IMG/VR virus record: IMGVR_UViG_3300047325_000048 | Coordinates: 1 to 41,142 of that record | DNA length: 41,142 nt | DNA from: a virus | Reading direction: 5' to 3' (one strand) | The notes under the pieces: generated by a model | What the model saw: the letters and a program-made list of their open reading frames with translations, nothing else | What the model was told of the DNA's origin: nothing | Database searches by the model: none | Position numbers and translations under genes: made by a program | Part shown: positions 1-41,142 of the stretch, one piece after another | Numbering within the stretch: position 1 is the stretch's first letter | Layout of the letters: each line of letters opens with the position of its first letter

Positions 1-197
1 CAGCGCCCCACAACGAACAGGTGCTTCTTTACTGCCCTGATCTTGGCGTTGAAACTAACCGCGCACGTATTGAACTAGGTTATGCAAGCAGAGGCTACCG
101 AAACGCCGTGCGTAGCACCATGAGCTATCATTCTTGGGCAACGCATTGGATGCCTTTACCAGTACCGCCAATCTCTCAACCGGGAGACACCAAATGA
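1..197 (+). CDS. DUF551-like protein, 3' part (5' part at 41022-41142)
   Basis: This frame is open from the first base and stops at TGA 195-197. It ends in a WATHWMPLPVPP segment, which matches the C-terminal signature of DUF551 phage proteins (THWMPLPEPP). No start codon is present; the codon phase requires two bases from before the window. Joined to the end of the window it forms a 105-residue protein with no stop at the join. The stop overlaps the ATG of the next gene (ATGA at 194-197), so it is the head of a tight rightward operon of small early genes. DUF551 has no established function. The family call rests on the C-terminal motif alone. Confidence 0.75.
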   Translation, partial: APHNEQVLLYCPDLGVETNRARIELGYASRGYRNAVRSTMSYHSWATHWMPLPVPPISQPGDTK

Positions 198-490
198 GCA
201 TCACCTATGCGGCCATTCCAAACGAAATTGCCGGTCTGCGTCTTTGCAGGATCAGGGGTGAAGAACTGATATTGTGTGAGCGCGTGCTGTTCCACGGCGG
301 GGCCGGTGCGGTTGATGTGACGCTTCGCCGCGCGGCGCTCTTCGGCCAAGTTGGGCCGGTTGGAGAGACGGGCGATTATTGGGCTGACATGCTCGATAAA
401 AACGGAGACTTGTTTGATACGATCAAGCTTGACCGTAGCACATATAACAGTCTCAAAAACCGTTGGATGCGCTGCAGAGTGGAGGTTTAG
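194..490 (+). CDS. Small phage protein of unknown function (98 aa)
   Basis: I do not recognise a family. The start chosen is ATG 194, which overlaps the previous stop as ATGA; an in-frame ATG at 134 lies inside the upstream gene and is less likely. The protein begins MSITYAAIPNEIAG and looks globular, with two Cys and no membrane segment. The next gene starts 3 bp after its stop. The junction shares the bases CAAATGAGC with three other junctions in this operon. It is probably an accessory early gene. Confidence 0.6.
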   Translation: MSITYAAIPNEIAGLRLCRIRGEELILCERVLFHGGAGAVDVTLRRAALFGQVGPVGETGDYWADMLDKNGDLFDTIKLDRSTYNSLKNRWMRCRVEV

Positions 491-493
491 GAA

Positions 494-694
494 ATGAGCG
501 ATGACCCGATGGATACGCCGCTGCCATGTGATGTGCAGATCAACCGCATAACCTTCAAGAAAGGCGTTAGCCTCCGCACTCTCGTTGAGGCTGCCGCCCG
601 GTGGCAAGCTGATGCTGCCTCCGCTTTTATCGAGAAGCACAATATTGATCCCAAAGCGTTTCACGATTTTCTTGGAAAGGTGACCTACAAATGA
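494..694 (+). CDS. Small phage protein of unknown function (66 aa)
   Basis: A short soluble protein beginning MSDDPMDTPLPCDVQINRIT, with a predicted helical C-terminal half (LRTLVEAAARWQADAASAFI). A purine-rich GGAGG lies at 481-485, about 8 bases before the ATG. It overlaps the next gene by 4 bp (ATGA). No family recognised. Its place in an unbroken run of overlapping genes is the main support for it being coding. Confidence 0.6.
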   Translation: MSDDPMDTPLPCDVQINRITFKKGVSLRTLVEAAARWQADAASAFIEKHNIDPKAFHDFLGKVTYK

Positions 695-951
695 GCATCC
701 TCAACGACTTGCGCGACCGCGCTGCGCGAATGTGCCATGGCCGCGTAGTATTTTGCCATGTCCTTCTTGACGCAGCAACCGACCGCATCAAGGCGCTTGA
801 GGCCGAAAACGCGAAGTTGCGTGAAACACTTTCGGCTTGCGCGAAAGCGGCGGGCGCTTCTGTTTTCCCTGACTGCACGCTCGAATTTATGGCGTTCATT
901 CCGGAAGAAATAAGACTTGCAATCGCCAAAACGAAAGGATCAGACAAATGA
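691..951 (+). CDS. Small coiled-coil protein of unknown function (86 aa)
   Basis: The central stretch (DRIKALEAENAKLRETL, about residues 31-47) has leucine-zipper spacing and probably forms a short coiled coil, so the protein may dimerise. The N-terminus (SILNDLRDRAARMCHGR) is basic. It starts at an ATGA overlap with the previous gene and ends in another with the next. No catalytic motif is visible and no family is recognised. Confidence 0.6.
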   Translation: MSILNDLRDRAARMCHGRVVFCHVLLDAATDRIKALEAENAKLRETLSACAKAAGASVFPDCTLEFMAFIPEEIRLAIAKTKGSDK

Positions 952-1127
952 GCGATGTTGACCCTGATCTGGTCGAGTTGGCGAAACTTGAGGCTACAGA
1001 GCTTCTTAACCGGCACGGCTTCGACAGCAAGCACCTGACAGTCGAGCAGCAACGGGCGTTCGATCGCGCGCTACGCAGGAGCGTTAAAATCCTGCCTAAT
1101 CCCCTGACAGACGAGGCAAGCAAATGA
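948..1127 (+). CDS. Small protein of unknown function (59 aa)
   Basis: This 59-codon frame fills the gap between two ATGA overlaps (948-951 and 1124-1127). It encodes MSDVDPDLVELAKLEATELL and ends PLTDEASK. The protein is acidic at the N-terminus and mostly helical by eye. No family recognised. The exact fit between the flanking overlaps is good evidence that it is real despite its size. Confidence 0.6.
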   Translation: MSDVDPDLVELAKLEATELLNRHGFDSKHLTVEQQRAFDRALRRSVKILPNPLTDEASK

Positions 1128-1462
1128 GCGACGACAACATTAGGGAGCGGATCACGCTTACCGTTAAGAAGCTCAAGCTTCAGTTGGCGCGGGACAAGCT
1201 GGCAATCGCAAGGAAAGCCACAGACGATGCGCAGGCTAAACCTGACAAACTGAATTTGGACAGAAGGAACGAACTGTTTGACACCACCGCAATCCACCAG
1301 GCCGTTGCCGACGCCATCGAGGCCGCCGGCCATACGGTTGTTTGGGTGGATACACCGCAAGGTTGGCTACCAACCTTCGTCGCGGGCACCATCACGCCTG
1401 ATCGCATAGTTGCAAATACAATTACGTCCGACAGGATCGTACAGCGCCGTGGAAGGCCTTAA
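1124..1462 (+). CDS. Protein of unknown function, last gene of the rightward small-gene run (112 aa)
   Basis: It starts in an ATGA overlap. The first half is Lys/Arg-rich and helical (LTVKKLKLQLARDKLAIARK, residues 12-31), typical of a nucleic-acid-binding or coiled region. The C-terminus carries two near-identical units, TITPDRIVA and TITSDRIVQ, of the kind seen in phage structural and fibre proteins. No family recognised. After it comes the 615-bp non-coding att region. Confidence 0.55.
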   Translation: MSDDNIRERITLTVKKLKLQLARDKLAIARKATDDAQAKPDKLNLDRRNELFDTTAIHQAVADAIEAAGHTVVWVDTPQGWLPTFVAGTITPDRIVANTITSDRIVQRRGRP

Positions 1463-1568
1463 AACTGGCGGTGGTACAAAAACGGCGAAGAAGATGCCAG
1501 TTGATAGGAGGGAATGACGATCGCTTGCTCCGCTATCCCTATCTTCTTCTTTCTCAAGGCCCACGCCC

Positions 1569-1683
1569 GGGACATCCCCTGAGCGGGACATCCGGGACAC
1601 CCCTAAAGGGGTATGTTCCGTTTGTCCCGTTCCGGAGGAGGGATGCAATGTCCCGTTTGTTTCGATTGTCCCTGTCATGTCCC
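1569..1683. repeat. Seven GGGACA/TGTCCC repeats, three forward then four inverted
   Basis: Copies of GGGACA lie at 1569-1574, 1585-1590 and 1594-1599, and copies of the complement TGTCCC at 1623-1628, 1649-1654, 1667-1672 and 1678-1683. Six of the seven extend to CGGGACA. A small hairpin (ACCCC-taaa-GGGGT, 1599-1612) lies between the two groups. The arrangement suggests a multi-site binding region such as iterons, an operator cluster or a recombination enhancer. The bound protein is unknown. Confidence 0.55.
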
Positions 1684-1702
1684 GTCGTCTCGACCATTTG
1701 TT

Positions 1703-1726
1703 GTGCTCCTGATTTCGTAGGAGCAC
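1703..1726. other. Perfect 8-bp inverted repeat (hairpin)
   Basis: GTGCTCCT (1703-1710) is followed by an 8-base loop and AGGAGCAC (1719-1726). There is no T-run after it on either strand, so it is not a standard intrinsic terminator. It lies between the CGGGACA repeats and attP. Otherwise the stretch 1463-2077 holds only the sites listed separately; no credible gene was seen. Confidence 0.5.
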
Positions 1727-1754
1727 CTACGCAAACGCTAAACGGCCAGTCAAT

Positions 1755-1783
1755 ACGACAAATAACACTGGATTATTTGTCGT
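1755..1783. other. Perfect 11-bp inverted repeat (hairpin)
   Basis: ACGACAAATAA (1755-1765), a 7-base spacer, and TTATTTGTCGT (1773-1783). The arms are perfect, with an AT-rich inner part. It lies about 190 bp to the left of the attP core. It could be a dyad site for the excisionase or a host factor, or an RNA hairpin ending leftward or rightward transcripts. There is no adjacent T-run. Confidence 0.5.
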
Positions 1784-1878
1784 CAGAACCAAGAAGCGTT
1801 TGGAAAAATTGGGGGCCATATTTTTTGTGAAATATCGCCAGACAACGGCCTGCGCGGGACTGTTGCCGCCCGTCAAAA

Positions 1879-2083
1879 GTTTCTCACTTTGCAAAATCAC
1901 TAGGTATAGAGTGGCCCTAAAACCCACTTTTAAATTGAGCAACCCGTTGAAAAATTGAAAAAATCACCCGACTTTTAATCGAATGGCCGTGGGTTCGACC
2001 CCCACCGGGCTCACCATATTTTCAAAGGGTTACGAGCAACCCCGCGAAAGTTTCTCACTTTTATTAAATTTGGTTTCTCACTT
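1879..2083. repeat. Three GTTTCTCACTT direct repeats flanking attP (integrase arm-type sites)
   Basis: The 11-mer GTTTCTCACTT occurs exactly at 1879-1889, 2050-2060 and 2073-2083, all in the same orientation: one copy left and two copies right of the tRNA-derived core. The third overlaps the last codons of the integrase gene. Tyrosine recombinases of temperate phages bind short arm-type direct repeats on both sides of the core, and these repeats fit that role. Assignment is by position and repetition only. Confidence 0.65.
1970..2016 (+). other. attP: attP core: 3' part of a tRNA-Lys(UUU) gene
   Basis: The segment contains a tRNA 3' half: anticodon loop CTTTTAA (anticodon TTT), T-arm GTGGG-TTCGACC-CCCAC, acceptor strand CGGGCTC, then ACCA ending at 2016. 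There is no 5' half, so it is not a working tRNA gene by itself. Temperate phages commonly carry the 3' end of their target tRNA so that integration restores it. It lies 61 bp from the integrase stop. The exact core boundary cannot be set without the host attB. Confidence 0.85.
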
Positions 2084-3133
2084 GCCGGTTCCAATGCGTG
2101 CTTTGGGCATCTTCGCCATGCCGCTCTTTGCCAAGGCTTTTTGCTTGGCACCAGCCGTATATAGCTCAACCATTTGCCTGGTCTGATGACCGGTAATGGC
2201 CTGCACCTGGGCATCCGAAGCCCCCGCCTCAGCTAGCCGGGAGGCCGATGAGTGGCGTAACCCGTGGAAATGCACGTCCCCCGACAACCCAAGTTTTGCG
2301 CGGGTCGCAGCATAGACATGCGCGAAGTGATCTTTTTTCCAGCTATGGCCGTCTGCCCGGGTGCAGATCGTCACCGCCGTTTTGGGGGTCGCATCGAGCG
2401 CAGCCTTCAAAACCGGGTGAACAGGGATAACCAGAGTTTTGGCTTTTTTCCCGGCCTTGGACTGGCGCAGGGTGATCGTGGCACCGTTATAGGCCGACCA
2501 GGGCAGCTTGATCACGTCACCGCGCCGCTGCGCGGTATACAGCCCCAAAAGAACAGGGAGGGCCATACGACCAGCAAGGGGACTGGTAAAAGCCTCGATT
2601 TCAGCATCTGACCATACGCGATACGATTCGCCAGTCCGCAATTTGTCGATGCCAGCCGCCACGTTGATCGTGCAATACCGGCGATCGCGCCCCCAAACCA
2701 AAAGCACTGACATCACGGTGACAAAATAATTTGCCTTGCCCGGAGTGGCCGCCAGTTCGTCTTGGCGGCGCAGCACCCAGTCCCTCGGCAGATCAGCCAC
2801 AGGCAGATTGCCGTATCGGGGCAGAAGCCATTCGAGCACCCAAAGATAACTGGCCCGCGTGGCGGCGGCCATTTGTTTAAATTTGCCGCTTTTTTTGTAA
2901 TCCTCGATTAGAGCGCGCAGGGAACCTGGGATAGCGGTTTCGGGCTGGGATGTCGGGATTTTGCCAGCTTCAGATGCCCGGTGGATGGCGTTATAGGCTT
3001 CAAGAAAAGCCGGGGTGCCTGGGTCGCCTTTGATGCGCGTGACCCGCCCGTCGCGCCGATAATAGCCATATAATCGGCCTTTGGCGCGTTTCAGGTTAAG
3101 ATAAGGCAGCACGACCGATCCCATCAGCGGCAT
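2078..3133 (-). CDS. int: Tyrosine-family site-specific integrase
   Basis: This 351-residue protein should catalyse recombination between attP and a host tRNA-Lys gene. The catalytic set of tyrosine recombinases is visible: Arg203 in AQRRGD, a Lys near 226-230, HGLRH (His290, Arg293), GH at 315-316 and Tyr325 in VELYT. The region around 70-160 is the usual SAM-like core-binding domain, and the basic N-terminus (LNLKRAKGRLYGYYRRDGR) suits arm-type DNA binding. ATG 3133 is used; a second ATG lies three codons on. Its start overlaps the excisionase-like gene by 38 bp, and its stop lies in the third arm repeat next to attP. Confidence 0.95.
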   Translation of the reverse strand: MPLMGSVVLPYLNLKRAKGRLYGYYRRDGRVTRIKGDPGTPAFLEAYNAIHRASEAGKIPTSQPETAIPGSLRALIEDYKKSGKFKQMAAATRASYLWVLEWLLPRYGNLPVADLPRDWVLRRQDELAATPGKANYFVTVMSVLLVWGRDRRYCTINVAAGIDKLRTGESYRVWSDAEIEAFTSPLAGRMALPVLLGLYTAQRRGDVIKLPWSAYNGATITLRQSKAGKKAKTLVIPVHPVLKAALDATPKTAVTICTRADGHSWKKDHFAHVYAATRAKLGLSGDVHFHGLRHSSASRLAEAGASDAQVQAITGHQTRQMVELYTAGAKQKALAKSGMAKMPKARIGTGK

Positions 3134-3335
3134 CCCATGGGTTGATTTCCCCAGATGCTGGCGTCTTTCCAGCTAGTCGGTCAAGCCATGCGTCGAGGTC
3201 CTCTTTCATCCATACCAGGCGTTTTTCTCCGATTCGCACAGGTTTTGGGCCGTCGCGCCGGAGCATAGTGGTGCCGATGCCACAATATTCGGCCGCTGCG
3301 TCCACGGGCATTGCGCGGGGCCAACGGTCACCCAC
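3096..3335 (-). CDS. Excisionase-like small DNA-binding protein (AlpA/MerR-type HTH)
   Basis: It carries a short winged-helix/HTH segment, MPVDAAAEYCGIGTTMLRR, followed by the typical RIGEKRLVWMKEDLDAWLD wing, as in AlpA and phage Xis proteins. Such proteins bend DNA at attP/attR and favour excision. I chose GTG 3335 because GGAGG (complement of 3345-3349) sits 9 bases upstream; a TTG at 3362 would give a longer form inside the upstream gene. It overlaps int and the 74-aa gene upstream, so all three are probably translated together. Confidence 0.75.
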   Translation of the reverse strand: MGDRWPRAMPVDAAAEYCGIGTTMLRRDGPKPVRIGEKRLVWMKEDLDAWLDRLAGKTPASGEINPWDAADGIGRAALS

Positions 3336-3552
3336 CTTTATAATCCTCCGGGTCTTCGCCAATCGCGGTCATTGCACCGCGCCAAGCCGCGACATGCTCA
3401 GCCTCATGTTCTTCGTCGTCCCAATTCGACGGCATCGCGTCCTCGATCAGCGACCGGATTGTGGCCTCCAGCGCCTCCACTCGCTCGCGCAGTTTGCAGT
3501 CACCCACGCCCGGCAGCTGCTCCTGGCATTGGAAAGTGCGGCATTGGGTCAT
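3328..3552 (-). CDS. Small acidic protein of unknown function (74 aa)
   Basis: The protein starts MTQCRTFQCQEQLPG, with an early CxxxxC pair, then a short coiled-coil-like stretch (LRERVEALEATIRSLIED) and an acidic tail (NWDDEEHEAEHVAAW). The ribosome binding site is strong: on the minus strand AGGAGGG precedes the ATG by 5-6 bases. It lies between the exonuclease and the excisionase-like gene in the leftward operon. No family recognised. Confidence 0.65.
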   Translation of the reverse strand: MTQCRTFQCQEQLPGVGDCKLRERVEALEATIRSLIEDAMPSNWDDEEHEAEHVAAWRGAMTAIGEDPEDYKGG

Positions 3553-3564
3553 CGCGCCCTCCTG

Positions 3565-4266
3565 TTAACCCGCATCGATCAGCATGCCGCGTTGGTCCAG
3601 ACGCGTGAGGTAGCCGGCCCATCCGTCGTCGGCCTCTTCGATTTCCTCAAAGAACCCGGTGGCACGCAGCTTTGCCTCAAGCTGGGATTTTTCGTAGCTG
3701 AATTGGTCCAGAGCTTTTTGCAGTTTTGCGATAAAATCATCATCGCGGTGAATGCGTGCGATCTTGGACGGCAGGCGGGGATGGTAGGAGTACATGTCGA
3801 TGAACTCCAGATCACAAACCAGCATCTGGCCCTGCCGCTGGCAGTGGTATTTAGTGCCGAACCCATCGAACCAATAAGACAGGTGGGTGTCGGCCTGGGG
3901 GCATTTTAACTCGATGCCTCCCGGAATGCCCTTTAGGAGGCGGTCTGGGCTGGCGCCGTACTGACCGTCATCCGAAAGCGCGAATCCAATGGACAACGTT
4001 TCCACGCCTTTTTCGATCTCATAAGCGAGCGCCGCCTGTGGCTCCAGCAGCTTGCCGCGCTCTACGGCGTGCAGATTGCCAATTTCATGGATCGTCTCGC
4101 CCAGCAGCTTTTCAGCGATCAGACGCAGCATGTAGGGCCTGGACTGCTTGCTATATTCACACGTGGTTGGCGTGATAATTTTGTCGAACTCGCTGGCCGT
4201 GGCAATGCCGCGGCGTGCCGCGTACCAAGCATCCGTGCCTTGCTCACATTCTATAATTCTAACCAT
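3565..4266 (-). CDS. YqaJ-type (lambda exonuclease-like) viral recombinase nuclease
   Basis: Predicted 5'-3' dsDNA exonuclease of the PD-(D/E)xK fold that resects ends for the annealing protein encoded just upstream. Visible marks are the N-terminal QGTDAWYAARRG, ERGKLLEPQA (Glu69, Glu75) and the core GASPDRLL followed by GGIELKCP (Asp108, Glu119, Lys121). Its length, 233 aa, is normal for the family. ATG 4266 overlaps the end of the erf-like gene by 8 bp, so the exonuclease and annealing protein are likely made together, as in lambda Red and other two-component phage recombination systems. Confidence 0.92.
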   Translation of the reverse strand: MVRIIECEQGTDAWYAARRGIATASEFDKIITPTTCEYSKQSRPYMLRLIAEKLLGETIHEIGNLHAVERGKLLEPQAALAYEIEKGVETLSIGFALSDDGQYGASPDRLLKGIPGGIELKCPQADTHLSYWFDGFGTKYHCQRQGQMLVCDLEFIDMYSYHPRLPSKIARIHRDDDFIAKLQKALDQFSYEKSQLEAKLRATGFFEEIEEADDGWAGYLTRLDQRGMLIDAG

Positions 4267-5029
4267 TGGCGCTGGCCTCCATTTCAGAAAGTTTCTTTTT
4301 CAGCGAACCGAGGGCGCGCGGGTATTCGGACATTGATAATTCATCGAGGGTATCGACCCCGCAGTATTTCAAAAACCGGCCGGTGTCCGCGTTCGTCCGT
4401 TGCATCAGTTCGATCAGCGTTTCTTTCTGCGTCTCGGTAATGGTGCGCGTGCCGACGCGTGCGGCGTTGCCGTCATTATCCTCGTTCGTCAGCGTGACGT
4501 TGAAAATCATACACGTGAGGTATCGGCGCAGATAGGAGACGGATGAGCCGAGGGCCTGGATCGGCGTTTTGTTGGCGTTGCCGCCGCTGCCGACGTTATC
4601 CAGCCCGCCGGTGAGCATGTAGGTTTCGCTATGCCCGCGAACATGGCCGACCTTGCAGGTAACGCTTACGGAGCCTTTTTCAGCTTCGTTTTGGTTGAAT
4701 GAAAGCGACAGGCCGAACTTGGTATAAACCGGCCGGATCGCAGCATCGATGGCTTCCAGCTTTGCATAACGCGTCTTGGTGTGCTTGTTCTCCGCATCGC
4801 GCACCACCGGCAGCATTTCGGCCTGTGCGGCGGTCATTGCCTGCTCAAACGCTATCTTTGCCTCGTCGGCCAACACTTTTCGCTGCATCTCAAACAGCAT
4901 CTCCAGCCGCGAGATATCGACATTCGGATCAAACGCCGCGCGCTCGATGATGTTCAACAGCGCGCCGGCATTTGAGGTGGGCAGCGCGGTAGGCAATGCC
5001 GCTTCTGGAATTTTCGTGATCTCGTTCAT
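4259..5029 (-). CDS. erf: Erf-family single-strand annealing protein
   Basis: The 256-residue protein carries the ERF core: KTRYAKLEAIDAAIRPVYTK at about 84-103, followed by GLSLSF and a conserved LGSSVSYLRRYL segment. ERF proteins bind single-stranded DNA and promote annealing in phage recombination and genome circularisation. The C-terminal part (about 195-256) is helical and less conserved. It pairs with the downstream YqaJ nuclease. ATG 5029 overlaps the stop of a 36-aa gene (ATGA), and its own stop overlaps the nuclease start. Confidence 0.92.
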   Translation of the reverse strand: MNEITKIPEAALPTALPTSNAGALLNIIERAAFDPNVDISRLEMLFEMQRKVLADEAKIAFEQAMTAAQAEMLPVVRDAENKHTKTRYAKLEAIDAAIRPVYTKFGLSLSFNQNEAEKGSVSVTCKVGHVRGHSETYMLTGGLDNVGSGGNANKTPIQALGSSVSYLRRYLTCMIFNVTLTNEDNDGNAARVGTRTITETQKETLIELMQRTNADTGRFLKYCGVDTLDELSMSEYPRALGSLKKKLSEMEASANG

Positions 5030-5136
5030 CGCCTTTCCTTCCTGCGTTTTTCGAGTGCGGCCTCAAGCTCTGCGATCAGCAGCGCGATTTCGGTTTCGGT
5101 TTCCGGCGACATAATGGGTGCAACAACGCATCTCAT
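5026..5136 (-). CDS. Very small charged protein (36 aa)
   Basis: This frame fits exactly between two ATGA overlaps: its ATG overlaps the stop of the 88-aa gene, and its stop overlaps the erf start. It encodes MRCVVAPIM then SPETETEIALLIAELEAALE and a basic end (KRRKERR), a likely single amphipathic helix. It is too small to assign. The double overlap supports translation, perhaps serving mainly to couple erf translation to the upstream gene. Confidence 0.5.
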   Translation of the reverse strand: MRCVVAPIMSPETETEIALLIAELEAALEKRRKERR

Positions 5137-5399
5137 CGATCTTCCCTTTCGTATTCGCGTTCATCTTCCTCATGGTTTTCCTCGATCGACGTTGTCCAAG
5201 CCTCAAGCTCGGCCTCGGTCGGTTCGATTTGAATGCCGTTTGCGGTGACACGGATAATTTCGACCTCCGGCGGCTCAGCAGGCTGACCGCCGCAGTCGTA
5301 TGTCGGGCCTTGTTCGGGACGGCCTGGACGGTAAACGTATTCCACCGTGACCTCGGTTTCGTCTTCGTCGTGACGGTTTAGAGTTGTGATGTGGGGCAT
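5133..5399 (-). CDS. Acidic protein of unknown function (88 aa)
   Basis: It begins MPHITTLNRHDEDETEV and is acidic throughout, ending in a Glu/Arg-rich helix (IEENHEEDEREYEREDR). AAAGGG lies about 8 bases upstream of ATG 5399. The stop overlaps the next small gene. If the cassette at 5418-6132 is removed in silico, its ATG directly follows the rebuilt stop codon of the gene now at 6099-6554, so the two were probably adjacent operon partners. No family recognised. Confidence 0.65.
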   Translation of the reverse strand: MPHITTLNRHDEDETEVTVEYVYRPGRPEQGPTYDCGGQPAEPPEVEIIRVTANGIQIEPTEAELEAWTTSIEENHEEDEREYEREDR

Positions 5400-5417
5400 T
5401 TACGCGGCCCTTTCGTT

Positions 5418-5436
5418 ATGAAAAACCTCATTAAAC
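5418..5436. repeat. 19-bp direct repeat, copy 1 (3' boundary of cassette A)
   Basis: ATGAAAAACCTCATTAAAC on the plus strand, identical to 6114-6132 over 19 bases, with mismatches on both sides. On the minus strand it spans the stop codon (TAA, 5431-5433) of the cysteine-repeat gene. See the cassette finding. Confidence 0.9.
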
Positions 5437-6102
5437 TGCGCCAGCCAGCTTCTTGATATCGGCTAAAGCGTTGGCGTCGCTCTCGTAAAATTTTCCGGGA
5501 TTTATTCTGTACCCGCTGGCCTCATAAATCAGTTGAGCGGCGAGCAGCGTATTATGAAAACGTTCCAGTGCGTATCCAGCTTCACCAGCCAAATGCACCA
5601 CCCAACCAGCGCGGCAATGCGTGGTGTTGCAAGTATGCCAAGTCGACATGTCAAGAGCGTCTGGTGTAGAAACTGCCGCGTAAACACGCTGGTGAATGTT
5701 GTCGATTTTCGGAATTACGGGAGGCGTGAAATCGCCTTGATTTTTGGATTTGTCCGAGCAGTCCGAGCAGTCCGAGCAGTCCGAGCAGCGCGAGCAGCCC
5801 GAGCAGCGCGAGCAGCGCGAGCAGCGCGAGCAGCCCGAGCAGTCCGAGCAGTCCGAGCAGTCCGAGCAGTCCGAGCAGTCCGAGCAGCCCGAGCAGCGCG
5901 AGCAGCCCGAGCAGTCCGAGCAGTCCGAGCAGTCCGAGCAGCGCGAGCAGTACGAGCAGCCCGAGCAGCCCGAGCAGTCCGAGCAGTTTATACAATTCTT
6001 GCAATCAATAAGGCTATCCAGCGCTTTTTGTGCGGCTTCGGTCGAGCCGAAATGCTCCACCGAGCATTTATTTCCGTTTGCATCTTCAATCCAAGTTGTC
6101 AT
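5431..6102 (-). CDS. Cys-Ser-x repeat protein with conserved WHxCxTTHCxAGW C-terminal domain
   Basis: The 223-residue protein has three parts: a short head (1-32), a region of 26 consecutive Cys-Ser-x triplets (x mostly D, G or R) preceded by CKNCIN, and a globular tail of about 100 residues. The tail carries VSTPDALDMSTWHTCNTTHC followed by RAGWVVHLAGEAG. The same domain ends the protein at 39503-39937. I have no functional name for it; the fixed Cys/His set suggests metal binding or disulfides. GGAGA precedes ATG 6102. Exact 19-bp direct repeats flank the gene, and the insertion altered the end of the gene upstream, so it looks like a mobile accessory cassette. Confidence 0.75.
   Translation of the reverse strand: MTTWIEDANGNKCSVEHFGSTEAAQKALDSLIDCKNCINCSDCSGCSGCSYCSRCSDCSDCSDCSGCSRCSGCSDCSDCSDCSDCSDCSGCSRCSRCSRCSGCSRCSDCSDCSDCSDKSKNQGDFTPPVIPKIDNIHQRVYAAVSTPDALDMSTWHTCNTTHCRAGWVVHLAGEAGYALERFHNTLLAAQLIYEASGYRINPGKFYESDANALADIKKLAGAV
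5752..5985 (-). repeat. 26 tandem 9-bp repeats encoding Cys-Ser-x
   Basis: The minus strand reads TGC-TCG/AGC-like-x in 26 successive 9-bp units with only the third codon varying (GAC, GGC/GGG, CGC, TAC). All six frames are open across it, which creates spurious ORFs on the plus strand (EQSEQ and AVRAVRA patterns). Because units are multiples of three, gain or loss by slippage would change protein length without frameshift. Confidence 0.9.
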
Positions 6103-6554
6103 GCCGCTTCTCCATGAAAAACCTCATTAAACCGTGTCAACCGCTCGCGCTCGTACTGTGGCCGGCGGCGGTTTGCCTCAGCTGCGATCTTCGGAATGTT
6201 GCGGCGCAGGAGAAGGAGCTTCCGCAATCCGGCCAGCCAGCGTTCGTGTGCGGCTTGGCGCAGTTTGATTTGCTGCTCTCGATAATCATCCCAATCCGCC
6301 AGCGATTTTTCCCAACCGTCCCACGGCATGCCGCGGTTCGCGAGATGTGCGCCGTCGCATGGGCGATCTTCGAAATGGATCTGGATTTCGTAGCGAACCT
6401 CGGCCCAGGCAGCGCGCGGGCGCCCGTTGGCAGCGTACCATTCTATCAGCTCGAACGCTTCCTCGCGGTCCATTTCGTAGAGGGAAAGGTCCGGGGCATC
6501 GTTATCGTCGGGCGCACCCATGTAGGGGCCAGCGCATTGCGAGAGCAGGTTCAT
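6099..6554 (-). CDS. Phage protein of unknown function with a C-terminal end replaced by cassette insertion (151 aa)
   Basis: ATG 6554 is preferred over an upstream in-frame start because GGGGG sits 5 bases before it on the minus strand and its ATG overlaps the stop of the membrane-protein gene. The protein has an acidic N-terminal part (GAPDDNDAPDLSLYEMD) and a helical, Arg-rich second half (LRKLLLLRRNIPKIAAEANR). The last codons read FNEVFH-GEAA-stop. Without the inserted cassette they would read FNEVFH-NERAA-stop, directly followed by the ATG of the 5133-5399 gene. No family recognised. Confidence 0.65.
   Translation of the reverse strand: MNLLSQCAGPYMGAPDDNDAPDLSLYEMDREEAFELIEWYAANGRPRAAWAEVRYEIQIHFEDRPCDGAHLANRGMPWDGWEKSLADWDDYREQQIKLRQAAHERWLAGLRKLLLLRRNIPKIAAEANRRRPQYERERLTRFNEVFHGEAA
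6114..6132. repeat. 19-bp direct repeat, copy 2 (5' boundary of cassette A)
   Basis: Identical to 5418-5436. On the minus strand it encodes the end of the 6099-6554 protein (RFNEVFH) and ends 11 bases before the start codon of the cysteine-repeat gene, so the cassette begins with that gene's ribosome binding site. Confidence 0.9.
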
Positions 6555-6709
6555 TGAATCCCCCTGATGACAGCGCGAAAAACGAGAAACATATCCAAGC
6601 CGACGGCGAGCAGCACTGCGATCGCGCAGTACGTCGCCGCCCAATAGAGCCAGTCGTATTTGGGTGGCTCAGGGCGAGAGGGTTTCGCCATTTTGAATGA
6701 CAGCGCCAT
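6551..6709 (-). CDS. Small single-pass membrane protein (52 aa)
   Basis: ATG 6709 overlaps the upstream stop (TGATG). After a Pro-rich head (MAKPSRPEPPKYDW) there is one hydrophobic helix, WAATYCAIAVLLAVGLDMFL, and a short basic tail. It is in the early leftward operon rather than the lysis module, so it could be a superinfection-exclusion or other membrane-active protein, but nothing proves this. Confidence 0.6.
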   Translation of the reverse strand: MALSFKMAKPSRPEPPKYDWLYWAATYCAIAVLLAVGLDMFLVFRAVIRGIQ

Positions 6710-6900
6710 CACGCCGCCTCCGGGCCGGGCTCGAACTCGCATGGCGCGGTATCGAGGGGACGGCGAGGGAAAGGAATCACGTTGCTCGGCCGGGCGTGGC
6801 GCGCTTGGTATGCGCGCTCGTGGATCTCGGCCAGGCGCGCTTGGAGCGAGACAATGCTTGCTTGGGCTTCGGCGGTGGTGCGGGGTGGGAGGCGCATCAA
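6709..6900 (-). CDS. Small protein of unknown function (63 aa)
   Basis: It begins MMRLPPRTTAEAQASIVSLQ, has a helical first half likely to form a short coiled coil (SIVSLQARLAEIHERAYQAR) and a Pro-rich, acidic tail. Both ends overlap neighbours in the leftward operon (ATGA upstream, TGATG downstream). No family recognised. Confidence 0.6.
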   Translation of the reverse strand: MMRLPPRTTAEAQASIVSLQARLAEIHERAYQARHARPSNVIPFPRRPLDTAPCEFEPGPEAA

Positions 6901-7142
6901 ACGTCTCCCACGCTGCAGAGGTGATCCAGCCCGGCGCGGGAGATCACGAACGTTACATTGCGGGTGATGCCGCGCTTGTGGCGAGGCAGACGCTCCACCT
7001 GCTCGATGGTGACGGTAAACTGGCCGCGGGGGCCGGGGCGCACTTCGAGGCGGGTGTTGCTGATCGTGCCGTCAACCGTGGCGGCTGCGATTGCGTGCGC
7101 CGGCGGCGTGGCGCGGAGAAGGCGAGTTGTGTGGGTTGGCAT
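6897..7142 (-). CDS. First gene of the leftward early operon, unknown function (81 aa)
   Basis: The protein is basic (MPTHTTRLLRATPPAHAIAA, later ERLPRHKRGITRNVTF) and likely a small beta-rich domain; a role in DNA or RNA binding is possible but not shown. Its ribosome binding site (GAGG, 5 bases before ATG 7142) lies inside an 11-bp hairpin, and the operator sites for the immunity repressor lie just upstream. It is therefore the first gene read from the leftward early promoter region. Confidence 0.6.
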   Translation of the reverse strand: MPTHTTRLLRATPPAHAIAAATVDGTISNTRLEVRPGPRGQFTVTIEQVERLPRHKRGITRNVTFVISRAGLDHLCSVGDV

Positions 7143-7171
7143 GGTGGCCTCACTGGTTTGGTGAGGTCACC
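7143..7171 (-). promoter_or_regulatory. Leader hairpin covering the ribosome binding site of the 6897-7142 gene
   Basis: Arms 7143-7153 and 7161-7171 pair over 11 bp with one mismatch and a 7-base loop. In the leftward transcript the 3' arm contains the GAGG ribosome binding site and ends one base before the ATG. When folded it should hide that site, so it may restrain translation of the early operon. Confidence 0.55.
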
Positions 7172-7173
7172 AT

Positions 7174-7234
7174 CGCTTAGTAGCGCTAAGCAGTCAAGTA
7201 AAAAGTTTAGCGGTACTAAGTTTTTCGCTTAGCG
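7174..7234. promoter_or_regulatory. Left operator region of the immunity switch
   Basis: Two dyads share the form CGCTTAG-N5-CTAAGCG: 7174-7191 (CGCTTAG-tagcg-CTAAGC) and 7205-7221 (GTTTAG-cggta-CTAAGT), centred about 30 bp apart. A further half-site, CGCTTAG, lies at 7226-7232. They sit upstream of the leftward early operon and match the site at 8102-8120, so they are likely bound by the repressor or the Cro-like protein. The promoter itself cannot be placed confidently; a TTGACT reads leftward in the same stretch. Confidence 0.7.
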
Positions 7235-7260
7235 TATGCTTTCCTGTCTATGCGCGCGAA

Positions 7261-7590
7261 TTATTTGCCGTTGTTACCCTCATCAGAGCCGGAGTCCCCG
7301 CTTTCGTTTGCCGGCGGTGTAGTTTCAATTTCGCCGCCGCCTGGACCTTCTGGTGTGTATTGGACGGAGCTTCCATCCGGCGCCACTCCTTCAAAGCCGC
7401 CTCCGAATGTGGGGTTGGCATAGGTTTGACCTGATGGCGTCTGCAAAATTCCCGCTCCGCCGAATGGATCGGGGGTATATGAATACCCTCCACCGGTAAC
7501 CGTCGGTTGTGGATCGTCTTGGGCGAGAGCTGCGTGGCTAAAAAATGTCGCTGCGGCCGCAAAAAATGTTCTTGCAATGTTCCAGTGCAT
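7261..7590 (-). CDS. Exported Gly/Pro-rich protein, probable lysogenic-conversion gene (109 aa)
   Basis: The N-terminus is a clear Sec signal peptide: short basic start, hydrophobic FFAAAATFFSHAALA, and a probable cleavage after ALA at residue 23. The mature part is low-complexity and rich in Gly, Pro, Thr and Glu (GGGYSYTPDPFGGAG, TPEGPGGGEIETTPP). It sits between the operators and the repressor in the same direction as the repressor, where morons expressed from the prophage are common. The ribosome binding site is weak. No family recognised; a role in the host envelope is inference. Confidence 0.6.
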   Translation of the reverse strand: MHWNIARTFFAAAATFFSHAALAQDDPQPTVTGGGYSYTPDPFGGAGILQTPSGQTYANPTFGGGFEGVAPDGSSVQYTPEGPGGGEIETTPPANESGDSGSDEGNNGK

Positions 7591-7698
7591 TTAGGATAAT
7601 GTTCCTACATTTTTAGGCTTTACGGTAACGTTTTGGATACCTAAGGTTCGCCCGTTACTTATTGATAAATATAGAGGTTGCGTATGGATTTGAGGGCC

Positions 7699-8043
7699 TC
7701 ACCCCTGCTTTGCCTTGTTAGAAGGGATGACGAGATTCCCTATGATGTGCTTCGCCAAGATCTGACGTTCGGCGCTGGGGAGCATCTCCAGGAAGTCGAG
7801 CCAAGCGAGGAGGTCAGGATCGTCAACGAGCTTGCCGCGATATGGCGCGCCGGGGGCAGGCTGCGGGCCAGTTTCAATGTTCAAGACGCGCTTGAGCGTG
7901 TCCATATTTTCCCCTGTGGGCCGGGTCGCGTTCAGCTCCCATTGGGCGACGGCTCCCTTACTGACATCAACGAGTTTCGCGAGCGCCGCCTGAGACAGCT
8001 TTAAAGCTTTCCGCTTTTGGCGGATGAGATCACCGATATCCAT
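7699..8043 (-). CDS. Xre-family immunity repressor (short, no peptidase domain)
   Basis: Residues 1-58 form a classic HTH_XRE domain: DIGDLIRQKRKALKLSQAAL, then VDVSKGAVAQWELNATRP and LKRVLNI. At 114 residues it lacks the S24 autopeptidase domain of lambda CI; the tail (DPDLLAWLDFLEMLPSAER) is a short helical segment that may serve for dimerisation. It is divergent from the YdaS/Cro-like gene, with the operator 8102-8120 between them and further sites near 7174. It therefore most likely keeps the prophage silent, and induction cannot rest on CI-type self-cleavage. Confidence 0.88.
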   Translation of the reverse strand: MDIGDLIRQKRKALKLSQAALAKLVDVSKGAVAQWELNATRPTGENMDTLKRVLNIETGPQPAPGAPYRGKLVDDPDLLAWLDFLEMLPSAERQILAKHIIGNLVIPSNKAKQG

Positions 8044-8055
8044 GGCCTAAAAATG

Positions 8056-8074
8056 CTCTAATTTTTTCTTAGAG
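8056..8074. promoter_or_regulatory. AT-rich dyad upstream of the repressor gene
   Basis: CTCTAA (8056-8061), 7-base spacer, TTAGAG (8069-8074). The inner TTAG/CTAA core resembles the operator half-site, but the orientation is reversed and the spacing differs. It lies 12 bp before the repressor start, over its probable promoter, and could be a second regulator site. Confidence 0.35.
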
Positions 8075-8101
8075 GCACTGAGCAATTTTGCTTGCTCGGC
8101 G

Positions 8102-8120
8102 CGCTTAGTGTTGCTAAGCG
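8102..8120. promoter_or_regulatory. Right operator, perfect 7-bp dyad
   Basis: CGCTTAG (8102-8108), spacer tgttg, CTAAGCG (8114-8120). It is the best copy of the operator consensus and ends 8 bp before the start of the Cro-like gene, between the two divergent regulators. Confidence 0.75.
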
Positions 8121-8128
8121 TGGAAACT

Positions 8129-8338
8129 ATGGATGCCATGGAAACCATTCGGGCCTCTAGGGGTCTTGGAGCTAAAATTACCCGCGAGCTTGGTCTGAGC
8201 CGGGGGGCCGTTTCGCAATGGCCCAGAGTCCCGGCTGAACGGGTCATTGATGTCGAGCGCATTACAGGTATTCCGCGCGAGGAGTTGCGGCCGGACATCT
8301 ACCGCGACGAACGCTCGCAGACGGGAGCGGCAGAATGA
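8129..8338 (+). CDS. YdaS/Cro-like HTH regulator
   Basis: The protein (69 aa from ATG 8129) has the YdaS-type HTH: ASRGLGAKITRELGLSRGAV, SQWPRVPAERVIDVERITG and the family ending IPREELRPDIY. In lambdoid prophages proteins of this kind take the place of Cro and act opposite the repressor. A GTG at 8108 would start inside the operator, and a second ATG lies at 8138; neither start has a strong ribosome binding site. It is the first gene of the rightward early operon. The toxin-antitoxin label sometimes given to YdaS is not supported here because no YdaT-like partner follows. Confidence 0.85.
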   Translation: MDAMETIRASRGLGAKITRELGLSRGAVSQWPRVPAERVIDVERITGIPREELRPDIYRDERSQTGAAE

Positions 8339-8374
8339 TCTTCATGGATTGTCATTCGGCCAAGTGCGGTCTGC

Positions 8375-8947
8375 ATGACGTGCGATGATGGCATCCACGA
8401 GGTCGCCGATGCGCTGGAAGCCGGTTCCGCGCGGCGCCGGCCGTGGTTGCAGGTCGAGAAGGATGTCTTCGCCCGTCTGTGGGCTGACCCAGCCCTGTCC
8501 GTGAATGACATCGCCCAGCGCCTCGGGCGCACGGCCGGCAGCGTCAAATGGCTTCGGCATGACATGGGTTTGCCCTCTCGGGTCGCTCCATTTTTTTTCA
8601 AAAAAATGAACAACCGTGAATTTTGCTTCGCTTTTCCGATTTCGAAGGGTTTTCGGAAACTGCTGGACCGGTCCGATACGCTCATCCAGTGGGTCGAAGA
8701 GGGGAGGGACAATTATGAGCTGGCACGCGCTTTCCACGTTCCTATGGCTGATGTCGTCCGTGCAGTGCGTGGCCTCGGCCTTGTTCGTCCAGGTGAACTG
8801 GAGCCTCAGGTCGAGCAAGCTGTGATGCGTACCTGCTCGGCCTGCTCGAAGCCCTTTGAGGCGACGAAATATCGGTTTCGGTGCGATTCCTGCTTGGACG
8901 CTCACGCCCGATACGATGATCGCGAATGCACGGTAGGTGGCCGATGA
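8375..8947 (+). CDS. DNA-binding protein with two helix-turn-helix segments and a zinc ribbon (190 aa)
   Basis: Three parts are visible. Residues 23-55 (WLQVEKDVFARLWADPALSV, NDIAQRLGRTAGSVKWLRHD) look like a SANT/GcrA-type HTH. A second HTH-like stretch follows (VEEGRDNYELARAFHVPMAD). The C-terminus has CSAC and, 13 residues on, CDSC, a likely zinc ribbon. There is no in-frame start between the preceding stop and ATG 8375. Its place straight after the Cro-like gene suggests an early transcription or replication regulator. A GcrA relationship is possible but weak. Confidence 0.65.
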   Translation: MTCDDGIHEVADALEAGSARRRPWLQVEKDVFARLWADPALSVNDIAQRLGRTAGSVKWLRHDMGLPSRVAPFFFKKMNNREFCFAFPISKGFRKLLDRSDTLIQWVEEGRDNYELARAFHVPMADVVRAVRGLGLVRPGELEPQVEQAVMRTCSACSKPFEATKYRFRCDSCLDAHARYDDRECTVGGR

Positions 8948-9357
8948 GCAATGTCCTTTCATTTCTTCGCCATCGGCCCGGTTATCATAGGCGGCACGTT
9001 GATCCGTTCTATCAAAGCGAGGCGCGGCAAGGTTCTTGGCGCGCTGCGGCAAATGCCTCCCCGCAGTCGATCATTGATGAAATGCAGGCGATCGTGCGCA
9101 TGGCGGGCGAGGATGGCGGGCCGACGATTAAGGGATGCGTGGGTCTTGCTGCGCGCCGGCTCGGCTTAAGCTATACCGAGGCGCACCGGCTCTGGTACGG
9201 CCAACGGCGCGTGATTGCGGCGCACGAGGCGGATACGCTGCGAGGGGCTCGTCATCGGATCCTTGAGGAACGCGCTCGGCGGCTACAGGCGCAGCTTGAT
9301 GTTGTGCATGCACGCATGCGCGCACTCAAGCCGCGGGACGATGAGGCGGCGGCGTGA
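8944..9357 (+). CDS. Early protein with HTH-like centre and C-terminal coiled coil (137 aa)
   Basis: ATG 8944 overlaps the previous stop (ATGA). The N-terminus is Arg/His-rich (FLRHRPGYHRRHVDP), the centre IKGCVGLAARRLGLSYTEAH resembles a helix-turn-helix, and the end (ILEERARRLQAQLDVVHARM) is a strong coiled coil. DNA binding as a dimer is plausible; the family is not recognised. Confidence 0.6.
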   Translation: MSNVLSFLRHRPGYHRRHVDPFYQSEARQGSWRAAANASPQSIIDEMQAIVRMAGEDGGPTIKGCVGLAARRLGLSYTEAHRLWYGQRRVIAAHEADTLRGARHRILEERARRLQAQLDVVHARMRALKPRDDEAAA

Positions 9358-9590
9358 ACATTTTTGCGTGCAGCGTTTGCGGTGCTCCCGCCATGGCGAT
9401 CCGGCCTGGTACGGCGGACGAGACCTGCGAGTTGCTGGGCACGGTGCTGGTGACCAAGCGCGGTGTGCGCACTCTGTCGTGGTGTTTGTCGCATTGGCCG
9501 GCGAGCTGGTCTGCGGTGCCCGAACCTGCGCCCGCGGAAATTGCCCGACATTTTCAACCCAAAGGAATTAATGATGCAGTTGGACATTGA
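9354..9590 (+). CDS. Small Cys-containing protein of unknown function (78 aa)
   Basis: It starts with GTG in a GTGA overlap. The N-terminus FACSVCGAPAM has a CxxC pair; two further Cys (DETCELL, WCLSHW) could complete a zinc site. It is followed, with a 20-bp overlap, by the GapR-like gene. No family recognised. Confidence 0.55.
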   Translation: MNIFACSVCGAPAMAIRPGTADETCELLGTVLVTKRGVRTLSWCLSHWPASWSAVPEPAPAEIARHFQPKGINDAVGH

Positions 9591-9861
9591 GGATGTGACC
9601 GGGCGTGACCCGGCCAATGAGGTCAAAGCGCGGAATATCGCTGGGGAGCGGCTGCGCAGCATTGTGGACCGGATTGAGCGGCTGGAAGAGGAGCGCAAGG
9701 CGCTCGCCCAGGACATCAAGGATATTTACAGCGAGGCGAAATCCGCCGGCTTCGATGTGAAGGTGCTGCGCCAGCTCATCCGCATCCGCAAGCAGGAGCC
9801 GGCCGATGTGGAGACCGAAGAGACTCTCCTCGATGTCTACCGCCGTGCGATTGGCATGTAA
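9571..9861 (+). CDS. GapR-like nucleoid protein (DUF2312 / UPF0335)
   Basis: The 96-residue protein matches the alphaproteobacterial GapR family along its length: RLRSIVDRIERLEEERKALA, DIKDIYSEAKSAGFDVKVLR, QLIRIRKQ and the closing TLLDVYRRAIGM. Host GapR binds overtwisted DNA ahead of replication and transcription and aids topoisomerases. Start ATG 9571 is supported by AAAGGA just upstream. The gene sits beside RusA-like and replication genes, so a role in phage DNA replication or in competing with host GapR is reasonable inference. Confidence 0.9.
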   Translation: MMQLDIEDVTGRDPANEVKARNIAGERLRSIVDRIERLEEERKALAQDIKDIYSEAKSAGFDVKVLRQLIRIRKQEPADVETEETLLDVYRRAIGM

Positions 9862-9862
9862 A

Positions 9863-10267
9863 ATGGCAGATCTCGTGTTTCGCCTGGCCGCGCCGCTGCC
9901 GCTACTGAATGTGCAGTTGCGCCAGCATTTTGCGCAGCGTGGCGCCGCCAAGAAAGACCTGGCGTGGGAAGTGCTTGCCGCACTTGGCCGTGCGCGGCCG
10001 GCTCAGCCGTTGCAGCGCGTCGAGGTGACGATCTGGCGCCACAGCGTTCAGGCACCGGATCAGGATAATTTGGTTGCATCGGCCAAGAGTCTTTTGGATG
10101 TGCTGCAGCCTGCTTCAAAACGTCATCCGTATGGCGTGGGCGTGATTTCTGGCGATGATCCCGCTCGGCTGCGGCTGGCCGTGCATCACGTCAAGGCGAA
10201 ACATCGCACGGACCAGCACACGCTTGTGCGCGTTCGGGCGGTTGAGAGCATGCCGGTGGCGGCATGA
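9863..10267 (+). CDS. RusA-like Holliday-junction resolvase
   Basis: The 134-residue protein has the RusA signature: VEVTIWRHSVQAPDQDNLVA with Asp66 and Asp68, then SAKSLLDVLQP with Lys75 and Asp79, and later GVISGDDPARL. RusA enzymes are dimeric endonucleases that cut four-way junctions during phage replication and recombination. ATG 9863 follows the GapR stop by one base. Some members of the family in phages lack tested activity, so the biochemical role is inferred. Confidence 0.85.
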   Translation: MADLVFRLAAPLPLLNVQLRQHFAQRGAAKKDLAWEVLAALGRARPAQPLQRVEVTIWRHSVQAPDQDNLVASAKSLLDVLQPASKRHPYGVGVISGDDPARLRLAVHHVKAKHRTDQHTLVRVRAVESMPVAA

Positions 10268-10467
10268 GATTCCAGGTGGCCGACATCCAAACAGCGGGTC
10301 AGCGTCCCGCTGCGACGGCCTTTCTCCCTAAGCGCGCAGGCCTGGGTGGTCTTGTGTCCGGTGCGCGGTGGGCAAACCCTGTCGGCCTAAAACAGTTGGG
10401 GAAAGAAGGGTCAACGCATCAACGCATCAACGCATCAGGAGGAACCGGCGATGCCAAGTGGCGATAA
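10264..10467 (+). CDS. Small protein of unknown function (67 aa)
   Basis: It begins at an ATGA overlap (MRFQVADIQTAGQRPAATAF). Its 3' part contains an 8-bp unit repeated three times (tcaacgca, 10411-10434) and also houses the ribosome binding site of the next gene, which it overlaps by 17 bp. Composition is basic with no clear fold. It is less certain than its neighbours. Confidence 0.4.
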   Translation: MRFQVADIQTAGQRPAATAFLPKRAGLGGLVSGARWANPVGLKQLGKEGSTHQRINASGGTGDAKWR

Positions 10468-10684
10468 AAATGCTGCGCACGGCGAGGAACTGCGGCAGAA
10501 ATTGCTCGCGCTGATCTACCACTGCCAGGAGAACCGGCGGCGGTTTCCGCGCGTTGCGACCGTGGCGCGGGCTGTGGGAACGACCGAGGCCGCGATCCAC
10601 TATCAAATCGGGCGCTTGGTTAAGTCCGGTGCGGTGCAGCGCCAGGGCTGTAACGAGGGCAGAAGTTTAAGGATCGCGTCATGA
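10451..10684 (+). CDS. Winged-helix DNA-binding protein (77 aa)
   Basis: A strong AGGAGG precedes ATG 10451. The protein is a compact winged helix: LRQKLLALIYHCQENRRRFP, then VARAVGTTEAAIHYQIGRLV and a wing KSGAVQRQG. It lies directly upstream of the DUF1376 replication gene with an ATGA overlap, so it may regulate the replication operon or help load replication proteins. Confidence 0.7.
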   Translation: MPSGDKNAAHGEELRQKLLALIYHCQENRRRFPRVATVARAVGTTEAAIHYQIGRLVKSGAVQRQGCNEGRSLRIAS

Positions 10685-11571
10685 CCGAATTGCCCGATCC
10701 GCTTACGCCGGCGGAATGCGATCTGCGCCATTACGATTGGATGCCGATCACAATTACCGTGCTGAAAGGCTCGCGGTCTTGGATGCGTTGCAAGCGCAAC
10801 CCGGCGCTGGCGTTTTATCTCATCAACCTCTGGACCGCATCCTGGCATCAGGTGCCCGCCGCCTCGCTTGAGGATGACGATGAATATCTGTGTGATGTGG
10901 CGCAATGCGATCCGAAGGTGTGGCCGAAAGTTCGTCAGTTCGTAATTGCCGGCTTTGAGAAGTGCAGCGATGGGCGCTTGTACCATCAATATGTTGCGCG
11001 TGAGGCCAACAAGGCGTGGTTGCTGCTGCTCGGCCAGCGCGCACGCACCGAAGCTGCGACGGCAGCAAGGAAGGCAAAGCAGAAGAACGTTGCGACGGAA
11101 CAAGGTGGCGGACCGCAACAACGTGACGATAACGTGACGTTGAACGTTAAGAACAACGTAACGTCAGACGTGACGACACCGTTACGTAGTCCACCAGACC
11201 AGACCAGACCAGACCAGACCAAGAAAGAAGAAAGTATTTGCGCCGCTCCCGCGCCGCCCACAACCCAGGTACGGGGTTCTCGGCTTCCGCCTGAGTGGCA
11301 ACCTAACCCGGATGGGCGCACGCTCTGCCTCGAACGCGGGCTCAACTTGCGGGATACGCTGGCGAATTTTCGGGACTATTGGCACGCCAAGGCTGGGCAG
11401 AATGCGGTCAAGTTGGATTGGGATGCGACTTGGCGCAATTGGTGCCGCAGTCAGAAAACCCCAGCAATTCAGCCAAAATTCAGGAACGGATTCGCGCAGT
11501 TGATGGCTGAGGATATGGAACCTTCCGGCGAATTCGGGAATTTTTTGGAGATCGAACATGTCCGCAATTAG
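10681..11571 (+). CDS. DUF1376 replication-region protein
   Basis: Residues 1-120 match DUF1376: PLTPAECDLRHYDWMPITIT, FYLINLWTASWHQVPAASLE-DDD and CSDGRLYHQYVAREANKAW. Such proteins are common in phage replication operons. A low-complexity linker (about 120-200; NNVT and PDQTRPDQT repeats) separates this from a C-terminal domain (LPPEWQPNPDG to FRDYWHAKAG), as in replication initiators of the lambda O/DnaT kind. The linker DNA holds iteron-like ACGTGACG repeats. It is probably the initiator, with the next gene a loader; this is inference from layout. Confidence 0.7.
   Translation: MTELPDPLTPAECDLRHYDWMPITITVLKGSRSWMRCKRNPALAFYLINLWTASWHQVPAASLEDDDEYLCDVAQCDPKVWPKVRQFVIAGFEKCSDGRLYHQYVAREANKAWLLLLGQRARTEAATAARKAKQKNVATEQGGGPQQRDDNVTLNVKNNVTSDVTTPLRSPPDQTRPDQTKKEESICAAPAPPTTQVRGSRLPPEWQPNPDGRTLCLERGLNLRDTLANFRDYWHAKAGQNAVKLDWDATWRNWCRSQKTPAIQPKFRNGFAQLMAEDMEPSGEFGNFLEIEHVRN
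11121..11187. repeat. Iteron-like ACGTGACG cluster inside the DUF1376 gene, possible origin
   Basis: ACGTGACG lies at 11121-11128, 11132-11139 and 11168-11175; the variant ACGTAACG at 11156-11163 and, inverted, at 11180-11187. A run of five CCAGA units (11194-11218) follows. In lambda the origin iterons lie inside the initiator gene O; the same arrangement here suggests the phage origin. No experiment or host site supports it yet. Confidence 0.5.
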
Positions 11572-12085
11572 CCAGACCGACTTTCAGACGATCACGCAAT
11601 GGTTGCGCAGCCTCGGTGTTTTGTGTGCCGGCACGATGACGGCGGAAGATGCGAAGATGCGATGTGCCGCTTATGCCGATCTGGTGTCGTCGGAGTTTCC
11701 TGTGACGGCCTTCACGCGCAAAAGCCTTGAGCACGTCGCGTCGAAGTGCAAGTTTTTCCCCAGCTACGGCGAGCTCGTTCAACACCTGGGCGAAATCTGG
11801 CGTGAGAATCTTCCGGCGCACGTTCGGCTTGGTGGTTCTCTGGATGTCCCAAGCTTGGCAGCGCCCAAATACGAGCCCAGCGAGGATGAGGTGGCTGATG
11901 TGAGAGCCAAGGTCGACGCCTTCAAGGCCGAGATGGCGGCAAAGCCGTCCCCGATTGGGGAGGCAAAAATCAAACCCCGTTACCTCTCCAAATTGGAGAT
12001 TGCGCTCGTCTCGCCGCCTGATGTTCTGGCGATCCGGCCGGATCTTCGTGAGGCTCTGCGGCTGCACAAGGAGTCTGCGCAATGA
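11558..12085 (+). CDS. Replication-operon protein, possible helicase loader (175 aa)
   Basis: The start ATG 11558 has GGAG 8 bases upstream and overlaps the previous gene by 14 bp. The protein has an N-terminal helical domain (DFQTITQWLRSLGVLCAGTM, then FPVTAFTRKSLEHVASKCKF-FPSYGEL), of the type found in lambda P-like loaders and related replication partners, and a Lys/Glu-rich C-terminal half. There is no Walker motif, so it is not a DnaC-type ATPase. The loader role is suggested mainly by its position after the presumed initiator. Confidence 0.5.
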   Translation: MSAISQTDFQTITQWLRSLGVLCAGTMTAEDAKMRCAAYADLVSSEFPVTAFTRKSLEHVASKCKFFPSYGELVQHLGEIWRENLPAHVRLGGSLDVPSLAAPKYEPSEDEVADVRAKVDAFKAEMAAKPSPIGEAKIKPRYLSKLEIALVSPPDVLAIRPDLREALRLHKESAQ

Positions 12086-12276
12086 GGCGCATCGTCACGA
12101 TCGAGGAATGGGCTGCAAAGCGCGGGTATGATGCGAATGATCCGATTGCGCAGATGTTGCACTCGAGCGGCGCTTTGATCGAGGATCTGCGGCGGTTGGA
12201 GTTGCCACAGCCGTGGTACGTGCGGGTGTGGCGTGGCTTGTCCGAATGGGTGGGAGGTAGGGTCGGACATGGCTAA
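12082..12276 (+). CDS. Small protein of unknown function before the terminase (64 aa)
   Basis: ATGA overlap with the preceding gene and an 8-bp overlap with the small terminase. The sequence (MRRIVTIEEWAAKRGYDAND) looks helical, with a Trp-rich C-terminal end (PWYVRVWRGLSEWVGG). No family recognised. Confidence 0.55.
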   Translation: MRRIVTIEEWAAKRGYDANDPIAQMLHSSGALIEDLRRLELPQPWYVRVWRGLSEWVGGRVGHG

Positions 12277-12736
12277 GCGAGGCAGACCCACGAAATATTC
12301 GTTGAAAATCGCGGCGTATATTTGCGCCGAGATGGCGGCTGGCCGGTCTTTGCGCAGCGTTTGTGACGACGAGGGAATGCCGGATCACACGACGGTTCTG
12401 GGGTGGGATCGAGCGGATGTAGACGGATTTGCCACGCAATACGCGCGTGCGCGCGAAGCCCAGGCCGAGACGCACGCCGGGCAAATCCTCGAAATCCTCG
12501 ACACTGAGCCAAACAAAGTTGTGACCACCAGAACGGACGGTACGGTTGAGGAAAAAGCCGATCCGGCGCACGTCGCCTGGCTGAAGAACAGGGCGGATGG
12601 GCGCAAGTGGATTGCGTCCAAGCTCAAGCCCAAGACCTTTGGCGACAAGCTGGACGTGGAGCATTCCGGTGCCATCGACATTGGCTCGCGCCTCGATGCG
12701 GCCAGAAAGCGCGTGCCTGATGCCGGCGCAGAGTAG
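12269..12736 (+). CDS. terS: Terminase small subunit
   Basis: The 155-residue protein shows the pattern of many phage small terminases: RGRPTKYSLKIAAYICAEMA, SLRSVCDDEGMPDHTTVLGW (HTH), AREAQAETHAGQILEILD and the end RKWIASKLKPKTFGDKLDVE. It recognises phage DNA for packaging and works with the large subunit, whose gene overlaps its end by 17 bp. ATG 12269 is preferred over an upstream GTG because it begins the conserved part and GGGAGG lies upstream. Confidence 0.92.
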   Translation: MAKRGRPTKYSLKIAAYICAEMAAGRSLRSVCDDEGMPDHTTVLGWDRADVDGFATQYARAREAQAETHAGQILEILDTEPNKVVTTRTDGTVEEKADPAHVAWLKNRADGRKWIASKLKPKTFGDKLDVEHSGAIDIGSRLDAARKRVPDAGAE

Positions 12737-14231
12737 CCAAGAGCAAGAGCTGATTGATTTCCTGGCTGGCTTTGCGCTGGACCCTCATGGTTTTGTGCTG
12801 GCCGCGTTTCCCTGGACCGAGCCTGGGCCGCTGCAAGAAATGGCTGGGCCGCGTGCCTGGCAGGCTGACATCCTGCGGTCGATTGGTGAGGCGCTGCGGG
12901 CTGGCTACAGCCCTGGACAGGTTCTTATGCCCGTTCTGCGTGCCATTGCATCCGGTCACGGCATCGGCAAATCCGCGCTGATTTCGTGGATTATCTGGTG
13001 GGCGCTATCAACAATGGCCGACACCAAGGTGGTGATTACGGCCAACACCGAGCCGCAGTTGCGCACCAAGACGTGGCCCGAGCTTTCGAAATGGGCGAGG
13101 ATGGCGATTAACGCGCACTGGTTTAAGGTGCAGGGCTTGTCCGTGGTGGCGTCAAACCCGGAGCGCGCCAAGACTTGGCGCTGCGATGCGGTCACGTGGT
13201 CCGAGACGAATCTTGAAGCATTTGCGGGCTTGCACAATCAGGGCCGGCGCATTGTGCTGCTGTTCGACGAGGCGTCGGGCATTGCGGATAAAGTGTGGGA
13301 AACTGCCGAGGGCGCGCTGACGGACGAGGGGACTGAAATCATCTGGCTCGCGTTTGGCAACCCGACTCAGCCATCGGGCAAGTTTTTTGAGTGCTTTGGC
13401 AAGCAGCGCGACCGCTGGCAGGGGCGGCAGATCGATAGCCGGCAGGTGGAGGGCACGAACAAGGCGCTTATTGACCAATGGCTTACCGCCTATGGTGAGG
13501 ACTCTGATTTCTTTCGTGTTCGCGTTCGCGGCATGTTCCCGCGCGCCGGGTCGATGCGCTTTATCAGCCAGGAGCAGGTTGACGCCGCGGTGAAACGTGA
13601 GCCGGTCCCGCTGCTGACCGATCCGGTGGTGATCGGCGTTGATGTGGCGCGGTCTGGCACCGCCCGCAGTGTGATTGCCGTGCGACGCGGGCGTGATGCG
13701 CGGCTGCATCCATGGGTCAAACTGCGCGGCGCGTCCGACACGATGGTGCTGGCAGCAAAGGTGGCGGAACTCGCTCTGTCGATCAAAGCTGACGCGATCA
13801 TGGTGGATGGCGGCGGTGTGGGTGGTGGCGTGGTGGATCGCCTGCGTCAACTCGGCTTCCAGGTGTTCGATGTGCAGTTCGGTGCCAAGGCTGACCGCAC
13901 GCCGATGGCGGACGAGGTGCACAATTATGCGAACAAGCGGTCGGAGATGTGGGGCAATATGCGCGAGTGGCTGAAATCCGGCACGATTCCCGATGATCCC
14001 GAGCTGCACGCCGATCTGGTGGCGCCGGAATATGGGTTCGCGGTCCGCGATGGGCGGGATGTGATCCAGCTTGAGCGCAAGCAGGACATGGAGAAGCGCG
14101 GCCATGCCTCGCCGGACGATGGCGATGCGCTCGCCCTGACGTTTGCCTATCCGGTCACCAAAGCCGCGCCGCAGGGAGCGTATCAGCGCCCGGCGCGCGT
14201 GCTCAGCACGGAGTACGATCTCTACGCGTAG
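12720..14231 (+). CDS. terL: Terminase large subunit
   Basis: Packaging motor ATPase and nuclease (503 aa from ATG 12720). The ATPase part has Walker A GHGIGKS (79-85), Walker B IVLLFDEA (178-185) and the coupling motif AFGNPT (211-216). The RNase H-like nuclease has GVDVARSG (Asp308), IMVDGGG (Asp363) and DDGDALA (Asp467-469). An upstream in-frame extension to 12597 would lie inside terS and shows no conserved sequence. Together with the portal it packages DNA into the prohead. Confidence 0.95.
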   Translation: MPAQSSQEQELIDFLAGFALDPHGFVLAAFPWTEPGPLQEMAGPRAWQADILRSIGEALRAGYSPGQVLMPVLRAIASGHGIGKSALISWIIWWALSTMADTKVVITANTEPQLRTKTWPELSKWARMAINAHWFKVQGLSVVASNPERAKTWRCDAVTWSETNLEAFAGLHNQGRRIVLLFDEASGIADKVWETAEGALTDEGTEIIWLAFGNPTQPSGKFFECFGKQRDRWQGRQIDSRQVEGTNKALIDQWLTAYGEDSDFFRVRVRGMFPRAGSMRFISQEQVDAAVKREPVPLLTDPVVIGVDVARSGTARSVIAVRRGRDARLHPWVKLRGASDTMVLAAKVAELALSIKADAIMVDGGGVGGGVVDRLRQLGFQVFDVQFGAKADRTPMADEVHNYANKRSEMWGNMREWLKSGTIPDDPELHADLVAPEYGFAVRDGRDVIQLERKQDMEKRGHASPDDGDALALTFAYPVTKAAPQGAYQRPARVLSTEYDLYA

Positions 14232-14273
14232 TCCCGGCGTGGCGGCGCGCGTGATGATGGCTAAAATCAAGCC

Positions 14274-15344
14274 ATGCCACCACCGCCGTTCATTATTTAT
14301 GGGCTACCTAGGAGTCGAACGTATTGGCTGAGCCGTTTCTTGTGCTACGGCGACACGAAATGCGGCCATGATCAGCTTCGCTATATCCGCGGTCTCGATG
14401 ACCTGAGAAGCCTGCTCGATATGCCGTCCTTCGGCAGCGTTGAGACGGCGGCGGCACCTTGGTGGCGTCTCATTCATGCCATGCGGCCTGATCTCAGGAC
14501 GGTGATTGTGCGGCGCCCGGTCGCCGGGGTAGTGGATAGCCTGATGGCAACGAGTGTTGCGTTTGATAAGCCGAAGCTGATCACCGCCATGACGCGCCTT
14601 GATGCGAAGCTGGATCAGATCAGGGCGCGCGTGCCGGGCGTGCTGGAGGTTCAGTTTGACGATCTGAGCTACGGTGATGTCTGCGCTGAGGTGTTCGAAC
14701 ACTGCGTCGGTCGGCTCAGAGACCCGTTTTGGTTCCACACCATGAATGCAAGGCGTCTGACAATCGATCTTGAGGCAATGGTTCGGTATTGCGAGGCGCA
14801 CAGGCCGCAGCTTGAGCGCGTTGGCCGGCTGGCAAAGCAGCGCATCCTTGCGAAAATGTCGCGCCGGCCGGTTTCATCTGACGCGATGACCTTTCAGCAA
14901 GAGCCCTTTGACGTGGTGATGGCTGATGGGTGCAAGCTGTTCGAGCAGCATTGCATTGGCGTTGGCGAGCAGCCCGAATCTTGGGAAACCAAGAACCTCG
15001 ACTTGATGCGCACCCTTGAGCAGCTTGGTGCGCTCTATTGCACCACAGCGCGGAGCAATGGCCGGCTTTTCGGCTATCTCATGTCAATCGTTTCGCCTGC
15101 GCTCGACTCACAGACGGGTGTCGATGCTGTTCAAACACTGTTCTTTGCATCTCCTGATGCGCCTGGACTTGGCTTGAAGCTGCAACGCGCTTCGGTGGCT
15201 TTCCTGCGCCAGAAGGGCGTTGATCAGGTCGCATTCCGCGCTGGCCCTAGAGGTCATGGCGAAAAGATATCCGCGATCTTTAGGCGCCTCGGTGCCGTTG
15301 ATGCCGGACACATGTTCACACTCGACCTCAAGGAGATCGCATAA
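14274..15344 (+). CDS. Sulfotransferase-like P-loop protein fused to a GNAT acetyltransferase-like domain
   Basis: The N-terminal part has the sulfotransferase-type P-loop YGLPRSRTYWLSRFL (9-23) and a 3'-phosphate-binding-like VIVRRPVAGVVDSL (77-90). The C-terminal third (about 235-350) looks like GNAT: LFGYLMSIVSP, FFASPDAPGLGLKLQRASVA and FRRLGAVDAGHMFTLDL. Genes of this kind occur between terminase and portal in podoviruses; the substrate is unknown. ATG 14274 has no clear ribosome binding site and is part of a 6-bp hairpin (14257-14262 / 14270-14275). It may modify virion proteins or host surface, but this is inference. Confidence 0.7.
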   Translation: MPPPPFIIYGLPRSRTYWLSRFLCYGDTKCGHDQLRYIRGLDDLRSLLDMPSFGSVETAAAPWWRLIHAMRPDLRTVIVRRPVAGVVDSLMATSVAFDKPKLITAMTRLDAKLDQIRARVPGVLEVQFDDLSYGDVCAEVFEHCVGRLRDPFWFHTMNARRLTIDLEAMVRYCEAHRPQLERVGRLAKQRILAKMSRRPVSSDAMTFQQEPFDVVMADGCKLFEQHCIGVGEQPESWETKNLDLMRTLEQLGALYCTTARSNGRLFGYLMSIVSPALDSQTGVDAVQTLFFASPDAPGLGLKLQRASVAFLRQKGVDQVAFRAGPRGHGEKISAIFRRLGAVDAGHMFTLDLKEIA

Positions 15345-15601
15345 TGGGTGCTGCTGCTGCCATCGGGGCTGTTGGAGCTGCTGCCGCCGCTGCGACTGCG
15401 GCCAAATCATTAACCGCAAAACCACCTAGTGTGCCCTCTATTCCGACGCCGCCGACTGCGCCGCAGGGCACTTCCCAGACATCCAACAATCCGAACTCCA
15501 ACACGATGCTGGCGCAGCAGCGTGCCGCCTCGCTGCAAGGCGGCACGGTCATGGGCAACCAAGGCGGCAACACCACCACCAAAACGCTTTTGGGCCAATG
15601 A
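15344..15601 (+). CDS. Small Ala-rich virion-region protein (85 aa)
   Basis: It starts in a TAATG overlap. The N-terminus is a hydrophobic Ala/Gly helix (GAAAAIGAVGAAAAAATAA) followed by a Pro/Thr/Asn/Gln-rich, probably unfolded tail (PSVPSIPTPPTAPQG). Its stop overlaps the portal start. Similar small proteins precede the portal in BPP-1-like phages. The function is unknown; a membrane- or DNA-ejection-related role is possible. Confidence 0.65.
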   Translation: MGAAAAIGAVGAAAAAATAAKSLTAKPPSVPSIPTPPTAPQGTSQTSNNPNSNTMLAQQRAASLQGGTVMGNQGGNTTTKTLLGQ

Positions 15602-17325
15602 TCTCCTGGGAAACGCCGCCTGAGACGACGCAAGCGCCCGGCCGGGATTATTCCGGCATCATTCAGGGGTGCAACGCGCGGATGGAGTCCTTGCGCACGG
15701 ATCGCTATTCCTGGTGGCTGCACTGGCGCGAGCTGGCACAATATATCCTGCCGCGCCGCTACAAATGGCTGATCACGGCAAACCAATATAACCGCGGCTC
15801 GCCGGTGAACCAGCACATCATTGACGAGACCGGCACAATCGCCAGCCGCGTGCTTGCCGCCGGCATGATGTCAGGCATATCCTCTCCATCCCGGCCGTGG
15901 TTTCGCATGGAGTTGCAGGAGGAATCGCTCAACGAAATCGCAGAGGTCAAGTTGTGGTGCGACGAGGTTGCCAAGCGGATGCAAACCGTTATGGCGAACT
16001 CGAACTATTACACCGGCAAAGCGGTGCAGTTTTACGATCTGGCAATATTCGGCAGCGCGCCGATGCTGATTTATGAGGACCGCGACAAGGTCATCAACTG
16101 CCGAAATCCTTGCGCTGGTGAATATTTTCTCGCCAACGGGCCGCAGTTCACGGTGAACTCGCTGTATCGCGAATTTACCATGACTTGCGCGCAGACCGTA
16201 GCGGAATACGGCATTGATGCGGTGTGCGAATCCACCGCCATGGCCGTTCAGCGCGGCCAGGGGCAAAGCGACCGCGAGGTGGTTATCTGCCACGCCATCG
16301 AGCCCAATGTCGAATATGACGGACGCCTGGGCATGGGTGCTAGCGGCGTTCCCAAACACTTCAGATATCGTGAGTTGTTTTGGGAGAAGGCTGGCGATCA
16401 GACCAAGCCCCTGCGCATCAAAGGTTATCACGAGCAGATTTTCTCCGCCCCGCGCTGGGATTTGGTGGGCAATGACGCGTATGGGCGGTCGCCGGCCATG
16501 GATGCGCTCCCATCGATCAAGCAGCTCCAGCTCGAAAGCAAGCGTAAGGCGCAGGCCATCGACAAGATGGTGAACCCGCCGATGGTGGCCGGTCCAGGCA
16601 TGCGCAATGAGCCGGCCAGCGGTTTGCCGGGATCGGTCACGTTTCTCACCAATCCAAACGAGGTATATAAAAGCGCGTTTGATGTGCGCTTGGACATCGC
16701 GGACATGACGGCCGACATCAACGATGTGCGCGACCGCATCAAGCAGACGTTTTTTAATGATCTGTTTATGATGATCAGCCAGCTCGACACGGTGCGGACC
16801 GCAACCGAAATCGACGCGCGCCGTGAAGAAAAGCTGATTCAACTGGGGCCGGTTCTTGAGCGCTTTCAGAACGAAGGGCTCGCGCCGGACATTGACCGCA
16901 TTTTTGCCATCATGACGCGCCAGGGGCTGATCCCGCCGCCGCCGCCTCAAATCCGTGGCGCGCCGCTTAAGGTGGCCTACGATTCCATGCTGTCTCAGAT
17001 GCAGCGCGCCGCGCAGACCGGCAGCATCGAGCGGCTGTGGGCGACTGTGGGCAATCTGGCCGGCGCGATGCCCGATGTGCTGGACCTGCTCAATTATGAT
17101 GAGGGCATCGATGAATATGCCGACATGCTGGGCGTCTCCCCGAAATTGCTCAATTCGCCCGACAAAGTGGCTGCGATCCGCCAGCAAAAAGCCCAGGCCC
17201 AGCAACAGCAAGCTGCCATGCAACAGAGCTTGGCGCTGGTTCAGGGCGCGCAGACCATGAGCCAAACGCCGGTTGGCGGCGGGCAAAATGCGTTGCAGGC
17301 GGTGTTGCAGGGAGCGGGGCAATGA
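15598..17325 (+). CDS. Portal (head-tail connector) protein
   Basis: The 575-residue protein fits the podovirus head-tail connector family (T7 gp8 / BPP-1 type): WWLHWRELAQYILPRRYKWL near the N-terminus, ETGTIASRVLAAGMMSGISS, RPWFRMEL, LAIFGSAPMLIYED and the late MMISQLDTVRTATEIDARREE. The C-terminus is Gln-rich (QQKAQAQQQQAAMQQ), as usual. It forms the dodecameric ring at one capsid vertex through which DNA enters and leaves. Start ATG 15598 is in an ATGA overlap. Confidence 0.93.
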   Translation: MISWETPPETTQAPGRDYSGIIQGCNARMESLRTDRYSWWLHWRELAQYILPRRYKWLITANQYNRGSPVNQHIIDETGTIASRVLAAGMMSGISSPSRPWFRMELQEESLNEIAEVKLWCDEVAKRMQTVMANSNYYTGKAVQFYDLAIFGSAPMLIYEDRDKVINCRNPCAGEYFLANGPQFTVNSLYREFTMTCAQTVAEYGIDAVCESTAMAVQRGQGQSDREVVICHAIEPNVEYDGRLGMGASGVPKHFRYRELFWEKAGDQTKPLRIKGYHEQIFSAPRWDLVGNDAYGRSPAMDALPSIKQLQLESKRKAQAIDKMVNPPMVAGPGMRNEPASGLPGSVTFLTNPNEVYKSAFDVRLDIADMTADINDVRDRIKQTFFNDLFMMISQLDTVRTATEIDARREEKLIQLGPVLERFQNEGLAPDIDRIFAIMTRQGLIPPPPPQIRGAPLKVAYDSMLSQMQRAAQTGSIERLWATVGNLAGAMPDVLDLLNYDEGIDEYADMLGVSPKLLNSPDKVAAIRQQKAQAQQQQAAMQQSLALVQGAQTMSQTPVGGGQNALQAVLQGAGQ

Positions 17326-17420
17326 CGGCGCTCGATATTTTTCTGGCCCTGATCTTCATCGTCGTCGCAGGATTTTGCGGCGCTGGGTGCATGGCGATCT
17401 GGATGATCCTCAATGATTGA
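17322..17420 (+). CDS. Very small membrane protein (32 aa)
   Basis: A 32-residue frame with ATGA overlap upstream and an 8-bp overlap downstream. It is almost entirely one membrane helix (LDIFLALIFIVVAGFCGAGC, then MAIWMIL). Its position between portal and capsid genes is unusual for a membrane protein. The function is unknown. Confidence 0.5.
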   Translation: MTALDIFLALIFIVVAGFCGAGCMAIWMILND

Positions 17421-17652
17421 GGCGTGGATCATCGAACGCGACGATGGTCGTGTGTTCTCGCACGCCGGGTGGATTTCCGAACGCTACGCCGCCACGACAT
17501 ACGGTTTTAAAAAAGAGGCGATTGACGCCATCATTGAGCATCGGCGCAACCGCAATCCCATGTTCTCGGGTGAGCGATCCTACTGCGCCACTCGTGTGAT
17601 CGTGGACGACGAGGGCCGCACGCTCGCGGTGCCAGACAATGCCAGCCTCTGA
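17413..17652 (+). CDS. Small protein of unknown function in the head module (79 aa)
   Basis: MIEAWIIERDDGRVFSHAGW opens a small alpha/beta protein; the C-terminal half reads CATRVIVDDEGRTLAVPD. It overlaps genes on both sides. No family recognised. Confidence 0.6.
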   Translation: MIEAWIIERDDGRVFSHAGWISERYAATTYGFKKEAIDAIIEHRRNRNPMFSGERSYCATRVIVDDEGRTLAVPDNASL

Positions 17653-17809
17653 TTCCACCGACCCGCTCAATGTGGACGCCACGCTGCGCCGGCTGGAAGG
17701 TGTGGCCGGTGATCCCGCGCAGACACCGGAAAATATCGCCCTGTTCGCTGCCGCGGCCGCGTTGATAAAGCAACTTTCGGCCAAGCTGGGCGAGAAAACG
17801 GATGTCTGA
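17639..17809 (+). CDS. Very small Ala-rich protein (56 aa)
   Basis: The frame starts at ATG 17639 inside the end of the previous gene and stops at 17809 inside the start of the next. It encodes MPASDSTDPLNVDATLRRLE and a helical ENIALFAAAAALIKQL. It is amphipathic rather than membrane-spanning. No family recognised; the tight packing supports it. Confidence 0.5.
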   Translation: MPASDSTDPLNVDATLRRLEGVAGDPAQTPENIALFAAAAALIKQLSAKLGEKTDV

Positions 17810-18059
17810 GGCGCAAATCCTTAAGCCGTTCGGCGATTACAAAACCCCAGGCCCGAACGATAGCGTTATCGAGATGCTGCGCGAAGCGTTGGCGCACGCC
17901 GAGTCCGGTGAATGCGTCGGCGTTGCCATCGCCATGCTTGCGCCGTCCGGGTTTGTGAAAACCCGCGCCGTTCAAGGTAGCCGGGGCATGGCTGAGCTTC
18001 TAGGTGCAGTCGCCTTGATGCAGGATGATCTTATCCGCCGGTGGAAAGCCGATGACTGA
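17802..18059 (+). CDS. Small protein of unknown function in the head module (85 aa)
   Basis: Its first codons overlap the previous stop by 8 bp. It has DSVIEMLREALAHAESGECV and a helical end GMAELLGAVALMQDDLIRRW. This resembles small uncharacterised proteins of many proteobacterial prophages. The function is not known. Confidence 0.6.
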   Translation: MSEAQILKPFGDYKTPGPNDSVIEMLREALAHAESGECVGVAIAMLAPSGFVKTRAVQGSRGMAELLGAVALMQDDLIRRWKADD

Positions 18060-18420
18060 TCACCCCATCCCAGAAGCGATTCCCGGCGTGGGTGAATACG
18101 AAATGCCCGAGGGAGTCGGCAATGCCGCATCCCGCAAGTCGATCCGCGACCTGGAGAAAGCCGCGAAGCTTCGCCAGCTCGGCATGGATGAGGCGATGGC
18201 TCAGCTCATGAGCCAAAAGTACGGGCGCGCAATGGTTTTCGACCTGCTCGGCAAAGGCGGAATGTGGGGCGTTGGTGCCAATCCTGCCGCTGATCGCAGT
18301 GAACTTCTCTGGTTTAAAGAGGGTGCGCGGCAGATGGCGGTGGAGCTGAACACGCTGGCGTGGCGCGCCGCGCCGCAGGCTTATAAATTGATGCTTGACG
18401 AAAACGCCACCCGACCATGA
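18052..18420 (+). CDS. Head-module protein of unknown function (122 aa)
   Basis: ATG 18052 overlaps the preceding stop by 8 bp; an upstream in-frame ATG at 18025 is inside the previous gene. The sequence contains PEGVGNAASRKSIRDLEKAA and a conserved-looking WFKEGARQMAVELNTLAWR. It lies directly before the scaffold-like gene. It could be a small assembly factor, but this is not shown. Confidence 0.6.
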   Translation: MTDHPIPEAIPGVGEYEMPEGVGNAASRKSIRDLEKAAKLRQLGMDEAMAQLMSQKYGRAMVFDLLGKGGMWGVGANPAADRSELLWFKEGARQMAVELNTLAWRAAPQAYKLMLDENATRP

Positions 18421-18428
18421 GGTGATAA

Positions 18429-19130
18429 GTGACAGACGCCGCATCGGCGCCTGTGTCGAGTACGGAAGCCTCAGCCGCTTCCGCAGTCGAGACAGGCGTC
18501 ACACAGACCCCGGCCAACACGGCCGCCGCGCCCGCAATCGATCCAGCCCTTGGCGCAAGCCTGCTGGGCGACGATGGCGCAAAGACGCCGGAGCAGATTG
18601 CCGCCGACGAGGCTGCGCGCTCTGCCGCGAATGCACCGCCGGATTATTCCGCGCTCAAATTGCCTGATGGTGTGAAGGCCGACGATCCGCTGTTTGCGGA
18701 TTTCGCCGCCACTGCCGCCGAACATAAGCTTTCACCAGAAGCCGCACAGGCACTCATCGATAAGGTTCTGCCGAACCTGACCACGCAGATCCAAGCGATG
18801 CGTGATGAGCCTGTGCGCCTGGCTACTGAACGTCTCAAGGAGTGGGAGTCGACCATTCACGCGGACCCCGAGATCGGTGGTGCCAAATTGAATGAGGTCA
18901 AAACCAACGTGGTGCGCGCCATGGCGCAGTTCGGCAATCCCGATGAGATCAAAGCCGCGCTGAACGAAACGGGTGCTGGAAGCAATCCCGTTTTGATCCG
19001 GTGGCTCAACAAAATGGCAGTCGCGCTCGGGGAGGGCACGCCGGTTAACGCCGGTCAGCCGGTCTTCCCGAAGGCGACCTTGGCCGACCGTCTCTACGAC
19101 AATTCATCCTCCAAGCGCGTGGCCGCTTAA
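18429..19130 (+). CDS. Probable scaffold / capsid assembly protein (233 aa)
   Basis: It starts with GTG 18429 preceded by GAGGTG. The first 70 residues are Ala/Thr/Pro-rich and disordered. The centre (DDPLFADFAATAAEHKLSPE, AAQALIDKVLPNL) and the tail are helical and charged, typical of podoviral scaffolds. Its position immediately upstream of the major capsid gene is where the scaffold is normally found. No protease domain is visible. Confidence 0.75.
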   Translation: MTDAASAPVSSTEASAASAVETGVTQTPANTAAAPAIDPALGASLLGDDGAKTPEQIAADEAARSAANAPPDYSALKLPDGVKADDPLFADFAATAAEHKLSPEAAQALIDKVLPNLTTQIQAMRDEPVRLATERLKEWESTIHADPEIGGAKLNEVKTNVVRAMAQFGNPDEIKAALNETGAGSNPVLIRWLNKMAVALGEGTPVNAGQPVFPKATLADRLYDNSSSKRVAA

Positions 19131-19152
19131 TCGCACCTGAAAGGTATTTAAA

Positions 19153-20214
19153 ATGGCGACCCTCGCTCCTACCTACGTGACCCTTGCCGACATCGCCGCC
19201 CAGATGGACCCGGACGGCAAACCCGCGGCCACCATCGATCTGCTTTCGCAGTCCAATCCGGTCGTTGAAAACATGCTGTGGACGGAAGGCAACTTGCCGA
19301 CCGGCCATAAAATCACCCAGGTCGCGTCTTTGCCGCAGGGCACGTGGCGCGCGATGGGTCAGGGTGTGCAGCCGGCCAAGGGCACCGACGTGCAGGTGAC
19401 CGAAACCTGCGGCCTGCTCGAAGGCGTTTCCGAAATTGACTGCGCCCTGGCCGATCTTGGCGGCAATTCCAAAGCCGTTCGCATGAACCAGGACCTGAAA
19501 TTCGGTGAGGGTCTGACGCAGCAGTTTGCCTCGACGCTGTTCTACGGCGATGAGGCGGTGCAGCCAAATTCCTTCAACGGCCTGTCCAAGCGCTACGGCT
19601 CGCTCTCCGCCACCTACGGCGCGCAGAGCCAGAACGTGATTGACATGGGCGGTCAGAACTCGGTGAACACCAGCATCTGGCTGGTTTCCTGGGGCCAGAA
19701 CTGCTTGCACGGCATCTTCCCGAAAGGTTCGGAAGCCGGGCTGCAGCATAAGGATCTGGGCGAGGTGGTCAAATACTTCTCCGATGGCTCCTCCATGCTG
19801 GTCTACCAATCCCGGTGGACGTGGCAGTGCGGCATTGCGCTGGCCGATTGGCGCTACGTCGTGCGCCTCGCCAATATCGACAGCACGTTGGTTGGAACCG
19901 GCACGTCCTCGCCGGATCTGCTGCAGGCGATGGACAGCGCGCTCTCGTTGCTGCCGACCGTTTATGGTGCTGCGACATACAACAACGATCCGACCAAGCC
20001 CAGCGGGCCGGTCGGCGGTGGCCGGACGGAAATTTACATGAACCGTACCTGCCGCACCGCGTTGACCGCGCAGGCGCGCTACAGCCGCAACATGTTCCTG
20101 ACGCAGGATCAGTTCGGGGCCAAGCCGGTGCTCTCCTACATGGGGATCCCGATCCGCACCACGGATGCCATTCTCAACACCGAAGCGCGCGTCACCGCCG
20201 CGCAGCCGACCTAA
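19153..20214 (+). CDS. Major capsid protein
   Basis: The 353-residue protein lies after the scaffold and before the cement protein, in the BPP-1 order. Features of the HK97-fold capsid family of these podoviruses are visible: the N-terminal LADIAAQMDPDGKPAATIDL, WTEGNLPTGHKITQVASLP, the LFYGDE loop and the closing YMGIPIRTTDAILNTE. AAAGG lies upstream of ATG 19153. Codon usage is strongly GC-biased, as expected of an abundant late protein. Confidence 0.9.
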   Translation: MATLAPTYVTLADIAAQMDPDGKPAATIDLLSQSNPVVENMLWTEGNLPTGHKITQVASLPQGTWRAMGQGVQPAKGTDVQVTETCGLLEGVSEIDCALADLGGNSKAVRMNQDLKFGEGLTQQFASTLFYGDEAVQPNSFNGLSKRYGSLSATYGAQSQNVIDMGGQNSVNTSIWLVSWGQNCLHGIFPKGSEAGLQHKDLGEVVKYFSDGSSMLVYQSRWTWQCGIALADWRYVVRLANIDSTLVGTGTSSPDLLQAMDSALSLLPTVYGAATYNNDPTKPSGPVGGGRTEIYMNRTCRTALTAQARYSRNMFLTQDQFGAKPVLSYMGIPIRTTDAILNTEARVTAAQPT

Positions 20215-20224
20215 GGAGCCAATC

Positions 20225-20686
20225 ATGATCCGCGATTCCGCACTGAACTTCGACAGCGCCGCCGCCATTACGGTGACGGCGGTTTCCACCAACGTCATCG
20301 ATCTAGGCGCCAAGCGCGACCTCGGCACCACCGAGCCGCTCACGGTTTCCAGCATCGTTGATACCACCTTTGCCGGCGGTACGTCCCTGCAGGTTACCTT
20401 GCAGGGGTCGCCGGACAATACCACCTGGACCACGCTGGTCTCGGGCGGTGTCGTGCCGCTTGCCAGCCTCGTGGAAGGCGCGCAGATCGCCAACTTCGAT
20501 CTGGCAACGGTTGATCCCGCTGGAGGCCCGCCGCCGCGTTATCTGCGGCTTGACTACATCGTCGTTGGCACCATGACGGCCGGCGCGCTCACCTCCGATG
20601 TCGTGAGCGGCAAGCAGCAGTTCCGTGGCTATCCGCCCGGTTTTGCCTATGCGCCGCCTGCCGTGCAGACGTTCGTGGCGGGGTAA
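20225..20686 (+). CDS. Bbp16-family capsid cement protein
   Basis: The 153-residue protein matches the cement protein of Bordetella phage BPP-1: MIRDSALNFDSAAAITVTAV, STNVIDLGAKRDLGTTEPL, then a jellyroll-like stretch ending RYLRLDYIVVGTMTAGALT. It sits on the outside of the capsid and stabilises it. AGGAG lies 6 bases before ATG 20225; a longer frame upstream overlaps the capsid gene and is rejected. Confidence 0.88.
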   Translation: MIRDSALNFDSAAAITVTAVSTNVIDLGAKRDLGTTEPLTVSSIVDTTFAGGTSLQVTLQGSPDNTTWTTLVSGGVVPLASLVEGAQIANFDLATVDPAGGPPPRYLRLDYIVVGTMTAGALTSDVVSGKQQFRGYPPGFAYAPPAVQTFVAG

Positions 20687-20689
20687 TCC

Positions 20690-20971
20690 ATGAGCGAAAC
20701 CCCGAAATATAGGCTGAACCGCGCAGCGTATAACCGGCCCAGCCCGGGCCGTCCGCTGCGCGTCATGGAAAGCGGCGAGGTCATCGAAACCGATGATGTG
20801 CCGGGCTACCACATGGAGCCGATCAACGATGCCGCGAAGGCGGTGGTTAAAAAGATCGGCGAGCGCTCCATGGAAGATCCTGAGCGTGTGGCGATCCGCA
20901 ACCTTGCCACCGCCAAATTTGACCCCAACGCAATGTCGGGCGTGGTTCCGGCACCGCAGCCGGCCAAATAA
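20690..20971 (+). CDS. Small head-module protein of unknown function (93 aa)
   Basis: It starts 3 bp after the cement gene. The sequence has a basic N-terminus (KYRLNRAAYNRPSPGRPLR), a VIETDDVPGYHMEPIND segment and a Pro-rich end. It is the last gene before a strong terminator-like hairpin at 20980. It is probably a minor head component by position; the family is not recognised. Confidence 0.6.
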   Translation: MSETPKYRLNRAAYNRPSPGRPLRVMESGEVIETDDVPGYHMEPINDAAKAVVKKIGERSMEDPERVAIRNLATAKFDPNAMSGVVPAPQPAK

Positions 20972-20979
20972 TCCACGAC

Positions 20980-21011
20980 AGCGGCGCGCTTCGGTGCGCC
21001 GCTTCTTCTTT
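20980..21011 (+). terminator. Intrinsic terminator or attenuator with a cUUCGg loop
   Basis: Stem 20980-20989 pairs with 20994-21003 (10 bp, one G-T pair) around a TTCG tetraloop closed by C-G, followed by TTCTTCTTT. It lies in the 51-bp gap between the capsid group and the staple gene, one of the few gaps in the late operon. Confidence 0.8.
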
Positions 21012-21022
21012 GAGGGATCGCT

Positions 21023-21373
21023 ATGCAAATCGTCAATCTCAAGCGCAGTGCCGATGACAAGAAAGCCGAGAAGGCGCGGCACAAAGCGATGGGCTGGACC
21101 GATGCGCCGGAGCCGCACGATTACCCGCAGGGCGCGCAAATCAACCTGGGCGAAGGCGAGATGGAAAAGCTTGGCCTCACCACGCTGCCGAAAGCTGGCG
21201 ATGAGGTGACGTTCACCGGGCGCGGTAAGGTCATCACCGTGCATAGCGAAGCGCAGCAGGGCAAAGACCCGTCCGAACGCGTGGAAATCCAGATCACGCA
21301 CATGGGGCTGGCGAAAAACTCCACGAAACCCGCCGTTTCGAAAATGTATCCCGATGATGCGGATAGCGAATGA
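21023..21373 (+). CDS. Probable capsid staple protein (116 aa)
   Basis: The sequence MQIVNLKRSADDKKAEK, then PHDYPQGAQINLGEGEMEKL and LPKAGDEVTFTGRGKVITVH matches the general form of the capsid staple protein of BPP-1-like podoviruses, in which a long arm pins neighbouring capsomers. GAGG lies 9 bases upstream of ATG 21023. The gene order (capsid, cement, small protein, staple) agrees. Similarity is by recall of pattern, not alignment. Confidence 0.65.
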   Translation: MQIVNLKRSADDKKAEKARHKAMGWTDAPEPHDYPQGAQINLGEGEMEKLGLTTLPKAGDEVTFTGRGKVITVHSEAQQGKDPSERVEIQITHMGLAKNSTKPAVSKMYPDDADSE

Positions 21374-22164
21374 GCACCGTCCTTGATATTGCCAACCGTG
21401 CGCTGTCTGCCATCGGCGCGCGCTCCGGGTCGGCCGGTTCGGTCTCGGCGCTGCAATCCCTGAATGAAAAGAGCAACGAGGCATTTCAGGTAAACCTGTT
21501 GTTCGTACCGACGCAAAACGATCTGCTGCGCTCGGCGCACTGGAATTTTGCCCGCAAGACGGCAGTGCTCTCGCTGCTGAAAGCTGCACCCGGCACGCCG
21601 GAAAATGCATCCGGTGCGGCGCAATGGTCTTCTGCGTTGCCGGCGCCGCCGTGGCTGTACGAGTATGCGTACCCGGCTGACTGCCTGAAAATGCGTTCTA
21701 TCTGCAGGCAGGTGAATTACGCTGGCGGTGGTGTTGGTTATCCAGTCGGGTACGGTGCGCCGGTCTCGCCCGCCGCCGGCCAGCGCTTCATTGTTGCCGC
21801 AGACCAGGACACGAACGGTAATTCTATTCGCTGCGTGCTGACCAATGCAGAGCAGGCCATTGGTGTTTATACCGCTGAACTCGACAATCCTGCCACCTGG
21901 GATTCCAGCTTTGAGCAGACAATGGTGAGCGCGCTTGCGGCCCGGCTGTGCATCGCGCTGACAGGGGACAAATCACTCAAGCAAGAGTTGCTTCAGGAAG
22001 CGCAAATGTATGTGCAGAGTGCGCGGGTGAACGATGGCAACGAGGGCAGCACGACGATTGATCGCGTGCCGGATTGGATCGCCGCGCGCGGCTACGGGCT
22101 GGCTGGGGTCAGCTCGGCCGGCTTCATGGTGGGCTGGGATCAGATCGCTTGGCTGGGGATTTAA
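21370..22164 (+). CDS. Head-tail adaptor / tail tube protein A (T7 gp11-like)
   Basis: The 264-residue protein starts TVLDIANRALSAIGARSGSA, a form shared by podovirus adaptor proteins, and contains LRSAHWNFARKTA and PPWLYEYAYPADCLKMRSIC, both family hallmarks. It forms the ring joining portal to nozzle. ATGA overlap upstream; 3 bp separate it from the nozzle gene. Confidence 0.85.
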   Translation: MSTVLDIANRALSAIGARSGSAGSVSALQSLNEKSNEAFQVNLLFVPTQNDLLRSAHWNFARKTAVLSLLKAAPGTPENASGAAQWSSALPAPPWLYEYAYPADCLKMRSICRQVNYAGGGVGYPVGYGAPVSPAAGQRFIVAADQDTNGNSIRCVLTNAEQAIGVYTAELDNPATWDSSFEQTMVSALAARLCIALTGDKSLKQELLQEAQMYVQSARVNDGNEGSTTIDRVPDWIAARGYGLAGVSSAGFMVGWDQIAWLGI

Positions 22165-22167
22165 GGC

Positions 22168-24807
22168 ATGGCGATTCCCGTTATACAGACCGGGTTTTCG
22201 TCGGGTGAGTTAGCGCCTGGCGTCTATGGCAAGGTCGATATTGAGGCCTACCACAACGGTGCTGCCACGATGCGCAACATGTTCGTGGATTACCGTTCCG
22301 GCGCATCCAGCCGGGCGGGCTTTGCGTTTTGCGGGCCTGGCATGAACACCTATCCGAACCCGCCGCGCCTGATCCCGTTTCGGTTCTCGGCCAACGCGGC
22401 CTATGCCATCCTGCTCGGCCAGCAGTTTGCGCGCTTCATCTATAATGGTGCGTATATCGTGGAGACGGCCAAGGCGATCACCGGCGCTACGAACGCCAAT
22501 CCGTGCGTGCTGTTGGTGGCGGCGCATGGCTACAATACGGGCGACCTGATTTTCGTCTCTGGCGTTACCGGGATGCTTTGGCCCTCGAACGAAAACAGCG
22601 GCTTGAATGCACGGTTTTTCACACTCACCGTTGTGGATGCGAATCATATCTCGCTGGTGGATTGGATCACAGGTGCGCCGATCGACAGCTCGACATGGAG
22701 CGCCTGGGCCGCTGGCGGCTCATGCGCCCGGGTCTATACCATCGCCACCCCGTACCAATCCGCCGATCTGCGCCTGATCAAATATTGCCAGTCCGGTGAC
22801 GTGCTCACCCTCACGCACCCAAATTATCCTTCGGCCGACCTGGCGCGCGTGAGCGATACCGATTGGACCTATACGCTAGACACGTTCGGCTCAGCGCTCA
22901 CCGCGCCGGCCGGGCTGAGCGCAACACCGGTGGGCGTTGGGCCGGGGCAGGGATATGTCTATAAATACTGTGTCACGGCCTATAATGACGACACGAAGGA
23001 CGAGAGCGTTGCCTCAAATCTCGTCATCACCGAAAATCTTGCGCTCAACACCAAAAGCTCAAACAGCCGATACCCCGTCAATCTGTTAAACTGGACCGCA
23101 AGCACCGGTGCCACGCGCTACAATATCTATGCGCAAACGGTGCAGGTGAACGACAACGCGCTCTCGCTCGTCTCGGTCAACATCTGGGGCTATATCGGGC
23201 AGTCGGCCACAAACAGCTTTACGGATACCAACATAGCGCCGGATTTCAGCCAATCGCCGCCGATCCATTTTAACCCGTTCAGCGCCTCGGGCATTAGCGG
23301 TGTGTCGATCACCTCGCCGTCACCCACGGCTGATCCGCCGACTCTGCTAGGGTTGATTGATCCGGTGGTGGCCTATTCCGGATCGTCCACCTCGCCGCCG
23401 GGTTTTGCCGTCACGCTGTCTTCGGATGGCTGGGGAAATCTCGTGGGCGGGGGCGCTGGGATTGCGGTGACCGCGCCGGGCGATGGGTTGCCTCCTGGCG
23501 GTGGCAATGTCACTGTGACCGAGATGCAGCCTGGGCCAGGTTCGGGTCTGACGTGCGGGTTTAATCTGACCTTTGCGCAAGACCCGCTGACTGGCGATTA
23601 TCAGATCTCGAACGCTTGCATTGAGGCCGCGTTTGCGGGTGGGTCAGCCTACCATCCGCTGCTCAATTCGCAGATGTGCCCGGGCAGTTCGGCCCTGGCG
23701 TTTAGCGGCACGGCGGCAGTTCCGGCCAGCTCGTACAACGCAACCACGAAACTCGGCACCGGATATTTGCAGGGCGGCGCGGTCACGGTGCGCTGGACTG
23801 CCGGCAGCGCCACCGGCTACGCGCAGGGCAACATCCAGCTGCTGAACGGCAATGCGGCGGGCATGAGCGTCACCTCATCAAGCGCGCCGGCGAGCGGATC
23901 CGCCCCGACGAGTTATTCGTGGTCCATCGCCTATGACGACATGTCGGCAAACATCGTCACGCTCTCCGGCACGGTCACGGCCGGCGCGCAAGGTGCGATC
24001 ACCACCGAGACGGTGCCCTATGCTTCCTACACCGCCCCGGGCGATGGATACGGGCCGGTTCCCTACGTCGTCTCCGGCACCACGCACCCGTTTGCCACCT
24101 CGAATTTCTCCGCGCCGCCGGTGGCGACCGGCACCTATACGGTAAGCGGCACCGCGAATTATCCCGGCGTGTGTTTTTATTTTCAGGGGCGCAAGGGTTT
24201 TGCCGCCTCGATCAGCGAGCCGCAAACGGTTTGGCTGACCAAGCCGAACCTGTTTCAGAATATGGATTATTCCAACCCGTCGCAGGACGGTGACGCTATC
24301 GATATCACGATCAACGCGCAGGACCTTTCGACCATCGTCAGCGCCACACCGGTCTCCATTGGACTGCTGCTGCTGACGGCGGATGGTGCTTGGATGGTGA
24401 CCGGTGGGGGGCTGTATGAGCCGGTCACGCCCTCCTCGATCAACGCGCAACCGCAATCTTTCTCCGGCGCGTCAGATTTGCAACCTATCCGCATTGGCGC
24501 TGAGGTGTTTTATGTTCAGGCGCGCGGTTATGCAGTGAAGCGCCTCACATACAGCATTTACGTGAGCGCTTATGTGCCGACCGATGTATCCGTGTTGTCC
24601 TCGCACTTGCTGGAAGGGAGGCAGGTTGTGGATTGGGCCTGGGCTGAGCAGCCTTATTATCTGATTTGGGCGGTGCGTGATGACGGCATTCTGTTGAGCA
24701 TGACCTACTTGCAGGAGCAGCAGATCCAAGGCTGGGCGCGTCACGACACGCAAGGCTATTTTCGATCCGTCGCCTGCATTCCACAATCGCCGGAAGGGGC
24801 AAGCTGA
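22168..24807 (+). CDS. Tail nozzle protein B (T7 gp12-like), first part
   Basis: The 879-residue protein opens IQTGFSSGELAPGVYGKVDI, then EAYHNGAATMRNMFVDYRSG, the usual start of podoviral nozzle proteins. It continues through Ig-like and FCCH-like beta domains to RIGAEVFYVQARGYAVKRLT and a final GWARHDTQGYFRSVACIP. In relatives this last motif is followed directly by a D-VYAVVERT strand; here that strand is at the centre of the next gene. The nozzle therefore appears to be divided between two genes that overlap in TGATG. Confidence 0.85.
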   Translation: MAIPVIQTGFSSGELAPGVYGKVDIEAYHNGAATMRNMFVDYRSGASSRAGFAFCGPGMNTYPNPPRLIPFRFSANAAYAILLGQQFARFIYNGAYIVETAKAITGATNANPCVLLVAAHGYNTGDLIFVSGVTGMLWPSNENSGLNARFFTLTVVDANHISLVDWITGAPIDSSTWSAWAAGGSCARVYTIATPYQSADLRLIKYCQSGDVLTLTHPNYPSADLARVSDTDWTYTLDTFGSALTAPAGLSATPVGVGPGQGYVYKYCVTAYNDDTKDESVASNLVITENLALNTKSSNSRYPVNLLNWTASTGATRYNIYAQTVQVNDNALSLVSVNIWGYIGQSATNSFTDTNIAPDFSQSPPIHFNPFSASGISGVSITSPSPTADPPTLLGLIDPVVAYSGSSTSPPGFAVTLSSDGWGNLVGGGAGIAVTAPGDGLPPGGGNVTVTEMQPGPGSGLTCGFNLTFAQDPLTGDYQISNACIEAAFAGGSAYHPLLNSQMCPGSSALAFSGTAAVPASSYNATTKLGTGYLQGGAVTVRWTAGSATGYAQGNIQLLNGNAAGMSVTSSSAPASGSAPTSYSWSIAYDDMSANIVTLSGTVTAGAQGAITTETVPYASYTAPGDGYGPVPYVVSGTTHPFATSNFSAPPVATGTYTVSGTANYPGVCFYFQGRKGFAASISEPQTVWLTKPNLFQNMDYSNPSQDGDAIDITINAQDLSTIVSATPVSIGLLLLTADGAWMVTGGGLYEPVTPSSINAQPQSFSGASDLQPIRIGAEVFYVQARGYAVKRLTYSIYVSAYVPTDVSVLSSHLLEGRQVVDWAWAEQPYYLIWAVRDDGILLSMTYLQEQQIQGWARHDTQGYFRSVACIPQSPEGAS

Positions 24808-26702
24808 TGCCGATCACCACGCCCGTCATTGTGCAGTCGGCTTCTCGGTCTGGTCCCGGTCCGCTGAGCCTGCCAAACCCCGTTACGGTTGGAAATCAAC
24901 TTGTTTTGCTTGTGCTCGGTAGCGCGGGTTTCGGAGATTACATAGGTTTTTCCGGTGGATATCCGTCAGGTTTTGCGGTCATCGGCAGCGGGCCAGGGCA
25001 GGATAATCTTGTTCAGAGCGTCGTGTTGCAGTGCGCCGCTGAAACGCCTGTAGCTCCGACCGTAACTTTGGCGAACGGTTTTAGCTCTGGTTCTGGAATT
25101 TACCTGGAGATTGCAAACTCATCCAGCATTCAGTTTTTTTCAGGCAATTTGTCGGGCAGCGCTGAGATCGTAACGCTTGGTCAGGCGGGTTCCATTCAGA
25201 CGGTTGCAAGCCTGTACGTTGCGCTCGCATATACGACGACGGCAGGACTCGAATTTTCCGCTCCCGCGCCGCCGGGTGTAGCGCTTGGGGCGGTTCTCAA
25301 TGGTTATTCCAGCTTTGAAGGATCGCCGTACACCGGCATCGAACTCATTGCTACATCCGATAATCCAGTAACATTTCAATATACACAATCCGCGCCGTTT
25401 GCGGGGGGGTATGCGGTCAATTCCTACGCTGGAATTTTCGTGCTGGCAGGCGAGGCAACCGCCGGTCCCGTGGTGCCAAACGAAGACCTTGTGCAACCTG
25501 CCGGTACGCAGGACGTGGTTTATGCCGTCGTGGAGCGCGTCACCGTGCGCAACGGCGTGCCGTATCGATTCTACACAGTGGAGGTGATGGCATCGCGCCT
25601 GCTCGGCGGCAATCTCGGCCAGGCTGTGCCGAACGATATTGAATATTCATGGGCTGTGGATGCGGGCGTGCAGGTGGCGCCATCCGCGCCTGAGGCAAAT
25701 CTGTGGATCACGCCGGGCAATTTGGGAGAAATCGGCGGTGTGGAAATCGTTGTTGGCGGCGATGGATACCCGTCCAGCGTTGTCGCCAGCATCATCGATC
25801 TTGTCGGCAACGGTTCGGGGGCAGAAATCACGCTCGCCGTCTCTGGCGGTGTGATCACCGGCTACACGCTCACCGCGGCAGGCACTGGCTATGTTCAGCC
25901 CGAAATCCAGATACAACCTTCAACCGGCGATGGCGCGATCTTCGCGCTCACGGTGAGCAACACCTGCACGATCTCGGCGGATGCTGCGATCTGGAATGTG
26001 GGCAAGGTTGGCGACATTATCCGCGCCGCCGGGGCCAAACTGCAAATCACCAGCGTCATTGATAGCCAGCACGTGGTCTGCAATGTGCTGGAACCATTTA
26101 CGCAATATATTCCGAACACCAACCAGCCTGCGTCTTGCGTGTCTGGCGAGTGGACCGAAGGGCCGCAGTTTTCACAACTGCCCTACCTCGACCACCTCGA
26201 GGGCATGCAGGTCGTGGGGCTGGCCGATGGGCAGGTGATCGGGCCGCTAACCGTGACCAACGGCGCGATCCAGTTGCCTGAACCGGCTTCCATTGTCACG
26301 GCCGGGCTGGGCTACGTCGCGCAGCTCAAGACCCTGCGTCTCGACCTTGGCAACCAGGGGGGCGGCACGATCCAGAGCAAGCGCAAGAGCGTCTCGGCCG
26401 TCACGCTGCGGGTTCAGGATACGCAGGGCGTGACCATCGGGCCGACCTGGAACCGCATGACGCCGATCAAACCGCCGGGCTATGGCGCGTCCAATGCGCC
26501 GGCGCAATTTTCGCAGGGCGGTGGGTTGCAGGAAATCTCGATCAATGGCCTCTACGGCCAGGACCCGGTGACATATCTGGACCAGCGCAGCATTACGGGA
26601 CCGAATTGGGACACGGATGGGCAGATTTGCATCCAGCAGGCCAACCCGCTGCCGATGACGATCCTGGCTGTTATCCCCGAAATTTCGATAGGTGATTCAT
26701 GA
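24807..26702 (+). CDS. Tail nozzle C-terminal part fused to a new N-terminal beta domain
   Basis: The first 220 residues or so are a Ser/Gly-rich beta domain (LSLPNPVTVGNQLVLLVLGS, LECAAETP-like strands) with lower GC than the surroundings. From about residue 228 (DLVQPAGTQDVVYAVVERVT) the sequence continues the nozzle fold, including YLDHLEGMQVVGLADGQVIG and TLRVQD-type strands at the end. It starts in TGATG overlap with the first nozzle gene. The extra domain could decorate the tail or bind receptor; that is inference. Confidence 0.75.
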   Translation: MPITTPVIVQSASRSGPGPLSLPNPVTVGNQLVLLVLGSAGFGDYIGFSGGYPSGFAVIGSGPGQDNLVQSVVLQCAAETPVAPTVTLANGFSSGSGIYLEIANSSSIQFFSGNLSGSAEIVTLGQAGSIQTVASLYVALAYTTTAGLEFSAPAPPGVALGAVLNGYSSFEGSPYTGIELIATSDNPVTFQYTQSAPFAGGYAVNSYAGIFVLAGEATAGPVVPNEDLVQPAGTQDVVYAVVERVTVRNGVPYRFYTVEVMASRLLGGNLGQAVPNDIEYSWAVDAGVQVAPSAPEANLWITPGNLGEIGGVEIVVGGDGYPSSVVASIIDLVGNGSGAEITLAVSGGVITGYTLTAAGTGYVQPEIQIQPSTGDGAIFALTVSNTCTISADAAIWNVGKVGDIIRAAGAKLQITSVIDSQHVVCNVLEPFTQYIPNTNQPASCVSGEWTEGPQFSQLPYLDHLEGMQVVGLADGQVIGPLTVTNGAIQLPEPASIVTAGLGYVAQLKTLRLDLGNQGGGTIQSKRKSVSAVTLRVQDTQGVTIGPTWNRMTPIKPPGYGASNAPAQFSQGGGLQEISINGLYGQDPVTYLDQRSITGPNWDTDGQICIQQANPLPMTILAVIPEISIGDS

Positions 26703-27148
26703 CCATCATACTTCGAACGGCGCTGATGAGCGATGCCGCCCGGCTCGCGGCGCGGTTGCGGACTGAGGATGCCAACGAGTGTTTGGCGCTCGGGCTGCAC
26801 CCGTCCGTCATGCTTGCGGACTCTCTTGCGGTCTCCCATGAGGCATGGGCGGCCGAGCGGGATGGCGAGGTGATTGCGCTTTGGGGCTATGGCGCCGCAA
26901 GCATGTTCGGGGAAGCCGAGGCGTGGTTGCTGACCGCGCCGGAGATCGAGCGGCACAAGCGGCTTTTTCTCAAACTGAACCATGATTTTCTCACGCATGT
27001 GCTGGCGCTCCACGGCTCCGTCGTGTGCCATGTCCATGCAGAATATGCGCGCGCGGTGCGGTGGCTGGCGTGGCTGGGTTTCCAGTGCGCCGGTACTATC
27101 ACCGTGAACGGCGCACCTTTTCATGAAATGCGCCTGCGGAGACATTAA
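26699..27148 (+). CDS. GNAT-like phage protein (T7 gp13 / DUF2833-like)
   Basis: The 149-residue protein has the acetyltransferase-like form of T7 gp13 relatives: TALMSDAARLAARLRTEDAN, ALWGYGAASMFGEAEAWLLT and a closing ARAVRWLAWLGFQCAG. T7 gp13 is needed for particle assembly; acetyltransferase activity in this family is not established. ATGA overlaps on both sides place it between nozzle and internal core genes, exactly as in T7. Confidence 0.8.
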   Translation: MTIILRTALMSDAARLAARLRTEDANECLALGLHPSVMLADSLAVSHEAWAAERDGEVIALWGYGAASMFGEAEAWLLTAPEIERHKRLFLKLNHDFLTHVLALHGSVVCHVHAEYARAVRWLAWLGFQCAGTITVNGAPFHEMRLRRH

Positions 27149-27651
27149 TGGGCGTTCCTCTTCTCGCGACAAGTCTTGTTGGCGGTGCGGTCTCGGCGGT
27201 CGGGTCGTATTCCAGCGCCATGTATCAGGCTGGGGTGATGAAGCAGAATGCCGCCGTGGCGCAGCAGAACGCGGCGATTGCGGGCATGCAGGGTCAGCAG
27301 CAGCAATACCAGCAAGGCTTAAAAACCGGGCAGGAAGTTGGGCAGCAGGTGGCCGGCTTTTCCGCGGATGGCATCAACACCCAGAGTGCTGGGGCACAGA
27401 ACGTCATCAGCGGCACGCAAAAGGCGGGCGTGCAGGATCAATCCATGCTGCGCTTCAACACGGCCGCGCAGGTGCAAAATTTCGATACGCAGGCATCGCA
27501 GGACAAGGCGCAGGCTGCAGCGCTCACCGCAGCCGCGCCGATCAATGCGTTTGGCACGATCCTTGGCAGCGCCAGCAGCATCGGCAACCAATATCTCATG
27601 TACCAGAAATTTGGGACCCCGACCCTCAAGGGTCTTGGGATTAACGTCTGA
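27148..27651 (+). CDS. Internal virion protein, T7 gp14-like
   Basis: The 167-residue protein has a hydrophobic Gly/Ala-rich N-terminus (VPLLATSLVGGAVSAVGSYS) and a Gln-rich, helical coiled body (NAAVAQQNAAIAGMQGQQQQ). This is the composition of gp14, which inserts in the outer membrane and forms the first part of the DNA ejection channel. The order gp13-14-15-16-like supports the call. Sequence identity is probably low. Confidence 0.78.
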   Translation: MGVPLLATSLVGGAVSAVGSYSSAMYQAGVMKQNAAVAQQNAAIAGMQGQQQQYQQGLKTGQEVGQQVAGFSADGINTQSAGAQNVISGTQKAGVQDQSMLRFNTAAQVQNFDTQASQDKAQAAALTAAAPINAFGTILGSASSIGNQYLMYQKFGTPTLKGLGINV

Positions 27652-29825
27652 TGCCCGTTGTTCCTGATTTCGCCATTCCCGATGTCGCGCCGGATGCGCG
27701 CATGGCCTCGCTTGATCCGAATGCTGGAATTGCGGCGCCGCAAGCGTTGGCCGGCTTGGGTGAGCAGGTCCAGAAAAGCGAGGATCAGACCAGCAGCACT
27801 TTGCTGAACCTCCAGCAGATGAAGGATCAGGCGGCGGTTGCTGACAAGATCAACCAATACCAGACCGCCGCCAATGCGAATTATCAGCAAGGTGGCTTGT
27901 TCACGCTGCAGGGCAAGAACGCGATTGATGCGTATCCTCAGGCGGTGCAGAACTTGGAGAACATCCGTTCATCGCTGATTGCGGGTGCATCGAACCCCTA
28001 TGAGCAAGAGGCGTTGGCTTCGTCTCTGAATGACCAGCAGGCGCGCGAGTTCCGCACCATGGGGTCGTTTTATTCCGATCAGGTCCGCCAGTATCACGAC
28101 GATTCGCTTGGTGCGTTGGCGGACACCGCAACCCAGACCGCGACCTTGAATTACAATAATCCGGATGCGCTGAGCACGTCCCTGGCGACGGTGCAACATG
28201 CCGCCATGCTTCAAGCGCAGACGCGCGGTTACAACCCGGACATGACGAATCAATATGTTCTCGGTGCGACCTCGAAAGCCGCGAGCAGCTTCATCGATGC
28301 GGCGATGGTCAATGATCCAGGACTTGCTTCAACGTACCTGACCAAATACAAATCCGATCTTGACCCCGCGACCTACATGGAGCTGAGCGGGCGCGTGCGC
28401 CAGGCGGTTTTGCCGGGTGCTGCCGATGAGGTGGCCGGCGCGGTGCTTGGTACGAATGCATCCGTGGTGCCGCAAGATGTGATGGATCAGATCGCTCAAA
28501 ACGAGAGCGGCAACAAACCGGGCGAGATTTCATCCACCGGCGCGGTCGGGCCATACCAAATCGAACCCTCGACCGGCGAGGCCGCGGCCAAGGAAATAGG
28601 CGTGCCGTGGGACCCGCAGCGCGCGTTGAACGATCCTGCTTACGGACGGCAGATTGCCACCCGGATCATGGACGACAACCTGAAAACCTTCGCCGGCATG
28701 CCGTACCAATATCAGGCGGCGGTTGCGGCGTATAATGCCGGGCCAAACGGTGCGGGCGTTGCACATCTCGCGCAAACCGGAGATCCGTCGCAGCTGCCGG
28801 CCGAGACGCAGGCCTATCTTCCGAAATTCGATCTATCCGGCGCCGCACCGGTGCCGGGTACGGCTGGGCAGTCCATCGACCAGCAGGGGCAGAATCTGCA
28901 GGCGTTGATGCAGCAGGGCGGCGAGGCGCTGGCGGCGCGGTTTCCCGATCAGCCGAACGCTTACGAGATGGGGTCGCAGGCGGTCTATTCGCAGTATATC
29001 CGCTCGAAATCGGCCTATGATGATCAGCAGTCCGCCGCGCTCAATGCCGTCACCAATGCGATTGATGCCAACCATGTGCAGAACGTTGGCGATCTGATCA
29101 AGCTGGGTGGCGACGTGGCGCAGTCCTATCTCGCGCTGGAACCGGAAAAGCAGGCAGGGGTCATGGCGCTGATTGCCAAGAACCAGCCGGGCGCGGACAC
29201 GTCTTGGTCACCGCAGAAGCAGCAGACTTATTACAATCTGCTCGGGCAATCCGTAACGAACCCCAGCGCGTTTCAAAAGCTTAATCTAATGGACCCGCAG
29301 GTGATCAACAGCCTGACGCCGGACCAGCAGACCACGCTTATGAACAAGCAGGCGTCGATGGCGAAAGGCTCGGACAAGGGGCTTTCGCCGGACGACATCA
29401 ACGGCGCGCTGTCGTGGGTAGCGCCGATACTGAAAGGCGCTGGCTTCAATCCGAAAAACAAGGACGATCCGGCCTACCAACAGTTTGCAGGTGCTTACGC
29501 GCAGGATCTGCAAGCCTACTCTGACAAGAACGGTCATATGCCGGATGCGGTCGATCAGCAAAAGATTGCGCAGCGTCTGCTTGTTCAGGGCTATTCCGGC
29601 ACCGGCGGCATGTTCTTTGGGCCAAAAAAGGAATCGCTCTACCAAGCCGAAGGGCCGAACGGGATTGATCCCAATTTCAGCGCGAACATCCCCGCGCCGG
29701 CGCTGTCTCAGATCAACGCCGCATACCAGAAAGCCACCGGAAAATTGCCAGACATCAAAACCGCAACGGCGATCTATTTGCAAAACATGGCGCCGGGTGA
29801 CGATAGCCAGCAGGCCAGCCAGTGA
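27651..29825 (+). CDS. Internal core/ejection protein with embedded lytic transglycosylase domain
   Basis: The 724-residue protein occupies the gp15 position. Residues 1-260 are helical and Gln-rich. Residues 274-395 form an SLT domain: MDQIAQNESGNKPGEISSTG with catalytic Glu285, AVGPYQIEPSTG, and YQAAVAAYNAGPNGAG. The remainder (to 724) is again helical. SLT domains cut peptidoglycan so that the ejection channel can pass the periplasm. In T7 the domain belongs to gp16; here it is in the gene before. Confidence 0.88.
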   Translation: MPVVPDFAIPDVAPDARMASLDPNAGIAAPQALAGLGEQVQKSEDQTSSTLLNLQQMKDQAAVADKINQYQTAANANYQQGGLFTLQGKNAIDAYPQAVQNLENIRSSLIAGASNPYEQEALASSLNDQQAREFRTMGSFYSDQVRQYHDDSLGALADTATQTATLNYNNPDALSTSLATVQHAAMLQAQTRGYNPDMTNQYVLGATSKAASSFIDAAMVNDPGLASTYLTKYKSDLDPATYMELSGRVRQAVLPGAADEVAGAVLGTNASVVPQDVMDQIAQNESGNKPGEISSTGAVGPYQIEPSTGEAAAKEIGVPWDPQRALNDPAYGRQIATRIMDDNLKTFAGMPYQYQAAVAAYNAGPNGAGVAHLAQTGDPSQLPAETQAYLPKFDLSGAAPVPGTAGQSIDQQGQNLQALMQQGGEALAARFPDQPNAYEMGSQAVYSQYIRSKSAYDDQQSAALNAVTNAIDANHVQNVGDLIKLGGDVAQSYLALEPEKQAGVMALIAKNQPGADTSWSPQKQQTYYNLLGQSVTNPSAFQKLNLMDPQVINSLTPDQQTTLMNKQASMAKGSDKGLSPDDINGALSWVAPILKGAGFNPKNKDDPAYQQFAGAYAQDLQAYSDKNGHMPDAVDQQKIAQRLLVQGYSGTGGMFFGPKKESLYQAEGPNGIDPNFSANIPAPALSQINAAYQKATGKLPDIKTATAIYLQNMAPGDDSQQASQ

Positions 29826-32800
29826 ACGCGGATTTGCCGGCTGCTCCGCCGGGCGCGCCGCCTGCGCCGTCATCGCCCGTTGCCGCATCGCCATTCACGC
29901 CGCCCGCCGTTCCCAGCGCGACCAAGCCCAGCGGGCCGGATTGGGGGGCTGCGGTCAACTCGTTCCTCGGCGACCAGCAGGCCAAAGCCACCGGCAATGT
30001 CGTGGCTGCGCAGGGCTCGGACCCGGACAAAGTTGCGTTGGCACGCACGCTGGCACCGGTGCTGGGCGTGCCGGCCACGGCGATGGAAAGCGACCCGTCG
30101 TTCTGGCAGCAACAATTCCAGACCCAGGCCAATCAGGCGACCATTGGCACCGACGCGAATTTGCAAAAATGGATCGCTGATGATCCGGCAAATGCGAAAT
30201 TGGCGAGTGACGACATTCCGCAGCTTGGTCTTATCGGGCGGTTGGCGGACAGTTTTGGGCAGGGGTTCAATCAGGCGTCGTTGCAGAGCAAGATCGGTGA
30301 GCTTGGCTTTTCCGAACAGACTCACACCGCGTCACCGCAGCAAATGGATCTGCTGCAGACCTTCAAAGAGCAAGCCGGGGCGCAACCGGCGGCGCAGTCT
30401 GGCATCGTTCCGGCCGCCGGGCGGTTCCTTGGCGGCACGGCGCAGATGTTTGCAAATGCGCTGCCGGAAGCGGCGGCGGGCGCTGCTACCGGTGGCGCGC
30501 TTGGTTTGCCAGAAGGCGGCGTTGGCGCAATCCCCGGTGCTATCGGCGGCGCCGCGCTGGGCCTCACCGCGGGCATTGCCGGGCAAACGGGCATTCAGAC
30601 ATCCGGCCAGACCTACGACACGCTGAGCGACCTTAAGGACAAATACGGCAGGCCGATTCCAGAGGCCACAAAGCAGGCCGCATCCGTTTTTGCGGGCGTT
30701 GCATCGGCTGCGCTAGCGGGCGTTGGTGGCGATGTGCTGAGTGCGCCGGTCAAGGCTTTGGTGCCATCGCTTGTGCATGATGTGGCCGTTGAAGCCGCGA
30801 CCCGCCCAACGCTCAATCGAGCGCTGTCTGCTTTTGCGGCGAGCGCAGTCAAAGCAGGCGTGACCGGGGCGGTGGTGAACGGCAGCATGACGGCGGCGCA
30901 GCTCATCGCGCCGCAGGTGGCTGAGGCCATCACGTCGCCCGATTTTCAAACCGTGTTCAACGATCCCGAGCAGCGCCGGCAAATGGTGGGCAGCATCGTG
31001 GATTCGATGGAACAGGGGGCAGCGGCGTTCCCACTGTTTGAGCTGCCGATGCGCGGTTTGAACCTTTATGCGGACATGGCCCGAGCCGATGCCGCGACCG
31101 ACAACGCGCAGCAGTGGGCCGGGTTGCAGGATGAGGCCGGGGCAAGCAAGACGCGCCAGCGCGCACCGGATGCGTTTTCATCGCTCATGGCGCTGCACGC
31201 CGCCGATGGAAATGTGGACAGCATCTACGTGCCGGCCGAGCGCTTGGCCGAACTCTACCAGGGCATCCAAACCCGACCCGGCGCGCCGGAAGACCCGTTC
31301 AGCTTTGTGCCGGACCTGCAAGCGCAGTTCGAGCGCGGTTTGCTCACCGGCGGCGATGTCGAAATCCCAACAGCCGATTTTACGGCGCACCTCGCCGGCA
31401 CGGACATTGAGCGCGCCCTACGGCCTGATATCAGGTTTGCACCGGACGGTTTCACACTGCGCGAGGCGATGGACTTCAAGAACTCGAACATGGAGCCGGT
31501 GAGCCTGGAAGGGCTGACCGATGAGGATGCGGGCGATGTTGGGGTGGATCATCGCGGCCAAGCCATCCAGGCCGTGCAGGATGACATCACCGACCAGCTC
31601 CGCCGCGCCGGGTTCACGCCAGATGTAGCGGCGCAATATTCCGCGCTGCTGGGCGCGCGTTACGGCGCCCGGGGCGATGATTTCGCGCAATCGCCGTTCG
31701 ATCTCTACAAGGCCGAGGGCATCCAGGTGCAGCGCGGTGAGGCGGCGCGCGTTGGGCCGGGCAATTATACTGGCGTTGATGAGGTGATTGATAGCTTGCG
31801 GCGCGGCGACAAACAGCCGACCGACAAGCAGTTGTACGGACCAAGCCTGCTGGAATATCTCTCCGGCGGTGCGGCAGAAAAGCGCGGCGCGCCCGGGGCG
31901 CATGTTTCCGGCGCTGGACAGCGTGAAGCGGCCGGCGGGCTGCGCGACGAGACGGGCGACCTTAAAGCCATGGGAGCCGCCCAATGGCACCGGGGCAAGC
32001 CGGGGCGGCGCAAGCTGCTCAACCCGAACGGCATGCGGCTGGACGAGGCCGCGGCACGCGCGCATGAGGCGGGATATTTTTCCGAGCATACCGAGGTCCC
32101 GGATGTCAATGATCTGCTGGATGCGATCCATGACGAGCTGAGCGGTGACAAGCGCTATATTCCGGCGCAGGGCGATGCCGTGAAGCAGGAGCAGTTCCGT
32201 TCCGTTTCGCAGCAGCTTGAGCAGTTCCTCGATGAGCGCGGTATCGACATCAAGACCGCGAGCAATGCCGAGATCAAAGCGGCGCTGGACGCGGCGCGCG
32301 AGCCGGAGCCGACGTTCGAGCAATCTGCCCCGGCCGGCGCGCGCGGTTCCATCACGCTGGGCGACGGGCAGCGCATCATCCGCATGTTCAAAGGCGCGGA
32401 CAAATCGACCTTTCTCCACGAGATGGGCCACCAGTTCCTTGATGAGATGCTGCGGGATGCCGAGCGCGACGATGCGCCGCAATCCATCCTCGATGATGCC
32501 GCGACTGTGCGCAAATGGCTTGGCCTGAAAGATGACGAATACCCCGGCGTGAATGAGCACGAGAAATTTGCCGGCGGTTTCGAGACCTATTTGATGGAAG
32601 GCAAAGCGCCGTCCATGGATCTGCGTCTGGCATTCCAGAAATTCGCGGCATGGCTCACCCGGATTTATCGCACCATCACCGGCATCGGCGTGCCGATCAA
32701 TAACGACATCCGAGGCGTCATGGATCGGCTGCTGGCAACGGATGATGCCATTGCGGAAGCGCGTGGTGGGTTGGCGATCAAAAACCCGCTGTTTCGCACG

Positions 32801-35800
32801 GCCAAGGATGCCGGGATGACTGTGGGCGAGTTTGCAGCCTACACAGGCATGATCCGCAAGGCTGAGAGCAGCATGTATGACCGTGTGCTGCGCCGCGCGA
32901 TGCGCGTGGAGACGCTGCGGCGCAAGAAAGAATGGCGTGACGCCGCCGCCGAGGCTCGGCCGGAAATTGAAGCGCAGGTGAAGGGGCGTCCGGCGCTCCA
33001 GGCATGGTATGCGCTACGCTATGGCAAGGACATCCTGAACCCCGACAACGAGTTGCTCGCAGGCAAGATCGACATCGATGCGGCGCGCGATATTTTGGGC
33101 AATTCATTCGCCCGCCTGCCGCGCGACATCGTTGCCAAAGACGGCACGCACCCGGACGCGCTGGCCCCGGCGTTTGGTTATTCCTCGGGCGAGGAAATGC
33201 TGCGCGACCTGGTGAATGAGAACGTTGGCCGTGAGGAGGCGGCGGCGCAGCAGGGCAAGCCTGTCTCGCTCAACAAATACATTTCGCAGATGGTCGATCA
33301 GGCCATGGATGCGCATCTGGAGCAGCGCTTTGGCGATCCGCTGAATGATGGAACGTTGGAAGAGGTGGCGCAGGAGGCGGCGCACAACGAGAGCCAGCGT
33401 GACGTGCTGGCCGCGGAGATGCGCCAGTTGGGCAAGATTGCCGGCGAGCCGCCGCCGTACTCCATTAAGCAGGTGGAAGCTTGGGCGCGTTCCAATCTGG
33501 CGGATACTGCGATCAACAAAGCCACGCGGGTGGCAATGTTTCGCCGCGCCGAGGCGCAGGCGGGCAAGGACGCTGAGCGGTATTTGCTCGCGAAACGGCC
33601 CATTGAGGCCTTCAAGGCCAAGCAGCGCCAGATGATCGCGCATGCCTTTGCGACCGAGGCGGACCGGCTGCAAAAGGAATGGACCAAGACAACCACCTAT
33701 TGGCGCAACATCGCCAAGAGCGCGACCCGGCCCGGGACGGCGCAACCGTATCTGGATCAGGTCCACGGCATTCTGGACCGGCTGGGCATGACGGTGAAGC
33801 GGGATGCCGGGGAGCTGGGCCGCGCATTGCAGGGCAAGCCGCTGGAAGGGTTTGTGCAGGACAAGGCGGCGGATGGTTACGATCTTGTGGTGCCGGATTT
33901 TCTGCTCGATCCGCGGTTCAACGGCCATTATCAAGATCTGACTTCTGATCAGTTCGAGGCGGCGCGCGATGCGGTGACCACGCTGCTGCGTGCCGGTCGG
34001 GCAGAGGAAGAGGTGACGCTGGAGGGCAAACGCGTTGCGCTCTCCGATCTCGTGGATGAGGCGGTGGATCGCATGATGGCGCTGCCTGGGCGCGACGGCA
34101 CGCCCCGGTTGCGACCGGATCGCGCGCGTGATGTCGAGGGCGTGATGCACATGATGGCGAGCGCCGGGCGCTCAATTGATGCTTCTCTCCTGAAAATCGA
34201 GCAGTTTTTTTCTGAACTGGACAGCCATGACCTGCGCGGCGCTGGGCCGTTCCTGCGCATGTTCGACCGCATCAAGGAGGCGCAGCATGCCGAGAATGAC
34301 CGGTTGGAAGAGATCGCCGGCCAATGGCGCGCGATGAAGGCGTTGATGCCGAAGGATTGGGCCAAGGGCCTTCGGACGCGCTTCACCGTGCCGGAATTGC
34401 TGGACCCTGAGACCGGTTCACCGATTAGCATCACCAAGGATGAACTGCTCGGCATGGCGCTGAATGTTGGCAACACCGGGCCGACTTCCAACATGGAAAA
34501 GTTGACGCGCGGGTTTGGCTGGGACCCTGACGCGGTGATGCGCGTGTTGCATCAACGCATGGGTAAAGCAGATTGGGATTTCGTTCAGGGTGTGTGGGAC
34601 ATTTTCGAGACGATGGCGCCGGACATTGAGGAGATGCACCGCCGCGTTACCGGAGTCGGTTTCCCGCGTGTCGAGGCGAATCCGATTGAAACAGCGCACG
34701 GCATTTACCGCGGCGGCTATTTTCCGATTATTTACGATGCGGACAAGGCGAGGACGGCCAAGGGGCAGGAAACTGCCGATGGCCTGTTTGAGAAAAACTA
34801 CTTCCGCGCCACCACAAGCAAAGGCCACACGATCAGCCGCGTGGAATTCAACGCGCCGCTGCGCCTGGGTCTTGATCAGATCCCGTACAAAATCAGTCAG
34901 GCCGTCCACGATCTGACACACCGCGAAGCCATCATGGATGCATGGAAATTCCTGAACGCGCCGGGTGTTACATCTGCAGTGAAGCGGGTAGCCGGGCCGG
35001 AATATGCCAAACTGTTCAATCCTTGGCTGCGCGACCTCGCCAATAACAGCAATACCGACGACAAAAACCTGCAATGGATGGACAACGCCATCCGCCGCGT
35101 GCGTCTTGGCGCATCGGCGGTCCAGATCGGTTTTCGCGCCACGACGGTGCTGAAGCACGGCCTTTCTGCGCTTTCAAATAGTGTGGGGGAGGTGGGCGGC
35201 GGCGAGCTGGCGCGGGCCTCGCGCGACTTGTACGGGCCGCACGGTTCGGTGCAGCGCGCCATGGTGATGGCGAAATCCGGCGAGCTGCGCCACCGCATGG
35301 AGACGATCGATCGCGATGCGCGTGAAAGCCTCAAGTCGTTGATGGGTGAAACAACCTGGGTGCAGAATGTTCAACGGCTCGGCTATTACCCGGTGGCGGC
35401 ATTCGACATGGGCACGGCAATGCCGACGTGGCTTGCGGGTTACCGGCGCGCGCTGGCCGGCGGTTTGGATGAACAAGAGGCAATCAATGAAGGTGACCGT
35501 TCGGTGCGGTTTGCACACGGCTCGGGCGGTGCTGCGGACATGGCGGCGATCCAGCGCGGGCCGGAATGGACCAAGGCGCTCACGATGTTCTACGGCTTCT
35601 TCAATCACATGTATAACCGCGAGCGCGCGACGGTGAAGATGGCGGCGCGCGGGGTGAGGGCGGCGCGATCCGGGGACAGCGCCGGGGCGCGCCGTGATTT
35701 CGTTGCGGTGGCCGGGCGGTCGCTTTATTATCTGCTGGTTCCAGCCATGGTGGAGGCCACGATCTCGCCCGGGCCGGATGATGCGAATGAGAACTGGCTG

Positions 35801-36160
35801 GAGTGGGGTAGTAAGGCGATCTTGAATCAGGTTTGCGCCGGCATTCCTATCCTACGCGATCTCGCATCCTCGGCGCTGAACGGTTACGGTTATCAGGTTA
35901 CGCCGCTGCAACAACCGGTCGAAGAGGTTGGAGAGACGGCGCAGAATATCGCGCGTGCCACCGGGTTGTCAGACAAGGCGGTCTCTGGCCGCTGGCTGCA
36001 GCACGCCATCGACACGGTGGGCTATGCCACCGGCCTGCCGCTTGGCCAGGCTGGCACGGCGGCGCAGTATCTGTGGGACATTGGCGATGGTGATGCGGAC
36101 CCGCAATCGCTGGGCGATTTCCTGCATGGGTTGATGCACGGTGCGCCGCGCGCGCAGTGA
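29822..36160 (+). CDS. Giant internal virion protein (gp16-like, polyvalent) with HEXXH metallopeptidase motif
   Basis: At 2112 residues this is the largest gene; GTG 29822 overlaps the previous stop. Residues 190-310 contain long Gly/Ala-rich hydrophobic stretches (AIPGAIGGAALGLTAGIAGQ) able to enter membranes. FLHEMGHQFLDEM at 864-876 is a zincin HEXXH motif (His866, Glu867, His870), and HEKFAGGFETYL about 45 residues on could give the third ligand. The rest is helical, with FAHGSGGAADMAAIQRGPEW and LTMFYGFFNHMYNRERAT near the C-terminus, typical of podoviral ejection/polyvalent proteins. It is probably ejected with the DNA and may act in the cell as a protease. Confidence 0.85.
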   Translation: MNADLPAAPPGAPPAPSSPVAASPFTPPAVPSATKPSGPDWGAAVNSFLGDQQAKATGNVVAAQGSDPDKVALARTLAPVLGVPATAMESDPSFWQQQFQTQANQATIGTDANLQKWIADDPANAKLASDDIPQLGLIGRLADSFGQGFNQASLQSKIGELGFSEQTHTASPQQMDLLQTFKEQAGAQPAAQSGIVPAAGRFLGGTAQMFANALPEAAAGAATGGALGLPEGGVGAIPGAIGGAALGLTAGIAGQTGIQTSGQTYDTLSDLKDKYGRPIPEATKQAASVFAGVASAALAGVGGDVLSAPVKALVPSLVHDVAVEAATRPTLNRALSAFAASAVKAGVTGAVVNGSMTAAQLIAPQVAEAITSPDFQTVFNDPEQRRQMVGSIVDSMEQGAAAFPLFELPMRGLNLYADMARADAATDNAQQWAGLQDEAGASKTRQRAPDAFSSLMALHAADGNVDSIYVPAERLAELYQGIQTRPGAPEDPFSFVPDLQAQFERGLLTGGDVEIPTADFTAHLAGTDIERALRPDIRFAPDGFTLREAMDFKNSNMEPVSLEGLTDEDAGDVGVDHRGQAIQAVQDDITDQLRRAGFTPDVAAQYSALLGARYGARGDDFAQSPFDLYKAEGIQVQRGEAARVGPGNYTGVDEVIDSLRRGDKQPTDKQLYGPSLLEYLSGGAAEKRGAPGAHVSGAGQREAAGGLRDETGDLKAMGAAQWHRGKPGRRKLLNPNGMRLDEAAARAHEAGYFSEHTEVPDVNDLLDAIHDELSGDKRYIPAQGDAVKQEQFRSVSQQLEQFLDERGIDIKTASNAEIKAALDAAREPEPTFEQSAPAGARGSITLGDGQRIIRMFKGADKSTFLHEMGHQFLDEMLRDAERDDAPQSILDDAATVRKWLGLKDDEYPGVNEHEKFAGGFETYLMEGKAPSMDLRLAFQKFAAWLTRIYRTITGIGVPINNDIRGVMDRLLATDDAIAEARGGLAIKNPLFRTAKDAGMTVGEFAAYTGMIRKAESSMYDRVLRRAMRVETLRRKKEWRDAAAEARPEIEAQVKGRPALQAWYALRYGKDILNPDNELLAGKIDIDAARDILGNSFARLPRDIVAKDGTHPDALAPAFGYSSGEEMLRDLVNENVGREEAAAQQGKPVSLNKYISQMVDQAMDAHLEQRFGDPLNDGTLEEVAQEAAHNESQRDVLAAEMRQLGKIAGEPPPYSIKQVEAWARSNLADTAINKATRVAMFRRAEAQAGKDAERYLLAKRPIEAFKAKQRQMIAHAFATEADRLQKEWTKTTTYWRNIAKSATRPGTAQPYLDQVHGILDRLGMTVKRDAGELGRALQGKPLEGFVQDKAADGYDLVVPDFLLDPRFNGHYQDLTSDQFEAARDAVTTLLRAGRAEEEVTLEGKRVALSDLVDEAVDRMMALPGRDGTPRLRPDRARDVEGVMHMMASAGRSIDASLLKIEQFFSELDSHDLRGAGPFLRMFDRIKEAQHAENDRLEEIAGQWRAMKALMPKDWAKGLRTRFTVPELLDPETGSPISITKDELLGMALNVGNTGPTSNMEKLTRGFGWDPDAVMRVLHQRMGKADWDFVQGVWDIFETMAPDIEEMHRRVTGVGFPRVEANPIETAHGIYRGGYFPIIYDADKARTAKGQETADGLFEKNYFRATTSKGHTISRVEFNAPLRLGLDQIPYKISQAVHDLTHREAIMDAWKFLNAPGVTSAVKRVAGPEYAKLFNPWLRDLANNSNTDDKNLQWMDNAIRRVRLGASAVQIGFRATTVLKHGLSALSNSVGEVGGGELARASRDLYGPHGSVQRAMVMAKSGELRHRMETIDRDARESLKSLMGETTWVQNVQRLGYYPVAAFDMGTAMPTWLAGYRRALAGGLDEQEAINEGDRSVRFAHGSGGAADMAAIQRGPEWTKALTMFYGFFNHMYNRERATVKMAARGVRAARSGDSAGARRDFVAVAGRSLYYLLVPAMVEATISPGPDDANENWLEWGSKAILNQVCAGIPILRDLASSALNGYGYQVTPLQQPVEEVGETAQNIARATGLSDKAVSGRWLQHAIDTVGYATGLPLGQAGTAAQYLWDIGDGDADPQSLGDFLHGLMHGAPRAQ

Positions 36161-36201
36161 TGGCGTGGCCCGGCTGGGCGTTGGCTTGATACGATCCGGC
36201 C

Positions 36202-37533
36202 ATGACAATCACCTCCGCGCAGCTTTCTGTGACTTGGTCCGGCAACGGCCTGACGCAGGTTTTTAACTATCCATTTTTGATCCCGTCGCCGGGCCAGTGT
36301 TCGCTCGTTTACACGGACGCCGAAGGCAACCAGACCGCGGTGTCGGCTGGCAATTTCTCAATCTCCGGCACTGGCAACGCGGCGGGTGGCACGCTCGCTT
36401 ATCCGATTAGCGGTAGTCCGATTGCGGCCGGGACAAGTCTCACGCTTACGCGCGTTGTGCCGTATCAGCAGGCTTTTCACCCGCCGGCGCAGGGGCCAAT
36501 TTATCCGCCTTCGCTTGAAGGCGCACTTGACGCCTTGGCGATGCAAATCATGCAGGCTGCGTCTTTTCTGGGTGAGTTTGAAATCAACGGTAAAACCGTG
36601 ACGAGCGCGAATTTCACCGGGGCGCTAACCGTTTCGATTGTGGGCGGCGTTGCGTCCATCAATGTGCAGACGACGCCCGGCCCGACCGGGCCACAAGGCA
36701 TTCAGGGCATCCAGGGGGCGACCGGTGCGACCGGCGCCACTGGCGCGCGCGGTTCGATCTGGATTGATGGCAGCGGCGCACCTGGTACGATTGCCGGCAC
36801 GATAGCGGGTGACCAATACCTCGATACGGCGACGGGGAATGTTTACCAGCTCGGGTCTGGTGGCGCGTGGACGAAGACTGCCGATATTATGGGGCCGCAG
36901 GGACCCCAGGGCGTGCAAGGCAATACTGGGTCTGGCAGTTCCATCATCGTTGCCAGCGGTGGAACGGCGCTTCCGAATCCCGTCACAGAAATCAACATTA
37001 CGGGCGCTGGGGCGACTGTTACACAGTCGGGGAGTCAGGTCACAATCAATATTCCTGGCGCGAGCAGTGGCGCGGTTGAACTCGTTAGTGTGCAAACCAT
37101 TTCTGGCGCAACAGAAGTTGATTTTACCGGACTTGTTGGTGGCTATGAGTATGAAATATTAGGAAGTGGAGTTACTGTATCCACAGCGGCTTTGGTTGGA
37201 ATGCAATTTGGCACTGGAAGTACCCCAACATACTCGACAAATTATGAATGGACAACGCAAGGCTATGAAGGTTCTTTTGCTGCTTCTGGTAGCGACTCCG
37301 TAATACGAATATTATCTACCGGGGCTTCATATGGTCCAACGTCATTAAACATCACTATTGGCGGTGATCCTTCTGTCGCACAAAAACATGGAGCAAATGG
37401 GTCATTTCCATATTACTCATTTGGTGGTTTTGATAATGTATCAGAATCAATAACAGCAGCACGAATTACTGTATCGACTGGCACAATATCCGGCAACTTC
37501 TACCTTTACCGTCGCTCGCTTACGTTACCGTAG
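36202..37533 (+). CDS. Tail fibre with T7 gp17-like N-terminus, collagen-like repeats and AT-rich tip
   Basis: Residues 1-110 match the virion-attachment domain of T7-type fibres (SAQLSVTWSGNGLTQVFNYP, then SGSPIAAGTSLTLTRVVPYQ). Collagen-like Gly-x-y repeats follow (GPTGPQGIQGIQGATGATGA and GPQGPQGVQGNTG). The C-terminal 150 residues are rich in Ser, Gly and Tyr and are encoded by DNA visibly lower in GC (about 42% in two lines counted, against about 70% in the capsid gene). The tip is likely the receptor-binding domain and of separate origin. Confidence 0.85.
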   Translation: MTITSAQLSVTWSGNGLTQVFNYPFLIPSPGQCSLVYTDAEGNQTAVSAGNFSISGTGNAAGGTLAYPISGSPIAAGTSLTLTRVVPYQQAFHPPAQGPIYPPSLEGALDALAMQIMQAASFLGEFEINGKTVTSANFTGALTVSIVGGVASINVQTTPGPTGPQGIQGIQGATGATGATGARGSIWIDGSGAPGTIAGTIAGDQYLDTATGNVYQLGSGGAWTKTADIMGPQGPQGVQGNTGSGSSIIVASGGTALPNPVTEINITGAGATVTQSGSQVTINIPGASSGAVELVSVQTISGATEVDFTGLVGGYEYEILGSGVTVSTAALVGMQFGTGSTPTYSTNYEWTTQGYEGSFAASGSDSVIRILSTGASYGPTSLNITIGGDPSVAQKHGANGSFPYYSFGGFDNVSESITAARITVSTGTISGNFYLYRRSLTLP

Positions 37534-37600
37534 GAGCGGCGTGGCGACCCATTTTCCCGATTGATATTCTGCCGTCATCCTAACGCATGAGGTGGTGGCT

Positions 37601-37786
37601 ATGTCTGAAACGAATTCCGGCGCGACCCAGGCGGCCGCGTCCTCGGTTGCGACGGTTGAGGCCGTCGCCAAGAGCGAAGCCTCGAAGGTCGAGAGCTTTT
37701 TCGAGGCGAACCCCAAGGCAATCGCCATTGGTTTCGCCATTGCCGGCGCGTTGATTGCCGTCGTGGTTCTGCATTTCTTCTTCTGA
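37601..37786 (+). CDS. Small single-TM protein, holin candidate 1 (61 aa)
   Basis: GAGGTGG lies upstream of ATG 37601. The N-terminal 35 residues are soluble and acidic (SETNSGATQAAASSVATVEA); one helix, AIAIGFAIAGALIAVVVLHF, ends the protein. Its stop overlaps the start of the next lysis gene. A holin or holin-partner role is inferred from topology and position. Confidence 0.6.
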   Translation: MSETNSGATQAAASSVATVEAVAKSEASKVESFFEANPKAIAIGFAIAGALIAVVVLHFFF

Positions 37787-38049
37787 TGGGAATTTTGCGG
37801 CAGCTCGTCACCGGCCCGAAGGGCGAGGTGGACGAACAGGCCATGATCTCGATCGTTACGGCGGGCGTGATCCTGGGCCTTTCGGTTTATTCAGTGGTCT
37901 GGATGCGCCAGCAGTTTGATCCTTTGGCGCTTGGCTCAGGTGTCGGAGCGCTCGTCGGTGGGTCGAGCGCCGGGTTTGGCCTTCGTTCCATGTGGTCAGC
38001 ACCTGCGCTGCCCGTACCGCCAGGAGGTGGGTATGACAATCCAGGTTGA
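37786..38049 (+). CDS. Two-TM protein, holin candidate 2 (87 aa)
   Basis: Two hydrophobic stretches are present: MISIVTAGVILGLSVYSVVW and LALGSGVGALVGGSSAGFGL, with a charged N-terminus and a Pro/Gly-rich tail. This is the topology of class II holins, which open the inner membrane and release the lysozyme encoded downstream. It overlaps the i-spanin gene by 17 bp, whose ribosome binding site (AGGAGG) it contains. Confidence 0.65.
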   Translation: MGILRQLVTGPKGEVDEQAMISIVTAGVILGLSVYSVVWMRQQFDPLALGSGVGALVGGSSAGFGLRSMWSAPALPVPPGGGYDNPG

Positions 38050-38400
38050 CGCTATTGCCGGTCTTGCTGTTGGCCTTGTGCTGACGGGCTTGATTGGTTT
38101 TGCCGCGGTCGAGCATCAGCGGGTCGAGACCGCCGCCGCGCAGATCAAGATTGCGCAAGTCCAGCTCACCGATATCGAGGCGGTGAACCAGCAGGATGCG
38201 GCGGAAATCGCCAAATATCAGGCGAGTGCGGCGCAGGTGGACAAAGCGTCCGCCGTGCTGGTGCAGCAGGTTGAGGCCAATCAGGCGGCGACCGGTGCAG
38301 CGCAGCTCAAATATCAGGCAATCGCCGCGCAACCGAGCCAGGACGGCCCCGATGCCCCGGTGGTCGCGCAATATTTTGCAGAGCTAAGGGGTACGAAATA

Positions 38401-38401
<1 letters not shown>
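38033..38401 (+). CDS. Inner-membrane spanin (Rz-like)
   Basis: ATG 38033 follows AGGAGG. The N-terminus is one membrane anchor (DAIAGLAVGLVLTGLIGFAA), followed by a long Ala/Gln-rich coiled coil (QIKIAQVQLTDIEAVNQQDA) that should span the periplasm. This is the normal build of Rz i-spanins, which fuse inner and outer membranes after wall degradation. The stop codon overlaps by one base the ATG of the lipoprotein o-spanin (TAATG). Confidence 0.8.
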
Positions 38402-38726
<325 letters not shown>

Positions 38727-38730
<4 letters not shown>

Positions 38731-39005
38731 CGCCACGTAGCCTTGTCGAGCCGCCGCCGGTGGAAATGATCCCAAAAGACCTGAACCAAGCCCTGATTGC
38801 CATAGCTCAATTGCAGGTGACGTGTCGGAATCAAGAGCAGAAGCTCACCGAACAGGATCAGGATATCGGCTATCTCAAGACCGTGATCAGCACGGCCAAT
38901 GGGTGGCGCCAGGCACTGCTCTGGCTCGGCGCGCTAACCGTGGGGGCGTCCACGGTCTATTACTCGCTGACCAACAGCTTTCCTTGGCATAAGGGGCCGG
39001 GCTGA
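38727..39005 (+). CDS. Coiled-coil protein with C-terminal membrane helix, lysis module (92 aa)
   Basis: ATG 38727 overlaps the spanin stop (ATGA). Residues 15-50 form a coiled coil (LNQALIAIAQLQVTCRNQEQ, KLTEQDQDIGYL) and residues 62-83 one membrane helix (ALLWLGALTVGASTVYYSLT). This topology is common for holin or antiholin-like proteins next to endolysins; which of the three membrane proteins here is the holin is open. Confidence 0.6.
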
Positions 39006-39472
39006 TGAGTGACGCTCTCAGCACCGCTGCCAGGCTGGCGGAGAGCTTTGAGGGTTTCCGTGCCACGCCCTACCAGGATGTCGCGGGATATTGGACGATT
39101 GGGTATGGTTCCCGGGTGGACATCAACGGCCAGCCTGTGACCGGGCAAACGGCGGCCGTATCGCCCAGCCAAGCGGACTGGATGATGCAACGCGACCTCA
39201 AGGCCGCGTTTTCCGAGATCGCGGCGACGGTGCGGGTGACGCTGACGAGCAATGAGACTGCTGCGTTTGCGGATTTCATCTACAATCTTGGCGCCGGGAA
39301 CTGGCAGGCATCGAGCCTGCTGCGGCTATTGAACGCCGGAAATTACGCCGGAGCGATTGCGCAATTGGATTTGTGGGACCGGGCCGGTGGGCAGGTTTTT
39401 GCCGGGCTGCTACGTCGCCGGCAGGCTGAGACTGCGCTGGCCGAGACGCCGGATGGTGCGCAGCAGGCGTAG
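39005..39472 (+). CDS. Endolysin, T4-type lysozyme (glycoside hydrolase 24)
   Basis: The 155-residue protein has the catalytic triad of T4 lysozyme with exact spacing: Glu16 in ESFEGF, Asp25 in PYQDVAG, Thr31 in WTIGYG. Later, FIYNLGAGNW and LLRRRQAE are family motifs. It cuts the glycan of murein. There is no signal peptide or SAR helix, so release depends on a holin. It ends the rightward late operon; a weak hairpin (TCAAT/ATTGA) follows before the convergent gene. Confidence 0.93.
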   Translation: MSDALSTAARLAESFEGFRATPYQDVAGYWTIGYGSRVDINGQPVTGQTAAVSPSQADWMMQRDLKAAFSEIAATVRVTLTSNETAAFADFIYNLGAGNWQASSLLRLLNAGNYAGAIAQLDLWDRAGGQVFAGLLRRRQAETALAETPDGAQQA

Positions 39473-39497
39473 TCAATTTTTACGATTGAGATTGCCA

Positions 39498-39515
39498 GGG
39501 GGTTAGGTGAACTCA
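39498..39515. repeat. 18-bp direct repeat, copy 1 (3' boundary of cassette B)
   Basis: GGGGGTTAGGTGAACTCA, identical to 39947-39964, with different bases on both sides. It spans the stop codon (39503-39505) of the leftward gene. Confidence 0.9.
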
Positions 39516-39937
39516 ACCAACACGCTTTGCAGCCATGCGCGCGCCTTGTCTGTTGGCCAGTAAAATTTCTCAGCCACGTCAAGATCGAGCAGCGCAAGGC
39601 CAGCACCCGCCGAGCCAAACATGCGCTCAAGCTCAGCCCCTTCCGCGCCAGCTAAATGAATCGCCCATCCCGCAACGCAATGTGTAGTCTTGCACTTGTG
39701 CCAGTTTTCCATGTCTAAAGCATCGGGCGTTGCCAATGCGTGACGCGCAACATCAACCAGCCGAGTGCGTGCAACATCGGGATCAGGCCACGCGAAAGGG
39801 TATCCCCCGACGCTGGTGAGTGCCGTAAGCCCCGCGTCAGCGGCCTTGATGTAGAGGCTACCCCCGACGCTGGTGAGTGTGCGGGCGTAGTCAAAATTGA
39901 ATTTCGTTACAACTAAGTTGCCTTCGTGGTGAGTCAT
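39503..39937 (-). CDS. LTSVGG-repeat protein with the same WHxCxTTHCxAGW domain (paralogue of 5431-6102)
   Basis: The 144-residue protein begins with two units of an LTSVGG solenoid-like repeat (LTSVGGSLYIKAADAGLTAL, then TSVGGYPFAW); the underlying DNA has two exact 19-bp copies (39804-39822, 39861-39879). The C-terminal part, LATPDALDMENWHKCKTTHC then VAGWAIHLAGAEG, aligns with the tail of the cysteine-repeat protein, while the N-terminal parts are unrelated. GGAG precedes ATG 39937. The gene runs against the lysis operon and is bounded by exact 18-bp direct repeats. Function unknown. Confidence 0.75.
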   Translation of the reverse strand: MTHHEGNLVVTKFNFDYARTLTSVGGSLYIKAADAGLTALTSVGGYPFAWPDPDVARTRLVDVARHALATPDALDMENWHKCKTTHCVAGWAIHLAGAEGAELERMFGSAGAGLALLDLDVAEKFYWPTDKARAWLQSVLVEFT

Positions 39938-39946
39938 GCTCGCTCC

Positions 39947-39964
39947 GGGGGTTAGGTGAACTCA
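39947..39964. repeat. 18-bp direct repeat, copy 2 (5' boundary of cassette B)
   Basis: Identical to 39498-39515. It covers the stop codon (39962-39964) of the upstream leftward gene and ends 9 bases before the start codon of the LTSVGG gene. Confidence 0.9.
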
Positions 39965-40237
39965 GGCGACGGCAGCAGGAAAATCTTCACGGTCTAGGCT
40001 CTCTCCTGGCAGTATCGCCTTTTTTGCACCCTGAAGCGTAAGGTAGAAATAATCATCACTACCCATAAGTAAGTGTTCGCCTGCCGCCACGATCGCGTCT
40101 TTGGCCTGCACCATCGCGCACCAATCCTCATAATCGAAATGGCCTTTTCCTGCCACAAAGCGGTTGCGGTAGCTTACCCTCTGATTGTTTGGAAGGCCAA
40201 GTGCATGGCGAGCTAAGTCAATTTGTCGAGGGGTCAT
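39962..40237 (-). CDS. Accessory phage protein of unknown function (91 aa)
   Basis: ATG 40237 is chosen because GGAG lies 5 bases upstream; a longer frame to 40315 has no such site. The sequence PRQIDLARHALGLPNNQRVS, YRNRFVAGKGHFDYEDW and the later YFYLTLQGAKKAIL follow a pattern I associate with small uncharacterised proteins of several prophages. It is the first gene of the short leftward unit with a good promoter upstream, so it may be expressed in the lysogen. Confidence 0.65.
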   Translation of the reverse strand: MTPRQIDLARHALGLPNNQRVSYRNRFVAGKGHFDYEDWCAMVQAKDAIVAAGEHLLMGSDDYFYLTLQGAKKAILPGESLDREDFPAAVA

Positions 40238-40340
40238 GTCGTCTCCGGCAGTTGTTGGACAAGTAGGCCGGGGCTTCCACCCGCTGCGCGCCGGGACAGT
40301 TACCGGCGCTCTCAAGCCCTAGAGTCGGGCCGCGAGCGTA

Positions 40341-40369
40341 TTTATTTCATAACGCTTGTAATGTGTCAA
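40341..40369 (-). promoter_or_regulatory. Candidate sigma-70-type promoter for the leftward accessory genes
   Basis: On the minus strand TTGACA (complement of 40364-40369) is followed after 17 bases by AATAAA (complement of 40341-40346), a perfect -35 and a 4-of-6 -10. It lies about 105 bp before the ATG at 40237. The rest of 40238-40407 shows no gene. Confidence 0.55.
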
Positions 40370-40407
40370 GTTCTGTCTTAGTGTCGCAGCAGAATACAGG
40401 ATGCAAC

Positions 40408-41022
40408 ATGGCAGATTCGAGTTACATGAGAGAAGCGCTGGGTCTACCCAGCATCAAAACGCAGAAGGAGGCGTTGGGGCTGGACAAGATTGACGAGCAT
40501 GATCCGGTCTATATCGACCTCAACCCGAAGCGGAAGCGATCCACACCGGCCGAGCCTTACCCGGAGCTTGCCGAGGTTGTTCGAGCGATCCGCGAGGGTG
40601 AGAAACTGCGGGTATACGGCCCAGAGATTCTAGGCGGCTCGGACACTCAAATTTTGGCGGTTATGCAGGCTGTGGGCGCCAAAGGAGCCAGCATATACGA
40701 CGCTGTGGCCGACAAGGTTGTGGTGTGGTCGGCGGAGGCTTTAGAGGCCCTGGCATGGGCGCAGCGCGGCGAGGCAACCCACCGCAGCACGGCACTCAGG
40801 AAGGCGCGCATCCGGCGGGCCGAGCTTGGCCGAACTGGCGGACCTGCGCCGAAGCTGGACAAGGTTAAGAACCCGAAGGCGTTCGCTGCCGCTCTGAAGG
40901 TCTGGCTCGACCCGGCACTTACTGGCGATGCCGCCGCCGATAAGATCGGCATTTCCCCGTCCACCGCGTACCGCAAGCTCGGGCCGCGCGATCAACCTAT
41001 TTTTGGAAGGAAGCCAAAATAA
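40408..41022 (+). CDS. HTH protein resembling the C-terminal part of a serine recombinase (204 aa)
   Basis: ATG 40408 follows AGGA by 6 bases. The region 75-150 (LRVYGPEILGGSDTQILAVM, then a basic STALRKARIRRAELGRTGG) is reminiscent of the late catalytic/E-helix part of resolvases, and the end DAAADKIGISPSTAYRKLG is a resolvase-type HTH. However, the N-terminal YxRxS motif with the catalytic serine is missing, so recombinase activity is unlikely. It probably acts as a DNA-binding regulator at the head of the small-gene operon. The DUF551-like gene starts in its stop codon (TAATG). Confidence 0.55.
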   Translation: MADSSYMREALGLPSIKTQKEALGLDKIDEHDPVYIDLNPKRKRSTPAEPYPELAEVVRAIREGEKLRVYGPEILGGSDTQILAVMQAVGAKGASIYDAVADKVVVWSAEALEALAWAQRGEATHRSTALRKARIRRAELGRTGGPAPKLDKVKNPKAFAAALKVWLDPALTGDAAADKIGISPSTAYRKLGPRDQPIFGRKPK

Positions 41023-41142
41023 TGAGCCGATTGACTGACGATCTTGCCGCCGCTCTTGAGCGCGCAGTGAAAGAGCTAGACCACGATGTGCCGGCTAATT
41101 GCTATGCCACCGGCCCACGGACCGGCGACCCGATACAAGACT
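41022..41142 (+). CDS. DUF551-like protein, 5' part (continues at 1-197)
   Basis: ATG 41022 overlaps the preceding TAA. Forty codons (MSRLTDDLAAALERAVKELD ... GDPIQD) plus one base remain before the window ends; that base and bases 1-2 make TCA (Ser), after which the frame at position 3 continues to the stop at 197. The combined product has 105 residues, a normal size for a DUF551 protein, and the join falls just before APHNEQVLLYCP, a typical DUF551 strand. Confidence 0.75.
   Translation, partial: MSRLTDDLAAALERAVKELDHDVPANCYATGPRTGDPIQD

Follow-up and report, generated by a model that had tools for sequence, protein, structure and literature searches.

The mosaicism of phage genomes, gene by gene, is a long-standing question, because traces of the exchanges are missing at most junctions. 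In mycobacteriophages, gp67 and gp68 of Island3 have a 3' end of 60 bp in common, and in LRRHood a 1.35-kb insertion lies between 29-bp repeats; both cases were attributed by Pope et al. to general recombination at short common sequences (PMC3029335). Illegitimate recombination helped by one-sided homology was also reported (PMC2884548; PMC2327257), in the latter as Red-type homeologous recombination. Start-associated sequences, another type of short repeat at gene boundaries, are known from Cluster K mycobacteriophages (PMC3203893). Here, a gene bracketed by direct repeats is described in the window, by which we refer to the whole analyzed stretch of 41,142 bases, a complete IMG/VR record (IMGVR_UViG_3300047325_000048). 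This gene, gene A, is probably an accessory ('moron'-like) gene that was gained by general phage recombination using the 3' end of its upstream neighbor (UG). The features of the locus are as follows:

6099 to 6554, minus strand: UG, 151 aa, function unassigned, ending in RFNEVFHGEAA and a stop
6114 to 6132, minus strand: repeat copy 1, at the 3' end of UG, coding for FNEVFH and followed by GGAGAAGCGGCATGA
5431 to 6102, minus strand: gene A, 223 aa, with a GGAG motif, the sole gene between the repeat copies; it consists of an N-cap (TWIEDANGNKCSVEHFGS), tandem CSx tripeptides (9-bp repeats) and a C-terminal WHTCNTTHCRAGW domain
5418 to 5436, minus strand: repeat copy 2, which includes the stop of gene A and reads LAQFNEVFHNERAA and a stop in the frame of UG
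5133 to 5399, minus strand: downstream gene, 88 aa
5027 to 5113, minus strand: 28-codon ORF just upstream of erf, shared with the phage contig L001 between its ATG and the following ATGA and unrelated beyond
4259 to 5029, minus strand: Erf-type single-strand annealing protein
3565 to 4266, minus strand: YqaJ-type exonuclease

The last four bases of UG overlap the ATG of gene A, and the TAA stop of gene A sits within the downstream repeat copy. No relatives of the 88-aa gene were found in 26 phage records, searched without a positive control. The gene at 2078-3133, judged from its translation, is presumably a phage integrase.

The two copies of the exact 19-bp repeat (GTTTAATGAGGTTTTTCAT, minus strand) start 696 bp apart and have 677 bp between them. 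When up to three mismatches were allowed, the 19-mer had just two matches within the window against 0.02 expected, and the longest repeats in 30 Markov simulations of the window reached 14-17 bp. When the flanks were joined by a script, they read YERERLTRFNEVFHNERAA and a stop, followed immediately by ATGCCCCAC, that is, FNEVFHNERAA-stop and then the ATG of the 88-aa gene. The first-pass annotation, which had described exact repeats around one gene with its ribosome binding site, the NERAA reading of the joined flanks and a scar at a gene junction that leaves the operon translated, was reproduced in all these points. It was also borne out in that no transposase, nuclease, att site or other mobility domain was recognized in the gene A segment, and in that the phage encodes Erf and an exonuclease; both genes lie near gene A in the same direction, and their recombination activity is predicted from the genes.

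The sole close relative of UG that was found belongs to L001 and has 73% protein identity. The final 36 bp of UG are identical in both phages, GGAGAAGCGGCATGA included, and the background identity is 72% at the nucleotide level; an identical run as long as 36 bp arose in 35 of 20,000 codon shuffles. In L001 this ending stands before an unrelated 76-aa gene, in a single repeat copy and without a Cys gene. The two phages have UG in common from the ATG as far as the following gene's ATGA, and the 28-codon ORF has 86% identity across 93 bp (BLAST); besides these two, no further DNA match to the L001 phage was found in window positions 1-20000 or 21143-41142. Between UG and the 28-codon ORF, the window has the Cys gene and the 88-aa gene, and L001 has several others, including a DUF6745 repeat protein (2468-3832, with a long GQLAHQLR-type repeat) in the corresponding variable region. 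The relation between the window and L001 is one of gene-boundary mosaicism.

According to the first-pass annotation, the ending FNEVFHGEAA came from cassette bases. This claim does not hold, because the identical 36-bp ending precedes an unrelated gene in L001; on the simplest reading of the sequences, the GEAA tail is a natural end of UG. That L001 formerly held the cassette and then lost it is possible but less simple. The same ending bears on a target-site duplication, by which an enzyme acting in trans would cut gene junctions with a stagger of about 16-19 bp and insert family genes there. Copy 1 and its GGAGAAGCGGCATGA are native to UG in L001, where no family gene follows, so a duplication of 19 bp would leave the presence of the 15-bp tail in the cassette to coincidence; on this ground it was set aside as the main reading. 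The predicted empty site, in which the 5133 gene would directly follow a UG ending in NERAA, was found neither in viral contigs or phages nor in genome searches for UG. Likewise, no phage was found in which the NERAA form of UG precedes the 88-aa gene, and the GEAA form followed by gene A was found only in the window. Two other candidates were discarded during these searches: an NEVFH-like stretch in L027 was a chance match and not a gene end, and a weak UG match in G030 (L047) lacked a sensible ORF.

UG thus has two end forms, FNEVFHGEAA-stop at copy 1, as in L001, and FNEVFHNERAA-stop at copy 2, before the 88-aa gene. Beyond the 19 bp, the flanks of the two copies are weakly similar (40 nt at 78%). 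To the left of copy 2, eight of nine bases agree with the UG end of L001 (null frequency 0.0035), and the extension reads in frame L-A-Q-FNEVFH against L-A-R-FNEVFH in L001. This similarity of copy 2 to the UG end past the 19 bp is only suggestive. It points, without proof, to an origin of copy 2 in a second UG allele, whose tail would come from a recipient phage and still stand ahead of the 88-aa gene. The resemblance would also be expected if UG, gene A and a second UG' had once stood in tandem and a deletion had left only the last codons of UG' (FNEVFHNERAA-stop) before the 88-aa gene. Such an origin would fit the reading of copy 2 in the UG frame (LAQFNEVFHNERAA and a stop), the presence of a UG-like gene downstream of a Cys gene in L039/L046 and the tandem duplications of the gene A family in L051 and L123, but two UG copies were not seen in any phage and one step more is needed than in recombination between alleles, and we regard it as unlikely. 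The UG relative in L039/L046 is distant (33%), and the order at this locus is Cys gene, another gene, UG-like gene, nuclease-like gene and RecT-like gene; therefore the Cys gene and the UG-like gene travel in the same early operon.

A second case is present in the same window, with the following features:

39947 to 39964, minus strand: copy 1 of an 18-bp repeat (TGAGTTCACCTAACCCCC), starting with the stop codon of the gene that precedes gene B
39503 to 39937, minus strand: gene B, of the same family as gene A, with LTSVGG repeats in its N-terminal half and the WHKCKTTHCVAGW domain (phrog_31265, 3e-11)
39498 to 39515, minus strand: copy 2 of the 18-bp repeat, supplying the TAA stop of gene B

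In the whole window, non-tandem repeats of 18 bp or longer flank genes only at these two places, with one family member inside the 19-bp pair and the other inside the 18-bp pair. The empty form of the gene B junction would read FPAAVA at the end of the upstream gene, then TGAGTTCACCTAACCCCC and TGGCAATC; the 18-bp repeat has sharp ends, with no similarity past 18 bp. In L048 and L049, which contain relatives of the gene upstream of gene B, the 18-mer is absent at the gene end and the neighbors are different. In L075 (2597-3246), a RecT/Bet-like gene and the family gene next to it both end in GAGGTGCAGTCGTGA followed by AGA (18 bp, EVQS-stop); the shared end overlaps the GTG start of the following gene and the repeat again ends sharply. 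In its empty form, the Bet-like gene would end in KGEVQS-stop directly before the VKTDDDR gene. Microcystis phage Mae-JY09 was considered as an empty site for L075 and was uninformative, since only the Bet/RecT-like core is common. Flanking repeats of 16 bp were found in L126 and L071. In these two related phages, the leader of the family gene resembles that of the next gene, better within a phage than between the phages, as if the leaders were homogenized within each phage.

Two family genes with exact 19- and 18-bp flanking repeats in one phage, the 18 bp of L075, the 16 bp of L126 and L071, and the sharp ends in gene B and L075 are what a target-site duplication would produce. Against it, the positions of the repeats coincide exactly with stop/start junctions, at which selection or microhomology would be enough; an associated enzyme was not recognized, the repeat is missing at most family members, and a constant repeat length with defined element ends was not found across the insertions. 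Together with the native tail in L001, these points make a target-site duplication quite improbable. For the preferred recombination between UG alleles, the 36-bp UG end retained in L001 before an unrelated gene, the sharing of UG and the 28-codon ORF as single genes, the suggestive extension of copy 2, the stop that gene A takes from the repeat, the common early operon in L039/L046, the recombination genes near family members and the mycobacteriophage precedents count in favor; the failure to find either parent and the 18-bp repeats of gene B and L075 without extension, which look cleaner than allele homology predicts, count against it.

Genes A and B belong to a large phage family defined by a repeat domain and a conserved WHTC-TTHCxAGW domain. 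Gene A matched the profiles phrog_31265 (5e-25) and phrog_15341 (1e-21), both of unknown function. A search with its C-terminal domain gave 32 viral loci and five genomic loci, and the family profile matched 199 IMG/VR stretches, 80 of them taken into the analysis. The repeats that accompany the C-terminal domain differ between members and are of CSx, pentapeptide, GDAQV or LTSVGG type; pentapeptides are fused to this same domain in L042, L029 and L075. Gene A itself has CSx repeats rather than those of the pentapeptide-repeat family (PF00805, A(D/N)LxX), with no Pfam match, and neither gene A nor gene B matched a family in NCBIfam or PADLOC; a defense function was considered and dropped for lack of a PADLOC match. 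The structural model of gene A is of good confidence in the C-terminal domain, predicted as helical, and of low confidence in the CSx part; no significant fold match was found in the PDB. Among 385 alphaproteobacterial genomes, the single match was the Kaistia genome already known as a locus. Two family gene copies lie about 37 kb apart on one bacterial contig of Xanthomonas sp. NCPPB 1128 (L042 and L043), probably as two prophages. The family genes are often in early operons near recombinases: the neighbors among 137 ORFs included seven ERF, five YqaJ and two RecT genes, and repressor-type genes as well. The family may be an often-traded cargo.

Most family members have no flanking repeats; where these are present around single genes, they are 12-19 bp long. 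The first-pass annotation had also considered that the repeats might be absent around homologues, which is true of the window's 19-mer, but some homologues own different flanking repeats. Repeats of at least 12 bp flanked 15 of 97 family genes against 15 of 955 other ORFs in the pooled data, a significant excess that comes partly from tandem paralogues in L051, L067 and L123 and is set against control counts diluted by spurious ORFs from mechanical ORF calling. The excess was also significant at the new loci alone (11/65 against 12/494) and after removal of tandem paralogues (10/90 against 14/951). With same-strand controls and the window excluded, it was weak (6/83 against 7/435, p = 0.0095), and with repeats of at least 13 bp it was not significant. 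Family-wide enrichment of flanking repeats is thus suggestive. L051 (1863-3801) and L067, which are on one contig, have tandem family paralogues with pentapeptide repeats and a common leader, AACAAAGGACCTAAGAAAATGAAA.

Short repeats at such positions could also be functional or convergent junction signals, such as a ribosome site or a stop/start overlap, and not scars of recombination. Identical leaders, like start-associated sequences, stand ahead of several genes in L029 (4127, 4340, 4860) and L062 (1579-4842), start-associated sequences are known elsewhere (PMC3203893), and a 13-mer at the L022 junctions recurs at an unrelated junction in L130, so that the 13-bp case of L022 may be convergent. 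The window's 19-mer, however, falls in coding sequence ahead of the ribosome site, with the GGAG of gene A outside it, and is found at no other gene junction of the window; the gene B repeat is a different one. For gene A, such a signal is very unlikely.

The preferred recombination between UG alleles would involve a donor, in which UG-GEAA was followed by a gene of the gene A family, and a recipient, in which UG-NERAA preceded the 88-aa gene. The joint on the left would be homologous, within UG, and that on the right illegitimate, with the 3' end of gene A placed just before the recipient's UG tail. This tail would have been retained for what it provided, a stop for gene A and start signals for the 88-aa gene. 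The 19-bp repeat would then reflect the homology of two UG alleles and not a target-site duplication, and the nearby-encoded Erf and exonuclease would be the likely actors. Deletion of gene A through the same repeat would be possible in principle. On the whole, the observations of the first-pass annotation stand and its interpretation is kept in part.

Two family genes in one phage have kept readable junction repeats, and L075 is a third independent case. An as yet undescribed gene-trading process in temperate phages, which puts single family genes at operon junctions with 16-19 bp duplicated, is a long shot; if true, it would keep the upstream stop, the cargo start, the cargo stop and the downstream start intact. 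The family is big enough to test gene-end recombination against a dedicated mover as the spreader.

Compared with the known systems, the locus is like gene 68 of Island3 and its relative Brujita (Cluster I), where an extra gene carries at its 3' end a second copy of about 50-60 bp from the end of the gene before it, the sequence is single in a related phage that lacks the extra gene, and general recombination at short shared sequences was proposed (PMC3029335). The repeat of the window is shorter (19 bp), and whereas a near-identical single-copy phage is known for Island3, the counterpart here is a UG of 73% identity in a phage that is otherwise different. In LRRHood, too, a segment is bracketed by exact direct repeats at gene ends with one copy in relatives, but that segment has four genes, including a repressor, whereas the window has a single repeat-protein gene. 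The 19-bp repeats likewise bracket gene A at gene ends; the remaining defining feature of the Island3/LRRHood kind, an exact empty site, was not found for gene A. The start-associated sequences of Cluster K (PMC3203893) are alike as short repeats at gene boundaries and differ as leaders before many genes, whereas the 19-mer is a gene end that occurs only twice. Short-homology and homology-facilitated illegitimate recombination also has one homologous and one illegitimate joint, repeats of less than 30 bp and a plausible role for annealing proteins; it was demonstrated in laboratory systems elsewhere, and in the window it is only inferred. As far as can be seen from these comparisons, the gain of gene A is of a kind already described in mycobacteriophages and appears to work alike.

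Follow-up and report, generated by a model that had tools for sequence, protein, structure and literature searches.

A single small gene of this virus, gene B, is enclosed by two identical 18-bp sequences, which raises the question of what these repeats are and how the gene came to lie between them. A sequence-only reading of the locus had proposed that gene B belongs to a mobile family and that its insertion duplicated a target at the end of the upstream gene. The window, i.e. the whole stretch of 41,142 nucleotides analysed here, is a complete IMG/VR virus record. The exact repeat and the gene coordinates confirmed the described layout. The sequence TGAGTTCACCTAACCCCC (minus strand) is present as a perfect direct repeat; the ATG of gene B lies 9 bases past the inner copy with GGAGCGAGC in between, its TAA (39505-39503) falls within the outer copy, and the TGA of the upstream gene P0002 (39964-39962) falls within the inner copy. 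Allowing up to three mismatches, no further copy of the 18-mer was detected in the window, and none appeared in 100 dinucleotide shuffles. Recurrence of 18-mers in the window is rare, except for the 9-base tandem array of gene A and a few other pairs, and shuffled windows contained on average 0.03 repeated 18-mers. The 18-bp repeat pair is far beyond chance.

Comparison with other viral sequences revealed that the 18-mer is a copy of a recurring intergenic element, hereafter E, which reads approximately TGAGTCCACCTAACCCCC and is followed by GGAG. Gene junctions in at least seven other phage records carry E, and in five of these records hardly any DNA other than one adjacent gene is shared with the window. 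In L174, an RNA-ligase gene (Pfam RLIG1, 4e-12) is flanked by two exact TGAGTCCACCTAACCCCC copies, with the stop geometry seen around gene B and with GGAG and a start codon after the first copy. The same ligase gene in L179, whose neighbours are unlike those in L174, is preceded by E and followed by a variant, and a further variant lies one gene upstream. Additional copies separate pterin-synthase-like and unknown genes in L192, L194 and L197, three loci reached via relatives of the 40408-41022 gene. Apart from G001 and G003, the records that contain L005 and L007 respectively, E-bearing records had about 610 bp at most, or nothing detectable, in common with the window, and little or no window DNA beyond the resolvase-like gene. 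The repeat is not specific to the gene B site, since the element stands around other genes in L174, L179, L192 and L194, and the interpretation of the gene B repeats as a target duplication fails on the same grounds, the element flanking an RNA ligase in L174 and L179 and separating genes in L192, L194 and L197. As a main reading, target-site duplication by gene B is rejected because E surrounds unrelated genes.

Features of the window discussed in the text (positions are those of the window; E, recurring boundary element)
Feature	Coordinates	Strand	Description
Tyrosine integrase	2078-3133		beside a tRNA-type att site
RecE/exonuclease-family protein	3565-4266	minus	partner of the annealing protein; phrog_149, 2e-31
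Erf-like single-strand annealing protein	4259-5029	minus	candidate recombinase; phrog_155, 9e-40
Cassette A repeat, outer copy	5418-5436		runs on into FNEVFHNERAA-stop on the minus strand, in the frame of the upstream gene
Gene A	5431-6102	minus	comparison cassette; C-terminal domain as in gene B, with a 9-base array of Cys repeats
Cassette A repeat, inner copy	6114-6132		3′ end of the upstream gene
Lysozyme (endolysin)	39005-39472	plus	convergent neighbour; last gene common to the window and L005
E, outer copy	39498-39515	minus	downstream of gene B, on the lysozyme side; exact repeat; L005 homology stops within it
Gene B	39503-39937	minus	144 aa; C-terminal WHxCxTTHCxAGW domain; phrog_31265, 3e-11
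E, inner copy	39947-39964	minus	between P0002 and gene B; exact repeat
P0002, gene upstream of gene B	39962-40237	minus	91 aa; unknown function; phrog_13561
Possible degenerate first E	40242-40263	minus	CTTGTCCAACAACTGCCGGAGA; before P0002; start codon at offset 26
Degenerate serine-recombinase-like protein	40408-41022	plus	divergent from the E array

To delimit the element, viral contigs were searched with GGGGGTTAGGTGRACWY, which returned 27 stretches, many of them chance matches or located inside coding frames. A matrix built from 14 copies was evaluated in a leave-one-phage-out test. The elements of each seed phage ranked as the best hits with 14.5-30.5 bits, besides the weak copy at 40263, and all lay at gene junctions. 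With matrices made from other phages only, the inner window copy scored 25.6 bits and the outer copy 16.7 bits against 15.3 in shuffles, a thin margin. Shuffled sequences scored far below G004 (L174), the G005 copies, G008 and the inner window copy, whereas the margin was thin for the weakest copy of G006 (14.9 versus 13.7) and for G011 (18.3 versus 17.9). Records bearing E are few and all are metagenome or provirus contigs, with possible assembly errors, and several of them were found via E or a neighbouring gene. No match to E was obtained in INPHARED phages or PLSDB plasmids. Scanning genome contigs with the single strict variant GAGTCCCACAANNNCCCGGAG gave 10 scattered hits that we judged to be chance, and the hits of a viral scan with GAGTCCCACAANNNCCCGG beyond L179 and L204 (the L194 contig) also look like chance. 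Rfam searches of the window and nine loci placed no family at E, nor in the L194 non-coding stretch.

The position of E relative to genes is largely fixed. The preceding frame ends at offset 0 (TGA) or 10 (TAA) of the element in 13 of the 19 listed copies, and the next start codon lies 26-28 nt from the beginning of E in seven of the ten copies that have a gene start after them. E carries no Shine-Dalgarno sequence of its own, the GGAG coming after it, and it occurs in one orientation only, which is that of the genes. It was judged by eye to be non-palindromic, and up to four strong copies are present per genome. Some copies follow the final gene of their array (window 39515, L179 and L194), with no long-frame start close behind. 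With 12.8 bits, the candidate copy upstream of P0002 lies inside the shuffled range (best 15.3) and is not significant by score; because of this, its assignment to E relies on its position and its likeness to the L194 copy GAGTCCCACAACTGCCCGGAG. The array of the window may thus read E - P0002 - E - gene B - E, with a weak first E. Two E-like sites enclose ~100 bp in which no gene is evident on the minus strand of G007 (~318-441) and G011 (~1102-1225) (L193 and L197). This stretch is conserved between two otherwise unrelated phages and is perhaps a small RNA; it matched no Rfam family.

We then asked where homology between E-bearing loci ends. The nearest relative of the window, L005, is 99.6% identical to it across the lysozyme gene, and the two sequences diverge inside E, at 39509-39512; L005 has one E beside the lysozyme gene and different DNA beyond. 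The cassette-free state that had been predicted, P0002 - single repeat - lysozyme, was not found in viral contigs. The ligase genes of L174 and L179 share ~77% DNA identity, and their homology, from 239 to 835 of L174, extends from the start of the first E (239) into the second E (829-846). The first E is identical at 21 of 21 bases in spite of the divergence of the gene. Hence in both comparisons, window/L005 and L174/L179, a short shared sequence is present at the joints of exchanged modules, and the breaks are inside E. No E was detected at 30 other homologous ligase loci (a few near-duplicates are among them, and the last seven loci are outside this count), nor, by pattern search or inspection of ends, at the A/B-domain homologues fetched from elsewhere. 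Since homologues of gene B and of the ligase occur without E, the element belongs to the array and not to a gene family. All in all, these data show that E recurs at junctions around unrelated genes in otherwise unrelated phages and that the homology breaks examined are located inside it.

The family relationship between genes A and B held up, with 26 of 43 identical residues around WHxCxTTHCxAGW (pairwise E-value 3e-17), and so did the observation that the 19-bp repeat of cassette A is unrelated in sequence to that of gene B. The two cassettes had also been said to correspond at their boundaries; the common GGAG...GCATGAC is indeed present, but it consists merely of a Shine-Dalgarno sequence plus ATG-AC and carries little weight. 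From its sequence, the outer copy of the cassette A repeat looks like the original 3′ end of the upstream gene. Clear cassette-A-like cases were L154 (2517, 3215) and L157 (2441, 3222), with direct repeats of 16-19 bp, each of a different sequence. The repeats of A, L154 and L157 cover the gene's own stop codon and lie just upstream of the gene, and in A and L154 they also include the end of an unrelated upstream gene, a possible duplication of that end on insertion. As a trait of the family, flanking repeats showed a weak excess: repeats of at least 10 bp flank 5 of 56 A/B homologues and 9 of 576 control genes (p = 0.005, uncorrected; over the different cut-offs used, p ranged from 0.005 to 0.065), and the other 51 homologues do not have one. 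The A/B family may therefore have a separate tendency toward duplicated gene ends, which leaves E unexplained, and insertion at gene ends with a duplicated end may hold for gene A. Within gene A, positions 5716-6030 form the 9-base tandem array, which codes for CSxCSx-type Cys repeats and varies in length among homologues. Gene B contains an exact 19-bp repeat (39804-39822 and 39861-39879), whose two copies each encode an LTSVGG motif. The fold obtained for gene B with 40 relatives was helical and had no PDB match. P0001 had no match in phages or viral contigs, its relatives being reached only via the domain shared with gene A.

The protein encoded divergently from the array (40408-41022) is without the N-terminal YARxST catalytic-serine segment and keeps the long helix and a C-terminal HTH. 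Its model was weak (mean pLDDT 57.7) and best matched gamma-delta/Tn3 resolvases in the PDB (E-value 3e-3). A plain Pfam search gave nothing significant, and alignment with the intact serine recombinases of L179 and L007 reached 94.9% in hhalign. The YxRxS motif is absent because the N-terminus is replaced, both in the window and in four relatives (L192-L195); homology beyond the catalytic-serine segment extends weakly into the replaced N-terminus. An intact serine recombinase occupies the same place in L179 (Pfam Resolvase, 4e-43) and in L007. When the profile of the 40408 protein was run against 398 sampled Pseudomonadota genomes, only weak matches were recovered (E-values 5e-8 to 6e-4) and no host was identified; the best of them, L290, is by sequence an ordinary intact resolvase. 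Over 99 bp at the end of the resolvase-like gene, G006 (28479-28577) and G011 (2687-2785), two otherwise unrelated phages, are 99% identical, which suggests a recent exchange.

We consider it probable that gene B is a unit within a small array of accessory genes, that copies of E are the boundaries of this array and that its genes are exchanged by recombination at E. What stands of the sequence-only reading is gene B as a discrete accessory-gene unit between direct repeats, and not a target duplication by insertion of the A/B family. E would separate the genes of an array and often close it, spanning the preceding stop codon and abutting the following ribosome-binding site, and we infer that genes are gained, lost and exchanged via recombination between its copies. 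The simplest agent would be the phage's own Erf with its exonuclease, acting by annealing at short identity. An E-bounded unit that met a single E would give gene - E - new gene - E, and the incoming gene would still end correctly because two of the three frames meet a stop codon in E. Rad52-like recombinases, Erf included, carry out exchange at short or diverged homology (PMC3945230), and the minimal efficient pairing segment of Redbeta is 23-27 bp (PMC3945230). With 18-21 bp, E is below this minimum, so that exchange by annealing would be inefficient. E may be conserved for translation or regulation, with recombination as a by-product. As a guess from its position, the resolvase-like neighbour may bind E or control the array.

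Resolvase-type sites are typically palindromic. The most serious competitor of exchange at E is that the element is mainly a regulatory or translational signal, comparable to the Start-Associated Sequences (SAS) of cluster K mycobacteriophages or serving the divergent resolvase-like HTH protein as its operator, that the array genes retain it out of need, and that joints fall within it simply where genes end. The fixed distance to the start codon with an abutting ribosome-binding site, the single orientation along the genes, a first E of the ligase cassette that is better conserved than the gene it serves, and the DNA-binding-type protein adjoining the array in the window, L192, L193, L194 and L195 are all in agreement with such a signal, and SAS are likewise short, asymmetric and lineage-specific, sometimes with an upstream stop codon (PMC3203893). 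In contrast, a start signal need not follow the last gene, as E does in the window (39515), L179 and L194; the Shine-Dalgarno sequence is outside the element, and E lacks the palindromic form of resolvase-type sites. We regard a mainly regulatory role as rather unlikely.

Lower probabilities apply to two further accounts. The adjacent serine-recombinase-family protein, or an intact ancestor, could recombine E sites as in an integron, since the window, L192-L195, L179 and L007 all have an intact serine recombinase or a degenerate relative next to the array and divergent from it, each unit is a gene with a directly oriented E, and some arrays end with E. However, the proteins of the window and L192-L195 lack the catalytic-serine segment, E is non-palindromic, and L192-L195 were found via the recombinase-like gene, so that the association is independent for L179 and L007 only. 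An integron-like system is improbable, and equally so its specific form, a phage-borne system in which a serine-recombinase-family protein (or intact relatives) recognises the 18-bp stop-start E and there inserts, removes or shuffles single accessory genes; if true, phages with no other relationship would have a plug-in gene array in common. Even more doubtful is the insertion of gene B, as a member of a mobile family, at the 3′ end of P0002 with duplication of an 18-bp target. The other 16-19 bp direct repeats that flank gene A, L154 and L157 at gene ends, and the outer copy of cassette A with its likeness to an original gene end, speak for it; against it, the gene B repeat recurs around unrelated genes in unrelated phages, most homologues (51/56) are without flanking repeats of at least 10 bp, and the cassette encodes no transposase or endonuclease. 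Exchange by recombination at E remains the reading that we prefer.

The E family appears to be undescribed, although the kind of element is known: for described elements of this kind, the literature yielded only LRRHood/Island3-type inserts, SAS and integron-type precedents. In mycobacteriophage LRRHood, an insert is flanked by 29-bp repeats, of which Cali has a single copy at the end of a gene, and in mycobacteriophage Island3, genes 67 and 68 have a common 60-bp 3′ end (PMC3029335). As with E, the accessory gene in these cases has direct repeats on both sides, which include the 3′ ends of the upstream and the inserted gene, and the route that has been proposed is homologous recombination at the short repeat. 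Their repeats are peculiar to one site, whereas E is found at many junctions, with fixed stop/start geometry, in unrelated backbones. SAS of cluster K mycobacteriophages resemble E in being short, asymmetric, lineage-specific and intergenic before accessory genes in one orientation, and in sometimes spanning the upstream stop codon (PMC3203893). Compared by eye, the SAS consensus GGGATAGGAGCCC and E (TGAGTCCACCTAACCCCC) are unrelated; SAS contain the Shine-Dalgarno sequence, precede starts and number 11-19 per genome, whereas E precedes the Shine-Dalgarno sequence, also follows last genes and has up to four strong copies (PMC3203893). Identification of E as a Start-Associated Sequence was rejected, given the different consensus, the GGAG outside E and the copies after the last gene. 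Arrays of integron attC sites are similar to the E array in the head-to-tail order of gene plus trailing site and in the adjacent, divergent recombinase-family gene. An attC site folds, whereas E is 18 bp long and judged by eye non-palindromic, and the tyrosine integrase (IntI) of integrons has as its counterpart at the E array a serine-recombinase-family neighbour, degenerate in the window. No tyrosine integron integrase was found at the E array, the tyrosine integrase of the window lying elsewhere (2078-3133). Most joints of mosaic phages are without shared sequence, and the role of short boundary sequences in exchange is debated (PMC3029335). Because E crosses lineages, has a defined geometry and contains the joints of two comparisons, it makes the question of boundary sequences testable, and its matrix is a handle for finding accessory genes in such phages.

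Several minor observations were made in the course of the analysis. A putative tRNA-like 3′ end near the integrase (~1968-2016) resembles tRNA-Lys. In the phage contig of L197, two copies of a CRISPR-like repeat (CCCCGCGTGTGCGGGGAAC), read by eye, lie ~61 bp apart at ~540-640. In the lysis region, a predicted tRNA-Met (38402-38479) overlaps the start of the ORF at 38401-38730, as it does in L005; the first codons of this ORF would be the tRNA gene and its later part is like a lipoprotein signal (LLALLAGC).
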